DNA of 64,000 nt from Kutzneria kofuensis (GTDB lineage: Bacteria; Actinomycetota; Actinomycetes; Mycobacteriales; Pseudonocardiaceae). Each line of letters starts with the position of its first letter. Within the stretch, counting starts at the first letter, position 1. The stretch is taken from assembly GCF_014203355.1 (NCBI RefSeq), contig NZ_JACHIR010000001.1:2048038-2112037 (forward strand). Reading direction: 5' to 3'. Shown in pieces: positions 1-64,000 of this stretch. Under the pieces are notes generated by a model, which was given only the letters and a program-made list of their open reading frames with translations, did no database searches and was not told the origin of the DNA. Both the position numbers and the translations under genes were made by a program.

Positions 1-359
1 GCGGTGAACACGCTCGACCAAAAGAACCGCACGCCGATCGTGACCAGGGCCGACGCCAGGAAGATGCCGACCGCTCCCTGCACCTGGCCGTACTCGAGAT
101 AGCCGATCCCCTGCGCCACCTGCGACACGACGACCAGCGGCACCGGACCGACGCGGTCGGCCAGCCACCCCACCAGCACCGGAACCGGCAGCGTCAACGC
201 GGTCGCGACGCTGACCAGCACGCCGATCAGCCCCAGCGGCACCGAGGTCAGCTGCTGGAAGTAGTTGAGCGAAAGCGGCATGAACATGCCGTTGCCGACC
301 GAGTCGAGAACAAGCGCGGACAGCAGCACGACGCCGCCGCGGCTGCGGTCGACTGGCAC
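1..359 (-). CDS. MFS transporter, N-terminal part (runs off the window)
   Basis: The minus strand from 359 down to the window edge is open for 119 codons and encodes the first membrane segments of a major facilitator superfamily permease. After a short basic start come a helix with the motif VLDSVGNGMFMPL, a loop beginning NYFQQL, a helix rich in Leu/Val and then GWLADRVG, which matches the conserved loop 2-3 motif of MFS carriers. The GTG start at 359 is preceded by the strong ribosome-binding site AAGGGGG (365-371). The substrate cannot be told from this fragment; drug or metabolite efflux is the usual role of relatives. The C-terminal three quarters lie outside the window. It is divergent from the AbiEi-like gene. 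Confidence 0.75.
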   Translation of the reverse strand, partial: MPVDRSRGGVVLLSALVLDSVGNGMFMPLSLNYFQQLTSVPLGLIGVLVSVATALTLPVPVLVGWLADRVGPVPLVVVSQVAQGIGYLEYGQVQGAVGIFLASALVTIGVRFFWSSVFT

Positions 360-514
360 GAAAACCCCCTTGGTAGCGCGTCCGGCAAGGAAACACGCAC
401 TGGCACACCACCATCTCGGTGATGCGAGCCGTCGTCAACTCGATTCCAGGCAAACCCCTCAGGCTACCGCGTCCGGTCCAGCGGACAGTCCGATGTGGAT
501 CTCTGGGGGCCCAG

Positions 515-541
515 TTGTCCACAGGGCCTGAGTTATCCACA
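515..541 (+). promoter_or_regulatory. Pair of DnaA-box-like 9-mers
   Basis: TTATCCACA at 533-541 is a perfect DnaA box and TTGTCCACA at 515-523 differs from it at one position. Both lie on the same strand with starts 18 bp apart, in the gap between the MFS gene and the AbiEi-like gene. No dnaA or dnaN is nearby, so this is not the chromosomal origin. They could bind DnaA as a regulatory or titration site, or be a motif that travels with this gene family. Confidence 0.45.
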
Positions 542-1543
542 GATGGGCCCTCGGCGGCCGCGGCCGACGGGGCGGATGGCGCAGGCTTGCCCCATGCGCA
601 CATGCAGCCCGAGCGGGACGCACATCCAGCTCGACAAGCTCAACGGACTGTTCCCGCACCGTGTCGCACGTGCGGAGGATCTGGTCGAACTAGGCCTCTG
701 CGCCAGCTCGGTGTATCGGAGATGCCGGCCCGGCGGCCCCTGGCAGCGCGTCCTGCCCGGGGTGCTGGTGCTCGGCAATTCGCCGCCGACACCGCCGCAA
801 CTGGTGCAGGCGGCGCTGCGCTACGCCGAGCCGGACGGGGTTCTCACCGGGCACCACGCCCTGTTGCTGCACGGCATGCGGTCCGCCCCGCCGCTGCCGT
901 ACAACGCCGTGCACGTGCTCGTCCCGAAAGGACGGTCGTTGAAGGGGACACCCGAGGTGCTGGTGGAACGCACGACCAGGATGCCAAAAGCCGTGATGCG
1001 CAAAGGTTTCCTGGTGGCGCCACTGGAACGGGCGCTGCTCGACACGGTCCGCGGCTTCGGTCACGTCGAGCAGGTCCGCCCCCTGCTCACCGAGGCGGTC
1101 TGGCTGCGCGGCCTCGCCCCCAAACTGATCAACGCCGAACTCGACGCCGGCAACGGCCGTGGCAGCGCCCTGCCTCGGCGCGTGCTGGCCGAGGTGGTCA
1201 ACGGCATCCGGACCGAGGCGGAGGCGCTGGCCGCCACGCTCGTCGGCACCGCCCGGCTGCCCAAACCGAAGTGGAACATGCAGGTCGACGACGCCGAGAA
1301 CGCCTACCTCGGGCCGGTCAGCGCCTGGTGGGACGACGTCGCGTTGGCGTTGGACATCGATGTGGCGGAGCAGTCGTTCGAGCGCACCGTGGACCGGCAC
1401 GGCGCACTCACCGCCGCCGGCATCGTCGTCGTGCACACCACACCACAGCGGCTACGAGATGCCCCCAAGGTGTTCGTCGAGCAGCTCAGGCGGGCCCACC
1501 AGTGGGCGGCCAAGCGCGAACGCCCACCGGTGACCGCGACCGC

Positions 1544-2941
<1,398 letters not shown>

Positions 2942-3026
2942 CCGGCCGAAACTCGAACTGACAGGCAATTCCTGGGAAGGGAGCAAGAATAGTCGCCCCG
3001 TCCACCGCACGGGCGAGGCAGGGCCG

Positions 3027-3653
3027 CTACGGACGGGTGACCAGCTCGGCCACCGCGAACCTGTTGTCGTCGTAGCCCTCCGCGCCACCGACGAACTCGC
3101 CGCCGCAGGTGGCCAACACCAGCCGATGGTCGCCGTCCAGGCCGTAAAGCTGCTTGGCCCGGTTGGGCAGGTCGGCCTTGGCGACGGTGACCATCTGGGT
3201 GATCCGGTACACCCAGTCGCGGCCCTTGTTGTCCACCACGGTGACCCGCTGGCCGACACGGTCCTGCCACAGCTCCGCGAAGGGGCCGGTGCGGCCCTGC
3301 CAGTTCACGTGGCCGGCGAGCAGGGTGGCCCCGCTCGGGGCGCCGAGCGTCGCGCCCCACCAGGTCGCCTGGTCGAGCCGGTCCGGCACGGACATGGTGC
3401 CGTCCTTGCTCACCTGGGCCGCGATCAGCTCGGCGGTGCCGCCGGCGGGCAGGTGCACGGTGCCGGTGGTCGGCACGCCGGTGGGCAGGGCGGCGGACGT
3501 GGTGCCGACTGACAGCGGTGCGGATCCGGCGGTCGTGGGCGCGGCCGAGGTGTGTGACGAGTCGTCCGATGGGACGAAGAACAGGAGGCCGACCAGGACG
3601 GCGACAACGGCGACGGCAGCCGAGGCGAGCAGGACGACGCGTCGTCGCGGCAT
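3027..3653 (-). CDS. Class F (SrtE/F-like) sortase
   Basis: Membrane-anchored cysteine transpeptidase of 208 residues. An N-terminal signal anchor spans residues 7-27, followed by a Ser/Thr/Pro linker to about residue 62 and the sortase barrel. The catalytic triad is visible: His115 in LLAGHVNW, Cys183 in LATCGGEF and Arg198 in YDDNRFAV. The TLxTC signature of most sortases is replaced by LATC, which is usual for class F in actinobacteria. No substrate with an LPxTG-type sorting signal or pilin gene is nearby, so the target is unknown. It precedes glyS in the same direction and could be co-transcribed with it. Confidence 0.88.
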
Positions 3654-3691
3654 GGCCCGATCCCTTCGTACCGGCTACCGCTGATTGTCCC

Positions 3692-4072
3692 TCAGCGGGG
3701 GTCGGCCGGCCCGGCGGCTTCGCCGAGTCGGACCGTGCCGGCGTCCCCGGCCAGCAGGCTCACGTGCTCGTCGGCGACACCGTCGGCGGCCGAGACCGTC
3801 AGCTCGAAGGCCGCCGGCTCGTCGGCCAGGGCGCGGGACAGCAGCGGGACGACGACCTCGCGGACCGGGAAGGGCGACATGGACCGCCGGTAGGCGACCA
3901 CCGAGTCGAACTCGACCACCAGGACCCAGCGGTCCGCCGCGTCCGTCGCCCGGCCCAGCCGGCCGGTGCGGCAGCCGGGCTGCGCGGTGAGCAGTTCGAG
4001 GGCGTGTCGGGCGGTGGCGGTGAACTCCGCCGCCTCGGCCTCGGGTACCTCGAACCGGCAGACCAGCAGCAC
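3692..4072 (-). CDS. Antibiotic biosynthesis monooxygenase (ABM)-fold protein
   Basis: A 126-residue protein with an ABM/dimeric ferredoxin-like fold: the opening strand VLLVCRFEVPEAEAAEF, a helix ending HALELLTAQPGC, then RTGRLGRATDAADRWVLVVEFDSVVAYRRS. The fold is used for small heme- or cofactor-free oxygenases and for proteins of no known catalysis, so the reaction is not assigned. GTG 4072 is chosen because GAGGAG sits 7 nt upstream; the ATG at 4126 would add 18 residues with no homology. It is divergent from the small membrane gene at 4192, with about 120 bp between them. Confidence 0.7.
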   Translation of the reverse strand: MLLVCRFEVPEAEAAEFTATARHALELLTAQPGCRTGRLGRATDAADRWVLVVEFDSVVAYRRSMSPFPVREVVVPLLSRALADEPAAFELTVSAADGVADEHVSLLAGDAGTVRLGEAAGPADPR

Positions 4073-4191
4073 GGTCGGACTCCTCGGGTCGGATCGGCGG
4101 TCGGTTATGGTGGCGCATCCTCGCATCAGCGGGGGCTCGCCCGCCGCCGGGGTGCGGCCGGCGCAGCGACGTCGGCGGATCGAGTGGGGAC

Positions 4192-4488
4192 ATGGCCGGA
4201 GGACAGCAACCGGGTCGTGGGCGGCGTGACCTGAGGGCGCCGCTGCTGCCGGGCAGCGGGCCGCTGGCCCGGGTGCCGGCGGCGGCCGTGTTCGGACTCG
4301 TGCTGGTGCTGTTCGTGGTCGGCGTCGTGGTGCGCGGGCCGGTCGGCGCCGGGCTGCTCGGCGCCCTGGCCCTGATCGTCCTCGGGCTGCTCGGAGCCAC
4401 CTGGAGGGTGCTGTCGCCCGCCGACCGGGCGCTGCGGATCGTGGTGTTCGTGATCCTGGTCGCGGTGCTGGTCTCCGTGCTCAGCTAG
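4192..4488 (+). CDS. Small two-to-three-helix membrane protein (DUF6703-like)
   Basis: A 98-residue protein with a basic Gly/Arg-rich cytoplasmic N-terminus and hydrophobic segments at about residues 29-48, 50-67 and 81-97. The composition resembles the small actinobacterial membrane protein annotated as DUF6703, but the name is recalled, not checked. No catalytic residues are evident. It stands just upstream of the smtB-zur pair in the same direction, separated by the palindrome at 4511 and about 130 bp. Confidence 0.6.
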   Translation: MAGGQQPGRGRRDLRAPLLPGSGPLARVPAAAVFGLVLVLFVVGVVVRGPVGAGLLGALALIVLGLLGATWRVLSPADRALRIVVFVILVAVLVSVLS

Positions 4489-4510
4489 CAGCTCCGATAG
4501 CATCTGCTTC

Positions 4511-4523
4511 GATAACCATTGTC
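4511..4523. promoter_or_regulatory. Zur/Fur-box-like palindrome
   Basis: GATAACCATTGTC is an imperfect 13-bp inverted repeat (GAyAAy-N-rTTrTC). Its A+T-rich arms stand out in this GC-rich sequence, and its shape resembles actinobacterial Zur or Fur boxes. It lies 93 bp before the chosen smtB start, so autoregulation of the smtB-zur operon by either product is plausible. Confidence 0.4.
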
Positions 4524-4616
4524 AGCACCGCCGGCATCGGACGACCTCGTTCGCCTACCATGGTGGTTACGACCGACTGCTCTTCCGCCCTGTTGCCTGC
4601 CGTGCCGGAGAGGACG

Positions 4617-5069
4617 ATGCCCCCAGTGAGCCCGGACGCCGCGACCCCCGTCCCGGAGCGTCCGGACGGCCATGCCGGGGGCGGCACCGCGCTGGCGGAC
4701 GCCCACGACCACGCGCCGCGTGAGCTGGGCGCCAGCACCGTTCCGCGCCGTACCGCCGGCACCCTGACCGCCGCCGGCGACCTGCTGCGGGCGCTCGCCG
4801 CGCCCGTGCGCATCGCCATCGTGCTGCAGCTCCGCGAGGGCGAGCGCTGCGTGCACGAGCTGGTCGACGCGCTCTCCGTGGCCCAGCCGCTGATCAGCCA
4901 GCACCTGCGGGTGCTCAAGTCGGCCGGCGTCGTGCACGGCGAGCGGCACGGTCGGGAGGTCCTGTACCGGCTGGTCGACGAGCATCTGGCGCACATCGTG
5001 GTGGACGCCGTCACCCACGTCGAGGAGGGCGGCTCGGCCGTCCGGGGCGAGCACCGGGAGGAAGCGTGA
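4617..5069 (+). CDS. smtB: ArsR/SmtB-family metal-sensing repressor
   Basis: Winged-helix metalloregulator of about 150 residues. The core is LLRALAAPVRIAIVLQLREGERCVHELVDAL, followed by the recognition helix AQPLISQHLRVLKSAGVV and the wing RHGREVLYRLVDEHL. The C-terminal helix HIVVDAVTHVEEG has the His/Asp/Glu residues that form the alpha5 zinc site in SmtB-type sensors, and a His-rich N-terminal tail (HDHAP) adds possible ligands. ATG 4617 is chosen because GGAG precedes it by 6 nt; ATG 4560 lacks a ribosome-binding site. Its stop overlaps the zur start (GTGA). In M. tuberculosis the equivalent SmtB releases zur expression under zinc, and the same circuit is inferred here. Confidence 0.85.
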   Translation: MPPVSPDAATPVPERPDGHAGGGTALADAHDHAPRELGASTVPRRTAGTLTAAGDLLRALAAPVRIAIVLQLREGERCVHELVDALSVAQPLISQHLRVLKSAGVVHGERHGREVLYRLVDEHLAHIVVDAVTHVEEGGSAVRGEHREEA

Positions 5070-5482
5070 CCACGAGCGAGCGGCCCTCGGCCACCGTGCC
5101 CGGGCTTCGGGCCACCAAGCAGCGGGCCGCCGTGTCCAAGCTGCTCGACCAGCTCGACGACTTCCGCTCCGCCCAGGACCTGCACGAGGAGCTGCGCCGC
5201 CGGGGCGAGGGCATCGGTCTGACCACCGTGTACCGGACGCTCCAGTCCCTCGCCGACGCCGGCGAGGTCGACGTCCTGCGCACCGACAGCGGCGAGGCCA
5301 TCTACCGCCGCTGCTCCAGCCACCACCACCATCACCTCGTGTGCCGGGTCTGTGGCCGCACCGTCGAGGTGGAGGGCCCGGCCGTGGAGAAGTGGGCCGA
5401 CCGCATCGCCGCCGAAAACGGCTTCAGCGAGGTCAGCCACACCGTGGAGATCTTCGGCACCTGCGCCGGCTGCACCGCCTGA
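5066..5482 (+). CDS. zur: Zinc uptake regulator Zur (Fur family)
   Basis: A 138-residue Fur-family repressor. The N-terminal winged helix contains RATKQRAAVSKLLD and GLTTVYRTLQSLADAGEVD, and the dimerisation domain carries the regulatory His cluster SSHHHHHLVCRVCG. CRVC and CAGC give the four Cys of the structural zinc site. The run of five histidines is typical of actinobacterial FurB/Zur. Its GTG start overlaps the smtB stop, so the two are translationally coupled. It is expected to repress zinc uptake genes and alternative ribosomal proteins under zinc-replete conditions; none of those targets is evident nearby except possibly the permease pair at 7.3-9.3 kb. Confidence 0.93.
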   Translation: MTTSERPSATVPGLRATKQRAAVSKLLDQLDDFRSAQDLHEELRRRGEGIGLTTVYRTLQSLADAGEVDVLRTDSGEAIYRRCSSHHHHHLVCRVCGRTVEVEGPAVEKWADRIAAENGFSEVSHTVEIFGTCAGCTA

Positions 5483-5529
5483 CAGCCGCATTCGGGATCG
5501 CGGTCCGGCCATATCTTGGCGCAGCCGGA

Positions 5530-5641
5530 CCTTCGGCGCGCCCAGTTCCTCGGCGCGGCCGGATCCTCGGCGCGGGCCAGCTCTTCGATCCGCCAGCTCT
5601 TCGGCTGATCAGCTCTTCAGCCGGTCAGCTCTTCGACGGGC
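5530..5641 (+). repeat. 16-bp tandem repeat, about seven degenerate units
   Basis: The gap after zur contains a 16-bp periodic array. The last four units start at 5578, 5594, 5610 and 5626 and each begins CAGCTCTTC followed by a variable 7-mer; upstream units (5530, 5546, 5562) keep the period with the related core TCCTCGGCGCGG. No gene is seen in 5483-5720 apart from this array. It may be a slipped-strand repeat (VNTR) or a multi-site protein-binding element. Confidence 0.7.
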
Positions 5642-5720
5642 CAGGCGTCGGTGTGGTCGCTATGGCACTACCCCTGCTTCCCGCCGCTACTTCATCGCCG
5701 GGGTTACCGCGCCGCCGTCG

Positions 5721-6098
5721 TCATTCCATGATGGGGCGGACCTCGATGCGGCCGAAGCGGGCGTCGGGGAAGCGGGCGGCCAGTTCGGTGGCGCGGTCGA
5801 GGGTGGCGCAGTCGAGGACGAAGTAGCCGGCCATCTGCTCCTTGGACTCGGCGAAGGGGCCGTCCGTCGTCACGGTGACGCCGTCCTGGACGCGGACGGT
5901 GCGGGTGGTGGAGGGCTCGGCGAGCGGGGTGCCGGAGATGAGTTCGCCGGAGTCGGAGATCTCATGCATCAGCTCGGCGAACTGGGCGTCCATGGCGGCG
6001 CGTTCGGCGGGAGACGCCGAACGGTAGTAGTCGGAGTGCACGAAGGTGGGATGGGCCCAGCTGGTGGGGTTGCTGTAGATCAGGACCAGGTACTTCAT
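5721..6098 (-). CDS. YCII-related (DGPF) protein
   Basis: A 125-residue YciI-like protein with the typical opening MKYLVLIYSNP, the internal TVTTDGPFAESKEQMAGYF block that gives the family its DGPF name, and the ending FGRIEVRPI. The fold is a ferredoxin-like dimer. Actinomycetes often place such genes next to ECF sigma factors, which is not the case here, and the biochemical role is generally unknown. ATG 6098 is chosen over the upstream GTG 6107 because GAGGTG is correctly spaced for it. It follows the epoxide hydrolase gene by 24 bp in the same direction, so co-transcription is likely. Confidence 0.85.
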   Translation of the reverse strand: MKYLVLIYSNPTSWAHPTFVHSDYYRSASPAERAAMDAQFAELMHEISDSGELISGTPLAEPSTTRTVRVQDGVTVTTDGPFAESKEQMAGYFVLDCATLDRATELAARFPDARFGRIEVRPIME

Positions 6099-6122
6099 GG
6101 CGGGCACCTCGGGAAGTGGGAG

Positions 6123-7247
6123 TCAGGGGCGGAGCTGGGCGAAGAACTGGCGGACGTCGTCGACGTACAGGTCGGGGGCCTGCTGGGAGCCGTAGTGGCC
6201 GCCCCGGTCGTGGACGTTCCACGACACGATGTTGGCGTGGTCCCGGTGCGCATAGGTCGGGATGGCCGGGGCGTCGTTGGGGAACTGGGCGAGACCGAGC
6301 GGCACGGTGGTGGGCTCGCTGGGAACCGGGTTGCGGTGGTCTTCGAGGTAGATCCGCGGGGCGGAGCCGGCGGTGTTGGTGAGCCAATGGATGGAGACGT
6401 GGGTGAGCAGGGCATCGGCGTCGAGCCCGCCCATCACCTGGCTGTTCCACGCGAGCAGGCCGACGGGCGAGTCGGCGAGAGCGTAGGCGAGCGTCTGGGG
6501 CTGCTCGGCATGCACATGGTGGTAAGAGGCCATGGTCCGCTGGAAATGGCGCAACCCCGCAACGAGAGCCCGCTCGTCGGGTGGCAGGGTGGCGACGCTG
6601 GCGGGCTCGACGGTCGGCGGGTGGAAGGGCACATCGCCTTCGGGGCCGGAGAAGATCTGGGTGACGTGCACGCCGATGACCGAGTCGGGGGCGGTGCGGC
6701 CGACCTCGGGTGAGATCACCGCGCCCCAGTCGTTGCCGGCGGCGCCGTAGCGGGAGTAGCCGAGCCGTTCCATCAGCACGGTCCACGCGGCGGCGATGCG
6801 GCGCGGGCCCCAGCCGGGCTCGGTGACGGGGCCGGACCAGCCGAAGCCGGGTAGCGACGGAATCACCAGGTGGAAGGCTACGGCGGGGTCGAAGCCGTAG
6901 GCACGGGGGTCGGTGAGCGGCCCGATGACGTCGAGGTATTCGGTGACGGAACCCGGCCAGCCGTGCGTGAGGATCAGCGGCAGCGCGTCCGGTTCGGGCG
7001 AGCGGACGTGCAGGAAGTGCACGTTGGCGCCGTCGATCGTGGTGGTGAACTGCGGATACGCGTTGAGCCGGGCCTCGACGGCCCGCCAGTCGTAGCCGTC
7101 GCGCCAGTGCTCGACGAGCTTGCGCACGGTCGGGCCGGACACGCCGTAGTCGTCGGCGGGCGGCTCGGGCGCCCACCGGATCCGGGCGAGCCGGTCACGC
7201 AGGTCGGCCAGCTCGGCGTCCGGGACCTCGATGCGAAACGTCTCCAT
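6123..7247 (-). CDS. Epoxide hydrolase (alpha/beta hydrolase with EHN domain)
   Basis: A 374-residue epoxide hydrolase of the microsomal type, which opens epoxides to diols. The N-terminal EHN domain covers roughly residues 1-105 (FRIEVPDAELADLRDRLARIRW). The hydrolase core follows, with the oxyanion motif HGWPGS, the nucleophile Asp in AAGNDWGAVI, the conserved PSLPGFGWSG loop, and the catalytic His near the C-terminus in DRGGHYGSQQAPD. ATG 7247 has GAGGAG 6 nt upstream. The physiological epoxide is unknown. It is followed by the YCII gene. Confidence 0.92.
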   Translation of the reverse strand: METFRIEVPDAELADLRDRLARIRWAPEPPADDYGVSGPTVRKLVEHWRDGYDWRAVEARLNAYPQFTTTIDGANVHFLHVRSPEPDALPLILTHGWPGSVTEYLDVIGPLTDPRAYGFDPAVAFHLVIPSLPGFGWSGPVTEPGWGPRRIAAAWTVLMERLGYSRYGAAGNDWGAVISPEVGRTAPDSVIGVHVTQIFSGPEGDVPFHPPTVEPASVATLPPDERALVAGLRHFQRTMASYHHVHAEQPQTLAYALADSPVGLLAWNSQVMGGLDADALLTHVSIHWLTNTAGSAPRIYLEDHRNPVPSEPTTVPLGLAQFPNDAPAIPTYAHRDHANIVSWNVHDRGGHYGSQQAPDLYVDDVRQFFAQLRP

Positions 7248-7312
7248 GGTCGACTCCTCGGCGTCGGGGGCTCTCACACCCCACGGTCGGAGCCGCCGGC
7301 GACGTCTCTACA

Positions 7313-8305
7313 TCAGTACTCGTACGGGTCGCTGGGGGTACCGATCTTCTTCACGGTGGTCACGTCGAACACCGGCACGTAGTTGTCGGCCTGCACGGCG
7401 GAGTCCGGCCGCACCTTGCCGGTGACGGTGATCCACTCGTCGTCGGCGAGGCCCTCGGCGCCGACCAGACGGGCCTTGACCGGCATGGCGTCGGCGGCAC
7501 AGCAGGTGATCACCAGCCGCGCCACGTAGACACCGGCGGCGTCGTGCACGACGAATCCGGTCAGCTCCAGCGTCCGGCCGTTGAGCGAGTTCGTCGAGTC
7601 CCACGCGGCGCGGGTGGCCACGTCGGCCATCCGCATCGGCACCACGGACGCGGCCGGCAGCGGCGGGAACTTGGTCTTGATCACCTGGTCCTGCCGCTGC
7701 TCGCTGGCCACGGTCCGGCCGCCGGCCCGGTTGACGGAGTCGGCGCCGAGCGCGGGCGGCGCGATCAGGAAGATCGCCAGCACGGGCATCAGCAGCATCC
7801 ACGCGCTGCGGGCGGATCCGTGCGAGTGGCCGTGGCCGTCGTCATGGGAGTGGCTGGCGGCGGCGAGTGCGAGGTCGCCGTGGGGGTGGTCGACGGCCTC
7901 GGCGACGGCAAGGCTGCTGGCCGGGGCGGCAGAGCCGGTGCCGACGGCCGCGGGCTCGGCGGCGGGACCAGGATGCGCGGCGTGAGCGTCCAGGTCGGCG
8001 GCAGAGCCAGCGGCGGCGGGGTCAGAGGCGGCAGAGCCAGCGGTGGTGAGGTCAGCGGCGAGTGGGTCAGAGGGGATGGGCAGAGCGGCGGTGGTGGGGC
8101 CGGCGGCAGCGGGGACCGCACGGCGGGCCTTGCGGATGTCGGTGACGATGGCGACGCCGGCCAACAGCACCATGACGGCCCCGGAGATGATCAGCCAGGG
8201 TTGCAGGGCGGGCTTGACGTAGTTCAGGTACGTGCCGTTGAGGGCGATCTTGAGTAGGGCGCCGCCGAGCAGGACGAGCAGGATGTTCTGGGTTTCCCGC
8301 CTCAT
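7313..8305 (-). CDS. TIGR03943-family membrane protein, partner of permease
   Basis: A 330-residue protein with two N-terminal membrane helices (NILLVLLGGALLKIALNG and LIISGAVMVLLAGVAIV), a long low-complexity Ala/Pro/Thr linker (about residues 70-150) with a His-rich patch containing HSHDDGHGHSHG, a third helix near residue 170 and a soluble domain containing LVITCCAADAMPVKARLVG. This matches the TIGR03943 (YcgQ-like) family, which pairs with PF03773 permeases. Its ATG overlaps the permease stop (ATGA). The histidines suggest handling of a divalent metal, but transport is not demonstrated. Confidence 0.85.
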   Translation of the reverse strand: MRRETQNILLVLLGGALLKIALNGTYLNYVKPALQPWLIISGAVMVLLAGVAIVTDIRKARRAVPAAAGPTTAALPIPSDPLAADLTTAGSAASDPAAAGSAADLDAHAAHPGPAAEPAAVGTGSAAPASSLAVAEAVDHPHGDLALAAASHSHDDGHGHSHGSARSAWMLLMPVLAIFLIAPPALGADSVNRAGGRTVASEQRQDQVIKTKFPPLPAASVVPMRMADVATRAAWDSTNSLNGRTLELTGFVVHDAAGVYVARLVITCCAADAMPVKARLVGAEGLADDEWITVTGKVRPDSAVQADNYVPVFDVTTVKKIGTPSDPYEY

Positions 8306-9288
8306 GACACGCCTCCCAGGAACACGAGGCCGGCGACGGTGCCGGAAACGACCGCGACGGTGAAGACCAAGGGGGCGAAGCGGAGGGCGAAGGCCTTGCC
8401 GAAGGTGCCGGCCTGCAGGGCGATGAGCTTGACGTCGACGGCGGGACCGACGACGAGGAACACCAGGCGGGGCAGCAGAGGCAGGGCGGACAGCGACGCC
8501 GCGACGAAGGCGTCGGCTTCGCTGCAGATGGCCAGCACGACCGCCAGCAGAGCCATGACGATGATGCCGAGAACCCACTCCCCGGACAGGGACTCCAGCA
8601 GAGACGACGGCACGAGGACGTTCAACGCCGCTGCGGTGAGGCCGCCGATGACGAGGAAGCCGCCGGCCTCGACGAGGTCGTGACGGGCGGTCTCGGCGAA
8701 GACGGCCCAGCGCGACGCCCCGCCGGTGGGCAGCCGGCGCAGGGCCCGCTCGGCGATCCACGACGCCTTGCCGAAACGGGCCCAGAGCCAGCCGGTGACA
8801 ACGGCCGTCAGAAGAGAACCGGCGAACCGGGCAAGAACCATCTCGGGCTTGCCGGGGAAGGCGACGGCGGTCGCGACCAGCACGACGGGGTTGACGGCCG
8901 GAGCGGCCAGCAGGAACGCCAAGGCCACCGACGGGGCGACGCCCTGCTGCATGAGCCGGCGGGCGACGGGCACGGAGGCGCACTCGCAGCCGGGCAGGGC
9001 GACGCCGGCCAGCCCGGCGACGGGCACGGCGAAAACCGACCGCCGCGGCAGCACCCGCCGCAGCGCCTCGGCGGGCAGGAAGGCGGCGATGGCCCCGCTG
9101 ATCAGGGTGCCGAGCACGAGGAACGGCATGGCCTGCACGCAGACGGCGACGAACACCGTGGACCCGGTGCGCAGCGCGGGGATGTCCAGCGCGTCGACGA
9201 GCTGGCCCTGCAGCACCAGGGCCAGCACGAGGACGACGCACAGCACCTCCAGCGAGGTGACGCGCCGGCGTACGGCCGGAGCGGTCAT
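8302..9288 (-). CDS. PF03773-family permease (ArsP/YcgR-like)
   Basis: A 328-residue polytopic membrane protein with about eight helices. Two features mark the family: the first-half motif VALPGCECASVPVARRL, with the paired cysteines of GCEC, and the second-half LAICSEADAFVAAS. Members include ArsP-type exporters of organoarsenicals and YcgR-type proteins of unknown substrate; the coupling to a TIGR03943 partner favours the YcgQ/YcgR branch. The ATG at 9288 overlaps the stop of the preceding gene, and the gene's own stop overlaps the TIGR03943 start. No metal-responsive operator is obvious within the tightly packed run. Confidence 0.85.
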   Translation of the reverse strand: MTAPAVRRRVTSLEVLCVVLVLALVLQGQLVDALDIPALRTGSTVFVAVCVQAMPFLVLGTLISGAIAAFLPAEALRRVLPRRSVFAVPVAGLAGVALPGCECASVPVARRLMQQGVAPSVALAFLLAAPAVNPVVLVATAVAFPGKPEMVLARFAGSLLTAVVTGWLWARFGKASWIAERALRRLPTGGASRWAVFAETARHDLVEAGGFLVIGGLTAAALNVLVPSSLLESLSGEWVLGIIVMALLAVVLAICSEADAFVAASLSALPLLPRLVFLVVGPAVDVKLIALQAGTFGKAFALRFAPLVFTVAVVSGTVAGLVFLGGVS

Positions 9289-9704
9289 TCGACGCTGGCC
9301 AGCAGGTCGGCCCGCAGCTGCGACGCGGTGGACACGACCAGCATCAGGATGGTCGACAGCGGCGACGGGTCCAGGTTGTCGGCCGGGAACGCGTACCGCA
9401 GGGTCACGTCCATGCCGCGCTCGGTGTGCACGACGCCGAGGGTGCCGAACAGGCCCTGGCCGGCGCGCTCGGCGGCGGACACGGCCAGCGCGGGCTCGTC
9501 GGGCAGGTCCCACGCGACCACGCAGGTGAGGCTGAGCATGGTCAACCCCTCGGCGAACTGCATGGCCTGCACGGCACACGGCACCTCGCCGTGCCGGAAG
9601 CTCAGCGCGCCGTCGTCGTCGACGTGCACCTCGTGGAACAGCTCCAGCGCCTCACGGGCGGCGGTCAGCAACTTGGCGGTGCTCTGCGCCTCGTCGTCGG
9701 TCAC
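9285..9704 (-). CDS. YbjN / T3SS-chaperone-like small protein
   Basis: A 139-residue protein predicted to have an alpha/beta fold like YbjN and type III chaperone-like proteins common in actinomycetes: [35 protein letters not shown], then [16 protein letters not shown] and a final [21 protein letters not shown]-like helix. GTG 9704 overlaps the uppS stop (GTGA), and its stop overlaps the permease start (ATGA), so it sits in a fully coupled chain. No catalytic motif is seen. The family name is a moderate-confidence call from pattern alone. Confidence 0.55.
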
Positions 9705-10534
9705 CGGGCGACCTCCTGCATCTCGTCCGAGGAAGCCTTGTCCTCGGCGCCGCCGAAGCGGCGGTCCCGTCGTGCATACGCCTCGCAGGCGGCCCACAGG
9801 TCACGCCGGTCGAAGTCCGGCCACAGGATGTCCTGGAACACCAGCTCAGCGTAGGCGGACTGCCACAGCATGAAGTTGGAGATGCGCTGCTCGCCGGACG
9901 GCCGGATGAACAGGTCCACGTCCGGCATGTCGGCGTGGTACAGGTGCTTGGCCAGGGTCCGCTCGTCCACCTTGTCGGGGTTGAGCTTGCCGGCGGCGAC
10001 CAGCCGGGCCACCTCGCGCGCGGCGTCGCCGATCTCGGCCCGGCCGCCGTAGTTCACGCACATGGTCAGGTTGAGCACATCGTTGTTCTTGGTGCGCTCC
10101 TCGGCCTTCTGCAGCTCGTTGACCACGCTCGGCCACAGCTTCGGCTTGCGCCCGGCCCAGCGGATCCGCACGCCCATCTCGTCGAGCTCGTCGGTGCGCC
10201 GGTGGATCACGTCCCGGTTGAAGTTCATCAGGAACCGCACCTCGTCGGGGCTGCGCTTCCAGTTCTCGGTGGAGAACGCGTACAGCGAGATCCACTTCAC
10301 GCCGAGCTCGATGGCGCCCTTGGCCACGTCGAGCACGACGGCCTCGCCCCGCTTGTGCCCCTCGACGCGGGGCAGCCCCCGCATGTTGGCCCAGCGGCCG
10401 TTGCCGTCCATCACCAGGGCCACGTGCTGGGGCACGAACTCCAGCGGGATCTGCGGCGGGCGGGCGCCGCTGGGGTGCGGGTCGGGCGGCCTCACGGTGG
10501 GGTCGTTGCGTCCGCGCAGCTGCCTACGCAGCAT
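9701..10534 (-). CDS. uppS: Isoprenyl (decaprenyl) diphosphate synthase
   Basis: Cis-prenyltransferase that makes the polyprenyl diphosphate carrier for peptidoglycan and arabinogalactan-type precursors. The 277-residue protein has all family landmarks: [13 protein letters not shown] with the catalytic Asp near residue 43, [27 protein letters not shown], and [24 protein letters not shown] with the C-terminal Arg/Glu substrate residues. Long-chain Z-prenyl synthases of M. tuberculosis (Rv2361c) occupy the same genomic position downstream of recO. The first 30 residues are a Pro/Arg-rich extension. The GNAT gene lies upstream in the same direction with a 12-bp gap. Confidence 0.96.
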
Positions 10535-10546
10535 CAGGCCTGCTCC

Positions 10547-11161
10547 TCACGATCGGGATGGGGATGCCTCCATCCTGCCCGAACCGTCGAAGCGGAGTCC
10601 CATCACGGTGGCCTCGCCGGGTCGGTCCAGCACCTCGAAGCCCAGAGTGTGGTAGAAGGCGATGGCCCGCGTGTTGCCGGCGGACGTGGTCAGGTGCACG
10701 CCCGGCGACCCACCCCTGCGCAGCTGGCCGAACAGCGATTCCAGCAGCTTGGTGCCCCAGCCCTGGCGCCGCGCCCGGGCGTCCAGGTTGATGTGCAGGT
10801 GCGACGGGTAGCCGCCGAGCGATGCCGGCAGGAAGCGCTCCGGGTTGTGCAGCGACAGGACGAGCGAGGAGTACCGGCTCGTCTCCTGAGCCGGTTTCGG
10901 GTACCTGTCGGCGAATCGCGGCGTCCACTCGGCCCGCCAGCGCCGGTAGAATTCCACTGTGTCCAGTGCGCCGACGGTGTACCCGGCGACACCGTCGGAG
11001 TCGGCGATGACGAAGCACAGCTCCGGCGCCAGCGCGAGATACGGGTCGGCGAACACGTAGCCGATCAGGTCGAGGTCGTCGAGTTCGCGTTGCGTCGCCG
11101 TCGCGACGCAGATGTCGTGCATGGCCTTGCGGTCGCCGGGTTCAGCCGGTCGCAGGATCAA
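10547..11161 (-). CDS. GNAT-family N-acetyltransferase
   Basis: A 204-residue acetyl-CoA-dependent acetyltransferase. The N-terminal strand LILRPAEPGDRKAMHDIC and the acetyl-CoA loop ARRQGWGTKLLESL (R/Q-x-x-G-x-G/A) are present, followed by VHLTTSAGNTRAIAFYHTLGFEV. The only start that includes the first strand is TTG 11161, which has GGGGGAG 6 nt upstream and lies 20 bp inside the end of recO, so translation is probably coupled. The acceptor substrate is unknown. The N-terminal half includes a longer insertion around YPKPAQETSRYSS than in minimal GNATs. Confidence 0.85.
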   Translation of the reverse strand: MILRPAEPGDRKAMHDICVATATQRELDDLDLIGYVFADPYLALAPELCFVIADSDGVAGYTVGALDTVEFYRRWRAEWTPRFADRYPKPAQETSRYSSLVLSLHNPERFLPASLGGYPSHLHINLDARARRQGWGTKLLESLFGQLRRGGSPGVHLTTSAGNTRAIAFYHTLGFEVLDRPGEATVMGLRFDGSGRMEASPSRS

Positions 11162-11984
11162 GGTTCTCCCCCACTGGTTGACGCCCCACTTCCTGTCGAT
11201 CCGCCACCACGGTCCTGATCTGGGCGGCGAGCCGGTCGATGGCGGTGGCCGACGCGCGGCGCTCCACCAGCGGCAGCGAGTGCAGCTGCCGTTCCAAATG
11301 CCACTGCAGGTGGGCGGCGACCAGGCCGCTCGCCTCACGCTTGCTCGACGGCTGCGTCCGGTCCACCAGCGCCCAGTCACCGTGGGTGAGGGCGTCGAGC
11401 AGGCTCAGGGTCTCGCCGGCCGGGCTGGCCGAGCCCGGCGGCCGGCAGGTGCCGCACACCGAGCCGCCCGCGGGCACGCTGAACGCGGCGTGCGGGCCGG
11501 GGGTGCCGCAGCGCGCGCATTCGGTGACGGCCGGCGCCCAGCCGGCGAATCCCATGGCACGCAACAGGAAGGCGTCGAGCACGAGGCCGGCTTCGCGCTG
11601 CCGGTCGGCCAGCGCCCGCAGCGCGCCGACGACGAGCATGTACAGCCGCAGCACCGGCTCGCCCTCCTCGGCGGTGAGCCGGTCGGCGGTCTCCAGCACC
11701 GCGCAGGCGGCCGTGTACCGGGCGTAGTCGTCGACGAGGCCGACGCCGAACGCGTCGACGGTCTCGACCTGGGTGATCACGTCGAGCGTGCGTCCGGTGT
11801 AGAACTGCACGTCGACGTGCCCGAACGGCTCCAGCCGGGCGCCGAACCGGGAGGACGTGCGGCGCACGCCCTTGGCAACGGCGCGGATCTTGCCGTGCCG
11901 CTGGGACAGCAGCGTGATGATCCGGTCGGCCTCGCCGAGCTTCTGCACCCGCAGCACGACGCAGGTGTCTCGGTACAGGCTCAC
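11142..11984 (-). CDS. recO: DNA repair protein RecO
   Basis: A 280-residue recombination mediator that helps load RecA on SSB-coated single strands in the RecFOR pathway. The N-terminal OB fold is evident in YRDTCVVLRVQKLGEADRIITLLSQRHGKIRAVAKGVRRT. The middle is helical, and a zinc finger is formed by CARCGTPG and CGTCRPPG (CxxC...CxxC). The start is ATG 11984. It is the first gene of the recO-GNAT-uppS run, about 20 bp after the DUF2752 gene in the same direction; the order recO-uppS is conserved in mycobacteria. Confidence 0.95.
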   Translation of the reverse strand: MSLYRDTCVVLRVQKLGEADRIITLLSQRHGKIRAVAKGVRRTSSRFGARLEPFGHVDVQFYTGRTLDVITQVETVDAFGVGLVDDYARYTAACAVLETADRLTAEEGEPVLRLYMLVVGALRALADRQREAGLVLDAFLLRAMGFAGWAPAVTECARCGTPGPHAAFSVPAGGSVCGTCRPPGSASPAGETLSLLDALTHGDWALVDRTQPSSKREASGLVAAHLQWHLERQLHSLPLVERRASATAIDRLAAQIRTVVADRQEVGRQPVGENLDPATG

Positions 11985-12005
11985 CCGTCAATCATCCCAC
12001 GGGCG

Positions 12006-12389
12006 TCACACCTGCAGCCCGGGGAACGCCAGGTCGCGGACCAGCCACCAGGCGACGGCGGCGATTCCCAGCGCGATCAACCCGAGGCGGCGGACCCGCC
12101 AGGACGGAATGGGCAACCCCAGTTCGGTGCGGCCGAGCAGGACCAGGCCGGCGACCGCGGCCGGCAGCAGCACGAGCACGGCGAAGGCGTTGAAGCGCAA
12201 CGCTGCGGCCAGGTCGCCGTGCAGCAGAGCGCCGAGCGCCCGGCTGCCGCCGCAGAACGGGCAGTCGGCGCCGGTCAGTTCGTGGAACCAGCACGGGATG
12301 CTGACGATCCCGGTGCCCAGCAGGGCCCCGGCCGCCGCCGTCACGGCGGCGACGGCCGGAGTCACCCGCAGGCGGACGAGCGTGGTCAC
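12006..12389 (-). CDS. DUF2752 membrane protein
   Basis: A 127-residue integral membrane protein of the DUF2752 family, recognised by the Cys-rich motif TGADCPFCGGSRAL after the first helix and the following LHGDLAAALRFNAFAVL. Four hydrophobic helices are predicted. GTG 12389 overlaps the stop of the RDD gene (GTGA), as is common for this pair in actinomycetes. The function is unknown; the conserved Cys pair suggests metal binding or a redox role. Confidence 0.82.
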   Translation of the reverse strand: MTTLVRLRVTPAVAAVTAAAGALLGTGIVSIPCWFHELTGADCPFCGGSRALGALLHGDLAAALRFNAFAVLVLLPAAVAGLVLLGRTELGLPIPSWRVRRLGLIALGIAAVAWWLVRDLAFPGLQV

Positions 12390-13207
12390 TTGGTGGCGGT
12401 CACGATCGTCTTGGCCGCCTTGTCGTGCCAGCCCTGGCGGCGGCCCTGGTTGTCGAAGAACGGCGACAGCTCGCACAGCAGCACCCACAGCCCGCCCAGG
12501 CAGGGCACGATCGCCGGCGCGACCATGACGCCCCAGCGGGTGAACGCGCCGCCCCAGCCGGGCAGCTGGCCGTCGTACTCGCGGATCACCTTGACCCCGG
12601 CGACCTGCTTGCCCAGCGTCGCGCCGCGGGTGGCGATCATCGAGACCTCGTACAGGATCTGCAGCACGATGAAGACCAGCGGGGTGAGCAGGAAGACGGT
12701 CACCGAGCCGCCGAGGAAGCCGGCGCCGGCGCCGCCGACGATCTGGCCGGTCTCCGGGTCGACCTGGATGGAGCTGGCGGCCGAGGACGCGAAGGCCGCG
12801 GCGATGAGGAAGTAGATGATGAAGAACGGGATGCCGACGATGATCGCGTCGACCACGCGGGCCAGGAAGCGCTGGCCCATCGAGGCCAGCCGGACCGTGC
12901 CGACACCGGGCAGCTGGATGTAGTCCAGCCCGCCGCCCGCGCCCATCGGCTGGCCGCCGTAGGGCTGGCCGTACTGCTGCTGGCCGCCGTAGGGCTGCTG
13001 GCCGTACTGCTGCTGCCCGTAGGGCTGCTGCGGCGTGCCGTAGGGCGGCGACGCCTGGCCGTACTGCTGCTGGTTCGGGTCGTACGGCTGAGCCCCCGGC
13101 TGGCTGAAGCCCGGCGGAGGGGTCTGCGGCTGCTGCCCGTAGGGCTGCTGCTGTCCGTACGGCGGCTGCTGTCCCTGCGGGTCGAAGCCGGGGGGCGGTG
13201 TGGTCAC
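12386..13207 (-). CDS. RDD-family membrane protein with Gln/Pro/Gly/Tyr-rich N-terminus
   Basis: A 273-residue protein. Residues 1-90 are a low-complexity tract of QQPYGQQ-like repeats, and residues 95-273 form an RDD domain with three to four helices: ASMGQRFLARVVDAIIVGIPFF carries the first conserved Arg/Asp, and ATRGATLGKQVAGVKV the second signature. The disordered QPYG tract resembles those of actinobacterial cell-division or septal membrane proteins and may drive self-association. The function of RDD proteins is mostly unknown, with transport proposed for some. The gene starts a coupled pair with DUF2752. Confidence 0.85.
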   Translation of the reverse strand: MTTPPPGFDPQGQQPPYGQQQPYGQQPQTPPPGFSQPGAQPYDPNQQQYGQASPPYGTPQQPYGQQQYGQQPYGGQQQYGQPYGGQPMGAGGGLDYIQLPGVGTVRLASMGQRFLARVVDAIIVGIPFFIIYFLIAAAFASSAASSIQVDPETGQIVGGAGAGFLGGSVTVFLLTPLVFIVLQILYEVSMIATRGATLGKQVAGVKVIREYDGQLPGWGGAFTRWGVMVAPAIVPCLGGLWVLLCELSPFFDNQGRRQGWHDKAAKTIVTATK

Positions 13208-13341
13208 CTTGTACTCCTGGACTGGGGTTTACCTGGCAAAGCGCGTGAACTATAGGGCGCGTTACGGGTTCACCCCGGGCATTTCACGCAACTCGCGGCC
13301 AGTTCTTTACCGAGCTGCGTCGATCCGCCCCTTGGGGCAGC

Positions 13342-14256
13342 CTAGAAGCCCAGACGGCGGAGCTGTTTGGGATCCCGCTGCCAGTCCTTGGCGATCTTCA
13401 CGTGCAGGTCGAGGAAGATCCGCGAGCCGAGCAGCCGCTCGATCTGGCGGCGCGCGGTGCTGCCCACGTGCTTGAGCCGCTCCCCCTTGTGCCCCAGGAT
13501 GATCGCCTTCTGGCTGGTGCGCTCCACGAACAGGTTGGCGTGCACGTCGATCAGGTCGTCGCGGCCCTCCCTCGGCCGCATCTCCTCCACCACCACGGCG
13601 ATGGAGTGCGGCAGCTCGTCGCGCACGCCCTCCAGCGCCGCCTCCCGGATCAGCTCGGCGACCAGCGTGGCCTCCGGCTCGTCGGTCAGCTCGCCGTCCG
13701 GGTACAGCGGCGGCCCCTCGGGCAGCCGGGCCACCAGCAGGTCGGCCAGCGTGTCGAGCTGGTAGCCGTCCCGGGCCGACACCGGCACCAGGTCGGCGAA
13801 GTCCATCACCTTCTGCAACGCCAGCAGCTGCTCGGCGACCTGCTGCTGGGGCACCAGGTCCGTCTTGGTGACGATGCCGATGACCGGAGTGCGCTTGCCC
13901 AGCTTGGCCAGCTCCGAGGCGATGAACTTGTCGCCGGGGCCCACCTTCTGGTCGGCCGGCACGCACAGGCCGACGACGTCCACCTCGGACCAGGTCTGCA
14001 TCACCAGGTCGTTGAGCCGCTGGCCGAGCAGCGTGCGGGGGCGGTGCAGGCCGGGCGTGTCCACGATGATCAGCTGCGCGTCCGGCCGGTGCACCACGCC
14101 GCGGATGGTGTGCCGGGTGGTCTGCGGCTTGCTGGACGTGATCGCCACCTTGGCGCCGACCAGCGCGTTGGTCAGCGTCGACTTGCCCGCGTTGGGCCGG
14201 CCGACGAAGCAGGCGAACCCGGAGCGGTGCCCGGCAGGGGTGCTGTCGCTGGTCAT
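13342..14256 (-). CDS. era: GTPase Era
   Basis: Essential Ras-like GTPase that binds the 3' end of 16S rRNA and assists 30S maturation. In the 304-residue product G1 is GRPNAGKST, G3 DTPGL, and G4 TKTD; the switch region contains TTRHTIRGV. The C-terminal KH domain includes QKAIILGHKGERLKHVGSTARRQIERLLGSRIFLDLHVKI, complete to the usual end. ATG 14256 is used; GTG 14262 is equally possible. It diverges from the LysE gene with only 57 bp between starts. Nearby ybeY and phoH are also RNA-related. Confidence 0.96.
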   Translation of the reverse strand: MTSDSTPAGHRSGFACFVGRPNAGKSTLTNALVGAKVAITSSKPQTTRHTIRGVVHRPDAQLIIVDTPGLHRPRTLLGQRLNDLVMQTWSEVDVVGLCVPADQKVGPGDKFIASELAKLGKRTPVIGIVTKTDLVPQQQVAEQLLALQKVMDFADLVPVSARDGYQLDTLADLLVARLPEGPPLYPDGELTDEPEATLVAELIREAALEGVRDELPHSIAVVVEEMRPREGRDDLIDVHANLFVERTSQKAIILGHKGERLKHVGSTARRQIERLLGSRIFLDLHVKIAKDWQRDPKQLRRLGF

Positions 14257-14313
14257 CGTCACATTCTCGCTGGTTGTCCCGAACGCGCTCAGTGGGGGCG
14301 CTACTGTCGGCGC

Positions 14314-14922
14314 GTGATCGATGTGCTGTGGCTCGGCCTCGTGCTGGGCACGGGGGCCGCGCTGTCGGTCGGTCCGATCTTCGTCACGATCCTGCACGAG
14401 TCGGCCACCCGGGGCTTCGCCGCCGGCCTGCGGGTGATCCTGGGCTCCGCGACCGCCGACCTGGTGCTGCTGCTGCCGGCGCTGCTGCTCTCGCAGGTGA
14501 TCGCGACCGTCGCCGGCGCGTCGATGTGGGTGGCGATCGCCGGCGCGGTGTTCATGACCGGCCTGGCGGCGTTCGCGCTGCGGGACGCGTTGCGGCTGTG
14601 GCGCGGGCACGTGCCGGAGCTGGCCGGCGGCTGGGCGTTCTGGAAGGGCCTGCTCTCGAACCTGCTCAACCCGCTGAGCTGGACGTTCTGGCTGGCCACC
14701 GGCACGCCGACGATGCTGGCCGCGCAGCATGCCGGCGGCCTGCCGGGCCTGCTGCTGTTCACGGTCGTGTGGTTCGTGACGGCGTCCGGCCTCGAAGGGG
14801 TGATCGCCTTCGCGGTGTCGCGCTCCGGCCGGCGCATCGGGCACCGCGGCCAGGCCGGGCTGTCCGCCGCGTCGGCGGCGCTGTTCCTCGGCCTGGCCGG
14901 ATTCCTGCTGGTCAGGGCCTAG
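14314..14922 (+). CDS. LysE-family exporter
   Basis: A 202-residue LysE/RhtB-type amino-acid exporter with six predicted helices. The opening LGLVLGTGAALSVGPIFVTIL contains the family GxxxxxxGP block, and the middle has GLLSNLLNPLSWTFWLATGTP, matching the conserved N-P segment in the second half of LysE proteins. The substrate is unknown, likely a small amino acid or derivative. The GTG start at 14314 lies in the short region shared with divergent era. The 3' end overlaps the convergent deaminase-like gene by 4 bp. Confidence 0.85.
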   Translation: MIDVLWLGLVLGTGAALSVGPIFVTILHESATRGFAAGLRVILGSATADLVLLLPALLLSQVIATVAGASMWVAIAGAVFMTGLAAFALRDALRLWRGHVPELAGGWAFWKGLLSNLLNPLSWTFWLATGTPTMLAAQHAGGLPGLLLFTVVWFVTASGLEGVIAFAVSRSGRRIGHRGQAGLSAASAALFLGLAGFLLVRA

Positions 14923-15245
14923 CCGACGACGGTCCCGCCGGGGTCCGCGACCAGCACGTAGGCCGACTCGGTCAGATCGCGGACGGCCGCCCGCGACTCG
15001 TCGTCCACCTTGCCCGCCTCGGTGACGACCGCCGCCGCCTCCAGGCCCGGAGCGCCGCTGGCGACGGCGGCGGCGACGGCGGCCTGCAGCGCGGTCAGCT
15101 TCAGCGACGGCAGCGCCACCGTGCAGGCGGCGTAGGTGCGGCCGTCGGTGTCACGGACCGCGGCGCCCTCGGCGGCGCCGGTGCGGGCGCGGGCCGACCG
15201 GGCCAGGGTCACGATCTTGGCGTCCTCGGGGTCCAGTTCAGGCAC
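14919..15245 (-). CDS. Cytidine-deaminase-fold protein without zinc ligands
   Basis: A 108-residue protein conserved at this position between the CNNM protein and era in many actinobacteria and often annotated as cytidine deaminase. It keeps the fold outline ([39 protein letters not shown], then [15 protein letters not shown]), but the catalytic H/CAE and PCxxC motifs of true deaminases are absent, so catalysis is not expected. GTG 15245 overlaps the end of the CNNM gene by 8 bp. A binding or regulatory role is more likely than catalysis. Confidence 0.7.
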
Positions 15246-16524
15246 GCTCGCCGTTCCTCTCACGCTCGGTCCGCCGGGCCACCACGGTCGTGATGCGCAC
15301 CCGGCCCCTGTTGTCCTTGCCGCCCTCGGCGCGCAGCCGCAGGCCGGCGATCTCCGCCTCGGCTCCGGGCAGCGGCACCCGGCCCAGCCGCTGCGCCAGC
15401 AGCCCGCCGACGGTCTCCACGTCCGAGTCGTCCAGCTCCACGTCGAACAACTCGGCCAGGTCCTCGACGGCCAGTCGGGCGCTGACCCGGTAGCTGTCCT
15501 CGTCGATCTGCTCCACCGGCGGCCGCTCGTCCTGGTCGTACTCGTCGGTGATCTCCCCGACGATCTCCTCCAGGATGTCCTCGATGGTGAGCAGGCCGGC
15601 GGTGCCGCCGTACTCGTCGACGGCGATGGCCATGTGGTTGTGCGTGACCTGCATCTGCCGCAGCAGGTCGTCCAGCCGCTTGGTGTCGGGCACGAAGCTG
15701 GCCGGCCGCATCAGGTCCTTCACCGACTGCGCGCCGCCCTCCACCGAGGCTCGCGCGAGGTCCTTGATGTTGATCACGCCGACCACGTCGTCGACGCTCT
15801 CGCCGATCACCGGGATGCGGCTGTAGCCGGTGCGCAGGGACAGCGCCAGCGCCTGCCGCACCGACTTGGTCAGCTCGATCCAGATGATCTCGGTGCGCGG
15901 CACCATCACCTCGCGGGCGATGGTGTCCCCCAGCTCGAAGACGGAGTGGATCATCTCCCGCTCGTCCTCGTCGACGACGCCGCGCTCACCGGCCAGGTCG
16001 ACCAGCTCGCGCAGCTCGACTTCGGTGGAGAACGGGCCCTCGCGGAAGCCGCGGCCGGGAGTGATCGCGTTGCCGACGACGATCAGCAGCCGGCTCAGCG
16101 GGCCGAGCACGCGGCCCAGCACCCGCACCGGACCCGCCGCCAGCAGCATCACCCCGTACGGGTGCTGGCGGCCGATGGTCCGCGGCCCGACGCCGACGAA
16201 GACGTACGAGACGACGACCATCGCCACGCCGGCGACCAGCAGCGCCAACCAGCCGGGTGTGATCGCCTGCAGGCAGAACGCGGTGATCAGCACGGTCGCG
16301 GCCAGCTCACAGCCCAGCCGGAGCAGCAACAGCAGGTTGACGTGCCGCGGCCGGTCCTCGATCAGCAGCTGCAGCTGGTGGGCGCCGCCGCGACGCTGCC
16401 GCACCAGCTCCTCGACCCGGGCCCGGGACACGGTGCCCAGCGCGGCGTCCGCGCCGCCGAAGACGCCCGCCGCCAGCACGAGCACGACCGCGCACAGCAG
16501 CATCGGCACGGCAGTGGCGCCCAT
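15238..16524 (-). CDS. CNNM/CorC-type transporter with CBS domains (hemolysin C-like)
   Basis: A 428-residue protein with an N-terminal DUF21 membrane domain (about residues 1-190; helices near 5-25, 62-82 and 90-115), two CBS domains (about 205-325; [20 protein letters not shown] and [18 protein letters not shown], ending [23 protein letters not shown]) and a C-terminal CorC_HlyC domain. Relatives control Mg2+/Co2+ efflux. The start overlaps the ybeY stop by one base (TGATG). M. tuberculosis Rv2366c is the positional equivalent. Confidence 0.92.
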
Positions 16525-17093
16525 CAGCCGGCGTCGGTGTCCGGCGGCGCGGGCTTGTCCTCTTCCTCGACCAGGCCGACGGCGCCGAGCACACGGTCGT
16601 CGTTGCTGCGCTGCGCGGCGGCACGGGTGGCCGACTCCTTGGCCTCCCGGTAGTCGGCGAGGATGCGGTTCTGGAGCGTGAACATCTCCCGCTCCTCGGC
16701 CGGCTCGGCGTGGTCGTAGCCCAGCAGGTGCAGCACACCGTGCACGGTCAGCAGGTGCAGCTCCTCGAGCAGGCCGTGGCCGGCCTTGCGGGCCTGGTCC
16801 TTGGCGAACGCCGGGCACAGCACGATGTCGCCGAGCAACGCCGGGCCCACGCCGGCGGCGTCCGGCCGACGGGCCGAGTCCAGCTCGTCCATCGGGAAGG
16901 CCATCACGTCGGTCGGACCGGGCAGGTCCATCCAGCGCTCGTGCAGGTCGGCCATCACGTCCAGGTCGACGAGCAGCACGGAGAGCTCCGCGAGCGGGCT
17001 GACGCCCATCCGGTCCAATGCGAAGCGGGCGACGGCGACGATGCTGGCCTCGTCGACGCCGACGCCGGCCTCGTTCGCGATCTCGATACTCAC
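16524..17093 (-). CDS. ybeY: Endoribonuclease YbeY
   Basis: Zinc-dependent single-strand endoribonuclease involved in 16S rRNA 3'-end maturation and ribosome quality control. The metal site is intact in the motif [17 protein letters not shown] (HxxxHxxxxxH), and the upstream [12 protein letters not shown] block is typical. The 189-residue length includes a C-terminal extension of about 35 charged residues, longer than in E. coli. GTG 17093 is chosen, 5 bp after the phoH stop; the longer open frame upstream is inside phoH. The order phoH-ybeY-CNNM is a conserved operon. Confidence 0.95.
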
Positions 17094-17098
17094 GGGCC

Positions 17099-19270
<2,172 letters not shown>

Positions 19271-19299
19271 CTGGCCTCGGGCCTGCTTCCTGCGCGTTC

Positions 19300-19360
19300 G
19301 CGCGCTGTCGGTGTACTGCTGTGGTGCCTCCGATGCTAGTCGGGGGCACCGACAGCGCGC
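19300..19360 (-). terminator. Hairpin between the HIT gene and phoH
   Basis: Perfect 14-bp inverted repeat with arms at 19300-19313 and 19347-19360 (GCGCGCTGTCGGTG and its complement) and a 33-nt loop. It lies 15 bp after the HIT stop and ahead of phoH on the same strand. No T-run follows, so it may be a weak or factor-assisted terminator, an attenuator or an RNA-stabilising element. Confidence 0.5.
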
Positions 19361-19375
19361 ATTCAAGTTCACTGG

Positions 19376-19726
19376 TCAGAGTCGACCGAAGTGACCCAAT
19401 TGTTCTCCGCCGAGGACGTGCAGGTGGGCGTGGAACACCGTGCGGCCGGCGTCGTCGCCGGTGTTGAAGACGAAGCGGTAGCCGCTGTCGGCGATGCCCT
19501 CGGCCTTGGCGATCTCGGCGCCGACGGTGATCACGTCGGCCAGCAGCTGCGGGTCGGCGGCGGCCAGCGCGGCAGCGTCCTCGTGGTGCTGCTTGGGCAC
19601 GACCAGCACGTGCACCCGGGCCTGCGGGTTGATGTCGCGGAACGCGAAGACGCGCTCCCCGTCGTGGACGACGGTCGCCGGGATGTCGCCGGCGATGATC
19701 TTGCAGAACAGGCAGTCCGCGGTCAT
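19376..19726 (-). CDS. HIT-family nucleotide hydrolase
   Basis: A 116-residue histidine-triad protein of the Hint branch, which hydrolyses nucleoside phosphoramidates or AMP-linked substrates. The triad HAHLHVLGG is at residues 99-107 and the opening DCLFCKIIAGDIPATVV contains the zinc-type Cys5 and Cys8 of many bacterial HITs. Length and domain are complete. The start ATG 19726 leaves about 410 bp before rsmE, including a terminator, so HIT probably has its own promoter. The phoH gene follows after a hairpin. Confidence 0.93.
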   Translation of the reverse strand: MTADCLFCKIIAGDIPATVVHDGERVFAFRDINPQARVHVLVVPKQHHEDAAALAAADPQLLADVITVGAEIAKAEGIADSGYRFVFNTGDDAGRTVFHAHLHVLGGEQLGHFGRL

Positions 19727-19764
19727 GCCGGCAGGGTAGACGCCGGGCCGAACAGGTCGTCCAG

Positions 19765-19929
19765 ATGGCGTTCGATCACCGACAGCGCGGCGGCGGCTAC
19801 GCGCTCACCGGCTTCGACCCCGTCCGCGGCGCGCAGCTGCTCGGCGGCATGGGGCTGTGGACCGTCGTGCTGGGCATCGACTTCTTCTGGTCCTTCAGCT
19901 ACACGCTGTTCCCGAACTCGCGGGCGTAG
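19765..19929 (+). CDS. Possible 54-residue membrane peptide
   Basis: A short plus-strand frame beginning ATG 19765 encodes MAFDHRQRGGGYALTG, then a hydrophobic stretch GAQLLGGMGLWTVVLGIDFF followed by WSFSYTLFPNSRA. The residue composition looks protein-like, with aromatic residues bordering one membrane segment, and differs from the charged shadow on the other strand. There is no clear ribosome-binding site, and the frame is open upstream, so it may be a gene remnant. It lies in the 409-bp gap between HIT and rsmE, where nothing else codes. Confidence 0.3.
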   Translation: MAFDHRQRGGGYALTGFDPVRGAQLLGGMGLWTVVLGIDFFWSFSYTLFPNSRA

Positions 19930-19944
19930 GAGGGCACAAAAAAC

Positions 19945-19989
19945 GCCGTGCCGCAGCGGAGCCTGGGGGTCACTCCGCTGCGGCACGGC
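19945..19989 (-). terminator. Intrinsic terminator of the hrcA-dnaJ-rsmE operon
   Basis: Perfect 16-bp stem (arms 19945-19960 and 19974-19989) with a 13-nt loop. Reading the minus strand the stem is followed by GTTTTTTG, the classic Rho-independent layout. It is about 150 bp after the rsmE stop on the same strand. Confidence 0.88.
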
Positions 19990-20135
19990 CGCCGCCGGAC
20001 CGAGGGGGGAGGTGTCCGGCGGGTAGCTCCAACGTCCTGGTCGGACGTCGGAAATCCTTGGTTGCCAAAGGGTAGACCCTGCTCACGGCTTCGCGCCATA
20101 CCGGAACGCGGCCGGGCCCATCTTGATCGCTCTGG

Positions 20136-20867
20136 TCAGCCCCATCGGGTGGACAGTACGCCGATGGCTCCCAACGCCACCGCGGCTGCGGTAGAAGCCC
20201 GCAGCACCGACGGCCCGAGCCGGACCGCGACCGCACCGGCGTCGGTCAGCACGGCCAGCTCCTCGTCGCTGATGCCGCCCTCCGGCCCCACCACGAGCAG
20301 CAGATCCCCCGCCGCCGGCAGGTCGGCCAGCCGGCCGGTGGCCGACTCGTGCAGCACCATCGCCTTCGCCGCGGCGCCGACCAGCTTGGCCAGTTCGGCG
20401 GTGCCGACCGGGTCGGCGACCTCCGGCACCCAGGCGCGGCGGGACTGCTTGGCTGCCTCCCGGGCCGTGCTGCGCCACTTGGCCAGCGCCTTCGCGCCGC
20501 GAGGACCGTCATCCCATCGAGCGACGCAGCGGGAGGCTCGCCACGGCACGATCGCGTCGACGCCGGCCTCCGTGGCCAGCTCCACCGCCAGCTCGCCCCG
20601 GTCACCCTTCACCAACGCCTGCGCCACGACCACCCGTGGCTGGGGCTGCTCGACGTGCGTGCGCTCCAGCACCGCCAGGCCGAGCGTGTCCTTCTCCACG
20701 GACTCGATGCCGCACCGCACGCGGCCGCCACGGCCGTCGGCGAGCACCAGCTCCTCGCCGACGCGCAGCCGTCGCACGGACGCGGCGTGGTGGCCCTCCG
20801 GGCCGTCCAGCACACCGGCGTCGCCCGTCGGCAGACTGTCGACGAGGAAGACGGGCAGTGTCGTCAC
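20136..20867 (-). CDS. rsmE: 16S rRNA (uracil-1498-N3)-methyltransferase RsmE
   Basis: SPOUT-fold methyltransferase that modifies U1498 of 16S rRNA with S-adenosylmethionine. The 243-residue product has the small N-terminal PUA-like domain ([25 protein letters not shown]) and the knotted C-terminal domain with [16 protein letters not shown] and [18 protein letters not shown], which form the SAM pocket. The ATG overlaps the dnaJ stop by 4 bp (GTGA-type junction at 20864-20867). The hrcA-dnaJ-rsmE order is widely conserved in actinobacteria. Confidence 0.95.
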
Positions 20868-22030
20868 CGGCGCGAGTTGCGCAGGCGCGAGAACAGGCCG
20901 TGACCGCGACCGTTGGTCGAGGACAGCTCCGGCTCCTCCTCGCCACGCAGCGCCGCCAGCTCACGCAGCAGCTCCGCCTGCTTGGCGTCCAGCTTCGTCG
21001 GCACCTCCACCTGGAGGTGCACGTACATGTCGCCGCGACCGTCGACACGGCCCGAGGAACGCAGCTTCGGCATGCCGCGGCCGGTCAGCACCAGCTCCGT
21101 GTTGGGCTGCGTGCCCGGCTCGATGCGCAGCTCCTCCGTGCCGTCCAGCGTCTTCAGCTGGAGCACCGCGCCCAGCGCCGCCGTCGTCACCGGGATGCGC
21201 AGCGTGCCGTGCAGGTTCGCGCCCTCACGCTCGAACGTGTCGTGCGGCAGCTCGTCCACCTCGACGTACAGGTCGCCCGCGGGGCCGCCGCCGGGGCCGA
21301 CCTCGCCCTGGCTGGCCAGGCGCACCCGCATGCCGTCGGCCACGCCGGCCGGGATCTGCACGGTGATGCTGCGGCGCGCGCGGATCCGGCCGTCACCCGA
21401 GCACTGCTGGCACGGGTCCGGGATCACCTCGCCGTAGCCGCGGCACACCGGGCACGGGCGGGCCGTGACGACCTGGCCGAGGAAGGAGCGCTGCACCGAC
21501 TGGATCTCGCCGCGGCCGTGACACGTGTCGCACGTCTGCGGCTTCGTGCCGGGGGCGCAGCCGCTGCCCTGGCAGTGGTCGCACAGCACGGCCGTGTCGA
21601 CCGTGATCTCACGGCTGACGCCCGTGAGGCACTCCTCCAGCGTCAGTTCCATGCGCAGCAAGGCATCCGAGCCCGGCTGCACCCGGCTGCGCGGCCCGCG
21701 GCCCGCGCCGCCGCCCGTCGCCGCGCCGAAGAAGGCGTCCATGATGTCGCCGAGGCCGAAGCCCGCGCCGCCGAACGGGTCGCGCATGCCGGCCCCGCCG
21801 CCACCCGGTCCGCCGCCCAGCGGGTCGCCGCCCAGGTCGACGATCTTCCGCTTCTGCGGGTCGGACAGCACCTCGTACGCGGCCGTGACCTCACGGAAGC
21901 GCTGCTGCGCCTGCTCGTCCGGGTTGACGTCCGGGTGCAGTTCCCGGGCGAGCTTGCGGTACGCGCGCTTCAACTCCTCGGGGGTCGCATCCTGGCTGAC
22001 CCCCAGCGTGCCGTAATAGTCCCTGGCCAC
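20864..22030 (-). CDS. dnaJ: Chaperone DnaJ (DnaJ2 type)
   Basis: Type I Hsp40 co-chaperone of DnaK, 388 residues. The J domain has the HPD motif in [11 protein letters not shown], a Gly-rich linker spans about residues 70-115, and the zinc region has four CxxCxGxG repeats: [24 protein letters not shown] and CQQCSGDG. The two C-terminal substrate-binding barrels follow. The N-terminus [20 protein letters not shown] is canonical. It lies 55 bp after hrcA, the usual heat-shock operon with its own repressor, and couples to rsmE. Confidence 0.97.
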
Positions 22031-22085
22031 CTTGTTTCCAGTCCTCCTGCCGGATCCGCGCGGACCCGGCCCGTTAGCTGTCGGG

Positions 22086-23108
22086 CTAGCGCCCGGTCAG
22101 GATGTCGCCCACGTAGTTGGCCACCGCGTGCACGGCCGCCATGGCGCCCGGGTAGTCCATCCTCGTCGGCCCCACAACGCCCATACCCCCGAGCAATGTT
22201 CCCTTACCGCCGTAGCCGATCGAGACCACGGAGGTGCTGCGCAGGTCCTCGGCCTCGTTCTCGCCGCCGATGCGGACCGTCACCGTGCCCGGGTCGCTGA
22301 CCGCCGCCAGCAGGCGCAACACCACCACCTGCTCCTCCAGGGCCTCCAGCACCTGGCGCAGCGAGCCCGGGAAGTCCGCCACGTTACGCGTCAGGTTCGC
22401 CGTGCCGCCCAGCAGCAGGCGCTCCTCCGGGTGTTCCACCAGTGTCTCCACCAACACCGTCGACACCCGCAGCATCGCGTTGCGCAGCTCAGCCGGCACC
22501 TGCGCCGGCAGCTCCGCCACCCGGGCCGAGGCCTCCGTCAGCCGCTGGCCGCCCATCGCCGCGTTCAGCAGGGCCCGGATCTGCGCCGTGCCCTCGTCGT
22601 CGATCACGTCGCCCAGGTCCACCATGCGCTGGTCCACCCGGCCCGCGTCGGTGATCAGCACCAGCATCAGGCGGGCCGGTGTGAGCTGCACGACCTCCAG
22701 GTGCCGGACCGTCGAGCGGGTCAGCGTCGGGTACTGGATCACCGCCACCTGGCGGGTCAGCTGGGCCAGCAGCCGGACGCTGCGCCTGAGCACGTCGTCC
22801 AGATCGACCGCGCCCTCCAGGAAGCTCTGGATCGCCCGGCGCTCCGCCGTCGACAGCGGCTTCACCTCGCTGATCCGGTCCACGAACAGCCGGTACCCCT
22901 TGTCCGTGGGCACCCGGCCCGCGCTCGTGTGCGGCTGCGTGATGTAGCCGTCCTCCTCCAGCGCCGCCATGTCGTTGCGCACCGTCGCGCTCGACACACC
23001 CAGGTTGTGCCGCTCGACCAGCGCCTTCGACCCCACCGGCTCCTGATTGGAGACGTAGTCCGCGACGATCGCACGCAACACCTCGAAGCGGCGCTCATCA
23101 GCGTTCAC
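22086..23108 (-). CDS. hrcA: Heat-inducible transcription repressor HrcA
   Basis: A 340-residue repressor that binds CIRCE operators of groESL-type operons. The N-terminal winged helix reads [60 protein letters not shown], complete with the [12 protein letters not shown] signature. The C-terminal GAF-like domain ends [27 protein letters not shown]. No CIRCE element (TTAGCACTC-N9-GAGTGCTAA) is visible in the 139 bp upstream, so the operon may not be autoregulated by a standard site. It is divergent from the MazF-type pair. Confidence 0.96.
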
Positions 23109-23233
23109 GCGGCGTCACCTCCGGGCCTGTCGACAAGTGCTCACGACAAGTTTACGGAGCGGGGTGGGCTCAGGGGTCACCTGTCGCCGACTTCGCAGCT
23201 CACATAGTACGTCATGCGTGCAGCAGAATGTGC

Positions 23234-23247
23234 GGCATAATCATGCC
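23234..23247. promoter_or_regulatory. Inverted repeat at the start of the toxin-antitoxin operon
   Basis: GGCAT-AATC-ATGCC is a perfect 5-bp inverted repeat directly before the ATG at 23248, and it contains CATAAT (23236-23241), a good -10 hexamer. An operator overlapping the promoter is typical of autoregulated toxin-antitoxin genes. If this -10 is used, the mRNA would be leaderless or nearly so. Confidence 0.4.
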
Positions 23248-23544
23248 ATGTCAACTGCGGCACGACGGGAGAGCATCCCGCTCACCGACGACGACCTCGC
23301 CGTTCTGGAACGCCTGCTGCAGAGCTCCAGCCTGGAGCGGCGGGCACTCGAGCAGCTGTCCGACGAGGTCGGGGACTCGAAGGCGGCGGTGCTGCACGCG
23401 TTGCTGGTCGTCGGCATCGACGCCGTACGGGAACGGGCGCGCGAGGACGGCTACCGCGAGCTGCTGGCGTCGCGGGACGCCGATGACGAGGCGGAGATCC
23501 GCACCGCACGGCGCCGGCAGATGGCCGACTGGGGTGACGAGTGA
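23248..23544 (+). CDS. Antitoxin of a MazF-like pair
   Basis: A 98-residue acidic, helical protein with a compact N-terminal domain (IPLTDDDLAVLERLLQSSSLERRALEQLSDEVGDSKAAVLHALLVVGIDAVRERA) and a charged C-terminal tail (DADDEAEIRTARRRQMADWGDE) of the sort that wraps the toxin. The N-terminal part may be a ribbon-helix-helix or helix-turn-helix DNA-binding domain. It overlaps the toxin by 4 bp (GTGA), the normal order antitoxin then toxin. ATG 23248 is chosen because the coding character begins there. Confidence 0.7.
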   Translation: MSTAARRESIPLTDDDLAVLERLLQSSSLERRALEQLSDEVGDSKAAVLHALLVVGIDAVRERAREDGYRELLASRDADDEAEIRTARRRQMADWGDE

Positions 23545-23879
23545 CCCGCACCCACGGCGGCGTCTCGCGCATCGTCCGGGGCCGCGTGTACGGGGCGGAG
23601 CTCGGCGACCTGCCGGAGAAGTACTACCTCGCGGTGTCCAACAACCAGCGCAACCACGTGCTGGACAGCTTCCTCGCCGTGCGGCTCACCACATCGCCGA
23701 AGCCGACGCTGGACACGATCGTCGAGTTGGAAGCGGCGGATGCGCCGTGGACAGGGCGGATCCTGTGCGACGACCTCGTGACGGTTTATCGGGATGAGGT
23801 GACGCGCGACATGGGGGCACTCCGGCAGGCCACGATGCTCCAGGTCAACCAGGCCCTCCGCAACGCGCTGGCGCTGTGA
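23541..23879 (+). CDS. MazF/PemK-like endoribonuclease toxin
   Basis: A 112-residue protein of the MazF/PemK/CcdB fold: the opening VSRIVRGRVYGAELGD, the central YYLAVSNNQRNHVLDSFLAVRLTT with the conserved VSN strand, and the ending LCDDLVTVYRDEVTRDMGALRQATMLQVNQALRNAL, which matches the D-x-x-x-x-V-x-x-x-x-L signature. Relatives cut mRNA or tRNA at short specific sequences. Its GTG start lies within the antitoxin stop. The basic patch expected for RNA binding is modest, so activity is probable but untested. Confidence 0.75.
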   Translation: MTRTHGGVSRIVRGRVYGAELGDLPEKYYLAVSNNQRNHVLDSFLAVRLTTSPKPTLDTIVELEAADAPWTGRILCDDLVTVYRDEVTRDMGALRQATMLQVNQALRNALAL

Positions 23880-23890
23880 CCAAATCGGGG

Positions 23891-25108
23891 TTACGGCAGC
23901 AGGCGGTGGACTACGGCGTCGGCGAGCAGGCGGCCGCGGGGGGTGAGGACGCAGCGGCCGGCGGACAGGGCGGCGGGGTCGAGGAGGCCGTCGGCGGCGC
24001 AAGTGGAAGCGGCGGCCAGGCCGGCGGGGTCAAGGGCCTCGACGGGGAGGCCGGAGGAGAGGCGGAGTTCCAACAGGACCCGTTCGACGCGGCGGTCCTC
24101 GGAAGTCAGGGTCTCCCGGCCGGCGGCGGGTGAGCGGCCGGCGGCCAGCTCGGCGGCGTACTTGGCGGGGTGTTTGACGTTCCACCACCGAACGCCGCCG
24201 ACGTGGCTGTGGGCCCCGGGACCGGCGCCCCACCAGTCGCCGCCCTGCCAGTAGATGATGTTGTGCCGGCACTGGGCTTCGACCGACGACGCCCAGTTGG
24301 AGACCTCGTACCAACGCAGCCCGGCGGACTCCAGGGCGGCGTCGACCATCTCGTAGTACGAAGCGAGCACGTCGTCGTCGGGGGCGGGGAGCTCGCCACG
24401 GGTGACCCGCCGGGCCAGCGCCGTGCCGTCCTCGACGATCAACGCGTAGGCGGACACGTGGTCGACCCCGGCGGACAGGACGGCGTCCAGAGACGCCTGG
24501 AGGTCGGCGGGCCGCTCCCCCGGCGTGCCGTAGATGAGATCCAGGTTCACGTGGGAGAAGCCGGCGGCGAAGGCCTCGCGGGCGGCGGCGACGGGACGGC
24601 CGGAGGTGTGCTTGCGGTCGAGCACGGCCAGCACGTGCGGGGCGGCGGACTGCATGCCGAGGGACACGCGGGTGTAACCGGCGTCACGGATCGCGGCGAA
24701 GAACTCGGGAGAGGTGGATTCCGGGTTGGACTCCGTCGTCACCTCGGCACCCGAAGACAACCCGAAGGACGCACGGACGGCGTCGAGAACGGACGCGAGA
24801 CCGTCGGCGCCGAGCAGCGAAGGGGTGCCACCGCCGACGAAGACGGTGTCGGCTGAGGGAGCGGCGCCCAGGACGGCGGCGGCGAGGTCCAACTCCCGGC
24901 GCAGGCCGTCCAGCCAGCTCTGGGGTGAGGCGGAAGACCCGAGCTCTCCCGGCGTGTAGGTGTTGAAGTCACAGTAGCCGCAGCGCACCGCGCAGAACGG
25001 GACATGCACGTACACGCCGAACGGACGGCTGCCGAGTCCACGCAGGGCGGACGACGGCAGCGCCCCGTCGGCGGGGGCGGGATCGGCTACGGGAAGAGCT
25101 GAGGGCAC
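23891..25108 (-). CDS. hemW: Radical SAM heme chaperone HemW (HemN-like)
   Basis: A 405-residue radical-SAM protein with the 4Fe-4S motif CAVRCGYC (CxxxCxxC) after VYVHVPF, the SAM-binding VFVGGGTPSLL and TTESNPEST strands, and the HemW-type NLDLIYGTPGE and CRHNIIYWQGGDWWGAGPGAHSH segments. The last part is shared by the HemN family, but the CxxxCxxC spacing, lacking the extra Cys of oxygen-independent coproporphyrinogen oxidase (CxxxCxxCxC), favours HemW, a heme-delivery chaperone. M. tuberculosis Rv2388c is at the same place. The window does not show other heme genes. Confidence 0.92.
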   Translation of the reverse strand: MPSALPVADPAPADGALPSSALRGLGSRPFGVYVHVPFCAVRCGYCDFNTYTPGELGSSASPQSWLDGLRRELDLAAAVLGAAPSADTVFVGGGTPSLLGADGLASVLDAVRASFGLSSGAEVTTESNPESTSPEFFAAIRDAGYTRVSLGMQSAAPHVLAVLDRKHTSGRPVAAAREAFAAGFSHVNLDLIYGTPGERPADLQASLDAVLSAGVDHVSAYALIVEDGTALARRVTRGELPAPDDDVLASYYEMVDAALESAGLRWYEVSNWASSVEAQCRHNIIYWQGGDWWGAGPGAHSHVGGVRWWNVKHPAKYAAELAAGRSPAAGRETLTSEDRRVERVLLELRLSSGLPVEALDPAGLAAASTCAADGLLDPAALSAGRCVLTPRGRLLADAVVHRLLP

Positions 25109-25265
25109 ACCCCCAGTCTCCCCGACGACGCAGCGCGATCACCGCGTCACCTGCGGTCATATGTCGGAACCCGCTGTATAGCACCTCACCAGGGGCTTCG
25201 TGAACCACGTCCCACCATCCGGTTGGCGGTGGACCACACCGTGGACGCGTGGCACGCTAGGAAAC

Positions 25266-25355
25266 ATGTCTGCGCTGGAACTTCGCCTGGTGGTCCGCCG
25301 CCACGTCGACTTCCAGCGTGTCTCCAGCGCGATGTGCGGGCTTTCCGTCAGGTAG
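25266..25355 (+). CDS. 29-residue Cys-containing leader peptide of the sulfur operon
   Basis: An ATG at 25266 opens a 29-codon frame whose product contains LRLVVRRHVDFQRVSSAMC followed by GLSVR and a stop. The core RRHVDxxRVSSAxC is the hallmark of the small actinobacterial 'putative leader peptide' family found ahead of sulfur and cysteine genes. It sits 114 bp before sirA in the same direction. Ribosome pausing at its single Cys codon near the end could control the downstream operon by attenuation when Cys-tRNA is short. The A-rich stretch TAGGAAAC just upstream suggests leaderless or near-leaderless translation. Confidence 0.75.
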   Translation: MSALELRLVVRRHVDFQRVSSAMCGLSVR

Positions 25356-25469
25356 CCCGTAGCCGTTCGCACGATCTCGCCGGCGCGGGTCACGCCGGCG
25401 AAGCGTCCCCCACCACACCAGGGACTTCGTTGCGCGTGCCCAGCGCCCCGAACCCCGGAGGACGCCAGC

Positions 25470-27152
25470 ATGGTCCCCCCAGCAGCACCCCCGAAGCGCG
25501 GTCACGCACGCCGGGGCGAGGGGCAGTGGGCCCTTGGCTACCGCGAGCCGCTCAACCCGAACGAGCGCAGCAAGAAGGACGACAACCCGCTGAACGTCCG
25601 GGCGCGGATCGAGAACATCTACGCGCACGGCGGCTTCGACTCCATCGACCCCGCCGACCTGCGGGGCCGGTTCCGCTGGTACGGCCTGTACACGCAGCGC
25701 AAGCCGGGCATCGACGGCGGCCGCACGGCCGTGCTCGAGCCGGAGGAGCTGGACGACCGCTACTTCATGATGCGGGTCCGGGTCGACGGCGGCGCGCTCA
25801 CCACCGAGCAGCTGCGGGTGATCGGCGAGATCAGCGAGCTGTACGCGCGGGACACCGCGGACATCACCGACCGGCAGAACATCCAGCTGCACTGGGTCCG
25901 CATCGAGGACGTACCCACCATCTGGCAGAAGCTGGAGGCGGTGGGCCTGTCCACCACGGAGGCGTGCGGCGACTGCCCGCGCGTGATCCTGGGCTCCCCG
26001 GTCGCCGGCATCCACCGTGACGAGATCATCGACGGCAGCTGGGCGGTGGACGAGATCTACCGCCGCTACATCGGCGACCCGGCCTTCTCCAACCTGCCCC
26101 GCAAGTTCAAGACGGCCATCTCGGGCATGCAGGACATCGTGCACGAGATCAACGACGTCGCGTTCGTCGGCGTCGACCACCCCGAGCACGGGCCGGGCTT
26201 CGACGTGTGGGTCGGCGGCGGCCTGTCCACCAACCCGATGCTGGCCAAGCGCCTGGGCGCCTGGGTTCCCCTCGACGAGGTGCCCGAGGTCTGGGCGGGC
26301 ATCGTGAGCATCTTCCGCGACTACGGCTACCGCCGGCTGCGCCACCGCGCCCGCATCAAGTTCCTGGTGGCGGACTGGGGCCCGGAGCGGTTCCGCGAGG
26401 TGCTGGAGACCGAGTACCTGAAGCGGCCGCTGGTCGACGGCCCGGCGCCGGTGGCGCAGGCCGCGCCGGACGACCACGTCGGCGTGCACGAGCAGAAGGA
26501 CGGCAGGTTCTTCGTCGGCGGCGCCCCGATCGCCGGCCGTGTTTCCGGCTCGACGCTGGTGGAGGTGGCCAAGGCCGCCGAGCGCGCCGGCTCGGGCCGG
26601 GTTCGCCTGACGCCGCTGCAGAAGCTGCTGGTGCTGGACGTTCCCGCGGCCGAGGTGGAGTCGCTGACCACGGACCTGGAGAAGCAGGGCCTGCAGGTCA
26701 ACCCGTCGCCGTGGCGGCGGTCCACACTGGCCTGCACCGGCATCGAGTTCTGCAAGCTGGCGATCGTCGAGACGAAGCGCCGCGCGGCCGACCTGATCGC
26801 GGCGCTGGAGGACCGGCTGGCCGACCTGAACGCGCAGCTGGAGACGCCGGTGACGGTGCACATCAACGGCTGCCCCAACTCCTGCGCCCGGATCCAGACC
26901 GCGGACATCGGCCTGAAGGGCCAGATCGTCACGGACGCGGACGGCAACCAGGGCGAGGGCTACCAGGTGCACCTGGGCGGCGGCCTCGGCCTCGACTCCG
27001 GTTTCGGCCGGAAGCTGCGCGGCCACAAGGTTTCCGCGGCCGAGCTGAACGACTACGTGGAGCGGGTGGTGCGCCGCTTCGTCGAGCAGCGCGCCGACGG
27101 CGAGCGGTTCGCCCAGTGGGCGGCCCGCGCCGAGGAGGCGGATCTGCGATGA
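25470..27152 (+). CDS. sirA: Ferredoxin-dependent sulfite reductase
   Basis: A 560-residue siroheme and 4Fe-4S reductase that converts sulfite to sulfide in assimilation. The two ferredoxin-like half-repeats are recognised by HWVRIEDVPTIW and LTPLQKLLVLDVP. The cluster ligands are Cys422 and Cys428 (CTGIEFC) and Cys468 and Cys472 (NGCPNSC). RxR-type siroheme-binding residues occur in the TDRQNIQLHW region. ATG 25470 has GGAGG at the right distance. Relatives were long annotated as nitrite reductase (nirA), but the linked cysH, cysDN and chelatase point to sulfite. It opens the operon after the leader peptide. Confidence 0.95.
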   Translation: MVPPAAPPKRGHARRGEGQWALGYREPLNPNERSKKDDNPLNVRARIENIYAHGGFDSIDPADLRGRFRWYGLYTQRKPGIDGGRTAVLEPEELDDRYFMMRVRVDGGALTTEQLRVIGEISELYARDTADITDRQNIQLHWVRIEDVPTIWQKLEAVGLSTTEACGDCPRVILGSPVAGIHRDEIIDGSWAVDEIYRRYIGDPAFSNLPRKFKTAISGMQDIVHEINDVAFVGVDHPEHGPGFDVWVGGGLSTNPMLAKRLGAWVPLDEVPEVWAGIVSIFRDYGYRRLRHRARIKFLVADWGPERFREVLETEYLKRPLVDGPAPVAQAAPDDHVGVHEQKDGRFFVGGAPIAGRVSGSTLVEVAKAAERAGSGRVRLTPLQKLLVLDVPAAEVESLTTDLEKQGLQVNPSPWRRSTLACTGIEFCKLAIVETKRRAADLIAALEDRLADLNAQLETPVTVHINGCPNSCARIQTADIGLKGQIVTDADGNQGEGYQVHLGGGLGLDSGFGRKLRGHKVSAAELNDYVERVVRRFVEQRADGERFAQWAARAEEADLR

Positions 27153-27295
27153 GTGAGCGGGCTGTGCCGTTCTACTGCCCGTACTGCGGGGACGAGGACC
27201 TGCGTCCCGAGGAGGAGCCGCACGCGGCGTGGCGCTGCGCCTCGTGCTGCCGGGTGTTCACCGTGAAGTTCGTCGGACTGGTGGTGACGAAGTGA
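27149..27295 (+). CDS. 48-residue zinc-ribbon protein of the sulfite reduction operon
   Basis: A tiny protein with two Cys pairs, CPYCG near residue 10 and CASCCR near residue 30, in a zinc-ribbon arrangement ending VKFVGLVVTK. It overlaps sirA (ATGA) and cysH (GTGA) by 4 bp on each side, so it is made in fixed ratio with them. The same gene sits between sulfite reductase and cysH in Streptomyces operons, from memory. It may act as an assembly or electron-transfer accessory; no function is established. Confidence 0.75.
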   Translation: MSERAVPFYCPYCGDEDLRPEEEPHAAWRCASCCRVFTVKFVGLVVTK

Positions 27296-27978
27296 GCGCG
27301 GATCTGAGGGAGTTCGCCGAGAAGGCGTCGGCGGAGCTGGCCGACGCGACCGCGGCCGAGGCGCTGGCCTGGACGGCGGCGAACTTCGGCGAGTCGTGGA
27401 TCGTCGCGTCCAACATGCAGGACGCGGTGCTGATCGACCTGGCGGCGCAGGTGAAGCCGGACGTGGACGTGCTGTTCCTGGAGACCGGCTACCACTTCCC
27501 GGAGACCATCGGCACCCGGGACGCGGTCGCCACCGTCTACCCGAAGCTGAACATCGTCAACGCCCAGGCCGAGCAGTCCGTCGCCGACCAGGAGGCGGAG
27601 TTCGGGCTGCTCAACCAGACCGCGCCGGACCGCTGCTGCTTCCTGCGCAAGGTGGTGCCGCTGCGGCAGACCCTGGCGCGCTATGACGCCTGGGTGACCG
27701 GCGTGCGCCGGGTGGACGCGCCGACCCGGGCCAACACCCCGATCGTGCAGTGGGACGAGCGCAACGGGCTGGTCAAGGTCAACCCGATCGCGCCGTGGAG
27801 CGACGACGAGTTCAACGCCTACATCGCCGATCACGGCATTCTGGAGAACCCGTTGGTGAGCGAGGGATATCTGTCCATCGGCTGCGCCCCGTGCACGGCC
27901 AAGCCGCTGCCGGGCGCGGATCCGCGCAGCGGCCGCTGGGCCGGCCGGTCGAAGACGGAGTGTGGTCTGCATGGCTGA
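27292..27978 (+). CDS. cysH: Adenylylsulfate (APS) reductase
   Basis: A 228-residue thioredoxin-dependent reductase that turns APS into sulfite and AMP. The 4Fe-4S signature of APS reductases, absent from PAPS reductases, is present as DRCCFLRK and CAPCTAK, and the C-terminal catalytic Cys is in TECGLHG. The PP-loop-like region DVDVLFLETGYHFPET fits. GTG 27292 overlaps the zinc-ribbon stop. Because it uses APS directly, no CysC kinase is needed, and none is fused to cysN or found in the operon. Confidence 0.96.
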   Translation: MSADLREFAEKASAELADATAAEALAWTAANFGESWIVASNMQDAVLIDLAAQVKPDVDVLFLETGYHFPETIGTRDAVATVYPKLNIVNAQAEQSVADQEAEFGLLNQTAPDRCCFLRKVVPLRQTLARYDAWVTGVRRVDAPTRANTPIVQWDERNGLVKVNPIAPWSDDEFNAYIADHGILENPLVSEGYLSIGCAPCTAKPLPGADPRSGRWAGRSKTECGLHG

Positions 27979-28879
27979 AACCCTGGCCATCGCCGACAAC
28001 CTGGACGCCCTGGAGTCCGAGGCGATCCACATCTTCCGTGAGGTGGCGGGCGAGTTCGACCGGCCGGTGATCCTGTTCTCCGGCGGCAAGGACTCGACGC
28101 TGCTGCTACACCTGGCGATCAAGGCGTTCTGGCCGGCGCCGGTGCCGTTCGCGCTGCTGCACGTGGACACCGGCCACAACTTCCCGGAGGTCATCGAGTT
28201 CCGGGACAAGGTCGTGGCCGAGCACGGGCTGCGGCTTGAGGTCGCGGCCGTGCAGGAGTGGATCGACGACGGCCGGCTCCAGGAGCGCCCGGACGGCACC
28301 CGCAACCCGCTGCAGACGGTGCCGCTGCTGGACTCCATCACCGCGCACAAGTTCGACGCGGTGTTCGGCGGCGGCCGCCGCGACGAGGAGCGGGCCCGGG
28401 CCAAGGAGCGCATCTTCAGCCTGCGCAACGCCTTCGGCCAGTGGGAGCCGCGCCGGCAGCGGCCGGAGCTGTGGAACCTGTACAACGGCCGGCACCGTCC
28501 GGGCGAGCACGTGCGGGTGTTCCCGCTGTCCAACTGGACCGAGCTGGACGTCTGGCACTACATCGAGCGCGAGAACATCGAGCTCCCGCAGATCTACTAC
28601 GCCCACGAGCGCGAGGTGTACCTGCGCGACGGCATGTGGCTCGCCGAGGGTCCGTGGGGTGGCCCTCGGGACGGGGAGACGTTGGTGCGCAAGACGGTTC
28701 GGTACCGCACCGTGGGCGACGGCTCGTGCACCGGGGCCGTGGAGTCCACCGCCGCCACCATTGCCGACGTCATCGCGGAGGTCGCCGCGTCGCGGCTGAC
28801 CGAGCGCGGCGCGACCCGCGCCGACGACCGGATGTCCGAGGCCGCCATGGAGGACCGGAAGCGGGAGGGCTACTTCTAA
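27971..28879 (+). CDS. cysD: Sulfate adenylyltransferase subunit 2
   Basis: Catalytic subunit of ATP sulfurylase, 302 residues. The PP-loop SGGKDSTLLLHLA binds ATP, and the segments HVDTGHNFPEVIEFRD, GGGRRDEERARAKERIFS and FPLSNWTELDVWHYI are family landmarks. The terminal DRMSEAAMEDRKREGYF is the usual CysD ending. The ATG lies 8 bp inside cysH and the stop overlaps the cysN ATG by one base (TAATG). It works with CysN, whose GTP hydrolysis drives APS formation. Confidence 0.96.
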   Translation: MAETLAIADNLDALESEAIHIFREVAGEFDRPVILFSGGKDSTLLLHLAIKAFWPAPVPFALLHVDTGHNFPEVIEFRDKVVAEHGLRLEVAAVQEWIDDGRLQERPDGTRNPLQTVPLLDSITAHKFDAVFGGGRRDEERARAKERIFSLRNAFGQWEPRRQRPELWNLYNGRHRPGEHVRVFPLSNWTELDVWHYIERENIELPQIYYAHEREVYLRDGMWLAEGPWGGPRDGETLVRKTVRYRTVGDGSCTGAVESTAATIADVIAEVAASRLTERGATRADDRMSEAAMEDRKREGYF

Positions 28880-30207
28880 TGAGCCAGTTGCTGAGGTTGG
28901 CCACCGCGGGGAGCGTCGACGACGGAAAGTCCACTCTGGTCGGTCGACTGCTGTACGACACCAAGTCGGTGCTGGCCGACACACTGGACGCGGTGCACCG
29001 GGCGTCCGCCGACCGCGGACTGTCCACTCCGGACCTGTCGCTGCTGGTGGACGGACTGCGCTCGGAGCGGGAGCAGGGCATCACCATCGACGTGGCCTAC
29101 CGGTACTTCGCCACGCCGAAGCGGTCCTTCGTGCTCGCCGACACGCCTGGGCACGTCCAGTACACCCGCAACACCGTCACCGGCGCGTCCACCGCGCAGC
29201 TGGGCGTGCTGTTGGTCGACGCCCGCAACGGCGTGGTGGAGCAGACCCGCCGGCACGCGGCCGTGCTGGCGCTGCTCGGCGTGCCGCAGCTGGTGCTGGC
29301 GGTGAACAAGATCGACCTGGTCGGCTACGACGAGCAGACGTATCGCCGTATCGCCAAGGAGTTCACCGCGCACGCCACCGAGCTGGGCTACCCCGAGTCG
29401 AACGTGGTGACCATCCCGGTGTCGGCGCTGGTCGGCGACAACGTGGTGGACCGCAGCGACCAGACGCCGTGGTACGACGGCCCGACCCTGTTGGAGCACC
29501 TGGAGAACGTGCCGGTGCACGCGGACGCCGAGGACGCTCCGTTCCGGTTCCCGGTGCAGTACGTGATCCGCCCGCGCACCGCCGAGTTCCCGGACTACCG
29601 CGGCTACGCCGGCCAGATCGCCGCCGGCAAGGTCAGCGTCGGCGACGAGGTCGTGGTGCTGCCCTCGGGCATCTCCACCACGGTCACCGGGATCGACTCG
29701 CCGCACGGACCGAAACAGTCGGCGGAGTCCGGCGAGTCCGTGACGTTGTTGCTGGCCGACGATGTGGACATCTCGCGCGGCGACCTGATCGCCGCCGCGT
29801 CGGCGCCGCCGCGGCTGTCCGACGAGTTCGACGCGACGCTGTGCTGGCTCGGCGACAAGCCGCTGCGACCCGGCGCGCGGGTGCTGGTCAAGCACGGCGC
29901 GCGCACGGTGCAGGCGCTGGTGACCGAGCTGCGGTCCCGTTTCGACGAGCAGACACTGTCCAGCGTGGACGGACCAGAGTCATTGTCACTGAACGATATC
30001 GGTCGTGTCGTGGTGCGTAGCGCGGAGCAGCTGCCGATCGATGACTATGCGGACAGCCGCCGCACCGGGGCGTTCCTGGTGATCGACCCCGCCGACGGCA
30101 GCACGCTCGCCGGTGGACTCGTCGGCGCGCCGCTGTCCCAGTTGGACCAGCCCGAACTGACCGAGGCCGATCCGGCCGCCCAGGACCTCGTCTCCCCCGG
30201 CCCCTGA
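28879..30207 (+). CDS. cysN: Sulfate adenylyltransferase subunit 1 (GTPase)
   Basis: EF-Tu-like GTPase subunit of ATP sulfurylase, 442 residues. G1 is AGSVDDGKST, switch II DTPGHVQYTRN, and G4 NKID; SEREQGITIDVAYRYF is the switch I region. Two beta-barrel domains follow. The protein ends after the second barrel, so the C-terminal APS kinase domain found in mycobacterial CysNC is absent, matching the use of APS reductase. It forms a heterodimer with CysD and is fully coupled to it. Confidence 0.95.
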   Translation: MSQLLRLATAGSVDDGKSTLVGRLLYDTKSVLADTLDAVHRASADRGLSTPDLSLLVDGLRSEREQGITIDVAYRYFATPKRSFVLADTPGHVQYTRNTVTGASTAQLGVLLVDARNGVVEQTRRHAAVLALLGVPQLVLAVNKIDLVGYDEQTYRRIAKEFTAHATELGYPESNVVTIPVSALVGDNVVDRSDQTPWYDGPTLLEHLENVPVHADAEDAPFRFPVQYVIRPRTAEFPDYRGYAGQIAAGKVSVGDEVVVLPSGISTTVTGIDSPHGPKQSAESGESVTLLLADDVDISRGDLIAAASAPPRLSDEFDATLCWLGDKPLRPGARVLVKHGARTVQALVTELRSRFDEQTLSSVDGPESLSLNDIGRVVVRSAEQLPIDDYADSRRTGAFLVIDPADGSTLAGGLVGAPLSQLDQPELTEADPAAQDLVSPGP

Positions 30208-30220
30208 AAGAGGCAACCCC

Positions 30221-31294
30221 ATGCAGCGCAGAGCCCTCGCCCTGATCGCCGGAATCTCCGCGTTAGCTCTCGTCTCCGCCTGCTCGCGGGCCGGCGGCAG
30301 CGACACCCCCGCGCCGGCCGCCGCCGACCAGGGGCCGGCCACCGAGGTGCACCTCGGCTACTTCCCCAACGTCACGCACGCGGCCGCGCTGATCGGTCTG
30401 GAGAAGGGCTTCTTCGCCAAGGAACTGGGCGCCACCAAGCTGTCCACGCAGCAGTACAACGCCGGGCCGGACGAGGTCGGCGCGCTGCTGGGCAAGTCGC
30501 TGGACGCCGCGTTCATCGGCTCCGGCCCGGCCATCAACGCCTTCGCCAAGTCCGAGGGGCAGGGCGTGCGGCTGGTCGCCGGGGCCACCTCCGGCGGCGC
30601 GCAGCTGGTCGTCCGCAACGGCATCAACTCGGCGGCCGACCTCAAGGGCAAGACGATCGCCACCCCGCAGCTGGCCAACACGCAGGACATCGCGCTGAAG
30701 AAGTGGCTGGCCGCCAACGATCTCAAGGCCGGCGACGGGCCGACCGACGTGAAGGTGACCAACGCCGACAACGCCACCACCCTCGACCTGTTCAAGAAGG
30801 GCAGCATCGACGCGGCCTGGGCTCCCGCGCCGTGGTCGTCCCGGCTGGTCATCGAGGGCGGCGCCAAGGTGCTGCTCGACGAGCGCTCGCAGTGGCCGGA
30901 CGGCAAGTTCCCGACCACGGTGCTGATCGTGCGCACCGAGTTCCTGCAGCAGCACCCGGCCACCGTGCAGGCGTTGATCAAGGGTGAGCTGGACGCGGTC
31001 GACTGGGCGTCGTCGAACAAGGCCGACGCCGAGGCCGCGGTCAACGCCCAGCTGAAGAAGCTGACCGGCAAGGCGTTGGCGCAGAACGTGATCGACGACT
31101 CGTGGGGCCAGATCTCGCTCACCACCGACCCGCTGGCGGCGCGGTTCCCGCAGCTGGCCAAGGACCAGGTGACCGCGGGCGTGGCCAAGTCGGCGCCCGA
31201 AGTGAAGGGTTTCGCCGACCTCACGCTGCTGAACAAGGTGTTGCAGGCGGCGGGCAAGCCGGCGGCCGACGCCGCCGGACTCGACCAGAAGTGA
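30221..31294 (+). CDS. ABC transporter substrate-binding lipoprotein (sulfonate/taurine type)
   Basis: A 357-residue extracytoplasmic lipoprotein. The signal peptide ends in the lipobox LVSAC with Cys at about residue 21. The mature part has the SsuA/TauA/NMT1-like pattern EVHLGYFPNVTHAAALIGLEKGFFAKELGATKL, then DAAFIGSGPAINAFAKS and IDAAWAPAPWSSRLVIEGGAKVL. It is 14 bp downstream of cysN, so the likely cargo is an organosulfur compound such as a sulfonate; nitrate and thiamine-precursor binders share this fold and cannot be ruled out. Confidence 0.88.
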   Translation: MQRRALALIAGISALALVSACSRAGGSDTPAPAAADQGPATEVHLGYFPNVTHAAALIGLEKGFFAKELGATKLSTQQYNAGPDEVGALLGKSLDAAFIGSGPAINAFAKSEGQGVRLVAGATSGGAQLVVRNGINSAADLKGKTIATPQLANTQDIALKKWLAANDLKAGDGPTDVKVTNADNATTLDLFKKGSIDAAWAPAPWSSRLVIEGGAKVLLDERSQWPDGKFPTTVLIVRTEFLQQHPATVQALIKGELDAVDWASSNKADAEAAVNAQLKKLTGKALAQNVIDDSWGQISLTTDPLAARFPQLAKDQVTAGVAKSAPEVKGFADLTLLNKVLQAAGKPAADAAGLDQK

Positions 31295-31321
31295 CCCGGA
31301 CCGACTAAGGCAGGCGAGGAC

Positions 31322-32107
31322 ATGACCGCGACGCTGGAGACCTCCGCCATGACCACTGCCGTGCGACTGACCGGCGTGCACAAGAGCTTCGGCGCCGGCC
31401 GGTCGGCCGTCTCCGCGCTGGAGGGGGTGGACCTGTCGGTCGCGCCGGGCGAGTTCGTGTGCCTGCTCGGCGCGTCCGGCTGCGGCAAGACGACGCTGCT
31501 CAACCTGGTCGCCGGCCTGGACCGGCCGACGGCGGGCGACATCACGCTGAGCACCTCCCGGCCGGCGGTGATGTTCCAGGAGGCCGCGCTGATGCCGTGG
31601 CTGACGGCGTCCCGCAACGTGGAGCTGGCGCTGCGGTTCGGCGGCATGCGGCGGGCGGCGCGCCGGGAGCGCGCCGGCGAGCTGCTGGAGTTGGTGCGGC
31701 TGGCCGGTCTCGGCGACAAGCGGCCGCACGAGCTGTCCGGCGGCATGCGGCAGCGGGTGGCGTTGGCTCGCGCGCTGGCGTCCGCGGTGCAGGGCTCGCA
31801 GGACGGTTCGCCGGCGCTGCTGCTGATGGACGAGCCGTTCTCCGCGCTGGACGCGATCACCCGGGACGTGCTGCAGGGCGAGTTGCTGCGGGTGTGGCGG
31901 GCCACCAACACCGCCGTGCTGTTCGTGACGCACGACGTGCGTGAGGCGGTCCGGCTGGGGCAGCGTGTGGTGCTGCTGTCCTCGCGGCCCGGCCGGGTGG
32001 TGCGCGAGTGGCAGGTGGACGGACTGACCGCCGCCGCGGAGGCGACCGCCGTCGACGAGATCAACACGAGCCTGCGCGAGGTGATCAGCAGCCATGCCGC
32101 AGCCTGA
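31322..32107 (+). CDS. ABC transporter ATP-binding protein (SsuB/TauB type)
   Basis: A 261-residue nucleotide-binding subunit. Walker A is GASGCGKTT, the signature is LSGGMRQRVALARAL, Walker B is LLLMDEPFSALD, and the switch His is in FVTHDVREAV. MFQEAALMPWLTASRNVELAL is typical of the sulfonate/nitrate group. It follows the binding protein by 27 bp, with GGCGAGGAC as ribosome-binding site, and overlaps the permease gene by 14 bp. Confidence 0.92.
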   Translation: MTATLETSAMTTAVRLTGVHKSFGAGRSAVSALEGVDLSVAPGEFVCLLGASGCGKTTLLNLVAGLDRPTAGDITLSTSRPAVMFQEAALMPWLTASRNVELALRFGGMRRAARRERAGELLELVRLAGLGDKRPHELSGGMRQRVALARALASAVQGSQDGSPALLLMDEPFSALDAITRDVLQGELLRVWRATNTAVLFVTHDVREAVRLGQRVVLLSSRPGRVVREWQVDGLTAAAEATAVDEINTSLREVISSHAAA

Positions 32108-32972
32108 CGTCGTCGACGAGTCCGTCGCGGCGGTCGAGGCGGGCCTGGACGCGCTGGACACGCCGAGCGAGCGGCACCGGTGGAGCTGGCGGCGGGCGGT
32201 GTCGGTCGTGGCCCCGCCCGTCATCGCCGTCGTGCTGCTGCTCGTGGTGTGGCAGGCGCTGTGGGCCGCCGCCTTCTGGCCCGAGTACCAGCTGCCCGCG
32301 CCGGCCGCGGTGTGGCAGGTCATCGTCGAGAACCTGCAGTCCGGGCAGGCGTTCGAGGTGCTGTGGAACTCCGTGCACCGCGCGGTCCTCGGCTTCGCCG
32401 CCGGCGTGCTGATCGGCACGCCGCTCGGCCTGGTCGTGGCCAAGGTGCGGGTCGTGCGGGCGGCGATCGGGCCGCTGCTGTCGGGCCTGCAGAGCCTGCC
32501 GTCGGTGGCGTGGGTGCCGGCCGCGGTGCTGTGGTTCGGCGTGACGCCGTCGACGGTGTACTTCGTGGTGCTGATGGGTTCCGTGCCGTCGATCGCCAAC
32601 GGCCTGGTGGCCGGCATCGACCAGATCCCGCCGATCCTGCCGCGCGTGGGCACCGTGCTGGGCGCGTCCCGGCTGGCCTCGGCCCGGCACATCCTGCTGC
32701 CGGCCGCGCTGCCGGGCTACCTGGCCGGCCTGAAGCAGGGCTGGGCCTTCTCCTGGCGGTCGCTGATGGCGGCGGAGATCATCGCCGTGTCGCCGCAGCT
32801 GGGCAAGGGGCTCGGCGCGTTCCTGGAGGACGGCCGCAACCTCAGCGACATGCCGACCGTGATCGCCGCCATCTTCCTGATCCTGCTCGTGGGCATCGGC
32901 ATCGAACTGCTGGTGTTCCGGCCGCTGGAGCGCTCGGTGCTGCGAGCGCGTGGACTGAGCGGAGCCTTCTGA
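32094..32972 (+). CDS. ABC transporter permease (SsuC/TauC type)
   Basis: A 292-residue permease with six predicted helices and the EAA-type cytoplasmic loop GTVLGASRLASARHILLPAALPGYLAGLKQGWAFSWRSLMAAEII. An extended polar N-terminus of about 35 residues precedes the first helix. It pairs with the adjacent ATPase and lipoprotein to form a complete sulfonate-type importer within the sulfur operon. Confidence 0.92.
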   Translation: MPQPDVVDESVAAVEAGLDALDTPSERHRWSWRRAVSVVAPPVIAVVLLLVVWQALWAAAFWPEYQLPAPAAVWQVIVENLQSGQAFEVLWNSVHRAVLGFAAGVLIGTPLGLVVAKVRVVRAAIGPLLSGLQSLPSVAWVPAAVLWFGVTPSTVYFVVLMGSVPSIANGLVAGIDQIPPILPRVGTVLGASRLASARHILLPAALPGYLAGLKQGWAFSWRSLMAAEIIAVSPQLGKGLGAFLEDGRNLSDMPTVIAAIFLILLVGIGIELLVFRPLERSVLRARGLSGAF

Positions 32973-32974
32973 CC

Positions 32975-33709
32975 GTGACACCGCTGATCGCCGTCGCCCA
33001 CGGCAGCCGCGACCCCCGTTCGGCCGCGACCGTGCACGAGTTGCTGGACGTGGTGCGGGCGCTGCGGCCCGGCCTGGACGTGCGGGCGGCGTTCCTCGAC
33101 CTCTCCGCGCCGCGGCTGGGCGACGTGCTGTCCGCGGTGGCGTGGGACGGTCACCGGGAGGCGGTCGTGGTGCCGCTGCTGCTCGGAAGTGCTTACCACG
33201 CAAAGGTTGACGTGCCGGCAGCCGCGCGGCACCCGCGGCTGTCCATTCGCATCGCGGACGTGCTCGGCCCGGATCCGCGGCTGGAGTCGGCCGCGCTGCG
33301 CCGATTGGCCGCCGCCGGTGTACGCCATGACGACCCGGAGGTCGGCATCGTTCTGGCCGCGGCGGGATCATCCCACGCGCCGGCGAATGCGTTGGTGCAC
33401 AAGGTCGCGCGGCGCTGGGCCCGCGGCTCCGGCTGGGCCGGCGTGACGGCCGCTTTCGCCGCGGCGGCCGAACCCGGTGTGGCTACGGCGATCTCGCGCC
33501 TGCGGGAGGCCGGCGCGAAGCGGATCGCGCTCGGATCCTGGTTCCTGGCCCCGGGTCTACTACCCGACCGGGTCATCGCTCAGGCCCGATCGGCCGCGCC
33601 TGATGTGACGATCGCTCAGCCTCTCGGCGCCGACATCGATGTGGCGGAACTGGTGCTGCACCGCTATTCGGCGGCAGCGATGGGCGCGGTCGGCGTACGC
33701 TCAGCCTGA
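32975..33709 (+). CDS. Sirohydrochlorin chelatase (CbiX/SirB-like)
   Basis: A 244-residue class II chelatase with two CbiX halves. The N-terminal half opens LIAVAHGSRDPRSAATVHELL with the metal-site His, followed by VVVPLLLGSAYHAKVDVP with the second His; the C-terminal half (VLAAAGSSHAPANALVH and ALGSWFLAPGLLPDRV) is degenerate but recognisable. It would insert iron into sirohydrochlorin to make the siroheme needed by SirA at the head of the operon. GTG 32975 is 2 bp after the permease stop. M. tuberculosis Rv2393 is the positional match. Confidence 0.88.
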   Translation: MTPLIAVAHGSRDPRSAATVHELLDVVRALRPGLDVRAAFLDLSAPRLGDVLSAVAWDGHREAVVVPLLLGSAYHAKVDVPAAARHPRLSIRIADVLGPDPRLESAALRRLAAAGVRHDDPEVGIVLAAAGSSHAPANALVHKVARRWARGSGWAGVTAAFAAAAEPGVATAISRLREAGAKRIALGSWFLAPGLLPDRVIAQARSAAPDVTIAQPLGADIDVAELVLHRYSAAAMGAVGVRSA

Positions 33710-33869
33710 GCGTTGTTCGGCGCCGCCAACGCCGATATCGTGACTTGTCTTCTGCGACAACGGGTTTCGCTGTGAACGGTTAACCCTTGTCGGCCTGTTA
33801 CCCGCGAGTAACGCTGTGAGCGCGAACACGTTTACGTTGTCCCTGCGACCACAGCGAGGTGGCTCCCCC

Positions 33870-34493
33870 GTGATCAAGACCAGCTCACGCCTGCTGGCCG
33901 GTGCGGCCCTGGCGATCGTGCCACTGCTGGGGCTGGCCGGTGTAGCCTCGGCCGACACCCAGTCTGTGAACTACTCCTGCCAGGGCAAGGCGGCCGGGCA
34001 GACGACCAACACGAGCCTGTCCCAGAACGTCGACTCCACCGCGCCCGCGACGGTGGCGCCCGGCGGCTCGCTGTCCATCACGCTCGCCCCCCAGGTCAAC
34101 ACCGTGCCGACCTCGGCCGGCGCGTTCACCGTCAAGTCCGTCAAGAACCTGACGCTGGCCGTGCCGATCCCGGCGAACGCGACCCTGGTGTCGTTCAGCC
34201 TGTCCGGCGGCTCCGGCATCGGCACCGCGTCCGCCGCCCAGGTGGGCAACAACATCGTCACCTCGGTGACCGGCCCCATCGCCGGCGGCGCGCAGTTCCA
34301 ACTGCCGGCGCTGACGCTCAACCTGACCGCCGGTGACTCCGGCGCCATCACCACCACGCTGGCCGGCACCAGCTACACCGACGCCGGCCTGAAGTTCACC
34401 ACCACCGTGTCGGTCTTCGGCTTCCCCGTCGACGCGCCGACCGCGTGCTACCCGAACCCGGCCCCGACGCTGACCAGCACCACGATCGGCTGA
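33870..34493 (+). CDS. Secreted beta-rich protein of unknown function
   Basis: A 207-residue exported protein. GTG 33870 is preceded by GAGGTGG; the signal peptide ends near LAGVASA before DTQ. The mature part has alternating short strands rich in Ser/Thr/Val (LSITLAPQVNTVPTSAGAFTV, TLAVPIPANATLVSFSLSGG) and two widely separated Cys (YSC near the start, ACYP near the end) that could form a disulfide. No catalytic motif is seen. The region 33710-33869 holds A/T-rich promoter-like sequence and an imperfect GTTAC...GTAAC inverted repeat at 33797-33812. Confidence 0.7.
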   Translation: MIKTSSRLLAGAALAIVPLLGLAGVASADTQSVNYSCQGKAAGQTTNTSLSQNVDSTAPATVAPGGSLSITLAPQVNTVPTSAGAFTVKSVKNLTLAVPIPANATLVSFSLSGGSGIGTASAAQVGNNIVTSVTGPIAGGAQFQLPALTLNLTAGDSGAITTTLAGTSYTDAGLKFTTTVSVFGFPVDAPTACYPNPAPTLTSTTIG

Positions 34494-34508
34494 CGGAGTC
34501 CGAAAAAC

Positions 34509-34551
34509 GCGTGTGCCCGGCCATCGTGCGGAGGCCGGGCACACGCTTTTT
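34509..34551. terminator. Bidirectional intrinsic terminator
   Basis: A perfect 14-bp stem (arms 34509-34522 and 34533-34546) with a 10-nt loop. It is followed by TTTTT on the plus strand, and by a T5 run after one base on the minus strand, so it can end transcription of both the secreted-protein gene and the convergent sedolisin gene. Confidence 0.9.
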
Positions 34552-34569
34552 CAGTTTTTCAGTTGTGTG

Positions 34570-37500
34570 TCAGGCGAAGTAGCCGAACAGGTCGACCACC
34601 ACGTCCACCGAACCCTGGAAGTTGTACAGGTTGATCGCGCCGCCGTTGGTCGGCACGACCACGGAGTTCGGAATCGTCAGACCCGGAGTGAAGTTCAGGT
34701 TCGACGAGGACGGCCGCTGCATGCTCGACCCGTAGACCGTGATGAAGCTGCTGGCCGTCGGGTTCGTCGCCGTCACGTTCAGCGCCAGCGCGCCGGCCGT
34801 GCCCAGCGGGCCGTTGTTGCCCGCCGCGCCGTTGACGTTCTGGATCGCCACCTGCGTCACGGCGCCCGGACCGATCGGCACGCCGTTGTTGTTGATCAGG
34901 CCGGCGCCCGTGCGGCTGTCGGCCAGCCGGGCCGGGGCCGTCGGGTGGAAGTGCAGGCCGTCACCGCTGTTGGTGTAGTAGCCGAACACGTCCGCGATCA
35001 CGTCGACACTGCCGTAGTGGTTGAGGAAGGCCACCGAGCCGTCCGTGCCCACCGGGACCGTCACCAGGTTGGCGATGGTCTGGCCCGGCGAGTAGTTCAG
35101 GTTCGACGACTGCGGCGCGGCCGTGCCGCCCGGGTAGACCGTCAGGAAGCTGCCCGCGTTCGGGTTGGTCGCCGTCACGTTCAGCACGACCGCCGTGACA
35201 CCCGAGGCCGGGATGCCGGCCGCGCCCTCGATCGGCAGCGTGCGGGTCTGGCCCTCGCCGATCGCGCCGCCGTTGTCCCGGGTGTCCATCAGCCGGGCCG
35301 GGCCCGCCGCCTTGTACAGGCTCGCGCCGTCCGTCGAGTAGTAGCCGAACACGTCCGCCACCACGTCCACGTTGCCCGAGAGGTTGTAGAAGTCGACGAT
35401 GCCGTTGTCACCGACCCGCACCGTCACCAGGTTCGGGACCGTCACACCCGCCGTGTAGTTCAGGTTCGACGAGATCGGCCGCGGCTGCCCGTCCGGGTAC
35501 ACCGTCAGGAAGCTGCTGGCCGACGGGTTCGTCACCGTCACGTTCAGCACCACCGCGGTCGCACCCGTCGCCGGCACGCCACCCAGGCCCGCCACCTTCA
35601 GCTGGCGAGTGCCGTTCGAGTGCAGCGTCGTGCCGTCCGTGCGGGTGTCCATCAGCCGCGCCGGCGCCACCGGGGTGTACGCGCTACCCGCCGGCCCCGC
35701 CTTCGCGTTGCAGACCGCCTCGACGACCTGCGGCGCACGCGGCGTACCAAGGCCGGTGGTCAGGTCATAACCCACGCCCGCGTTGTACAGCCCGGACGTG
35801 TTGCCGGACACGGACATGAAGTTGTTGCCGGTGGTGACGTCACGGAAAGTGCCCTGCGGCGCGGCGTACAGCGCCGGGTTCGCGAATCCGACCGGACCCG
35901 TCGCGGCGCAGGCGTGGCTGCTGTTGGCCAGCGCGATGATCGCGGCCCACACCGGGGTGGCACCGCTCGTGCCGCCCACCAGCCACCAGTCGGTCTCGGG
36001 CTGGGTCTGGCCCGGCGGCGTGAACTCACCGAACGAAACGAGATACCTCGTGTCGGCCGAAGCCAACGCGGCCACGTCCGGAACCTGCCGGCACGTCGAA
36101 CCGTCGGTCCTGGCGCAGCTGTAGCCGGGGCCACTGACGTTGGCCTGGTAGTTGCCCGCACCCGAAAGGGACTGCACGGCCGAGACACCGCCACCAGTGG
36201 CACCGTTGCCCGTGTTCCACACGGTCTCGACGCCGTTGGTGCCGAACATCCGCGTGCCGCCGACGGCGGTCACATAAGGCTGACCCGCCGGGTCGTCAAC
36301 GCTGAGCACACTGCCGTTGGTCGAGCCGGTGCCGTGGTAGCAGTCGCTGGAACCCGTGTCGCCCGCGGCCGCGAGCACCGTCTGTCCCTGGGCGGCCGCC
36401 TGCTGGAAGATCGCCTTCTCGGCGGTGATCCGGCCCGGGTCGAACGCCTGCACGTTGTACTCGCAGGTGCCCCAACTGGTGGAGATCACCTGCGCAGTGT
36501 CGTCGTTCACCATCCGCTGGTAGACGGCGGTCGCGTCGGCGCTAGTGGCGTCCTGCCAGTCCGGCCCCTGGTAGACGTTGACCGTGGCGCCCGGTGCGAT
36601 GCCGTTCACGTACTCGATGTCCAGCGCCGACTCGAGGCCGGTCTGGTCGTCGTCGGTGTGCACGACCGGCCGTGTCGGCGGCTTCTGCGGGTTGACAACG
36701 ATCTTGTTCACGTTGGCGTGCGCGTTCATGCACCGCTGGAAGTCGACGATGTCCTGCCAGTCGAAGTCCTCGAGTTCGAAGAGCGCGACCGTCACGCCGT
36801 TTCCGTTGTCGCCGTACTGCGTGTACAGCTGCGCGGTGTTGTAGCCGTAGGACTGGGACAGCGAGCCGGGCTGCCAGAACGTTTGAGTGTCAGTCCAGCC
36901 TGCGCCTGCAGCGGCCTGAGCGACATCCTGACAGAGGCCCGGGGTGACGGTGTTGGGCCGTGTCGCACTGGGATTCGCCGCCGCGTGGGCCGGCCCCTGC
37001 GGCTTGGTGTGGCTGGGCGCGACCTTGACCAGGTTGTTCAGGCCCAGCACGCCCGTCACCGAGGACGCGACCGACGCCGGCAGCTTCGGCGCCGACGTGT
37101 TGGCGAACGTGGTCCGGCCGTCCGACAGCTTGTAGCCGGCGAAGTCCACGCCCAGCGCCGAGTGAACCTCAGCCGCCGTCGCGGTGACCGGGATGCTCAG
37201 GCCGTCCGGCGTGGCCGGACCCGGGTTCAGGCCCGCGTCCTTCAGCGCCTTGGTGACGGCGTCGATGGTCTGCTTGGTCGCGCCGAAGACGCCCCCGAAC
37301 TGCCCCTTGCCGAGGTAGTGCTTGTACTGCGGGGACTTCGGGTCCGAGACCTGCTGGACGAAGGCGTCCAGCGCGGCCTGGTCGCGCGGGGCCAGAGCCA
37401 CCGAGAGGTTGAGCTTGGCGTCGGATGCGGGCGCCGCCGCCGCGACCGCACCGTGCGGGATGGCCGGCACCTTGCCGACGGCCTGCGGGACCAGGCCCGC

Positions 37501-37629
37501 CTGAGTGGTCTGCGCCGACGCCAGCGGCGTCGCGACGACCGTGAGACTGACTGCCGCGATGGTCGCCGCCTGTAGCCGGCGACGCCACGGTGACCCGGCA
37601 GAGGATCTGCCGGCGTCTGTGTCTGACAT
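34570..37629 (-). CDS. Secreted sedolisin (S53) protease with three C-terminal repeats
   Basis: A 1019-residue exported pro-protease. The signal peptide ends at about residue 39 (TPLASA), an S53 propeptide runs to about 205 (LSVALAPRDQAALDAFVQQVSDPKSPQYKHYL), and the catalytic domain to about 640. Catalytic residues: Glu333 and Asp337 in GLESALDIEYVNGIAPGA, Asp424 in AAAGDTGSS and Ser555 in VGGTSGATPVWA. Residues 651-1019 are three repeats of about 120 residues, each starting with PARLxDTR or PARLxDSR and ending with VDVVxDVFGYY or VDVVVDLFGYF. Such repeats occur in other secreted actinobacterial proteins and may bind the cell wall or substrate. ATG 37629 has GGGAGGA upstream. It acts outside the cell, probably at low pH. 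Confidence 0.92.
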   Translation of the reverse strand: MSDTDAGRSSAGSPWRRRLQAATIAAVSLTVVATPLASAQTTQAGLVPQAVGKVPAIPHGAVAAAAPASDAKLNLSVALAPRDQAALDAFVQQVSDPKSPQYKHYLGKGQFGGVFGATKQTIDAVTKALKDAGLNPGPATPDGLSIPVTATAAEVHSALGVDFAGYKLSDGRTTFANTSAPKLPASVASSVTGVLGLNNLVKVAPSHTKPQGPAHAAANPSATRPNTVTPGLCQDVAQAAAGAGWTDTQTFWQPGSLSQSYGYNTAQLYTQYGDNGNGVTVALFELEDFDWQDIVDFQRCMNAHANVNKIVVNPQKPPTRPVVHTDDDQTGLESALDIEYVNGIAPGATVNVYQGPDWQDATSADATAVYQRMVNDDTAQVISTSWGTCEYNVQAFDPGRITAEKAIFQQAAAQGQTVLAAAGDTGSSDCYHGTGSTNGSVLSVDDPAGQPYVTAVGGTRMFGTNGVETVWNTGNGATGGGVSAVQSLSGAGNYQANVSGPGYSCARTDGSTCRQVPDVAALASADTRYLVSFGEFTPPGQTQPETDWWLVGGTSGATPVWAAIIALANSSHACAATGPVGFANPALYAAPQGTFRDVTTGNNFMSVSGNTSGLYNAGVGYDLTTGLGTPRAPQVVEAVCNAKAGPAGSAYTPVAPARLMDTRTDGTTLHSNGTRQLKVAGLGGVPATGATAVVLNVTVTNPSASSFLTVYPDGQPRPISSNLNYTAGVTVPNLVTVRVGDNGIVDFYNLSGNVDVVADVFGYYSTDGASLYKAAGPARLMDTRDNGGAIGEGQTRTLPIEGAAGIPASGVTAVVLNVTATNPNAGSFLTVYPGGTAAPQSSNLNYSPGQTIANLVTVPVGTDGSVAFLNHYGSVDVIADVFGYYTNSGDGLHFHPTAPARLADSRTGAGLINNNGVPIGPGAVTQVAIQNVNGAAGNNGPLGTAGALALNVTATNPTASSFITVYGSSMQRPSSSNLNFTPGLTIPNSVVVPTNGGAINLYNFQGSVDVVVDLFGYFA

Positions 37630-37800
37630 GCATTCCTCCCTGGAACACGCTGTACGTGAACCCCGACCAAGGAGGAGGACGCGTGGGGGCGTGTACCCCC
37701 GTGACTCCCCCTTGACGGCGAGACAGTACCAGCGCGTGACCTCCATGCGGACTGAAATCCTAGGCTTCACTTCTTGCCCCTGCCGCTCGCGCGCGCAGCG

Positions 37801-37828
37801 GCTGGGGCGGCGCATGCGCCGCCCCAGC
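37801..37828. terminator. 28-bp perfect palindrome
   Basis: Two 12-bp arms GCTGGGGCGGCG and its complement around CATG give a 28-bp perfect palindrome. It lies 39 bp after the stop of the first immunity gene (minus strand) and ahead of the sedolisin gene, so a terminator or RNA-end role for the ALF1 operon is likely, although no T-run follows. The rest of 37630-37867 holds no gene. Confidence 0.55.
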
Positions 37829-37867
37829 GCAGCGATCATCCACTGGCGGGACCAGTGGACAACGTCC

Positions 37868-38242
37868 TCAGCGAACCAGCGTCCGGGCCAACTCCCGGCC
37901 GACCGCGATCAACTCGGCCTGGTCCGAGTTGGCGGCCTCGATGTCGCCACCCGCCCGGAACAACATGCCCAGGCTGATCTCGAGGAAACCGCGAGTCAGG
38001 CGGAGGTACTGCGTGTGCCCGACGACCGAGCTGTCGAGGACCACCCGGAGCCAGCCGGCCAGACCCGCCGGGTCGATCCAGTAGTCGTCACTGGTCCAGA
38101 CGCTCAGCCAGGTGTCCAGCGCGGGAAACTCCGGGTTCTCGGCCTCGATCAGCCGGGCGACGCCGAGGTAAGTGCGCCCGACACCGCTGGCCGGGTTCCA
38201 CAGGTTGTCCGGCGCATCCCGGAGCTGGAAGCTGACACTCAT
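37868..38242 (-). CDS. Putative immunity protein for ALF1
   Basis: A 124-residue acidic protein starting MSVSFQLRDAPDNLWN, with PEFPALDTWLSVWTSDDYWIDPAGLAGWLRVVL in the middle and a helical C-terminus. No signal peptide, so it is cytoplasmic. Its ATG overlaps the stop of the ALF1 gene by one base (TAATG), which ensures coupled expression. It is not similar to the other two putative immunity proteins in this window. Small size, acidity, lack of export signal and the tight link to a large secreted protein with a nuclease-like C-terminus are the grounds for the immunity call; I do not recognise the family. Confidence 0.55.
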   Translation of the reverse strand: MSVSFQLRDAPDNLWNPASGVGRTYLGVARLIEAENPEFPALDTWLSVWTSDDYWIDPAGLAGWLRVVLDSSVVGHTQYLRLTRGFLEISLGMLFRAGGDIEAANSDQAELIAVGRELARTLVR

Positions 38243-41200
38243 TACTTGAACTCCAACAGGACTGTGACATCAGGGTGTGCCGCGCGGAAGGCGTCGATCG
38301 CGGTCTCGATGGCCGTACGCAGCTCGGGTTGCACGCCCGGCGTCTCCATCCGCAGACCGATCGGGCAGTTCTTGTACTCGTCCGGCACAGGGCTGCCATC
38401 CTTCAGATAGCCGTTGGCACGACCGTAAAGATACGCCTCGAGCTTGTCCGTGACCTGCTTCTTCGTCCAAGCGCCAGGATCCCCGATGTCACCGGGGATC
38501 TTCGGGTTCCCGGCCGAGACCGCGGTCTTGTCCTCCCACAGGATGCCGTTCTCGATGTGGTCGAAATCGGTGATGGGGTCACGACCGCTGCCCGGCTTGG
38601 TAAAGACCTCGACCTTCGTCCGACCTTCGAGTGCCCCCTTGTTCTTGGCCAGCTTCGACACGTCGTCGGCCGCGCCCTCGATCCCGGACATGGCCATGCT
38701 CAGGCCGTTCAGGATCGCCGCGATGCCACCAGCGATGGCCCCGCCACCGGCGAAGACGCACACGAGCAGGCCACCGAGACCGCCCACCGCAGCCCCGGCC
38801 AGCGTCCCGGGACCGGTCTCGATGGTGGCGGTACCGCCGATCGCCATGCCGGTCGTGACGTCCGCGCCGCAGGCGGCGAGGCCGCCGGCGATCATGCCCA
38901 CGCCGGACAGCGCGAGCCCGAGGCCGCCACCGACCTCGATCAGGTGCTGCATCAGCGCCAACAGCTCGCCGGCGTGGTCGCGGATGTAGTCCGCGGTGGC
39001 GTGCGCCATCGTGTCCATCATGCTGAGCAGCTGGTTGAGGGTGTCGACCAGCGGCTGTAGCTCGGGATGGTTGGCGACGGCGGCGGCCGCCTGGTCGCGC
39101 AGCTTCTGCAGTGTGCCCTGCATCGAGGTCACGGCCTGCTGGGCGGCGTTGGTGTCCCGTTTCTGGTACGCGATGTTCCATGCGTCGTTGGCGGCGGCGG
39201 CCGCGTCGGCAGCGGCCTTGCCGGCGGCCAAGGCGTCGGCGGCCGCCTGCTGGGCGGAGGCCTGGGCCTGGGCCGCGAACTCGTTGGCCTGAGCGGCGGA
39301 CTGCGCCGCGGCGGCCGCAGAGTTGCGGGCGGCATTGGCGCTGCCCTGTGCGGCGGCTGCGGCGTCGCGGGCCTGCTGAGCGGACACGGCCGCGTCGTTG
39401 GCCGACGCCTGCGCCGCGTCAGCGGACTTTTTCGCGTCTGCCGCGGCATTACCTGCGGCCGTGGCGGACTGCGCGGCCTGGTCGGCCCAGTAGTGGGCCT
39501 GGTCGTCGGCCTGGTGCGCCTGCGCCGCGGCCTCGTGCGCCTCCGCCGCGTTGACCTTGGCGTTGGCCGCCGCCTGCGCGGCGTCGGCCAGGTAACCGTT
39601 GATCTGCGCGACGTGCTGGGCGGCGTCGGCGTCGCGCAGCTGCGCCTGGTACTGACCGACCTTGAGGAACTGCTGCACGTACGACCACGGCCCGGACAGC
39701 GCGGCATTGGCCGCCGCCTTCACCTCAGGTCCGCCGTTGTTCAGGACCACCTGCACCGCAGCGCGGTCATCGTCCTCGGCAGCCTTGAGCCGGCCGGTCG
39801 CCAGGAACTGCGCGACATCGTCCGGTGTCCCGGACAGCGCCCGGTTCGCGGCCGACTGCGTGATCGGGCCGCCGGTGTTGAGAATCTTCTGCACGGCGAT
39901 CCGGTCATCGTCGGCCTTGCCCGGATACGCCCGCGTCACCAGGAACTGCTTGACCTGGTCGTACGTGCCGGACTCGACGGCACGGGCGGCGTCTCGCTGC
40001 GCCGGCACCAACGAGGCACCGGCCTCGATCGACAGGCTGAACCGGTCGTCCCGCTCGATCGCGGCGGCCAGACCCGTCTGCACGAACGTCGTCAGGTCGG
40101 CGGAGCTGCCGCCCAGAGCGTTGATGGCCGCCACCCGGACCTGCGGACCGGCGTTGTGCCACAGGCGATCAGCGGCCCGGCGGCCGTCACTGGCGGCCAC
40201 GTCCGGCGCGGTCGCCGGGTTGCGGGCCTCGGTCAGCAGCGCCTGGGTCTGCTGGTCGACCTGCTCGGGCGTGCCGACCTGCCACGACGTCGTGGCCACC
40301 TTGTCGCGCTCGTCCTGCAGGGCGTCGGCGGCGTCGCGCATGCCCTGCGACTGCTGCTCGGCGAGCCGCTCGGCGTCGGCCCGGCGGGCCAGGTCGGCGG
40401 TGCTCTTCGCCTGGTCGGCGGCGTTCTGCGCGTCGGTCGCCGCGTTGTCCGCCTCCTGCGCGGCTGCGTCGGCCCGCGCCGTTGCCCCGTCGGCCTCACC
40501 GGCGTGCTTGGCTGCGTCGTCGGCTGCCGCCGCGGCGGCGTCGGCATGCGCGGCGGCGTCGAGCGCCGCCTGCCGTGCCTGTGCCGCATCGTTGGCAGCC
40601 TCGTTGGCCAGCGCCGTCGCTGAGCCGGCGGCCCGCTTGGCTTCGTCGGCGTTGCGCTGCGCACGATCGGCCGCAGCGGCCGCCGCGTCGGAACTCGCGC
40701 CGGCCTGACTGGCGTAGTTTCCCGCGTCACGCGATGCCGAGGCTGCGGCAGCGGCATCGCTCGCCGCCTGTGCCGCCGCCTGCGCGGCCGTAGCGACCTG
40801 CTTCGACGCGTCGATGGCGTGCTGGATGGCGTCCGCGACGGAGCGTGCGCCGGCCGCCGCGTCACGGGCCGCCTTGGCGGCGTTGCTGGCGGTTTCGGCC
40901 GTGGCCTTACCGGTGGCGACATTCGCCGCGGCGGTGCGGGCGTTGGCCGCGGCCTGCCCGGCCATCGACGCCGCCCACGCGGCCTGGCTGGCCGCGTTGG
41001 ACGCCTCACGCGCGGCATTGGTCGCCGCCTGCGCGGAGCTGATCGCGGTCTGGGCGGCCTGTGCGGCGCGCTTGGCCGCGCTGGCAGCGCGTGACGCGGC
41101 GTCGGCCGCCTGTGCCGCGGATTTGTTCGCCTGCTGAGCTTGCGAGGCGGCTTCCTGAGCGGATGCCTTGGCGGCCGCGGCCGCGGCGATGGCCTGCGCG

Positions 41201-41949
41201 GCGGCGTCCTTCGCGGCCTGGGACGCGGTCGCCGACCGGGCCTGCGCGCTCTGCGTCAGCGCGACGAGCTGAGCGATGGTCGCGGTTTCCTCGTCACGCT
41301 GTTGCGCGACCTGGAAGCCGTTGCGCAGGAACTGCCGGACGTCCTCGATGGACGAGGACAGCGCCTGGTTGCCGGCCAGTTTGACGTTCGGGCCGCCGTT
41401 GTTGACCAGCAGCTGCACCGAGATCCGGTCGTCGTTGTCCTGCGCCTGCTGCCACCCCGTGCCGAGGTACGCCAGCTGGTCGTCGATCGTGCCGTTGAGC
41501 GCGGCGTTGGCCGTCTGCTTCACCACCGGGCCGGTGGCGGCGGACAGCAGTCGGGTGATCTGGATCCGCACGTCGTCGTTCCACGGCTGCCGCCAGCCGG
41601 TGGTGAGGAACGCTCGCACGTCGGCGATGCTGCCGCTGAGCGCGGTGTTGGCCGCGGCCTGCGTGGCCGGACCGCCGCTGTTCAGCATGCGCTGCACGGT
41701 GACCCGGTCCTGGGTCTCCTGCATGATCACCAGCTGACTGGTCAGGAAGGTGTGCACGTCGGCGTCGGTGCCGCACAGCGCGGCCTCGGCAGCGCTCGCG
41801 ACGATCGAGTCGCCTCCGGTGACCAGCTTGATCAGCTGCTGGCGCTCGCTTGTCGACGGCGTGTCTGCCACGGCCGTGGGAACGGTCGCTGTGCCGATCA
41901 TCACCGCGACAGCGACCGTTGTGGCGGTTGCGGATAACAGTCGTCTCAT
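38242..41949 (-). CDS. ALF-repeat polymorphic toxin 1 with PD-(D/E)xK-like C-terminus
   Basis: A 1235-residue exported, Ala-rich protein. The signal peptide ends near VPTAVA (residue 28). Four ALF repeats occupy about 50-225 (pattern A-x-x-AL-x-G-x-x-x-D-x-x-x-FL). Next come a long Ala-rich coiled-coil-like stretch, a second ALF cluster in the middle, and a second Ala-rich stretch. A Gly/Ala-rich hydrophobic block follows (GGGLGLALSGVGMIAGGLAACG to LSMAMSG), possibly for membrane insertion. The last ~108 residues are DFDHIENGILWEDKTA plus a helical/strand tail; Asp1128/1130, Glu1139 and Lys1141 form a D...ExK motif of restriction-endonuclease-fold nucleases. ATG 41949 has AGGA upstream. The immunity gene follows immediately. 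Delivery route is unknown; there is no type VII or type VI motif. Confidence 0.72.
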   Translation of the reverse strand: MRRLLSATATTVAVAVMIGTATVPTAVADTPSTSERQQLIKLVTGGDSIVASAAEAALCGTDADVHTFLTSQLVIMQETQDRVTVQRMLNSGGPATQAAANTALSGSIADVRAFLTTGWRQPWNDDVRIQITRLLSAATGPVVKQTANAALNGTIDDQLAYLGTGWQQAQDNDDRISVQLLVNNGGPNVKLAGNQALSSSIEDVRQFLRNGFQVAQQRDEETATIAQLVALTQSAQARSATASQAAKDAAAQAIAAAAAAKASAQEAASQAQQANKSAAQAADAASRAASAAKRAAQAAQTAISSAQAATNAAREASNAASQAAWAASMAGQAAANARTAAANVATGKATAETASNAAKAARDAAAGARSVADAIQHAIDASKQVATAAQAAAQAASDAAAAASASRDAGNYASQAGASSDAAAAAADRAQRNADEAKRAAGSATALANEAANDAAQARQAALDAAAHADAAAAAADDAAKHAGEADGATARADAAAQEADNAATDAQNAADQAKSTADLARRADAERLAEQQSQGMRDAADALQDERDKVATTSWQVGTPEQVDQQTQALLTEARNPATAPDVAASDGRRAADRLWHNAGPQVRVAAINALGGSSADLTTFVQTGLAAAIERDDRFSLSIEAGASLVPAQRDAARAVESGTYDQVKQFLVTRAYPGKADDDRIAVQKILNTGGPITQSAANRALSGTPDDVAQFLATGRLKAAEDDDRAAVQVVLNNGGPEVKAAANAALSGPWSYVQQFLKVGQYQAQLRDADAAQHVAQINGYLADAAQAAANAKVNAAEAHEAAAQAHQADDQAHYWADQAAQSATAAGNAAADAKKSADAAQASANDAAVSAQQARDAAAAAQGSANAARNSAAAAAQSAAQANEFAAQAQASAQQAAADALAAGKAAADAAAAANDAWNIAYQKRDTNAAQQAVTSMQGTLQKLRDQAAAAVANHPELQPLVDTLNQLLSMMDTMAHATADYIRDHAGELLALMQHLIEVGGGLGLALSGVGMIAGGLAACGADVTTGMAIGGTATIETGPGTLAGAAVGGLGGLLVCVFAGGGAIAGGIAAILNGLSMAMSGIEGAADDVSKLAKNKGALEGRTKVEVFTKPGSGRDPITDFDHIENGILWEDKTAVSAGNPKIPGDIGDPGAWTKKQVTDKLEAYLYGRANGYLKDGSPVPDEYKNCPIGLRMETPGVQPELRTAIETAIDAFRAAHPDVTVLLEFK

Positions 41950-42089
41950 GCTGCTCGTTTCCTCCGATGCAACGCGGCTGAAGTCAAGGCGTGGCAACGG
42001 ATCGCGGACACAGCGAATGCGAAGACTTCGAACATCGATCCCCCACCCCCGTGGGGATGGTAGCCCAACGCTGCGTGATCGGGGAGTTC

Positions 42090-42118
42090 TTGACGGTAAC
42101 CATTCCTGCCGCTAGCGT
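42090..42118 (+). promoter_or_regulatory. Sigma-70-type promoter for the secreted-protein/S1-like pair
   Basis: TTGACG (42090-42095) and TAGCGT (42113-42118) are separated by 17 bp, close to the actinobacterial housekeeping consensus. It points to the gene at 42221 and leaves a 5' leader of about 95 nt. The region 41950-42220 is the divergent intergenic segment with ALF1 and holds no gene. Confidence 0.6.
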
Positions 42119-42220
42119 CTCGACCCGTCGTCGCAGATGAGGGGGCGCGCGTCGGCCGAGATTCACCCAGCGCTGTCGCGTTGTGCCTCGACAACACCGA
42201 ACAGGGGTGGATTTCGCACG

Positions 42221-42721
42221 ATGCGAGCCATATCCAGAGCACTACTCGCCATAGCGGTAGCTGGCACCGCAGTCGCCGTGTCGATCAGCGCCAGCACTGC
42301 GGCCAGACAGTCGGCGCAATCAGCGGATGGGCAACCGTCTCTCGTAGAAGACTTCAGTTACCCCGGCGCGGACAAGATTCTCGCCGACCGCGGCATCAAA
42401 CTGATCAGTGGTGACGGACACCTACTGCTGGTTGACTGCGTCAATGTGGCCACCTTGATCGAGGTGCACGCGTCCAGCCTTACCGACCACAGCAACGACC
42501 CGGGGCACTACTGCTTCAAGGTGAACGGAGCTTCCGGGGACCTCAAGCTCGAGCTGACCGACGCTTACCAGGTCAAGGGCGACAGCCACAACGTCCAGGC
42601 CAAGGTGTCGGTCGATGGCCAGAGCAGCACGGTTAACGTGGACAAGAACCGCTGGACCGGCATCGGCGTTGGTGCCGATTCGCACGCCGCCACCCTGCTC
42701 GAACTCAAGGCTTCCTCATGA
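42221..42721 (+). CDS. Secreted protein of unknown function, partner of S1-like protein
   Basis: A 166-residue exported protein. The signal peptide (RAISRALLAIAVAGTAVAVSI) ends near residue 27-30. The mature domain contains GIKLISGDGHLLLVDC, LIEVHASSL, HYCFKVNG and LKLELTDAYQVKGDSHNVQAKV, a beta-rich pattern with two Cys able to form one disulfide. It recalls small secreted actinobacterial proteins of unknown role. Its stop overlaps the start of the S1-like gene (ATGA), so the two are coexpressed, possibly as subunits or as protein and chaperone or inhibitor. Confidence 0.65.
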   Translation: MRAISRALLAIAVAGTAVAVSISASTAARQSAQSADGQPSLVEDFSYPGADKILADRGIKLISGDGHLLLVDCVNVATLIEVHASSLTDHSNDPGHYCFKVNGASGDLKLELTDAYQVKGDSHNVQAKVSVDGQSSTVNVDKNRWTGIGVGADSHAATLLELKASS

Positions 42722-44370
42722 CAGCGAAAGAAGCATTCACCATGCGCTATCGAAGACTCGCCGCTGCGCTTGTCAGTGCCACGGCAGCGATGAGCCTGCT
42801 GGCCCCGAGCGCACACGCCGGTCCCATTCCCGGTCCAGCCTGGGACTTGTCGTTCACCAAAATCACCATGGATGGTCGGGCCTGCAACGGCGTGTTGGTG
42901 TCCAACCAGTGGGTGCTCACGGCCGCGAGCTGCTTCCCGGAGAACCCGACGGGCGGCGCTCCGACCAAGGCCGCCAGCGCGGTCTTCTACAAAGAGACGG
43001 TGAAGATCGTCAACCTGGTCATCCGTTCCGACCGTGACCTCGCGCTGGCCAAGCTCGAGGTGCCCGTCGGGCAGGTGCCCCCGATGGCACTGGCCACGAC
43101 AACACCGGTCGTCGGCGAGGGTGTACGGGCCGACGGCTACGGGCGCACCGCGACGGAGTGGGTACCGGACAACGGCGAGAACGCCAGCTTCACGGTGAGC
43201 GGTGTCAGCCCGACCACGGTCAGCACTGCCGCCGTCAACGGTCATGACACGTGCAAGGGCTGGGCCGGCGGACCGCTGGTGCGCCAGGTCGGCGTCAATC
43301 TCGAACTGGTCGGCATCCACAGCACGTCTTGGCAGCACGGCTGCCTCGGCGAAACCGAGACCCGCTCGGGCAGCACGGCGACCAGGACCGACGACATCGC
43401 CGACTGGATCCGGCAGAACACCCCGCGCGTGCCTGACCCCGACCTGGCGATTCAGAAGCCGGTGACCGCGTCCAGCAGCTACGAGGCGGACGGCTGGAGC
43501 GCGAAGAACCTCGTCGACGGCTCGTCCTCGACCGCGTGGAGCAGCGACTCGAGCCTGGACAAAAACCACACCGAGTCGCTGACGGTCGATCTGGCCGGTG
43601 CGCTGAACGTGCGCAAGTTGGTGCTCTACCCACGCGGTGACGGCTCCAACGTCGGCACCGGGTTCCCGGTCGACTTCACCGTCGACACCACCCTCGACGA
43701 CCCAACGAGCCCGGACGCTAGGTGGACGAAGATCTTTACCGAAGCAGGGTTCCCGAAGCCGACCAGCGCCGCGCCGCTGGAGTTCTCCTTGGCTACCTCA
43801 TTCGGCGGTGCCAGCGCAGGTGCCCTGCGAATCACCGGGACGAACCTAAGCACCGACCCGAACGGTCAGTACCGCATGCAGCTGGCGGAGGTCGCCGTGT
43901 ACGGCGCCAACACCACGACCGGCAAGCCGGTGACCACGTCCAGCACCCAGGAAGTGCCATCTTCAGGGTGGAGCGCGAACTATGCCGTGGACGGCGTGCG
44001 GTCGGCTAACGGCACCGGCCGCGACGGCTGGACCAGCGGCGGTGGCCCTGCCGACCGCAGCGAATGGATCGAGGTCAGTGATATCGGCGGGTTCCCGATG
44101 ACGAGCATCGACCTCTACCCGCGGGCTGACGTGCCGGACGGCAGTGTCGGCTTCCCCAGCACGTTCACCGTCGAAGGCTCGACCGATGGCGGCAAGACCT
44201 GGACTCAGCTGGCCAACGGGTCCGGCATGCCAATCGCCAGCGCCGGGGGCGCACGGCGGCTCACCTTCCCCGCCACGAACTTCAGCGCCGTCAAGGTAAC
44301 CGGCAGTGGGTTCAAGGCCGACCAGTTCGGCAACTACTACATGCAGCTCGGCGAGGTCGAGGTGCGCTGA
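42718..44370 (+). CDS. Secreted S1 (trypsin-fold) pseudoprotease with two discoidin-like domains
   Basis: A 550-residue exported protein. The signal peptide ends near APSAHA (residue 34). Residues about 40-240 are a trypsin-like fold, but the motif LTAAHC reads LTAASCF (Ser71), and GDSGGP reads CKGWAGGPLV (Ala183). The catalytic His and Ser are therefore lost, while the Asp107 region RDLALAKLEV stays. Residues about 245-395 and 398-550 are two F5/8-type (discoidin/CBM32-like) domains: the first contains DGWSAKNLVDGSSSTAWSSD, the second SGWSANYAVDGV, and both end QLAEVAVYG or QLGEVEVR. The likely role is carbohydrate or surface binding. ATG 42718 overlaps the preceding stop; ATG 42742 would also keep the signal peptide. 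Confidence 0.82.
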   Translation: MTAKEAFTMRYRRLAAALVSATAAMSLLAPSAHAGPIPGPAWDLSFTKITMDGRACNGVLVSNQWVLTAASCFPENPTGGAPTKAASAVFYKETVKIVNLVIRSDRDLALAKLEVPVGQVPPMALATTTPVVGEGVRADGYGRTATEWVPDNGENASFTVSGVSPTTVSTAAVNGHDTCKGWAGGPLVRQVGVNLELVGIHSTSWQHGCLGETETRSGSTATRTDDIADWIRQNTPRVPDPDLAIQKPVTASSSYEADGWSAKNLVDGSSSTAWSSDSSLDKNHTESLTVDLAGALNVRKLVLYPRGDGSNVGTGFPVDFTVDTTLDDPTSPDARWTKIFTEAGFPKPTSAAPLEFSLATSFGGASAGALRITGTNLSTDPNGQYRMQLAEVAVYGANTTTGKPVTTSSTQEVPSSGWSANYAVDGVRSANGTGRDGWTSGGGPADRSEWIEVSDIGGFPMTSIDLYPRADVPDGSVGFPSTFTVEGSTDGGKTWTQLANGSGMPIASAGGARRLTFPATNFSAVKVTGSGFKADQFGNYYMQLGEVEVR

Positions 44371-44374
44371 CCAT

Positions 44375-44409
44375 GGGTGGCGGCCGGCCGAGCGGGTCGG
44401 CCGCCACCC
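44375..44409 (+). terminator. Hairpin after the S1-like gene
   Basis: Arms GGGTGGCGGCC (44375-44385) and its complement (44399-44409) form an 11-bp stem directly after the stop at 44370, before the enoyl-CoA hydratase gene. No T-run is seen, so termination may be partial. Confidence 0.5.
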
Positions 44410-44426
44410 CGCATAGAGTGCGGGCC

Positions 44427-45203
44427 ATGGCTGACGAGCTGGTGCACTACGCGGTGCAGCGAGGCATCGCGACGATCACTCTGGACTCCCCGCACAACCG
44501 GAACGCGCTGTCCGCCCAGTTGCGGCGCGAGCTGCGGGACCACCTGACGGCCGCGATCGCGGACGACGCGGTGCGGGTGGTCGTGCTGGCGCACACGGGC
44601 ACGGTGTTCTGCGCGGGCATGGACCTGAAGGAGGCCGGCGGGGCGAGCACCGAGCAGCAGGGGGTCAACGAGTTCCCGGCGATCCTGGAGCAGCTGTGGA
44701 CCAGCCCGAAGCCGGTGGTGGCGAAGCTGGCGGGCCCGGCGCGGGCGGGCGGCGTGGGCATGGTGGCGGCATGTGACATCGCGGTCGCGTCGGAGACGGC
44801 CACGTTCGCGTTCTCCGAGGTGCGCATCGGCGTGGTGCCGGCGGTGATCTCGGTGACGGTGCTGCCGCGGTTGCTGCCACGGGCGGCGCACGAGCTGTTC
44901 CTCACGGGCGAGACGTTCGACGCGGAGCGGGCGGTCCGGATCGGCCTGATCAACGCCTCTGTGCCGGCGGACGGTTTGGACGCCGAGGTGGACCGCTACA
45001 CGAAGATGTTGGCGCTGGGCGCGCCGAACGCCTTGGCGGCGACCAAGGAGATGCTGCGCGAGCCCCGCACCGGCGACATGGAACAGGACTTCACGGACAT
45101 GTTGGAGCTGTCCGCCAAGCACTTCGCCGGCGAGGAGGGCCAGGAGGGCATCGCCGCGTTCGTGCAGAAGCGCAAGCCGAGCTGGGTTCCTCAGGACAAC
45201 TGA
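44427..45203 (+). CDS. Enoyl-CoA hydratase/isomerase family protein
   Basis: A 258-residue crotonase-fold protein. The opening VQRGIATITLDSPHNRNALSAQL, the oxyanion-hole strand VLAHTGTVFCAGMDLKEAGG and the second oxyanion loop PVVAKLAGPARAGGVGMVAACDIAVAS with SEVRIGVVPAVIS are present. The first catalytic Glu of classical hydratases appears replaced in the ARAGGVGM region, so the exact reaction (hydration, isomerisation or other acyl-CoA chemistry) is uncertain. ATG 44427 is used. Its 3' end overlaps the convergent barstar gene by 13 bp. Confidence 0.88.
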   Translation: MADELVHYAVQRGIATITLDSPHNRNALSAQLRRELRDHLTAAIADDAVRVVVLAHTGTVFCAGMDLKEAGGASTEQQGVNEFPAILEQLWTSPKPVVAKLAGPARAGGVGMVAACDIAVASETATFAFSEVRIGVVPAVISVTVLPRLLPRAAHELFLTGETFDAERAVRIGLINASVPADGLDAEVDRYTKMLALGAPNALAATKEMLREPRTGDMEQDFTDMLELSAKHFAGEEGQEGIAAFVQKRKPSWVPQDN

Positions 45204-45478
45204 TAGCGGAACTCGGGGTTCTCCTCGACGGCCTGGTCGAGGACGGCGACGATCCGCTCGTACGCGGTCGGGTCGTCGCCGCGCAGCACCTCGTGGTGCC
45301 GCCAGACGAGAACGTGTTCGCCGGCGGGCAGCCAGGACAGGTCGAGCAGGCAGTCGCGCAGCGCGTCCAGGTTGCGGCCGAAGTAGTCGGGGAACGACAG
45401 CGCCGCCGCGATGCCGTCCAGTGCGGAACCCCGGTCGTGCAGACCGGTGCCGTCCAGTACGTGCCGCATGCCGCTCAT
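45191..45478 (-). CDS. Barstar-family ribonuclease inhibitor
   Basis: A 95-residue cytoplasmic protein with the barstar motif FPDYFGRNLDALRDCLLDLSWLP, which forms the inhibitor helix that plugs RNase active sites. It overlaps the upstream RNase gene by 4 bp (ATGA), so it is co-translated with the toxin and protects the producer. Met1 and Met4 are both possible starts. Confidence 0.9.
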   Translation of the reverse strand: MSGMRHVLDGTGLHDRGSALDGIAAALSFPDYFGRNLDALRDCLLDLSWLPAGEHVLVWRHHEVLRGDDPTAYERIVAVLDQAVEENPEFRYQLS

Positions 45479-45918
45479 CGTGTCGGATCCACCACCACGA
45501 ACGAGTCGTAGTGGTCGTCGGTGTAGTACAGCTCACGTTGGGAGCCGGTGATCAGCCGCCGGGTGGCCCGGTTCTTCGCGCCCGGCGTGTCCACGGTGTA
45601 CTCGTGGTAGTAGCCGTCCTTGTTGCGCGGCAGCAGGTTCCCGTTGTTGTGGAACACCACACCGTCGTTGCGCGGGTACGGGAAAGGGCCGCCCTTCTGG
45701 ATCAGCTTCCAGGTGTCGGCGGCCTCCTTCGGCAGCGACGACAGCGTCTTGACCGGCAGACCGGACGACGCCCCCGGCACGGTGGCGCTCGCGGACGCGG
45801 AGGTGGTGGTCGGCGCGGTTGCGCCCGACCCGCTGGACAGGTCCCTGATCAGCCAGCCGGCCAGCACGAGCACGATCAGGCCGACCAGGGCGATGGTGAT
45901 GCGTCGGCGCGGTGTCAC
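45475..45918 (-). CDS. RNase Sa/T1-type guanyl ribonuclease, signal-anchored
   Basis: A 147-residue exported RNase. An N-terminal hydrophobic segment (about residues 8-24) acts as signal or anchor, followed by a Ser/Thr/Ala linker to about residue 50. The microbial RNase domain matches RNase Sa: Glu106 in YYHEYTVDTPG, Arg117 and Arg120/121 in AKNRATRRLI, and His136 in YYTDDHYDSF, all catalytic positions. It lacks the two-Cys pattern of RNase Sa in this domain. With barstar it forms a toxin-immunity pair. It is 10 bp downstream of the small membrane gene. Confidence 0.93.
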   Translation of the reverse strand: MTPRRRITIALVGLIVLVLAGWLIRDLSSGSGATAPTTTSASASATVPGASSGLPVKTLSSLPKEAADTWKLIQKGGPFPYPRNDGVVFHNNGNLLPRNKDGYYHEYTVDTPGAKNRATRRLITGSQRELYYTDDHYDSFVVVDPTR

Positions 45919-45928
45919 GCCGCTGAGC

Positions 45929-46180
45929 CTACGAAGGCCGGCGGGAACCCGCTTCGGCGGCCCGTTCCTTCTCCTCGATGCCCCACAGCGTCGGCTCGGC
46001 CCGGTACCGCGGCGCCAGCCACGCGGCCAGCCGGTCCACGACGCGTTCGATCAGCCACGCCACCGCGCGCAGAATCGGCAGCAGGACCACCATGACCAGG
46101 GCGAACTGCACCGGGAACCAGAGCTGGGCGACCCACAGCTCGATCCCGTCCCAGGTGTCGGCGACCCAGTCGAACACCAC
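45929..46180 (-). CDS. Small membrane protein upstream of the RNase
   Basis: An 83-residue protein beginning GTG GTG TTC with WVADTWDGIELWVAQLWFPVQ, one hydrophobic helix (about residues 20-42) containing FALVMVVLLPILRAVAWLI, and a basic/acidic cytoplasmic tail ending EKERAAEAGSRRPS. GTG at 46180 or 46177 are equal candidates. It is the first gene of the three-gene RNase-barstar unit, divergent from the dehydrogenase by 21 bp. A role in RNase export or anchoring is possible but unsupported beyond the arrangement. Confidence 0.55.
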   Translation of the reverse strand: MVFDWVADTWDGIELWVAQLWFPVQFALVMVVLLPILRAVAWLIERVVDRLAAWLAPRYRAEPTLWGIEEKERAAEAGSRRPS

Positions 46181-46201
46181 CTCAGGGTATAGGTTCGGCG
46201 T

Positions 46202-47176
46202 ATGTTCGCCGTTTACGCCTCCGAGCCGAACCCGTCCGACCCGCTCGCCTCGCTGGTGGTCGGCGAGCGCGACACCCCGACGCCGCCGCCCGGCTGGGTC
46301 AGCGTCTCGGTGCGCGCGGCCAGCCTGAACATGCACGACCTGTGGACGCTGCGCGGCGTGGGCATCAAGCCCGAGCAGTTCCCGATGATCCTGGGCTGCG
46401 ACGGCGCCGGCGTGCTGGAGGACGGCACCGAGGTGGTGCTGCACTCGGTCATCGGCGACCCGGACTGGGGCGGCGACGAGACCCTGGACCCGAAGCGCAC
46501 CCTGCTCACCGAGAAGCACCAGGGCACGTTCGCGGAGACGGTCGTCGTGCCGCGCCGCAACGCCCTGCCGAAGCCGGCCGGGCTGACGTTCGCCGAGGCG
46601 GCGTGCATGGGCACCGCGTGGCTGACGGCGTACCGGATGCTGTTCGTGAAGTCGGGGCTGCGGCCGGGGCAGACCATCCTCGTGCAGGGCGCCTCCGGCG
46701 GCGTCGCCACGGCTCTGATCCAGCTCGGCGTCGCCGCCGGCTTCCGGGTGTGGGCGACCGGGCGGAGCGAGGAGAAGCGGGCGCTGGCCAAGCAGCTCGG
46801 CGCCCACGAGGCGTTCGAATCCGGCGCGCGGCTGCCCGAGCGGGTCGACGGCGTGTTCGAGACCGTCGGCAAGGCCACCTGGTCGCACAGCATGAAGTCG
46901 CTCAAGCCCGGCGGCGTTGTCGTCATCTCCGGCGCCACCACCGGCGACGCCTCGGCGGCCGAGCTGCAGCGGCTGTTCTTCCTCCAGCTTCGGGTGGTCG
47001 GCTCCACCATGGGCACCCGCGAGGAGCTCGGCGACCTGCTCAAGTTCTGCGACCTGGCCGGCGTGCGCCCCCAGATCGGCGCCGAGCTGCCGTTCGAGCA
47101 GGCCGCCGAGGGTCTCAAGGCGATGGTCGACGGCGACGTCGCCGGCAAGATCGTCCTCAGCCGAAACGCCGGCTGA
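46202..47176 (+). CDS. Zinc-type alcohol dehydrogenase/quinone oxidoreductase (MDR family)
   Basis: A 324-residue NADPH-dependent medium-chain reductase. The N-terminal GroES-like domain carries the usual ILGCDGAGVLEDG, and the nucleotide-binding fold follows GQTILVQGASGGVATALIQLGVAAG. The catalytic zinc ligands of alcohol dehydrogenases are not evident, so it is nearer the zinc-free quinone oxidoreductase group. The substrate is unknown. The 3' end overlaps the convergent nitronate monooxygenase gene by 20 bp. Confidence 0.88.
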   Translation: MFAVYASEPNPSDPLASLVVGERDTPTPPPGWVSVSVRAASLNMHDLWTLRGVGIKPEQFPMILGCDGAGVLEDGTEVVLHSVIGDPDWGGDETLDPKRTLLTEKHQGTFAETVVVPRRNALPKPAGLTFAEAACMGTAWLTAYRMLFVKSGLRPGQTILVQGASGGVATALIQLGVAAGFRVWATGRSEEKRALAKQLGAHEAFESGARLPERVDGVFETVGKATWSHSMKSLKPGGVVVISGATTGDASAAELQRLFFLQLRVVGSTMGTREELGDLLKFCDLAGVRPQIGAELPFEQAAEGLKAMVDGDVAGKIVLSRNAG

Positions 47177-48209
47177 TCCGTTCGATCGCCTCGCGGGCCT
47201 GCCGGTCGAGCTGGGCCACCAGCTCGGCCGCCGGCAGCTCCTCGGCCAGCGGATACGTCTGGCCGGCCCACAGGTGCACCAGCTCCTGGTCGCCGGCCTT
47301 GGCCGCGGCGGCGCGCATCGGCCGGGTCAGGTGGTGGACCTGCGGATACGCCGCCGGGGCGTCGTCGGTGTTCTCGACGAGGAACCGGTTGACCATGCCG
47401 CGGGCCGGTCGGCCGGTGAACGCCCGCGTGATCGCCGTGCGCCTCGTCCCGTCGGCCAGCGCGGCCCGGTGCGTCGCCGACGTGCCGGCCTCCGGGCAGC
47501 GCAGGAAGGCCGTGCCGAGCTGGGCCGCCACCGCGCCGGCGGCCAGCACCGCCGCCACGTCGGCGCCGTGCACGAGGCCGCCGGTGGCGATCAGCGGCAG
47601 GTCCGTGACGGCCGAGACCCGGCGAATCAGCGCCAGCAGCCCGAATTCCTCGCCGCCGCCCGGCGACACGCCGTCGTCCGTCAGCGTGCCGCGGTGCGCG
47701 CCGGCCTCGAAGCCCTGCACGACGAGCGCGTCGACGCCGAGTTGCGCTGCCTGTTGCGCCTCGGTCGGCGTCGTCACCGTCGCGACGACCTCCGTGCCGG
47801 CCGCATGGAGGCGTGAAACATCGCTCGCCTGTGGCAGCCCGAACGTGAAGGACACGACCGGAACCCGTTGCGCCAGAACGATTTCCAGCTTGGCTGGGTA
47901 GTCGTCGTCATCCCAGCGCGGTTCGCCCGCCTCGACGCCCAGCCGCTCCGCCTCGGCCGCCACCCGCTGCGGGTAGTCGCCGAGATCGGGCTTGGTGTTC
48001 GTGCCGGGGACGAACAGGTTGACACCGAACCGGCCTCCGGTCAGCGCACTGGTCTGCACGACCTGCTCGGCCATCGCCTGGGCGCTCAGGTAGCCGCCCG
48101 GTGTGAAGCCGAAGCCGCCCGCGTCGACGACCGCGGCGACCAGTTCGGGAGTGGACCCGCCGCCCGCCATCGGGGCGACGATCACGGGCACGCGCAGCTG
48201 CGAGATCAC
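47157..48209 (-). CDS. Nitronate monooxygenase (NMO/2-nitropropane dioxygenase family)
   Basis: A 350-residue FMN-dependent TIM-barrel enzyme that detoxifies alkyl nitronates. The opening VPVIVAPMAGGGSTPELVAAVVDAGGFGF and the active-site VVQGFEAGAHRG, with the catalytic His in the HRG motif, are intact; FMN phosphate residues lie in LPLIATGGLVHGADV and LGTAFLRCPEA. The start is ATG 48209. It is 10 bp downstream of the M50 peptidase gene in the same direction. Confidence 0.92.
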   Translation of the reverse strand: MISQLRVPVIVAPMAGGGSTPELVAAVVDAGGFGFTPGGYLSAQAMAEQVVQTSALTGGRFGVNLFVPGTNTKPDLGDYPQRVAAEAERLGVEAGEPRWDDDDYPAKLEIVLAQRVPVVSFTFGLPQASDVSRLHAAGTEVVATVTTPTEAQQAAQLGVDALVVQGFEAGAHRGTLTDDGVSPGGGEEFGLLALIRRVSAVTDLPLIATGGLVHGADVAAVLAAGAVAAQLGTAFLRCPEAGTSATHRAALADGTRRTAITRAFTGRPARGMVNRFLVENTDDAPAAYPQVHHLTRPMRAAAAKAGDQELVHLWAGQTYPLAEELPAAELVAQLDRQAREAIERISRRFG

Positions 48210-48219
48210 GCCTTCGACA

Positions 48220-48969
48220 TTAGTGCGGCAGCAGCAGGGTGGTCCCGATGACGAGCGAGGCGATGCTCACCAGTCCGAACAGCGTCACCCAGAGACCGCC
48301 GGCGACGCCGGTGATCTTGGCCAGCTGGTCGGCGTCGGAGTCCGGGGCGCGGCCGCGCCAGCGCTTGCGCTGCAGCTCGAAGACCGGGCGGACGCCGCCG
48401 AGCAGCAGGAACCAGGCGATGACGTACCCGAAGACCGCCTGGATGTCGGTCGAGGCGTACCAGGAGACGGCGAACACGATGCCGCCGGTGACCAGCACCG
48501 ACAGCACGCCGAACGCGTTGCGGATCATCACCAGCATCGCCGCCAGCAGCACGATCGCGATCCACAGCAGCAGCGTGATCTTGCCCGCGCCGAGCAGTGC
48601 CGCGACGCCCAGGCCGAGCAGCGACGGCGTGACATAGCCGGCCGCCGCCGTCAGCACCATGCCCGGGCCGCGCGGCTTGCCCCTGGTCAGCGTCAGGCCC
48701 GACGTGTCCGAGTGCAGCTGGATCCCGGTCAGCCGGCGACCCGTGAGCACCGCCGCCAGGGCGTGGCCGCCCTCGTGCGCGATCGTCACCACGTTGCGGG
48801 TGATCCGCCACACCCGCCACGGCAACACCGCGATCAACGCCACCGCGCCCGCGATGAGCACCAGTTCCAACTGCGGGCTCGGCTGGCCGCCGAGCACCCG
48901 GTTCCAGACATCCGTGAGGTCCATCGAAGTGGTGGACGCTTCAGGTCCGATCCCGTTGACTCCCGACAT
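48220..48969 (-). CDS. M50B-type membrane metallopeptidase
   Basis: A 249-residue polytopic protein with a zinc-peptidase motif HEGGHALAA (HExxH) at the end of the first helix, a further helix near LTAAAGYVTPSLLGLGVAALLG, and a C-terminal helix pair. This is the site-2-protease-like M50 group for which the actinobacterial representatives are mostly uncharacterised. ATG 48969 has GAGAAGG upstream; its start codon overlaps that of the divergent HD gene (CATG at 48967-48970). A second start at 48924 would remove the overlap. Confidence 0.82.
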   Translation of the reverse strand: MSGVNGIGPEASTTSMDLTDVWNRVLGGQPSPQLELVLIAGAVALIAVLPWRVWRITRNVVTIAHEGGHALAAVLTGRRLTGIQLHSDTSGLTLTRGKPRGPGMVLTAAAGYVTPSLLGLGVAALLGAGKITLLLWIAIVLLAAMLVMIRNAFGVLSVLVTGGIVFAVSWYASTDIQAVFGYVIAWFLLLGGVRPVFELQRKRWRGRAPDSDADQLAKITGVAGGLWVTLFGLVSIASLVIGTTLLLPH

Positions 48970-49426
48970 GACCTTCTCAGTTTCGGACTTCTCGGTCGCG
49001 GACGCGGTGCGGATCGCCACCGAAGCGCATGACGGTCAGCTCGACAAGAGCGGCAAACCCTACATCGGGCACCCGGTGCGGGTGATGAACCGGGTCGACG
49101 GCGAGTACGAGCGGATGGCCGCCGTGCTGCACGACGTGATCGAGGACACCCCGGTCACCGCCGACGACCTGCGCGCCGCCGGCTGTCCCGAGCGGGTGGT
49201 CACCGCCGTCGTCGCGCTGAGCCACCGGCCCGGCGAGCCGCAGGCGGAGTACCTGGCGCGGGTCGCCGTCGATCCGATCGCCGTTGTCGTCAAGCACGCC
49301 GACATCGCCGACAACATGTCGCCGGTCCGGTTCGCTGCGCTCGACGAAGCCACCCAGGCCCGGCTGCGGGTGAAGTACGACACCGCGCTTCGACTGCTCG
49401 CCGAACTCATACCTGACAAAAGATGA
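48968..49426 (+). CDS. MESH1-like HD-domain (p)ppGpp hydrolase
   Basis: A 152-residue single-domain HD hydrolase related to the N-terminal hydrolase part of RelA/SpoT. The metal-binding His-Asp pair is in MAAVLHDVIEDTPV, with the earlier His in YIGHPVRVM and the later Asp in VVVKHADIADNM. There is no synthetase domain, so it would be a small alarmone hydrolase that turns over (p)ppGpp or related dinucleotides. The start is the ATG at 48968, which overlaps the start codon of the divergent peptidase gene. Confidence 0.88.
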   Translation: MTFSVSDFSVADAVRIATEAHDGQLDKSGKPYIGHPVRVMNRVDGEYERMAAVLHDVIEDTPVTADDLRAAGCPERVVTAVVALSHRPGEPQAEYLARVAVDPIAVVVKHADIADNMSPVRFAALDEATQARLRVKYDTALRLLAELIPDKR

Positions 49427-49451
49427 CAGGAATTGCCTTCAGACTGGGCCC

Positions 49452-49844
49452 ATGAGCACAGTTCAGGGCACTTTCGACATCAGCCGGTGGGACGACGAGA
49501 CCTACCTCGACGCCGACGGCATCAAGCTCGGCCACATCTCCGTCGCCAAGGCCTTCCACGGCGGGCTCGAGGGCGCCAGCACCGCTCGGCTGCTCACCGC
49601 CGGCGGTCCCGTGCCGACCTCCGCCGCCTACGTGGCCATCGAGCGCTTCATCGGCTCCGTCGACGGGGTCGACGGCTCCTTCGTCCTGCAGCACTCCGCC
49701 GTCATGGCCGACGGGTCCAGCGACATGGCCGTGCGGATCGTGCCCGACTCCGGCACCGGCAAGCTCACCGGCATCTCCGGCACGCTCCGTATCGACCGGG
49801 CCGCCGACGGCACCCACAGCTACCGGCTGGACTATGAGGTCTGA
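49452..49844 (+). CDS. DUF3224 family protein
   Basis: A 130-residue beta-barrel-like protein with the family features GTFDISRWDDETY near the start, KAFHGGLEGAS, and GSFVLQHSAVMADGSSD followed by GTGKLTGISGTLRI near the end. It is cytoplasmic, with no signal peptide, and no known catalysis. It lies 26 bp after the HD hydrolase gene in the same direction and may share a promoter with it. Confidence 0.88.
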   Translation: MSTVQGTFDISRWDDETYLDADGIKLGHISVAKAFHGGLEGASTARLLTAGGPVPTSAAYVAIERFIGSVDGVDGSFVLQHSAVMADGSSDMAVRIVPDSGTGKLTGISGTLRIDRAADGTHSYRLDYEV

Positions 49845-49938
49845 ACCAATGGCGTGACCCACCCAATAGCCGTCTTCCCCATTTGCGCTGGTCCACGGCA
49901 CGATCGAGGAGCCGCCCCTCGACCGAGGAGAAGACGTG

Positions 49939-50421
49939 ATGACCAGGATCGCCATCACCGGACACCGAGGGCTCCAGGATCCCACCCGCTCGCTGGTCGA
50001 CGCCGCCCTGCGGGCCGAGCTCCGCCGCCACTCCGGCGGCGCTCCCCTCGTCGGCGTCAGCTGCCTCGCCGACGGGGCCGATGCCCTTTTCGCCCAAGCC
50101 GTGCTGGACGAAGGCGGCTCGCTCGTCGCCGTGCTACCGGCTCAGCGCTACCGCGAGCGCCTGCCCAGCGACTACCACCCCACGTTCGACTCGTTACTCC
50201 AGCAGGCCACCGAGGTCGTCACCATGGACTACGACCGCCCCGGCCGCGAGGCCTACATGGCCGCCAGCGTCCACATGGTCGACGGCGCCGACCGCCTCGT
50301 CGCCGTCTGGGACGGCCAGCCCGCCGCCGGCCGCGGCGGCACCGCCGACGTCGTCACCCACGCCCGGGACAACGGCGTCCCCGTCACCGTCATCTGGCCC
50401 GACGGCTGCCAGCGGGACTGA
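49939..50421 (+). CDS. SLOG-like Rossmann-fold protein
   Basis: A 160-residue protein whose opening MTRIAITGHRGLQDP resembles the SLOG (SMF/DprA-LOG) group of nucleotide-binding Rossmann proteins. It has LVGVSCLADGADALFAQAVLD, MAASVHMVDGADRLVAVWDG and ends VTVIWPDGCQRD. Members bind or cleave nucleotides and some act as sensors in defence systems, so a nucleotide-sensing role is possible but not shown. ATG 49939 has GAGGAG upstream; GTG 49936 is also possible. A decayed second copy of its last third lies at 59551-59653. It stands just beyond the terminator that faces the ALF2 immunity gene. Confidence 0.65.
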   Translation: MTRIAITGHRGLQDPTRSLVDAALRAELRRHSGGAPLVGVSCLADGADALFAQAVLDEGGSLVAVLPAQRYRERLPSDYHPTFDSLLQQATEVVTMDYDRPGREAYMAASVHMVDGADRLVAVWDGQPAAGRGGTADVVTHARDNGVPVTVIWPDGCQRD

Positions 50422-50429
50422 TTCGGCCG

Positions 50430-50463
50430 ACACCGGCCCCGGCGCACCCGCCGGGGCCGGTGT
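50430..50463. terminator. Bidirectional hairpin between the SLOG gene and ALF2 immunity gene
   Basis: A perfect 15-bp stem (arms 50430-50444 and 50449-50463) with a 4-nt loop lies between the stop at 50421 (plus) and the stop at 50468 (minus). No T-run is present, but the strong GC stem is placed for termination of both genes. Confidence 0.7.
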
Positions 50464-50467
50464 TCCG

Positions 50468-50797
50468 TCAGCCGTTCTGCGACTGCCACCAGTCGTCGAC
50501 CATCTTGACCAGATCGGCCACCATCTCCACGATGTCCGGCTGGTCGGCGAACTCCCGCTCCGCCGCCGGCATCAGGTCCTCGAGCACCGCCCTGGTCAGG
50601 TCCGGCGCCTGCTCCGGTTCGATCAGGTCGTACCCGACGAGCCAGTACCGCTGCTCGGCCAACTCCCGCAATGTCGCCGCGAGCCGCGGGTCCCGGACAT
50701 GCTCGGCCAGCACATTGACCACCCACGCGACCAGTCCACGAGAGGCGTTCCAGCTCTCGGCGTTGGGACCGAGACCCACCGTGAAGTACGCCGACAC
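50468..50797 (-). CDS. Putative immunity protein for ALF2
   Basis: A 109-residue acidic cytoplasmic protein beginning MSAYFTVGLGPNAESWNASRG, with LAATLRELAEQRYWLVGYDLIEPEQAPDLTRAVL and AEREFADQPDIVEMVADLVKM. It begins 2 bp after the ALF2 stop. The protein at 60388-61026 is clearly homologous over this whole length, so the pair forms a small family I do not recognise. No other function is visible; the immunity call rests on position, size and lack of export signal. Confidence 0.6.
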   Translation of the reverse strand: MSAYFTVGLGPNAESWNASRGLVAWVVNVLAEHVRDPRLAATLRELAEQRYWLVGYDLIEPEQAPDLTRAVLEDLMPAAEREFADQPDIVEMVADLVKMVDDWWQSQNG

Positions 50798-50799
50798 TG

Positions 50800-53700
50800 C
50801 TACTCCAGGATGAACACGAAGGGCTGATACGGGAGGATGAATTCGCGCACCTTGGCCGCCTGCTCCGGCGTCAGGTCGCCAAGCTCGACGGGTACCATAT
50901 CAGCTTTGCCCAGAACGTGCTTGGCGATTTGGTTCTGTATATTTCCGAGTCCCCACTGCTTGTCGAAGTACTGAGACTTCAGCGGGCCTATCCCATCAAA
51001 GGTTCGCCCGTCGAGGCTGATCCAGTCCGCCCCCTGATTGAGAGGCCAGCGAATCAGCTGAACACCGAATTTCTTCTCCAGCGCGAGGGCCATGGCTTGC
51101 TCGTCAGCATTGAACTTCCAGCCGTCCGCCGGATCACAGCCGAGGCGATAGATGCGACTCGCCTCGTCCGCCTCCATCGCGGCGCGGGCCTCGGCGGCGA
51201 CCGCGGCGGTCAGTCTCTCGTTCGCGATCCACCCGTCCTCGAAGACGTCGATCGCCCTCGTGGTGAGCGCCGCGCCCAGTACACCGCCACCCGCGAGGTT
51301 GTACGACAGCTGGAGCCACGGCATGATCGCCGCCCCTTCCGGCGAGGCGGAAAGGGCAGCCATGCCGCATATGTTGGACATCATGCAGCGCATGGAAACG
51401 AGTGCTATGCCGAGTCCGACCTCGAGAGTCGAGATTGCCGTCATGAGCTGGTTGACGAGCCCGAGCGACTGATCGGCGGCGAATGCCGGGTCGAAGGTCT
51501 CGTGGATGCAGTTCTCGAAGTACGGGGTTCCCTGCTGGAAGATGTTCGAGCAGAACACCCCTCGGTTGGCGATGATCTGGATCCGTTCCTCGGGGCTCGA
51601 CGCCGCGAAGTGCATGCAGTCGTCGTAAGCGGCCTTGTCGCCGACGTTGACGGTCGCGCAGTAGTTCGACAGTCGGAACGCCTGCTGCGCCCGCTCATCG
51701 TTGAACTTCGTGATCGCCTTGTCCGCCGCGTCCTTCGCGGCGGCAGCGGCGGCCTGGGCGTCCCCGCCCGTCTGGATCATCGCCCAGTAGGCCACTCGCC
51801 ACGCCTCGTAGGCGGTGCTCGCGTAGCCGGCGGCCTGGCTGGCCGAGGACTCCGCCCACAGAGCCGACTTCGCGGCCTGACGCGCGTCGTTCTGCGCGGT
51901 CGTCGCCGCTTGCTTGGCGGTGGCGGCCGAAGCGGCGGCCGCCACCGCCGACTGCTCCGCCCGCACCGCGGAATCGTGCGCGTCCTTCGCGGCATTGGCC
52001 GCGTCCGTGGCCGATGCCCGCGCCGCGGCGGCGTACTCGGCCGCCTTGTCCGCGAGTCCACGCGCCGTGTACGCGGCGGCCTGGGCGTCGTTCGCGTTCT
52101 GGTTCGCGGTGGCCGCGGCCTGCGTCGCCTGCTTGAGATAACCGGCGACCTCGGCGTCGTGGGACGCCGCCTCGTGGTCGTGCCGCTCGGCCAGGTACTG
52201 CCCGGATGTCAGGAACTGGCGGAGCGTGCCGTCCGTGCCATCGAGCGCCGCCTGGGCCATCCCCTTGGTCTCCGGGCCGCTGGCCGGGTCGGCCAGGATC
52301 CGGTTCACCGCGATCCGCTGGTCCTGCGACGCGGCGACATACTGTCCTTGCGTGAGGAAGGCGTTGTACGCCGCCTCGGTGCCGGCGTCGAGAGCCTTCT
52401 GCGCCGCCTGCTGGACAGCGACCCCGCCCGAGCTCTGCGCGGCGGCGAGGACACGGTTCACCGCGATCCGGTCATCCATGGACCTGTTGGGGTAGTCCCG
52501 ACCGGCCAGCAGTGCCCGCACATCGGAATCGGTCCCCTTCAGGGCGGTGTCCGCCGCCTTCCGGAAGCCGTCGGTGCCGAGGTCCGCCACGTTCTGCAGG
52601 GTGATCCGGTCATCCTGGCCGGCTGCGACGTCGATGCCGCCGCGAACGTAGGCGAGCACCTGTCCGTCGGCTCCGGACAGTGCGGCGATCGCCGCGGCCT
52701 TGGTCCACGAGCCACCGTTCCGTGCGAGCCGCAGGGCGATCTTGCGGCCATCGGCGACCGCGACCGCGTCCGAGGTCCCGCTCGCCGTCGCCTCCGCGAT
52801 CAACCTGCTCGTCTCGGCATCACGGCGTGCCTGCTGGGTGGCGCTCCAGTCCGTGGTGTACGGGTTGGACACAGCCGCGGCCTTCGCCTTCGTCGCGTTG
52901 TCGTCGGCGTCCTCCGTCATCACCGCGATTCGCTCGGCGTCGGCCTGGCGGGCGGCGTCATAGATGCTGCTCGCCTGCGTGGCGGCAGTGGTCGCACGGG
53001 CCGCCGCCTCGGATGCGGCATTCGCGTGCTGGGTCGCTTCCGCCGCGGCATCGGCGGCGTGTCCGGCGTGATCCGCTGCCGAGTCGGCTGCCGCCGCAGC
53101 CTCCAAGGCGTCAGCCGCCGCGCGATTTGCCGCATCTCGCGACGCGTACGCGGCGGACGCGGCGACGTGAGCGAAGTTCTGCGCGGCGTTTGCCGCTCGA
53201 GTCGCCCTTGCCGCCTGGTTACGTGCCTCCCCGGCCGCAGCGATGGCTTGGCTGGCGTCCACGCCCGCGTCGTGCGCGAAGTTGCCCGCGTCGACAGCCG
53301 CCTGGGCGGCGGCAGCGGCTTGATTTCCGGCATCCCGCGCAGCGCCAGCAGCGTCACTGGCGTGCTGTGCCGCGTCGCCCGCCGCCTGTGCGGCGTTGGC
53401 CGCCGCCTGTGCCCCGGCAGCCACGTCACGCGCTTGCTCTGCTGCCCGGCGCGCGTCCGGCGCACGTGCTTCATCCCCCACGGCCGCAGTCGCGGCGTCC
53501 TGCGCCGTGGCGGCCGCCTGCCCCGCCTTCGACGCCGCGGTCGCCGCCCGCGCGGCCGCCGAAGCAGCCACCCTGGCCGCGCTGCTCGCCGAGTTCGCCG
53601 CTCCGACGGCTTCCCTCGCGGCAGCCGCAGCACGGTTCGCCGCGTCCGCCGCCGTGTTGGCCGCGGCCGCGGCTGCGTTGGCGTCGCCGTGCGCTTTCTG

Positions 53701-54519
53701 CGCGGCCCCTGCCGCGGCCACCGCCGCTTGGCGGGCGAGTTCGGTTTCCACCGCGGCCCGGTGCGCGGCGTCCATCGCGGCTTGGGTCTCGCGCGCCGCC
53801 TCGTCGCCCGCGTCCTTGGCGACGTTGGCCAACTGGGCGACGGTCTGGGTCTCCTGGTCTCGTGCCTGCGCGACCGGCAGGTCCTGGTCGAGGAACTGGA
53901 CGTACGCGTCCAGCGTCCCGGCGTCCAGCGCCACCTGCGCCGACTTCCGTACTTCCGAACCGCCGCCGGCATAGATCTGGTTGATGCGAATGCGCTGGTC
54001 CGTCTGCCAGGGATTGCGCCACCCGGTGGCGAGGAACTGCTGGAGCGCGTCGACAGTGCCGGCATCGAGCGCCTGCTGCGCTGCCTTGCGGGTCTCGTCT
54101 CCGCCCTGCGCGAGCCGTTGATCGACCTGGACCCTCAGGTCGGTCTGGCGCGGGGTGTTCCAGCCGGAGTCCAGGAACTGGTGGATCGCGCCCGGATCGG
54201 TCGAGTCCAGCGCCTGCTGGGCGGCCGTTTTCGTGGCCACGCCGCCGTTGGCGAGCATGCGGTCGACCGTGATGCGCTCGTCCAACTCGGCCGCGTGCTG
54301 GTAACCCGACGTGAGGAACGTGTGGACGTCGGCGTCACTGCCGACCAGCGCCCGCTCGGCCGCGCTGCGCACCAGTTGCCCGCTCACCTGCCACAGCATC
54401 ACCACCCGAGCCCGGTCGGTCGTCTGCGGCTGGGTGTCTGCCGAAGCCGTGGCCGGCACGAGAAACCCCGCTATCAGAGCACCTGCTGTTGTCACTGCCA
54501 CGAGCGACCGTCTGCTCAT
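50800..54519 (-). CDS. ALF-repeat polymorphic toxin 2 with CdiA-CT-like C-terminus
   Basis: A 1239-residue exported Ala-rich protein on the plan of ALF1 and ALF3. The signal peptide ends near PATASA; ALF repeats lie at about 50-215 and again in the middle, with long Ala-rich coiled-coil-like spans between. A Cys-rich pre-toxin region at about 950-1090 (YDDCMH, GVFCSN, FENCIH, SNICGMAALSASPEGAA) is shared with ALF3. The last ~110 residues (GCDPADGWKF onward) contain GADWISLDGRTFDGIGP at 1163-1179 and NQIAKHVLGKADMVPVEL, recalling CdiA-CT-type tRNA-nuclease tails (Asp...Asp in a strand pair followed by K...AD-x-V). ATG 54519 has GGGGGAG upstream. The immunity gene starts 2 bp after its stop. 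Confidence 0.72.
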   Translation of the reverse strand: MSRRSLVAVTTAGALIAGFLVPATASADTQPQTTDRARVVMLWQVSGQLVRSAAERALVGSDADVHTFLTSGYQHAAELDERITVDRMLANGGVATKTAAQQALDSTDPGAIHQFLDSGWNTPRQTDLRVQVDQRLAQGGDETRKAAQQALDAGTVDALQQFLATGWRNPWQTDQRIRINQIYAGGGSEVRKSAQVALDAGTLDAYVQFLDQDLPVAQARDQETQTVAQLANVAKDAGDEAARETQAAMDAAHRAAVETELARQAAVAAAGAAQKAHGDANAAAAAANTAADAANRAAAAAREAVGAANSASSAARVAASAAARAATAASKAGQAAATAQDAATAAVGDEARAPDARRAAEQARDVAAGAQAAANAAQAAGDAAQHASDAAGAARDAGNQAAAAAQAAVDAGNFAHDAGVDASQAIAAAGEARNQAARATRAANAAQNFAHVAASAAYASRDAANRAAADALEAAAAADSAADHAGHAADAAAEATQHANAASEAAARATTAATQASSIYDAARQADAERIAVMTEDADDNATKAKAAAVSNPYTTDWSATQQARRDAETSRLIAEATASGTSDAVAVADGRKIALRLARNGGSWTKAAAIAALSGADGQVLAYVRGGIDVAAGQDDRITLQNVADLGTDGFRKAADTALKGTDSDVRALLAGRDYPNRSMDDRIAVNRVLAAAQSSGGVAVQQAAQKALDAGTEAAYNAFLTQGQYVAASQDQRIAVNRILADPASGPETKGMAQAALDGTDGTLRQFLTSGQYLAERHDHEAASHDAEVAGYLKQATQAAATANQNANDAQAAAYTARGLADKAAEYAAAARASATDAANAAKDAHDSAVRAEQSAVAAAASAATAKQAATTAQNDARQAAKSALWAESSASQAAGYASTAYEAWRVAYWAMIQTGGDAQAAAAAAKDAADKAITKFNDERAQQAFRLSNYCATVNVGDKAAYDDCMHFAASSPEERIQIIANRGVFCSNIFQQGTPYFENCIHETFDPAFAADQSLGLVNQLMTAISTLEVGLGIALVSMRCMMSNICGMAALSASPEGAAIMPWLQLSYNLAGGGVLGAALTTRAIDVFEDGWIANERLTAAVAAEARAAMEADEASRIYRLGCDPADGWKFNADEQAMALALEKKFGVQLIRWPLNQGADWISLDGRTFDGIGPLKSQYFDKQWGLGNIQNQIAKHVLGKADMVPVELGDLTPEQAAKVREFILPYQPFVFILE

Positions 54520-54551
54520 GTCTCCCCCTTTTCCACAACACTCTGGACACA

Positions 54552-54589
54552 CGTGGGTCGCCGGCCGCATCACCGACCGGCGACCCACG
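54552..54589 (-). terminator. Hairpin between ALF3 immunity gene and ALF2
   Basis: Arms 54552-54564 and 54577-54589 pair perfectly (13 bp, core GTGGGTCGCCGG) around a 12-nt loop. It lies 9 bp after the ALF3 immunity stop and 32 bp before the ALF2 start on the minus strand, so it may separate the two cassettes. No T-run follows. Confidence 0.55.
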
Positions 54590-54598
54590 CTCGGATCA

Positions 54599-54955
54599 CT
54601 ACTCGGCCCGCTCGGGCTCGACGAGAACCAGCTCCGGATCCACGCCACCGGCAGAGTGCCGGATCACACGCACCAGCTGCGCGGCAACGAATCCGACACC
54701 ACCGGGCCACTCAATCTCAACTTGCAGCAACGCTCGCGGAGATTCCCGAGGGCGGTACCCCTCGTGCGTTTCCACCGTTCGCAACACGATGCCACCGGAC
54801 ATGATCCGGCTCAGTTCCATTCGGTCGACGCCGATGAACTCGACGTCGATGTAGTCCTCCGTCGAGTCACCGAAGCCTCTCAGCACCAGCCGTGAGTGCG
54901 AGACGGTGAACTGCATGGGGTGGAACGACCTGTCGCTGGACCAGAGTTCGGACAT
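54599..54955 (-). CDS. Putative immunity protein for ALF3
   Basis: A 118-residue acidic protein. It begins MSELWSSDRSFHPMQFTVSHSRLVLRGF, continues DYIDVEFIGVDRMELSRIM and RALLQVEIEWPGGVGFVAAQLVRVIRH, a mixed alpha/beta pattern, and ends LVEPERAE. There is no signal peptide. The ATG at 54955 lies 10 bp after the ALF3 stop; the sequence before it is shadow frame. It is unrelated to the other two putative immunity proteins. The role is inferred from its position between two ALF toxins. Confidence 0.55.
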   Translation of the reverse strand: MSELWSSDRSFHPMQFTVSHSRLVLRGFGDSTEDYIDVEFIGVDRMELSRIMSGGIVLRTVETHEGYRPRESPRALLQVEIEWPGGVGFVAAQLVRVIRHSAGGVDPELVLVEPERAE

Positions 54956-54965
54956 CGGCTCACCA

Positions 54966-57900
54966 TCACTTGTCGAACGGATTCGGCACCGGCGTGTTTC
55001 CCGCGTCACGATAGAAGGACACCCGGTTCCAGGCCGACGGCGTGCTCTTGATCTTGTACAGCTCCCAGTTCGTGTACTGGTACATCTCAGTGGGACCCTC
55101 GGGGCTGTCAGCCGCTTGGCCGGCCGCCGCCGCCTCGTCCTCCGCTCCCTCGGGGATGCCGTCCAGGTTGACATAGATCTTGGTTTCACCGTTGGTCAGG
55201 TAGTACTCGAATTCATCCCACCACTGCAGCTTGTTGATGTCCTTCCACAACCAGTCGGTGTAGGGCGTCGCCTCCACCTTCGTCGCGAATTTCGCCAACC
55301 AGTCCCACTCACCGTCGTATTCGGTCCACCCGAGCGCGATGGCCTTGCACGGACCGCTGGCCGCGTTCGGCCGAGCCGCGACGGAGCCGGCCGGCGTCCG
55401 GTCGACAGCACCACTCCGACCGGACGCGTTGGCGACGAAACCGCCGGCAACTCCGGCCGGACATGTCGCCAACGCGTCCTCGGCATCGCTGAAGATGTTG
55501 TACGCGTTGTCGCCGTAGAGGGCGTCCAGTGCCTCCGTGTCCACGAGAGCGTCGTCGAGCGCCGCGGCAACCCGAGCGGTGGTGAACGCACCGCCCGCGC
55601 CGATGCCGGCCAGCGTCATCCACGGGGTGAACGCGGCGCCGTCAGGAGTGATCGCCATGACCGCGAGCGCGCAGATCTCCGAGATGGCGCAGGCGGCCGT
55701 GGCGACGCCGCCGATCGTGGCAACCGCCAGGCCTGCGGCAAGGCCCAACAGCGCATCGATCGCCGGCACGAGCAGGTCCATCGTGCGGTTGCTCTGGAAG
55801 TTCGGATCCAGAACATCCTTCATGCAGGTCTGGAAGTTCTCGTTGACGACGCCGGTGTTGCCGCCCATCTGCAGCGACGCCTGCTGCATGCCTTGGCACA
55901 CCTCGGCGTTGGACAGCGCCTGACCCATCCGGTCGGCGATGGGCTGGCTGATCAGGTGGATGCAGTTGTCGTAGTCCGCGCCACCGTCGGGATGGTGCGC
56001 CTTGCACGACGCCGCCTGTTTGACCAGCGCGTCGGCCTTCTCGGCGTCGATCTTGCTGATCGCGGTCTTCGCGGTTTCCCGGGCCGCGGCCAGCGCGTCG
56101 TCGGCGGACTTGCCGGCGGCCCGGGCCGCATTGAATGCGACGCGGGACGAATCGTAGGCGTCGCTGGCGAACTGGCCGGCCTGGTATGCGGATGCGACGG
56201 CCCACTCGGCGGACTGTGCGGCCTGCCGGGCCGACCCATCGGCCGAGGCCGCCGCGTTGCGAGCGGTCGCGGCCGACGCGGCAGCTTGCTGCGCGGACTG
56301 TTCCGCCCGCGTGGCGGCATCGTGAGCCTGGTTCGCGAAGTTCTGTGCGGCCAGAGCGTCGGCGGCCGCCTGGTTCTTCGCGTTGGTGGCATCCTGGGCG
56401 GAACCACGCGCGTTGGCCGCCGCGAGCTGGGCGGCGTCCGCGTCCTGTGCCGCCTTCACCGCGATCTCGCTGGCCTGCTTCAGATATCCGAGAACCTCGG
56501 CGTCGTGCGTGGCCGAGTCGGAGTCGTGCTGCGCGGCGATGTACTGCGTCTTGGTCAGGAACTGGTTCAGGAACGCGGGCGGGCCGTCCAGCGCGGCTTG
56601 GGCGTCCGCCTTGAGCTCCGGGCCGGAATTCGGGTCGGCCAGCACGCGGTCGACCTTGATCCGCTGGTCGTCCGCTGCCGCCGGATACTGCCCGGCGGCG
56701 AGAAAATCGCGCAGCGCCTGGTCGGTGTTCGCGTCCAGCGCCTGCTGGGCGTTGCTCGCGACGGCGGTGCCGCCGGACTGCTGTGCCGCGGCCAGGATCT
56801 GGTTGACCGCAATCCGGTCATCGATGTAACGCTGCGGATAGTCCTTGTGCTGCAAGAAATTCTGCACATCGGCGTCCGAGCCGGCGAGCGCCGCCTTGGC
56901 CGCCGCCTGGAAGTTCGGCGTGGCGGTGGCCGCCAGGTTCTGCAGCGTCATGCGGTCGTCCTGGCCGGCGGCCATCGTGATGCCGCTGCGGACGAAGTCA
57001 AGTGCTTCGTCGTCGCTGCCCTGGAGCACGGAGGTCGCGGCTGCCTTGGTCCACGGCCCGCCCGTGTCGATCACCGCGAGTGCGACCTTGCGGGCGTCGG
57101 TGAGCGCGAGCGCGCGATCGGTGCCGGGCGCGTTGGCCTCGGCGATCAGCCGGTTGGTCTCCGCGGTTCGCGCCGCCGCCTGCGTGGCATCCCAGGCGAC
57201 CTTCGCGTTCTGTTGCGCCGCAATGTCCTTGGCTTCCTTGGCGGCCTCGTCGAGCTGCTCGGTCGAGGTCTGGATGCGGGCGGCGTCGGCGGCGCGAGCA
57301 GCATCGTAGACCTGTTGCGCCTGATTGGCGGCGTCGATCGCACGCTGGGCGGCAGCCGAGGCATTGTTCGCATGCAGGGTCGCCTTGTTCGCCGCATCGG
57401 TCGCTTGCCCAGCGTGCGCGGCCGCATCCTCCGCCGCTGCTGCCGCGGCGATCGCGTCCTGAGCCGCGAGGTTGGCGGCATCGCGAGACCGGTAGGCGGC
57501 GTCCGCGGCGGCATTGGCGAACGTCAGGGCGGCCTGCGACGCCACGTGTGCACGGTTCGCAGCGGCCCGGGCCTTGGCGGCGGCCGCTTTGGCCTGAGCC
57601 GCGTCAGCGCCCGCGTTCTCCGCGTCGGCGCTGGCCTGCGCGGCGGATTCCGCCGCGGTCGCTGCCTGGCTGCCGGCGTGATCGGCCGCGGCAGCGGCGG
57701 TGTGTGCCGCCTTCGCGGCGTCACCGGCCGCGGTCGCGGCGACGGAGGCCCGTTGTGCGCCAGCCGCTACGTCACGGGCGTTTTTCGCGGCTGTGGCAGC
57801 ATCACCGGCCTTGGTCTGATCCAGAACCGCAGCCGCGGCAGCGTTGTACGCGGCGGACGCGGCCTGGCCGGCCATCGACGCGGCCGATGCGGCGCGAGCC

Positions 57901-58886
57901 GCCGCGCTTGCGGCGACCCGGGCCGCCGCCGTCGCCGCGTTTGCCGCACCGACAGCCTCCTGTGCCGCGGCCGCCGCGTTGTCGGCGGCCACGGCGGCTT
58001 GTCGGGCCGCGTCCGTGGCCTGGTCGGCATGGTGCCCGGCATTCGCGGCCGCCGTCGCGGCCGCCGCGGCGGCCTGGCGTGCGGCTTCGGCTTCCTTGGC
58101 GGCGCGGTCGGCTTCCTCCTGTGCCGCGTGTGTCTCCCGGGCCGCCTCTTCGCCGGCGTCCTTCGCGACCCCGGCGAGTTGCTCGACCGTCGCCGTTTCC
58201 TGGTCGCGGGCGGCGGCCACCGCCCAGTCGTTGTCGATGAACTGGGTGAGCGCGTCGACCGAGTTGGCATCCAGCGCGCGCTGCGCGACCTTCTGCACCT
58301 CCGGGCCGCCGGACGCGAGGATCTGGTTCACCCGGATCCGCTGGTCGGTGGCGAACGGCGTCTGCCAGCCCGACGTGAGGAAGGCCTTGTACGCGTCGGT
58401 CGTGCCGGCGTCCAACGCCTGCTGGGCGGCCTTGTGCACCTCGGCGCCGCCGGCGGACATCAGCTGGTCGATGCGGATCCGCTGGTCGGTGGCAGCCGGC
58501 GTCTGCCAGCCCGACTTGATGAACGCCGGCAGGGCATCCGCCGCCGTGGAGTCCAACGCCTGCTGGGCTGCGGCCTGCACGGCCGGACCACCCGCGGCGA
58601 GCAGCCGGTCCACGTTGATCCGGTCGTCCACCTGCTTGAGGTGCACGATGCCGGTGGTCAGGAACGTGTGCACGTCGGCGTCGCTGCCGACCAGAGCCTG
58701 CGCGGCGGCCGCACGGACCATCGAACCGCCGGTGTGCAGCAACGACAGCACCTGGCTGCGTTCACGGGCTGGATCGATCGGTGTCGAATCGGCCGATGCC
58801 GTGGCCGGAACGGCCGTGAGCGACGCGACGAGCGCAAATCCGATCCCGAGCGCTACCGCACGAAATTCACGTCTAACCCGACTCAC
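54966..58886 (-). CDS. ALF-repeat polymorphic toxin 3 with unrecognised C-terminus
   Basis: A 1306-residue exported protein with the same architecture: signal peptide ending near VPATASA, a first ALF cluster (for example AAAQALVGSDADVHTFL), a long Ala-rich span, a middle ALF cluster, a second Ala-rich span, and a Cys-rich pre-toxin region (YDNCIH, AEVCQG, FQTCMK, ISEICALAVMAITPDGAAFTPW) that aligns with that of ALF2. The last ~170 residues are of a type I do not recognise: GWTEYDGEWDWLAKFATKV, DWLWKDINKLQWWDEFEYYL, then YTNWELYKIKSTPSAWNRV and VPNPF near the end. GTG 58886 has GGGGGG upstream. The immunity gene follows after 10 bp. Confidence 0.7.
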   Translation of the reverse strand: MSRVRREFRAVALGIGFALVASLTAVPATASADSTPIDPARERSQVLSLLHTGGSMVRAAAAQALVGSDADVHTFLTTGIVHLKQVDDRINVDRLLAAGGPAVQAAAQQALDSTAADALPAFIKSGWQTPAATDQRIRIDQLMSAGGAEVHKAAQQALDAGTTDAYKAFLTSGWQTPFATDQRIRVNQILASGGPEVQKVAQRALDANSVDALTQFIDNDWAVAAARDQETATVEQLAGVAKDAGEEAARETHAAQEEADRAAKEAEAARQAAAAAATAAANAGHHADQATDAARQAAVAADNAAAAAQEAVGAANAATAAARVAASAAARAASAASMAGQAASAAYNAAAAAVLDQTKAGDAATAAKNARDVAAGAQRASVAATAAGDAAKAAHTAAAAADHAGSQAATAAESAAQASADAENAGADAAQAKAAAAKARAAANRAHVASQAALTFANAAADAAYRSRDAANLAAQDAIAAAAAAEDAAAHAGQATDAANKATLHANNASAAAQRAIDAANQAQQVYDAARAADAARIQTSTEQLDEAAKEAKDIAAQQNAKVAWDATQAAARTAETNRLIAEANAPGTDRALALTDARKVALAVIDTGGPWTKAAATSVLQGSDDEALDFVRSGITMAAGQDDRMTLQNLAATATPNFQAAAKAALAGSDADVQNFLQHKDYPQRYIDDRIAVNQILAAAQQSGGTAVASNAQQALDANTDQALRDFLAAGQYPAAADDQRIKVDRVLADPNSGPELKADAQAALDGPPAFLNQFLTKTQYIAAQHDSDSATHDAEVLGYLKQASEIAVKAAQDADAAQLAAANARGSAQDATNAKNQAAADALAAQNFANQAHDAATRAEQSAQQAAASAATARNAAASADGSARQAAQSAEWAVASAYQAGQFASDAYDSSRVAFNAARAAGKSADDALAAARETAKTAISKIDAEKADALVKQAASCKAHHPDGGADYDNCIHLISQPIADRMGQALSNAEVCQGMQQASLQMGGNTGVVNENFQTCMKDVLDPNFQSNRTMDLLVPAIDALLGLAAGLAVATIGGVATAACAISEICALAVMAITPDGAAFTPWMTLAGIGAGGAFTTARVAAALDDALVDTEALDALYGDNAYNIFSDAEDALATCPAGVAGGFVANASGRSGAVDRTPAGSVAARPNAASGPCKAIALGWTEYDGEWDWLAKFATKVEATPYTDWLWKDINKLQWWDEFEYYLTNGETKIYVNLDGIPEGAEDEAAAAGQAADSPEGPTEMYQYTNWELYKIKSTPSAWNRVSFYRDAGNTPVPNPFDK

Positions 58887-59460
58887 ATACCCCCCTTTTT
58901 TTCGTCGGGAGGGCATGCCAAATTCGCACCAAACCGAAGCTGGCGCAAAAAGGCGATGGTTCCCCCCATTGCCTGGACGCGGGACGCGCGTGACTCGGAC
59001 ACTTTATCCAGACTTAACGAACCGGGTCCACCCACGCGAACGTGACGAAGGTCTCATACAGCGTCTCACAAGGCCGCAGGTCAAGCCCCTGTCGGCCGAT
59101 TGACATGCCCGACGCCACCACGAGCCCGTGCGCCCGATCTGTCCATATAATCACCAAGATGCAATTCGACACAGGGTTGATTTGTCGTGCCAACAATCGC
59201 ATTCGTTCAAATCGGTGAACAGCGGAGGCACCGTAGTGCAGGTCCATCAACTCCGCAACGGTGACACAAGTCAACGATCAGCCAAGCCGGCCACACTGAT
59301 CGAGCTCCTCGGTCCCGATGCTGCAGCTGTCCAGCACCGTGGACGGCCCGCCCCTGTGTCAGGCGGACGGGCTACCGCCGGCCGCGCCGGCAACCAACGC
59401 TCGACGGCTGTCGTCGACGCCCTTCTCGAACAGCGACTGCTCGACCGTCCAGTCCCCTGC
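58887..59460. other. Upstream region of ALF3 with no supported gene
   Basis: This 574-bp stretch precedes ALF3. The part next to the gene (58887-59220) is less GC-rich than the rest of the window and holds A- and T-runs, so it likely contains the ALF3 promoter. A minus-strand frame of 86 codons at 59014-59274 is open but lacks a ribosome-binding site or recognisable motif, so I do not call it. From 59221 to 59460 nothing codes convincingly; this part may be more decayed sequence continuing from the scar at 59461. Confidence 0.5.
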
Positions 59461-59546
59461 TACTTCTTGCCCTTGCCGCCCGCGTCCTCAGTGGACAGCG
59501 CCACCACCAAAGCCTGCCGGAGAGACCTCCACGCCGCCAACCACCT
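59461..59546 (-). pseudogene. Decayed copy of the 3' end of lepA
   Basis: These 86 bp align in the same orientation with 61083-61167, the last codons of lepA (the tail encoding [13 protein letters not shown] and the stop), at about 85% identity with one inserted base. The stop triplet and Lys-rich tail are recognisable. It is a direct repeat of the lepA 3' end, 1.6 kb away, and is joined directly to the SLOG-gene remnant that follows. Confidence 0.85.
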
Positions 59547-59550
59547 CAGT

Positions 59551-59653
59551 GGCCGCCAGCATCCACATGATCAACCTCGTCACCACGCCCTCGACCACGG
59601 CGCCCCCGTCACCGCGATCTGGCCCGACGGCTGTCAGCGGGACTGATTCAGCC
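59551..59653 (+). pseudogene. Deleted, frameshifted copy of the end of the SLOG gene
   Basis: Positions 59551-59576 match the segment encoding AASVHM of the intact gene (50259 onward); after a deletion of about 70 bp, positions 59577-59653 match 50350-50427 including the C-terminal codons for VTxIWPDGCQRD, the stop and a few bases beyond. One missing base in the CACC-ACG stretch shifts the frame. The stop codon of the Uma2 gene (59634-59636) lies inside this remnant. Confidence 0.85.
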
Positions 59654-60203
59654 GGCCCAGCAGGTCCGCCGGCGCCACCCGCACCGGGAACGGTCGCTCA
59701 GCGTCATAGGCATCGTCGCCCTTGACGTCGGCGACCAGCTCGTACTCGCCGGCCTCGGCCAGTTCGAACACCGTCAGCCTCGGGTCCAACGGGTCGACGA
59801 CCCAGTAGCTCTGCACACCCATCCGCTGGTAGGCGGCCTTCTTCGTGTTGAGGTCGTACAACGTCGTACTCGGCGACAGGACCTCCACCGCCAGCAGCGG
59901 CGCCACCGGCAGGTTCTTCTCTGTCAGGTCCTCGTTCCTCGCGACCAGGACATCGGGCTGCACCTCGTTGTCGTTCGCCGTCTGCACCGCGAACGGGGCT
60001 GGCAGCACGTGCAGATCATCGGGGCAGGCCGACTCGAGGCGCACGATCATCTGCGCGACCATCTTCTGGTGCCTGAGCCCAGGCGCCGGGCTCACGAAGA
60101 GCATCCCGTCGATGAGCTCGTAGCGACGCCCGTCATCGGGCATCACCTCCAGGTCCGCCACGGTGAGCGGCCCCGAGGGCATGTACGTGTCCATGGCTGT
60201 CAT
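59634..60203 (-). CDS. Uma2-family (DUF820) PD-(D/E)xK endonuclease-like protein
   Basis: A 189-residue protein with the Uma2 pattern: TVADLEVMPDDGRRYELIDGML (the conserved E-x-x-x-G), VQPDVLVAR with the catalytic Asp region, LAVEVLSPSTTLYDLNTKKAAYQRMGVQSYWVVDP with the E-V and D-x-x-x-K residues. Such genes are very abundant in actinomycetes and cyanobacteria, often scattered and mobile-element associated, with no proven function. Its last codons and stop lie in the decayed SLOG copy, so the C-terminus (GRLNQSR) is probably derived from the junction. Met1 or Met4 may be the start. Confidence 0.85.
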   Translation of the reverse strand: MTAMDTYMPSGPLTVADLEVMPDDGRRYELIDGMLFVSPAPGLRHQKMVAQMIVRLESACPDDLHVLPAPFAVQTANDNEVQPDVLVARNEDLTEKNLPVAPLLAVEVLSPSTTLYDLNTKKAAYQRMGVQSYWVVDPLDPRLTVFELAEAGEYELVADVKGDDAYDAERPFPVRVAPADLLGRLNQSR

Positions 60204-60387
60204 GGTCCCTCCTTATCCTCGCGAGGACCACTCCACCACGAGCCTCTGACAATACGGACCGCCGGTCCGCCGTCCGTGCCGAGCTTCACCCCATCAGGTG
60301 GTCTCTGGCCGCCACCTCGCGTCAACAAGATCCACCGGTTTGGTGATCAAGCCCGGCCCGTCCGTGCCCACGAGCCGGAGCGAGGCA

Positions 60388-61026
60388 CTATCTCTCGCCC
60401 CGACCGGATTCCGGCTCTACCGACCCGGATTCCGCTGCCCACATGTCCAGCGACTCCTCCAGGGCGGCCTGGAGCTGCTCGGTGTGTTCGCGCCGGTCGG
60501 CCCAAGCCTGGCTGTGGACGACCACCTCTCGCGCCTCGACGAGGGTGCTGTTGGTCAGGGATTGAACCGCTAGCACGCATTCGGCCTCAAAGAAACCCTT
60601 GGTGCGTAAGCGGGTCAGTACCTCCTCCATGCTGGCGCCGGCGGCCAGTTGGCGACGGCTCATGGCGAGCGCCTCCTCGTAGCCCCACTCCATCAGCTCC
60701 ACCCGGTACTCGGCTTGCCACTCGGTGACGAGGTCGACCAATTCCTGAGTGTGGGGGACGAACCAGGGATGGTCGCCGTACTCCCGTTCGGCGGCCGGGA
60801 TCAGGACATCGATCATCACCTGGACCAGCTCGGGTACCTGGTCCCGCTCGACGGAGTCGAAGTAGAACCACTGAAGCCCGCTGTCTGCCCGCGCACGCAG
60901 CGTGGCGGCGAGGCCGGGGTCCTGGACATGGCCGGCAACGGTGTTCAGGACCCAACCGAGCATGCCACGAGTGCAGCTCCAAGGTTCCGGATGCGGGCCA
61001 AAACCTACGTAGAAGTCGGCGGACAT
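60388..61026 (-). CDS. Orphan homologue of the ALF2 immunity protein with C-terminal extension
   Basis: A 212-residue cytoplasmic protein. Residues 1-107 are homologous to the whole ALF2 immunity protein (shared VGxGPxxExWxxxRG, VxHVxDPxLAATLR and LIPAAERE/LMPAAERE blocks). Residues 110-212 add an alpha-helical domain (EWGYEEALAMSRRQLAAGASMEEVLTRLRTKGFF, then VVHSQAWADRREHTEQLQAALEESLDMW). No toxin gene is next to it; the Uma2 gene and lepA flank it. It may neutralise toxins from neighbouring cells or be left from a lost cassette. Confidence 0.7.
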   Translation of the reverse strand: MSADFYVGFGPHPEPWSCTRGMLGWVLNTVAGHVQDPGLAATLRARADSGLQWFYFDSVERDQVPELVQVMIDVLIPAAEREYGDHPWFVPHTQELVDLVTEWQAEYRVELMEWGYEEALAMSRRQLAAGASMEEVLTRLRTKGFFEAECVLAVQSLTNSTLVEAREVVVHSQAWADRREHTEQLQAALEESLDMWAAESGSVEPESGRGER

Positions 61027-61081
61027 TCGATCACATCCTCCCCGATGCGACCGACAATGCTCCGCCGGCGGAGCAAAGGGA

Positions 61082-62923
61082 TTATTTCTTGCCCTTGCCG
61101 CCCGAGTCCTCAGTGGACAGCGCCGCCACGAAAGCCTCCTGGGGGACTTCGACGCGGCCGACCATCTTCATGCGCTTCTTGCCCTCCTTCTGCTTCTCGA
61201 GGAGCTTGCGCTTACGGGTGATGTCGCCGCCGTAGCACTTGGCGAGGACGTCCTTGCGGATGGCGCGGATGGTCTCGCGGGCGATGACGCGGGAGCCGAT
61301 GGCGGCCTGGATGGGGACCTCGAACTGCTGGCGGGGGATGAGCTCCCGCAGCTTGGTGGCCATCTTGGTGCCGTAGCCGTAGGCGGCGTCACGGTGGACG
61401 ATGGCGCTGAAGGCGTCGACGGCCTCGCCCTGGAGCAGGATGTCGACCTTGACGAGGTCGGAGGTCTGCTCGCCGGCCTCCTCGTAGTCGAGGGAGGCGT
61501 AGCCCCGGGTGCGCGACTTCAGGGAGTCGAAGAAGTCGAAGATGATCTCGGCCAGGGGCATGGTGTAGCGGAGCTCGACACGGTCCTCGGACAGGTAGTC
61601 CATGCCGGCGAGCTGCCCACGCTTGGACTGGCAGAGCTCCATGATCGCGCCGATGAAGTCGCTGGGCGCGATGATGGTGCACTTGGTGATGGGCTCGTAG
61701 ACCTCGGAGATCTTGCCGTTGGCCCAGTCGGACGGGTTGGTGACGATGTGCTCGGCCCCGTCGTCCATGATCACCCGATAGACGACGTTGGGCGCGGTGG
61801 AGATCAGGTCCAGGCCGAACTCCCGCTCCAGGCGGTCCCGGGTGATCTCCAGGTGCAGCAGCCCGAGGAAGCCGCAGCGGAAGCCGAAGCCCAGGGCGGC
61901 GGAGGTCTCGGGCTCGAAGGTGAGCGCGGCGTCGTTGAGCTGGAGCTTCTCCAGCGCCTCGCGCAGGTCGGGGTAGTCGGAGCCGTCCATCGGGTACAGC
62001 CCGGAGTAGACCATCGGCTTGGGGTCGCGGTAGCCGGCCAGCGGCTCGCTCGCCCCGTGCCGCTCGGACGTCACGGTGTCGCCGACCTTGGACTGCCGCA
62101 CGTCCTTGACGCCGGTGATCAGGTAGCCGACCTCGCCGACGCCGAGCCCGGCCGACGGCTTGGGCTCGGGCGAGATGATGCCGACCTCGAGTAGCTCGTG
62201 GGTGGCGCCGGTGGACATCATCTTGATCCGCTGCCGCGGCGTGATCTTGCCGTCGACCACCCGGATGTAGGTGACGACGCCACGGTAGGTGTCGTAGACG
62301 GAGTCGAAGATCATCGCCCGCGCCGGCGCGTCGGCCTCGCCGACCGGAGCCGGCACCTTGCGGACGACCTCGTCCAGCAGCTCCTTGACGCCGAGGCCGG
62401 TCTTGGCCGACACCCGCAGCACGTCCTCGGGCTCGCACCCGATGATGTGGGCCAGCTCCTTGGAGTACTTGTCCGGGTCCGCGGCGGGCAGGTCGATCTT
62501 GTTCAGCACCGGGATGATGGTGAGGTCGTTCTCCAGCGCCAGGTACAGGTTGGCCAGCGTCTGCGCCTCGATGCCCTGCGCGGCGTCGACCAGCAGGATC
62601 GCGCCCTCGCACGCCTCCAGCGCCCGCGACACCTCGTAGGTGAAGTCCACGTGGCCGGGCGTGTCGATCATGTGCAGCACGTGGTCCTGGCCGTCCAGCT
62701 GCCACGGCAGCCGCACGTTCTGGGCCTTGATGGTGATGCCGCGCTCGCGCTCGATGTCCATCCGGTCCAGGTACTGGGCCCGCATCGCCCGCTCCTCGAC
62801 CACGCCCGTCAGCTGCAGCATCCGGTCGGCCAGGGTGGACTTGCCGTGGTCGATGTGGGCGATGATGCAGAAGTTCCGGATCAGCTCCGGCGACGTGAAC
62901 GTGCTGTCGGCGAACGTGCTCAC
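61082..62923 (-). CDS. lepA: Elongation factor 4 (LepA)
   Basis: Ribosome-associated GTPase of 613 residues. G1 is [14 protein letters not shown], switch [19 protein letters not shown]4 NKIDLP; the Gly-rich [20 protein letters not shown] segment and the C-terminal domain specific to EF4 ([53 protein letters not shown]) are complete. GTG 62923 has GAGGAA upstream. The Lys-rich tail at the end is the part that is duplicated at 59461-59546. The mazF-like gene upstream is divergent. Confidence 0.97.
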
Positions 62924-63011
62924 TGGGGCGGTTCCTCGGGAAAGCGGACGGGGGACACACTCCATGGTCCCATGCGTCCGGGGGTGGTCCGTACAGAATA
63001 GGGTGCGACCC

Positions 63012-63440
63012 GTGTCCGACCACGGTCCGGTTCCCCGTCCCGCGCACGGCGCGGTGACCCAGGTGCACGGCGCTGAGCGCCTGGCCAGGCTCGACTACTC
63101 GCCCGACCTGGACGGCCTGGCCGACCCGGGCGAGGTGGTCTGGGCCTGGGTGCCGTTCGAGGACGACCCGTCGATCGGCAAGGACCGCCCGCTGCTGGTG
63201 GTGGGCCGCACGGGCCGTTTCCTGCTGGCCCTGATGCTGTCCAGCAAGCCGCACGACGACTCGGCCGACTGGCTGGACCTGGGCTCGGGCGCCTGGGATC
63301 ACGACGGCCGGCCGTCCTGGCTACGCCTCGATCGGGTGTACGAGCTGCACGAGAACGACCTGCGTCGGGAGGGTGCCGTGCTGACCCCGGACCGCTTCGG
63401 CCGCGTCGTCGAGGCCCTGCGGGCCCGCGGCTGGCGCTGA
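63012..63440 (+). CDS. MazF/PemK-family protein next to lepA
   Basis: A 142-residue protein of the PemK/MazF fold: [41 protein letters not shown] matches the family opening (G-x-V-x-W-V-x-F ... K-x-R-P-x-L-V-V), and [34 protein letters not shown] matches the end. No antitoxin gene is adjacent and it is conserved beside lepA in actinobacteria, so it may be a domesticated or housekeeping member. GTG 63012 is used; the N-terminal 35 residues are low-homology. Confidence 0.8.
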
Positions 63441-63461
63441 CCGAGTGAGCACGATCACAGC

Positions 63462-64000
63462 TCACGCCAGGCGGGTGAGCTCCACGGTGACGGTCAGCTC
63501 AGCGCCCGCGCCGCCGGTGTAGATGCCCTTGAACGGGACGACGTCGGCGTAGTCGCGGCCGACGGCGACCCAGACGTGGCGCTGGCCGATGGGGATGGCG
63601 TTGGTGGGGTCGTACGCCCACCAGCCCCCGGTCCACGCCTCGATCCACGCGTGGCTCTCGCCCCTCACTGTCTCCTTGGCGGCGCCGTCGGCACGGGTGT
63701 GCAGGTAGCCGGAGACGTACCGGGCGGGAATGCCCATGGCCCGCAGCAGGGCCAGCGTGAGGTGGGCGTAGTCCTGGCAGACGCCTTCCTTGGCCTGCCA
63801 CGCATCGACGGCGGAGCTGTGCACGCCGGTGCTGCCCTGCTTGTACGTCATCTGCGCATGCACCCACTCGGCGGCGGCCTGCACGGCGTCGACGGGGGCG
63901 AGCCCACGGCGGAGTTCCCGGGCCTTGGCGGCGAGTTCCCGGTCCCTCGGCACGTAGGTGGTCCAGCCGAGGTATTCGGTGTACCGGTCGAGAACCTCGT
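63462..64000 (-). CDS. Transglutaminase-like protein, C-terminal part
   Basis: The frame runs from the window edge to the stop at 63462 (179 codons). The Cys-His-Asp core of a transglutaminase-like protein is present: Cys in AKEGVCQDYAHLTLALLRAMGIPARYVSGYL, His in RGESHAWIEAWTGGWWAYDPTNAIP with its Asp in YDPTN. The N-terminal beta domain (EVLDRYTEYLGWTTYV is its last part) is cut off. In actinomycetes such genes usually sit with proteins of the DUF403/alpha-E and A-circular-ATP-grasp group, which would lie beyond this edge. A GTG at 63953 is a less likely internal start. Confidence 0.85.
   Translation of the reverse strand, partial: EVLDRYTEYLGWTTYVPRDRELAAKARELRRGLAPVDAVQAAAEWVHAQMTYKQGSTGVHSSAVDAWQAKEGVCQDYAHLTLALLRAMGIPARYVSGYLHTRADGAAKETVRGESHAWIEAWTGGWWAYDPTNAIPIGQRHVWVAVGRDYADVVPFKGIYTGGAGAELTVTVELTRLA

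Follow-up and report, generated by a model that had tools for sequence, protein, structure and literature searches.

The ALF repeat was counted among the repeats of Sec-exported polymorphic toxins in a 2012 survey, in which Ntox27 was listed with ALF and RHS carriers. In 2024, the ALF proteins of Streptomyces coelicolor were identified as UmbC, around which secreted umbrella particles are built; these particles stop other Streptomyces from growing (PMC11062931). According to that paper, UmbC forms a ring and a stalk, UmbB binds five ALF repeats, and UmbA binds UmbB and carries lectins. UmbC1 is specific for UmbB1, and the immunity gene lies directly downstream of umbC. Structures 8W20 and 8W22 were deposited with the same paper, in which a linkage criterion of ten genes was applied. 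Unlinked UmbA is described, and no unlinked UmbB or tandem UmbC was found in the available text of PMC11062931 and PMC13274773. In the light of the 2012 survey and the UmbC work of 2024 (PMC11062931), the premise of the original prediction that ALF repeats are of unknown function is outdated.

The window, the whole stretch of 64,000 nucleotides of Kutzneria kofuensis (Pseudonocardiaceae) DNA that was analysed, encodes three exported ALF-repeat proteins that, judged by sequence, are very probably the UmbC cores of umbrella toxin particles, each with its own tip and predicted immunity gene. As originally described, two of these proteins are arranged in tandem and a third copy lies apart; the open reading frames and the Pfam ALF matches agree with this description.

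38242..41949, minus strand: umbC-A, exported ALF-repeat carrier with predicted toxin tip A (1235 aa)
39643-40182 and 41305-41823, minus strand: ALF clusters of umbC-A with the first coiled-coil span between them (whole stretch 39643..41823)
50800..54519, minus strand: umbC-B, carrier with tip B (1239 aa), downstream member of the tandem
54966..58886, minus strand: umbC-C, carrier with tip C (1306 aa), upstream member of the tandem

Pfam ALF matches were obtained for UmbC-A (E 2.5e-65, 7 repeats), UmbC-B (E 3.1e-55, 8 repeats) and UmbC-C (E 2.8e-65, 8 repeats). In the 10.4-Mb genome, 22 ALF repeats were found, all of them in the umbC-A, umbC-B and umbC-C ORFs (150 of 288 first-look candidates scored). 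The signal peptides were judged by eye, and an RR pair, a feature of twin-arginine signals, was read in the n-region of each protein. Alignment of the carriers extends over two ALF clusters and two alanine-rich spans; within windows of 60 columns as far as column 900, the identity is 47-72% between B and C, 27-57% between A and B, and 23-55% between A and C, and it drops beyond approximately column 900. Among PDB sequences, 8w20_A is the sole match of UmbC-B at E up to 0.001 (E 2.7e-94); this comparison was run for UmbC-B alone, and UmbC-A and UmbC-C are tied in by their alignment with UmbC-B. The three proteins thus combine two ALF clusters, a long coiled-coil span and homology to UmbC1 with a variable, predicted toxin domain at the C-terminus. 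An NCBIfam search of the window proteins and seven tip sequences gave nothing convincing. ALF position 4 was considered as proof of five spokes and dropped because the ALF6 residue, read by eye, is F, I and M in A, B and C, respectively.

Genes for the other particle components adjoin umbC-A, although the original prediction had not mentioned the umbB-umbA pair at 42137-44370.

42137..42721, plus strand: umbB1, adaptor gene divergent from umbC-A, secreted 194-residue ORF (probable start 42221)
42718..44370, plus strand: umbA1, pseudo-trypsin and two F5/8 type C lectin-like domains (probable start 42742)

UmbB1 is secreted, lies near umbC and is homologous to S. coelicolor UmbB1, matching 8w20_B with an E value of 1.2e-16 over a region that includes the VED-containing stretch VEDFSYPGA. 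UmbA1 contains a trypsin fold without the full catalytic triad (Pfam Trypsin, 1e-19), followed by two stretches of F5_F8_type_C (6.1e-22) whose sugar binding is predicted. The trypsin domain matches 9oee_A (6.7e-34), presumably UmbA4, and 8w20_C (6.8e-30), and a by-eye alignment reading shows the catalytic His and Ser replaced in all three. Because UmbC-B resembles 8w20_A, the 194-residue ORF resembles 8w20_B and the trypsin-domain ORF resembles 8w20_C and 9oee_A, the window contains genes for UmbC, UmbB and UmbA as well as candidate UmbD genes. The whole genome yielded two UmbB and two UmbA: one pair is that of the window, and the other, at C1:8112053-8113389 (UmbB2 and UmbA2), has no ALF gene near it. 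UmbA2 consists of a pseudo-trypsin and FG-GAP repeats. Among the weaker trypsin matches in the same genome, L033, L034 and L035 retain their catalytic His and Ser (by eye), and L036 has no readable motif.

The locus is therefore of a known kind, an umbrella toxin locus, and its polymorphic toxin and immunity reading is not new in kind. Like the S. coelicolor system, it contains UmbC with two ALF clusters, coiled coils and a variable tip, UmbB with a VED motif, and an UmbA in which lectin-like domains are joined to a non-catalytic trypsin fold; in the window the predicted immunity genes likewise come directly after umbC, and several UmbC occur per strain. Unlike that system, the window has a tandem UmbC pair, for which the type-matched UmbB-UmbA pair lies ~6 Mb away. 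The novelty lies in the tips, the immunity families and this apparently split, type-matched adaptor arrangement, to which co-divergence and gene content point.

Each carrier gene is followed by a different small gene, and the originally reported spacings of -1, +2 and +10 bp were confirmed. A fourth small gene, the paralogue of B' at 60388-61026, had been overlooked.

37868..38242, minus strand: umbD-A (A'), 124 aa, DUF6086, 1 base in common with umbC-A; predicted immunity to tip A
50468..50797, minus strand: umbD-B (B'), 109 aa, 2-base gap to umbC-B, no Pfam family; predicted immunity to tip B
54599..54955, minus strand: umbD-C (C'), 118 aa, 10-base gap to umbC-C, no Pfam family; predicted immunity to tip C
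60388..61026, minus strand: B' paralogue, 212 aa, no adjoining toxin gene; predicted orphan immunity
38245..38646, minus strand: tip A, 134 aa, motif TD-D...WE-K, predicted nuclease
50803..51225, minus strand: tip B, 141 aa, CdiA-tRNase-like
54969..55385, minus strand: tip C, 139 aa, distant Ntox27-like
38701..38943, minus strand: hydrophobic segments before tip A (residues 1003-1083, Kyte-Doolittle windows)
51391..51447, minus strand: hydrophobic segment before tip B (residues 1025-1043, Kyte-Doolittle windows)
55644..55784, minus strand: hydrophobic segments before tip C (residues 1035-1081, Kyte-Doolittle windows)

The claim of a common carrier with unrelated tips is borne out by the full alignment and by the tips themselves: between the C-terminal 130-170 residues of A, B and C, BLAST matches do not exceed 6 residues, and the end-to-end alignment that had been named as a refuting outcome was not found by BLAST. 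Separate searches located relatives of the tips on other carriers, including Rhs and pretoxin-HINT proteins, usually with the matching small gene adjoining. For the tip counts, a place retrieved more than once entered a single time. Class-wide among 296 genomes, tips B and C were found only in their own genome; a family-wide search over 346 genomes answered what the class-wide search had missed.

In tip A, the residues TD-D...WE-K are invariant across 7 sequences, a pattern suggestive of a PD-(D/E)xK nuclease. Neither Pfam nor the PDB offered a usable match to tip A, and PDB profile searches of tips A and C gave nothing convincing. Exchange of tips among carriers was observed: tip A relatives are found on non-ALF carriers, one an Rhs protein (Pfam RHS_repeat 7.1e-40, L043) and two long proteins without Pfam domains (L044, L045), and on the ALF proteins L122, L165, L198 and L202. 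L046, with a 53-residue tip A match (E 6.4e-4), was excluded; it is also in the profile list and was judged spurious by eye. The exchange has left a boundary in the UmbC-A alignments. UmbC-A is 38-72% identical to L194 and L195, which carry CdiA-tRNase-like tips, up to approximately residue 1100 (one window 34%) and 18-36% identical thereafter; against L198, which has tip A, the identity is at least 42% right to the end. The swap boundary near residue 1100 comes after the hydrophobic segments. Speculatively, the hydrophobic segments before the tips might help in crossing the target membrane or in entry; translocation is named as an open question in the umbrella-toxin paper (PMC11062931).

Tip B matches CdiA_C_tRNase (PF18664) weakly (E 8.7e-4, 20 bits, under the curated cut-off of 26.5), and its close relative in L068/L144 exceeds the cut-off (33.3 bits, E 6.7e-8). 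The tip B profile also matches 5j4a_A, annotated as 'tRNA nuclease CdiA' (E 1.3e-4). Unlike the CdiA C-terminal tRNase, tip B sits on an ALF stalk, and its immunity family has no Pfam entry. Tip C itself has no Pfam match to Ntox27 (PF15531), whereas its distant relatives on the Streptomyces ALF-HINT proteins L108 and L157 match Ntox27 over most of the profile but under the cut-off of 24 (E 0.034 and 0.0052; 14.6 and 17.2 bits). Tip C is also found on the pretoxin-HINT carriers L049, L050 and L052, of which L049 and L052 give weak Rhs-type matches. Polymorphic toxins of the Rhs and pretoxin-HINT kinds thus bear tips related to A and C next to the corresponding small gene; unlike them, the window proteins have no Rhs repeats or HINT domain detected by Pfam.

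The linkage between tips and small genes was observed for all three pairs. A' matches DUF6086 (PF19564) with an E value of 6.7e-15 (55.7 bits, above the curated cut-off of 31.9), and 7 of the 8 places with a tip A have an adjoining DUF6086 gene (window, L043, L044, L045, L122, L165 and L202), L198 being the place without one. An immB relative lies downstream of 13 of the 17 distinct tip B sequences, in one case at 2.8 kb, and the other 4 have none; in the control, it was downstream of 0 of 66 UmbC without tip B. All seven distinct tip C sequences are adjoined by immC. Outside the 67 UmbC-UmbB pairs described below, an immC-family gene is downstream of 3 of 77 UmbC without a profile-level tip C (L108, L157 and L110); L108 and L157 carry the distant tip C relatives mentioned above, and L110 is unexplained. 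The control set of 78 UmbC retains two duplicates. Neither tip B nor immC matched the plasmid collection. A', B' and C' do not match one another (best E 0.76), and a common origin of A' and B' was dropped (profile comparison E 0.0019, probability 14%). The B' paralogue is 43.7% identical to B' over 103 aa (E 9e-30) and has a relative at the same place in the congener G436 (61%). As directly downstream genes that travel with their tips, A', B' and C' have the features of UmbD, and this comparative evidence supports their prediction as immunity genes to the paired tips. DUF6086 as a term was not found in the literature searched.

Loss of toxins with retention of immunity was observed in the congener G351, whose tandem site has the same neighbours and lacks UmbC-B and UmbC-C. 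The site keeps an intact immB gene (90% over 108 aa) and a member of the immC family (39% over 111 aa; one-to-one E value 1.7e-16). A scrap of tip B lies between them; in all, the surviving tip B DNA comprises 42 bp at 88% and the final codons of its gene. In the congeners G403, G420, G314 and G381, no immA, immB or immC match was found at these sites. The polymorphic-toxin logic originally proposed gains support from these immunity genes without toxins, from the tips on other carriers and from the tip-gene linkage.

Two readings dispense with a toxin particle. ALF proteins could be structural or developmental and their variable tips not toxins, in keeping with the fact that toxin activity of the window tips is a prediction and with an ALF protein in G420 that is unlike UmbC; it has 4 repeats and a ring at most 33% identical, on which ground it is probably not an UmbC, and G420 yielded no UmbB at E up to 1e-4. 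Against this reading, the tips are exchanged with non-ALF toxin carriers, one of them matches the CdiA tRNase, and paired as well as orphan immunity genes are present, so that it appears extremely improbable. Scarcely more probable is a generic polymorphic toxin of the CDI or Rhs type with an ALF stalk and no particle partners. Such a toxin would follow the same tip logic, and the tips are common to the Rhs carrier, but UmbB and UmbA homologues adjoin UmbC-A, and Pfam searches at E up to 1 detected no Rhs family, two-partner-secretion (TPS) domain or CdiB-type match in the three proteins. The umbrella particle is therefore the preferred reading. The suggestion that the ALF set acts as a toxin-delivery scaffold is incomplete in that the system is more than a carrier and its tip: UmbB and UmbA are needed as well, and one such pair lies in the window.

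The assignment of UmbB to UmbC was analysed through co-divergence. The UmbB scan gave 80 named loci, the best 80 of 178. From these loci and those of unnamed relatives, 77 UmbC-UmbB pairs were assembled, and 67 were used once the 3 pairs of the window, 2 duplicates and 5 pairs with gaps of at least 1000 bases had been removed. Over the 67 linked pairs, UmbB and ring identities correlate with a Mantel r of 0.768 (largest of 2000 permutations, 0.096); the correlation is 0.80 in the 28 non-Streptomyces pairs and 0.78 in the 39 Streptomyces pairs. The similarity profile of UmbC-A correlates with that of UmbB1 (r 0.84) and not UmbB2 (0.09), whereas UmbC-B and UmbC-C follow UmbB2 (0.85 and 0.80) and not UmbB1 (0.21 and 0.23). 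When the 39 Streptomyces pairs are taken by themselves, UmbC-A shows no preference for UmbB1 (0.11, versus 0.54 for UmbB2); this misfit is expected if the set has no near relatives, and a universal code predicts otherwise. In the ring tree, UmbC-B and UmbC-C fall in a 15-row type-2 set (SH-aLRT 98) with 12 loci whose UmbB has an EIRGDG-type motif and with L156. In the UmbB tree, UmbB2 falls in a matching 15-row set (SH-aLRT 99), in which L156 is the sole row without the motif. L198 is the sister of UmbC-A in the ring tree (SH-aLRT 100) and of UmbB1 in the UmbB tree (96). UmbC-A thus appears to fit the adjoining UmbB1, and the tandem UmbC-B and UmbC-C appear to fit UmbB2, ~6 Mb off.

Cases outside the building of this rule were found in other genomes. 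In G633, the two UmbC that have no UmbB nearby carry type-2 rings, and the sole full-length UmbB match of that genome is of type 2 as well. An unlinked type-A UmbC (L202) and an unlinked type-1 UmbB (L200) are present in G351, and G436 has an unlinked type-A UmbC (L205) and a type-1 UmbB elsewhere in the genome. L206 of G419 is too short for typing.

The site of umbC-A, flanked by gene 36 or 37 on one side and by the enoyl-CoA hydratase gene (44373-45203) on the other, was compared in seven genomes of the genus.

Window genome (G000): A', UmbC-A, UmbB1 and UmbA1
G436: type-2 UmbB and UmbA
G351: A' and UmbC-A, 89% DNA identity over 37868-41926
G403, G420, G314 and G381: no umb gene found

Over 523 aa, UmbA1 shares 52% identity with the UmbA of G436, and no further ORF in the compared set matched the lectin part of these two. 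The accompanying UmbB proteins are 43% identical and belong to different types. Since UmbA is conserved while the UmbB types differ, the adaptor type appears to have been replaced in front of one UmbA. The four site states (C+D+B+A, B+A, C+D and none) indicate that UmbC-UmbD and UmbB-UmbA are separate modules that come and go separately.

A simpler arrangement would have UmbB1 and UmbA1 serve all three UmbC, with UmbB2 and UmbA2 as a functionless remnant. In favour of this, the window has no UmbB other than UmbB1, which lies approximately ten genes from the tandem, near the published ten-gene linkage criterion. The B and C rings nevertheless co-diverge with UmbB2, G436 has a type-2 UmbB at the corresponding place near the same tandem, and S. 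coelicolor UmbC1 is specific for UmbB1 (PMC11062931), all of which make this arrangement unlikely. Cross-use of UmbB1 and UmbB2 between UmbC proteins may occur, which counts against strict pairing; UmbB1 is closer than UmbB2 to the tandem umbC-B/umbC-C. We favour, with reasonable though not high confidence, the reading that umbrella particles can be encoded in pieces, in which ring-specific UmbB types form a lock-and-key code with UmbC, the UmbC-UmbD and UmbB-UmbA modules move independently at one site, and one distant UmbB-UmbA pair equips at least two UmbC in trans.

Assembly, secretion and killing by the window particles are predicted by extrapolation from what is published on S. coelicolor. 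In UmbC, the two ALF clusters would form a closed ring that holds the adaptor UmbB, and UmbB would hold UmbA, whose dead trypsin fold is joined to sugar-binding domains that would choose the target cell. The two coiled coils of UmbC would form the stalk and carry the toxin at its tip. Each tip would poison a competitor in its own way, tip A as a predicted PD-(D/E)xK-type nuclease, tip B as a predicted CdiA-tRNase-like RNase and tip C as a distant Ntox27 relative, and the maker would be protected by the adjoining gene, UmbD. UmbC-A would pair with the adjoining UmbB1, and UmbC-B and UmbC-C would pair with UmbB2, encoded with UmbA2 ~6 Mb off on contig C1.

The locus probably belongs to a class of secreted toxin particles that is two years old, and it broadens that class in a family outside Streptomyces. 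It yields two putative immunity families without a Pfam entry (B' and C') and gives DUF6086 a predicted role in immunity. The split arrangement would be a natural experiment on which UmbB a UmbC ring accepts. The apparent swap of UmbB type before one conserved UmbA gene (G000 versus G436) makes the ring-adaptor question testable, and co-divergence together with the unlinked UmbC that have a type-matched UmbB (G633 and G351) makes the specificity between ring and adaptor directly testable.

Relatives of tip B, the CdiA-tRNase-like C-terminal toxin tip of umbC-B, are also carried by shorter proteins.

L072 706–1911: short UmbC-like ORF of 402 residues; also in L190

In the short UmbC-like ORF of these two loci, a single cluster of ALF repeats is directly followed by the tip B relative, without coiled coils or a second ALF cluster. 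The ORF is followed by a gene of immB, the family of the predicted immunity gene of umbC-B, and by an UmbB gene. In L074 and L075, tip B relatives end short proteins (303 and 223 residues, respectively) that lack ALF repeats, each of which has an immB relative as the next gene.

CdiA-tRNase-like tips are also observed on UmbC proteins of type A, the ring type of umbC-A, in L194 and L085/L195, where a different small gene (107–129 amino acids) comes next.

L194 10082–10405: small gene after type A UmbC; corresponding place in L085/L195

The L194 gene has no Pfam match, and the small genes at this place possibly constitute a further immunity family.

Three further features accompany the umb genes in the window.

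34570–37839, minus strand: kumamolisin-type protease (Pro-kuma_activ, 2.8e-29)
45191–45918, minus strand: barnase-like ribonuclease and barstar gene (Pfam PF00545, 4.3e-21; PF01337, 1e-26)
59634–60203, minus strand: Uma2-family gene (family match, 1.3e-33), upstream of the tandem umbC-B and umbC-C

The protease gene adjoins the variable umb site and is found in congeners G436 and G420; a tblastn search of the sequence retrieved for this site gave no match in G403, G314, G381 and G351. The ribonuclease is predicted to be secreted or membrane-anchored, with the barstar gene immediately following it, and the pair is kept in the congeners, located between both umb sites. The Uma2-family gene occupies the same site in G351, G403, G420, G314 and G381 (a fragment in G381) and had no match in G436.

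Near the unlinked UmbB2-UmbA2 adaptor pair, a transposase-like ORF was recognized by eye.

L037 10948–12177: transposase-like ORF

This ORF may mark the site of a former UmbC that has since been lost. Congener G420, in which no UmbB was found, contains an ALF-repeat ORF (L207) with a tail that resembles LGFP repeats by eye; possession of ALF repeats may thus not make every protein an umbrella toxin.
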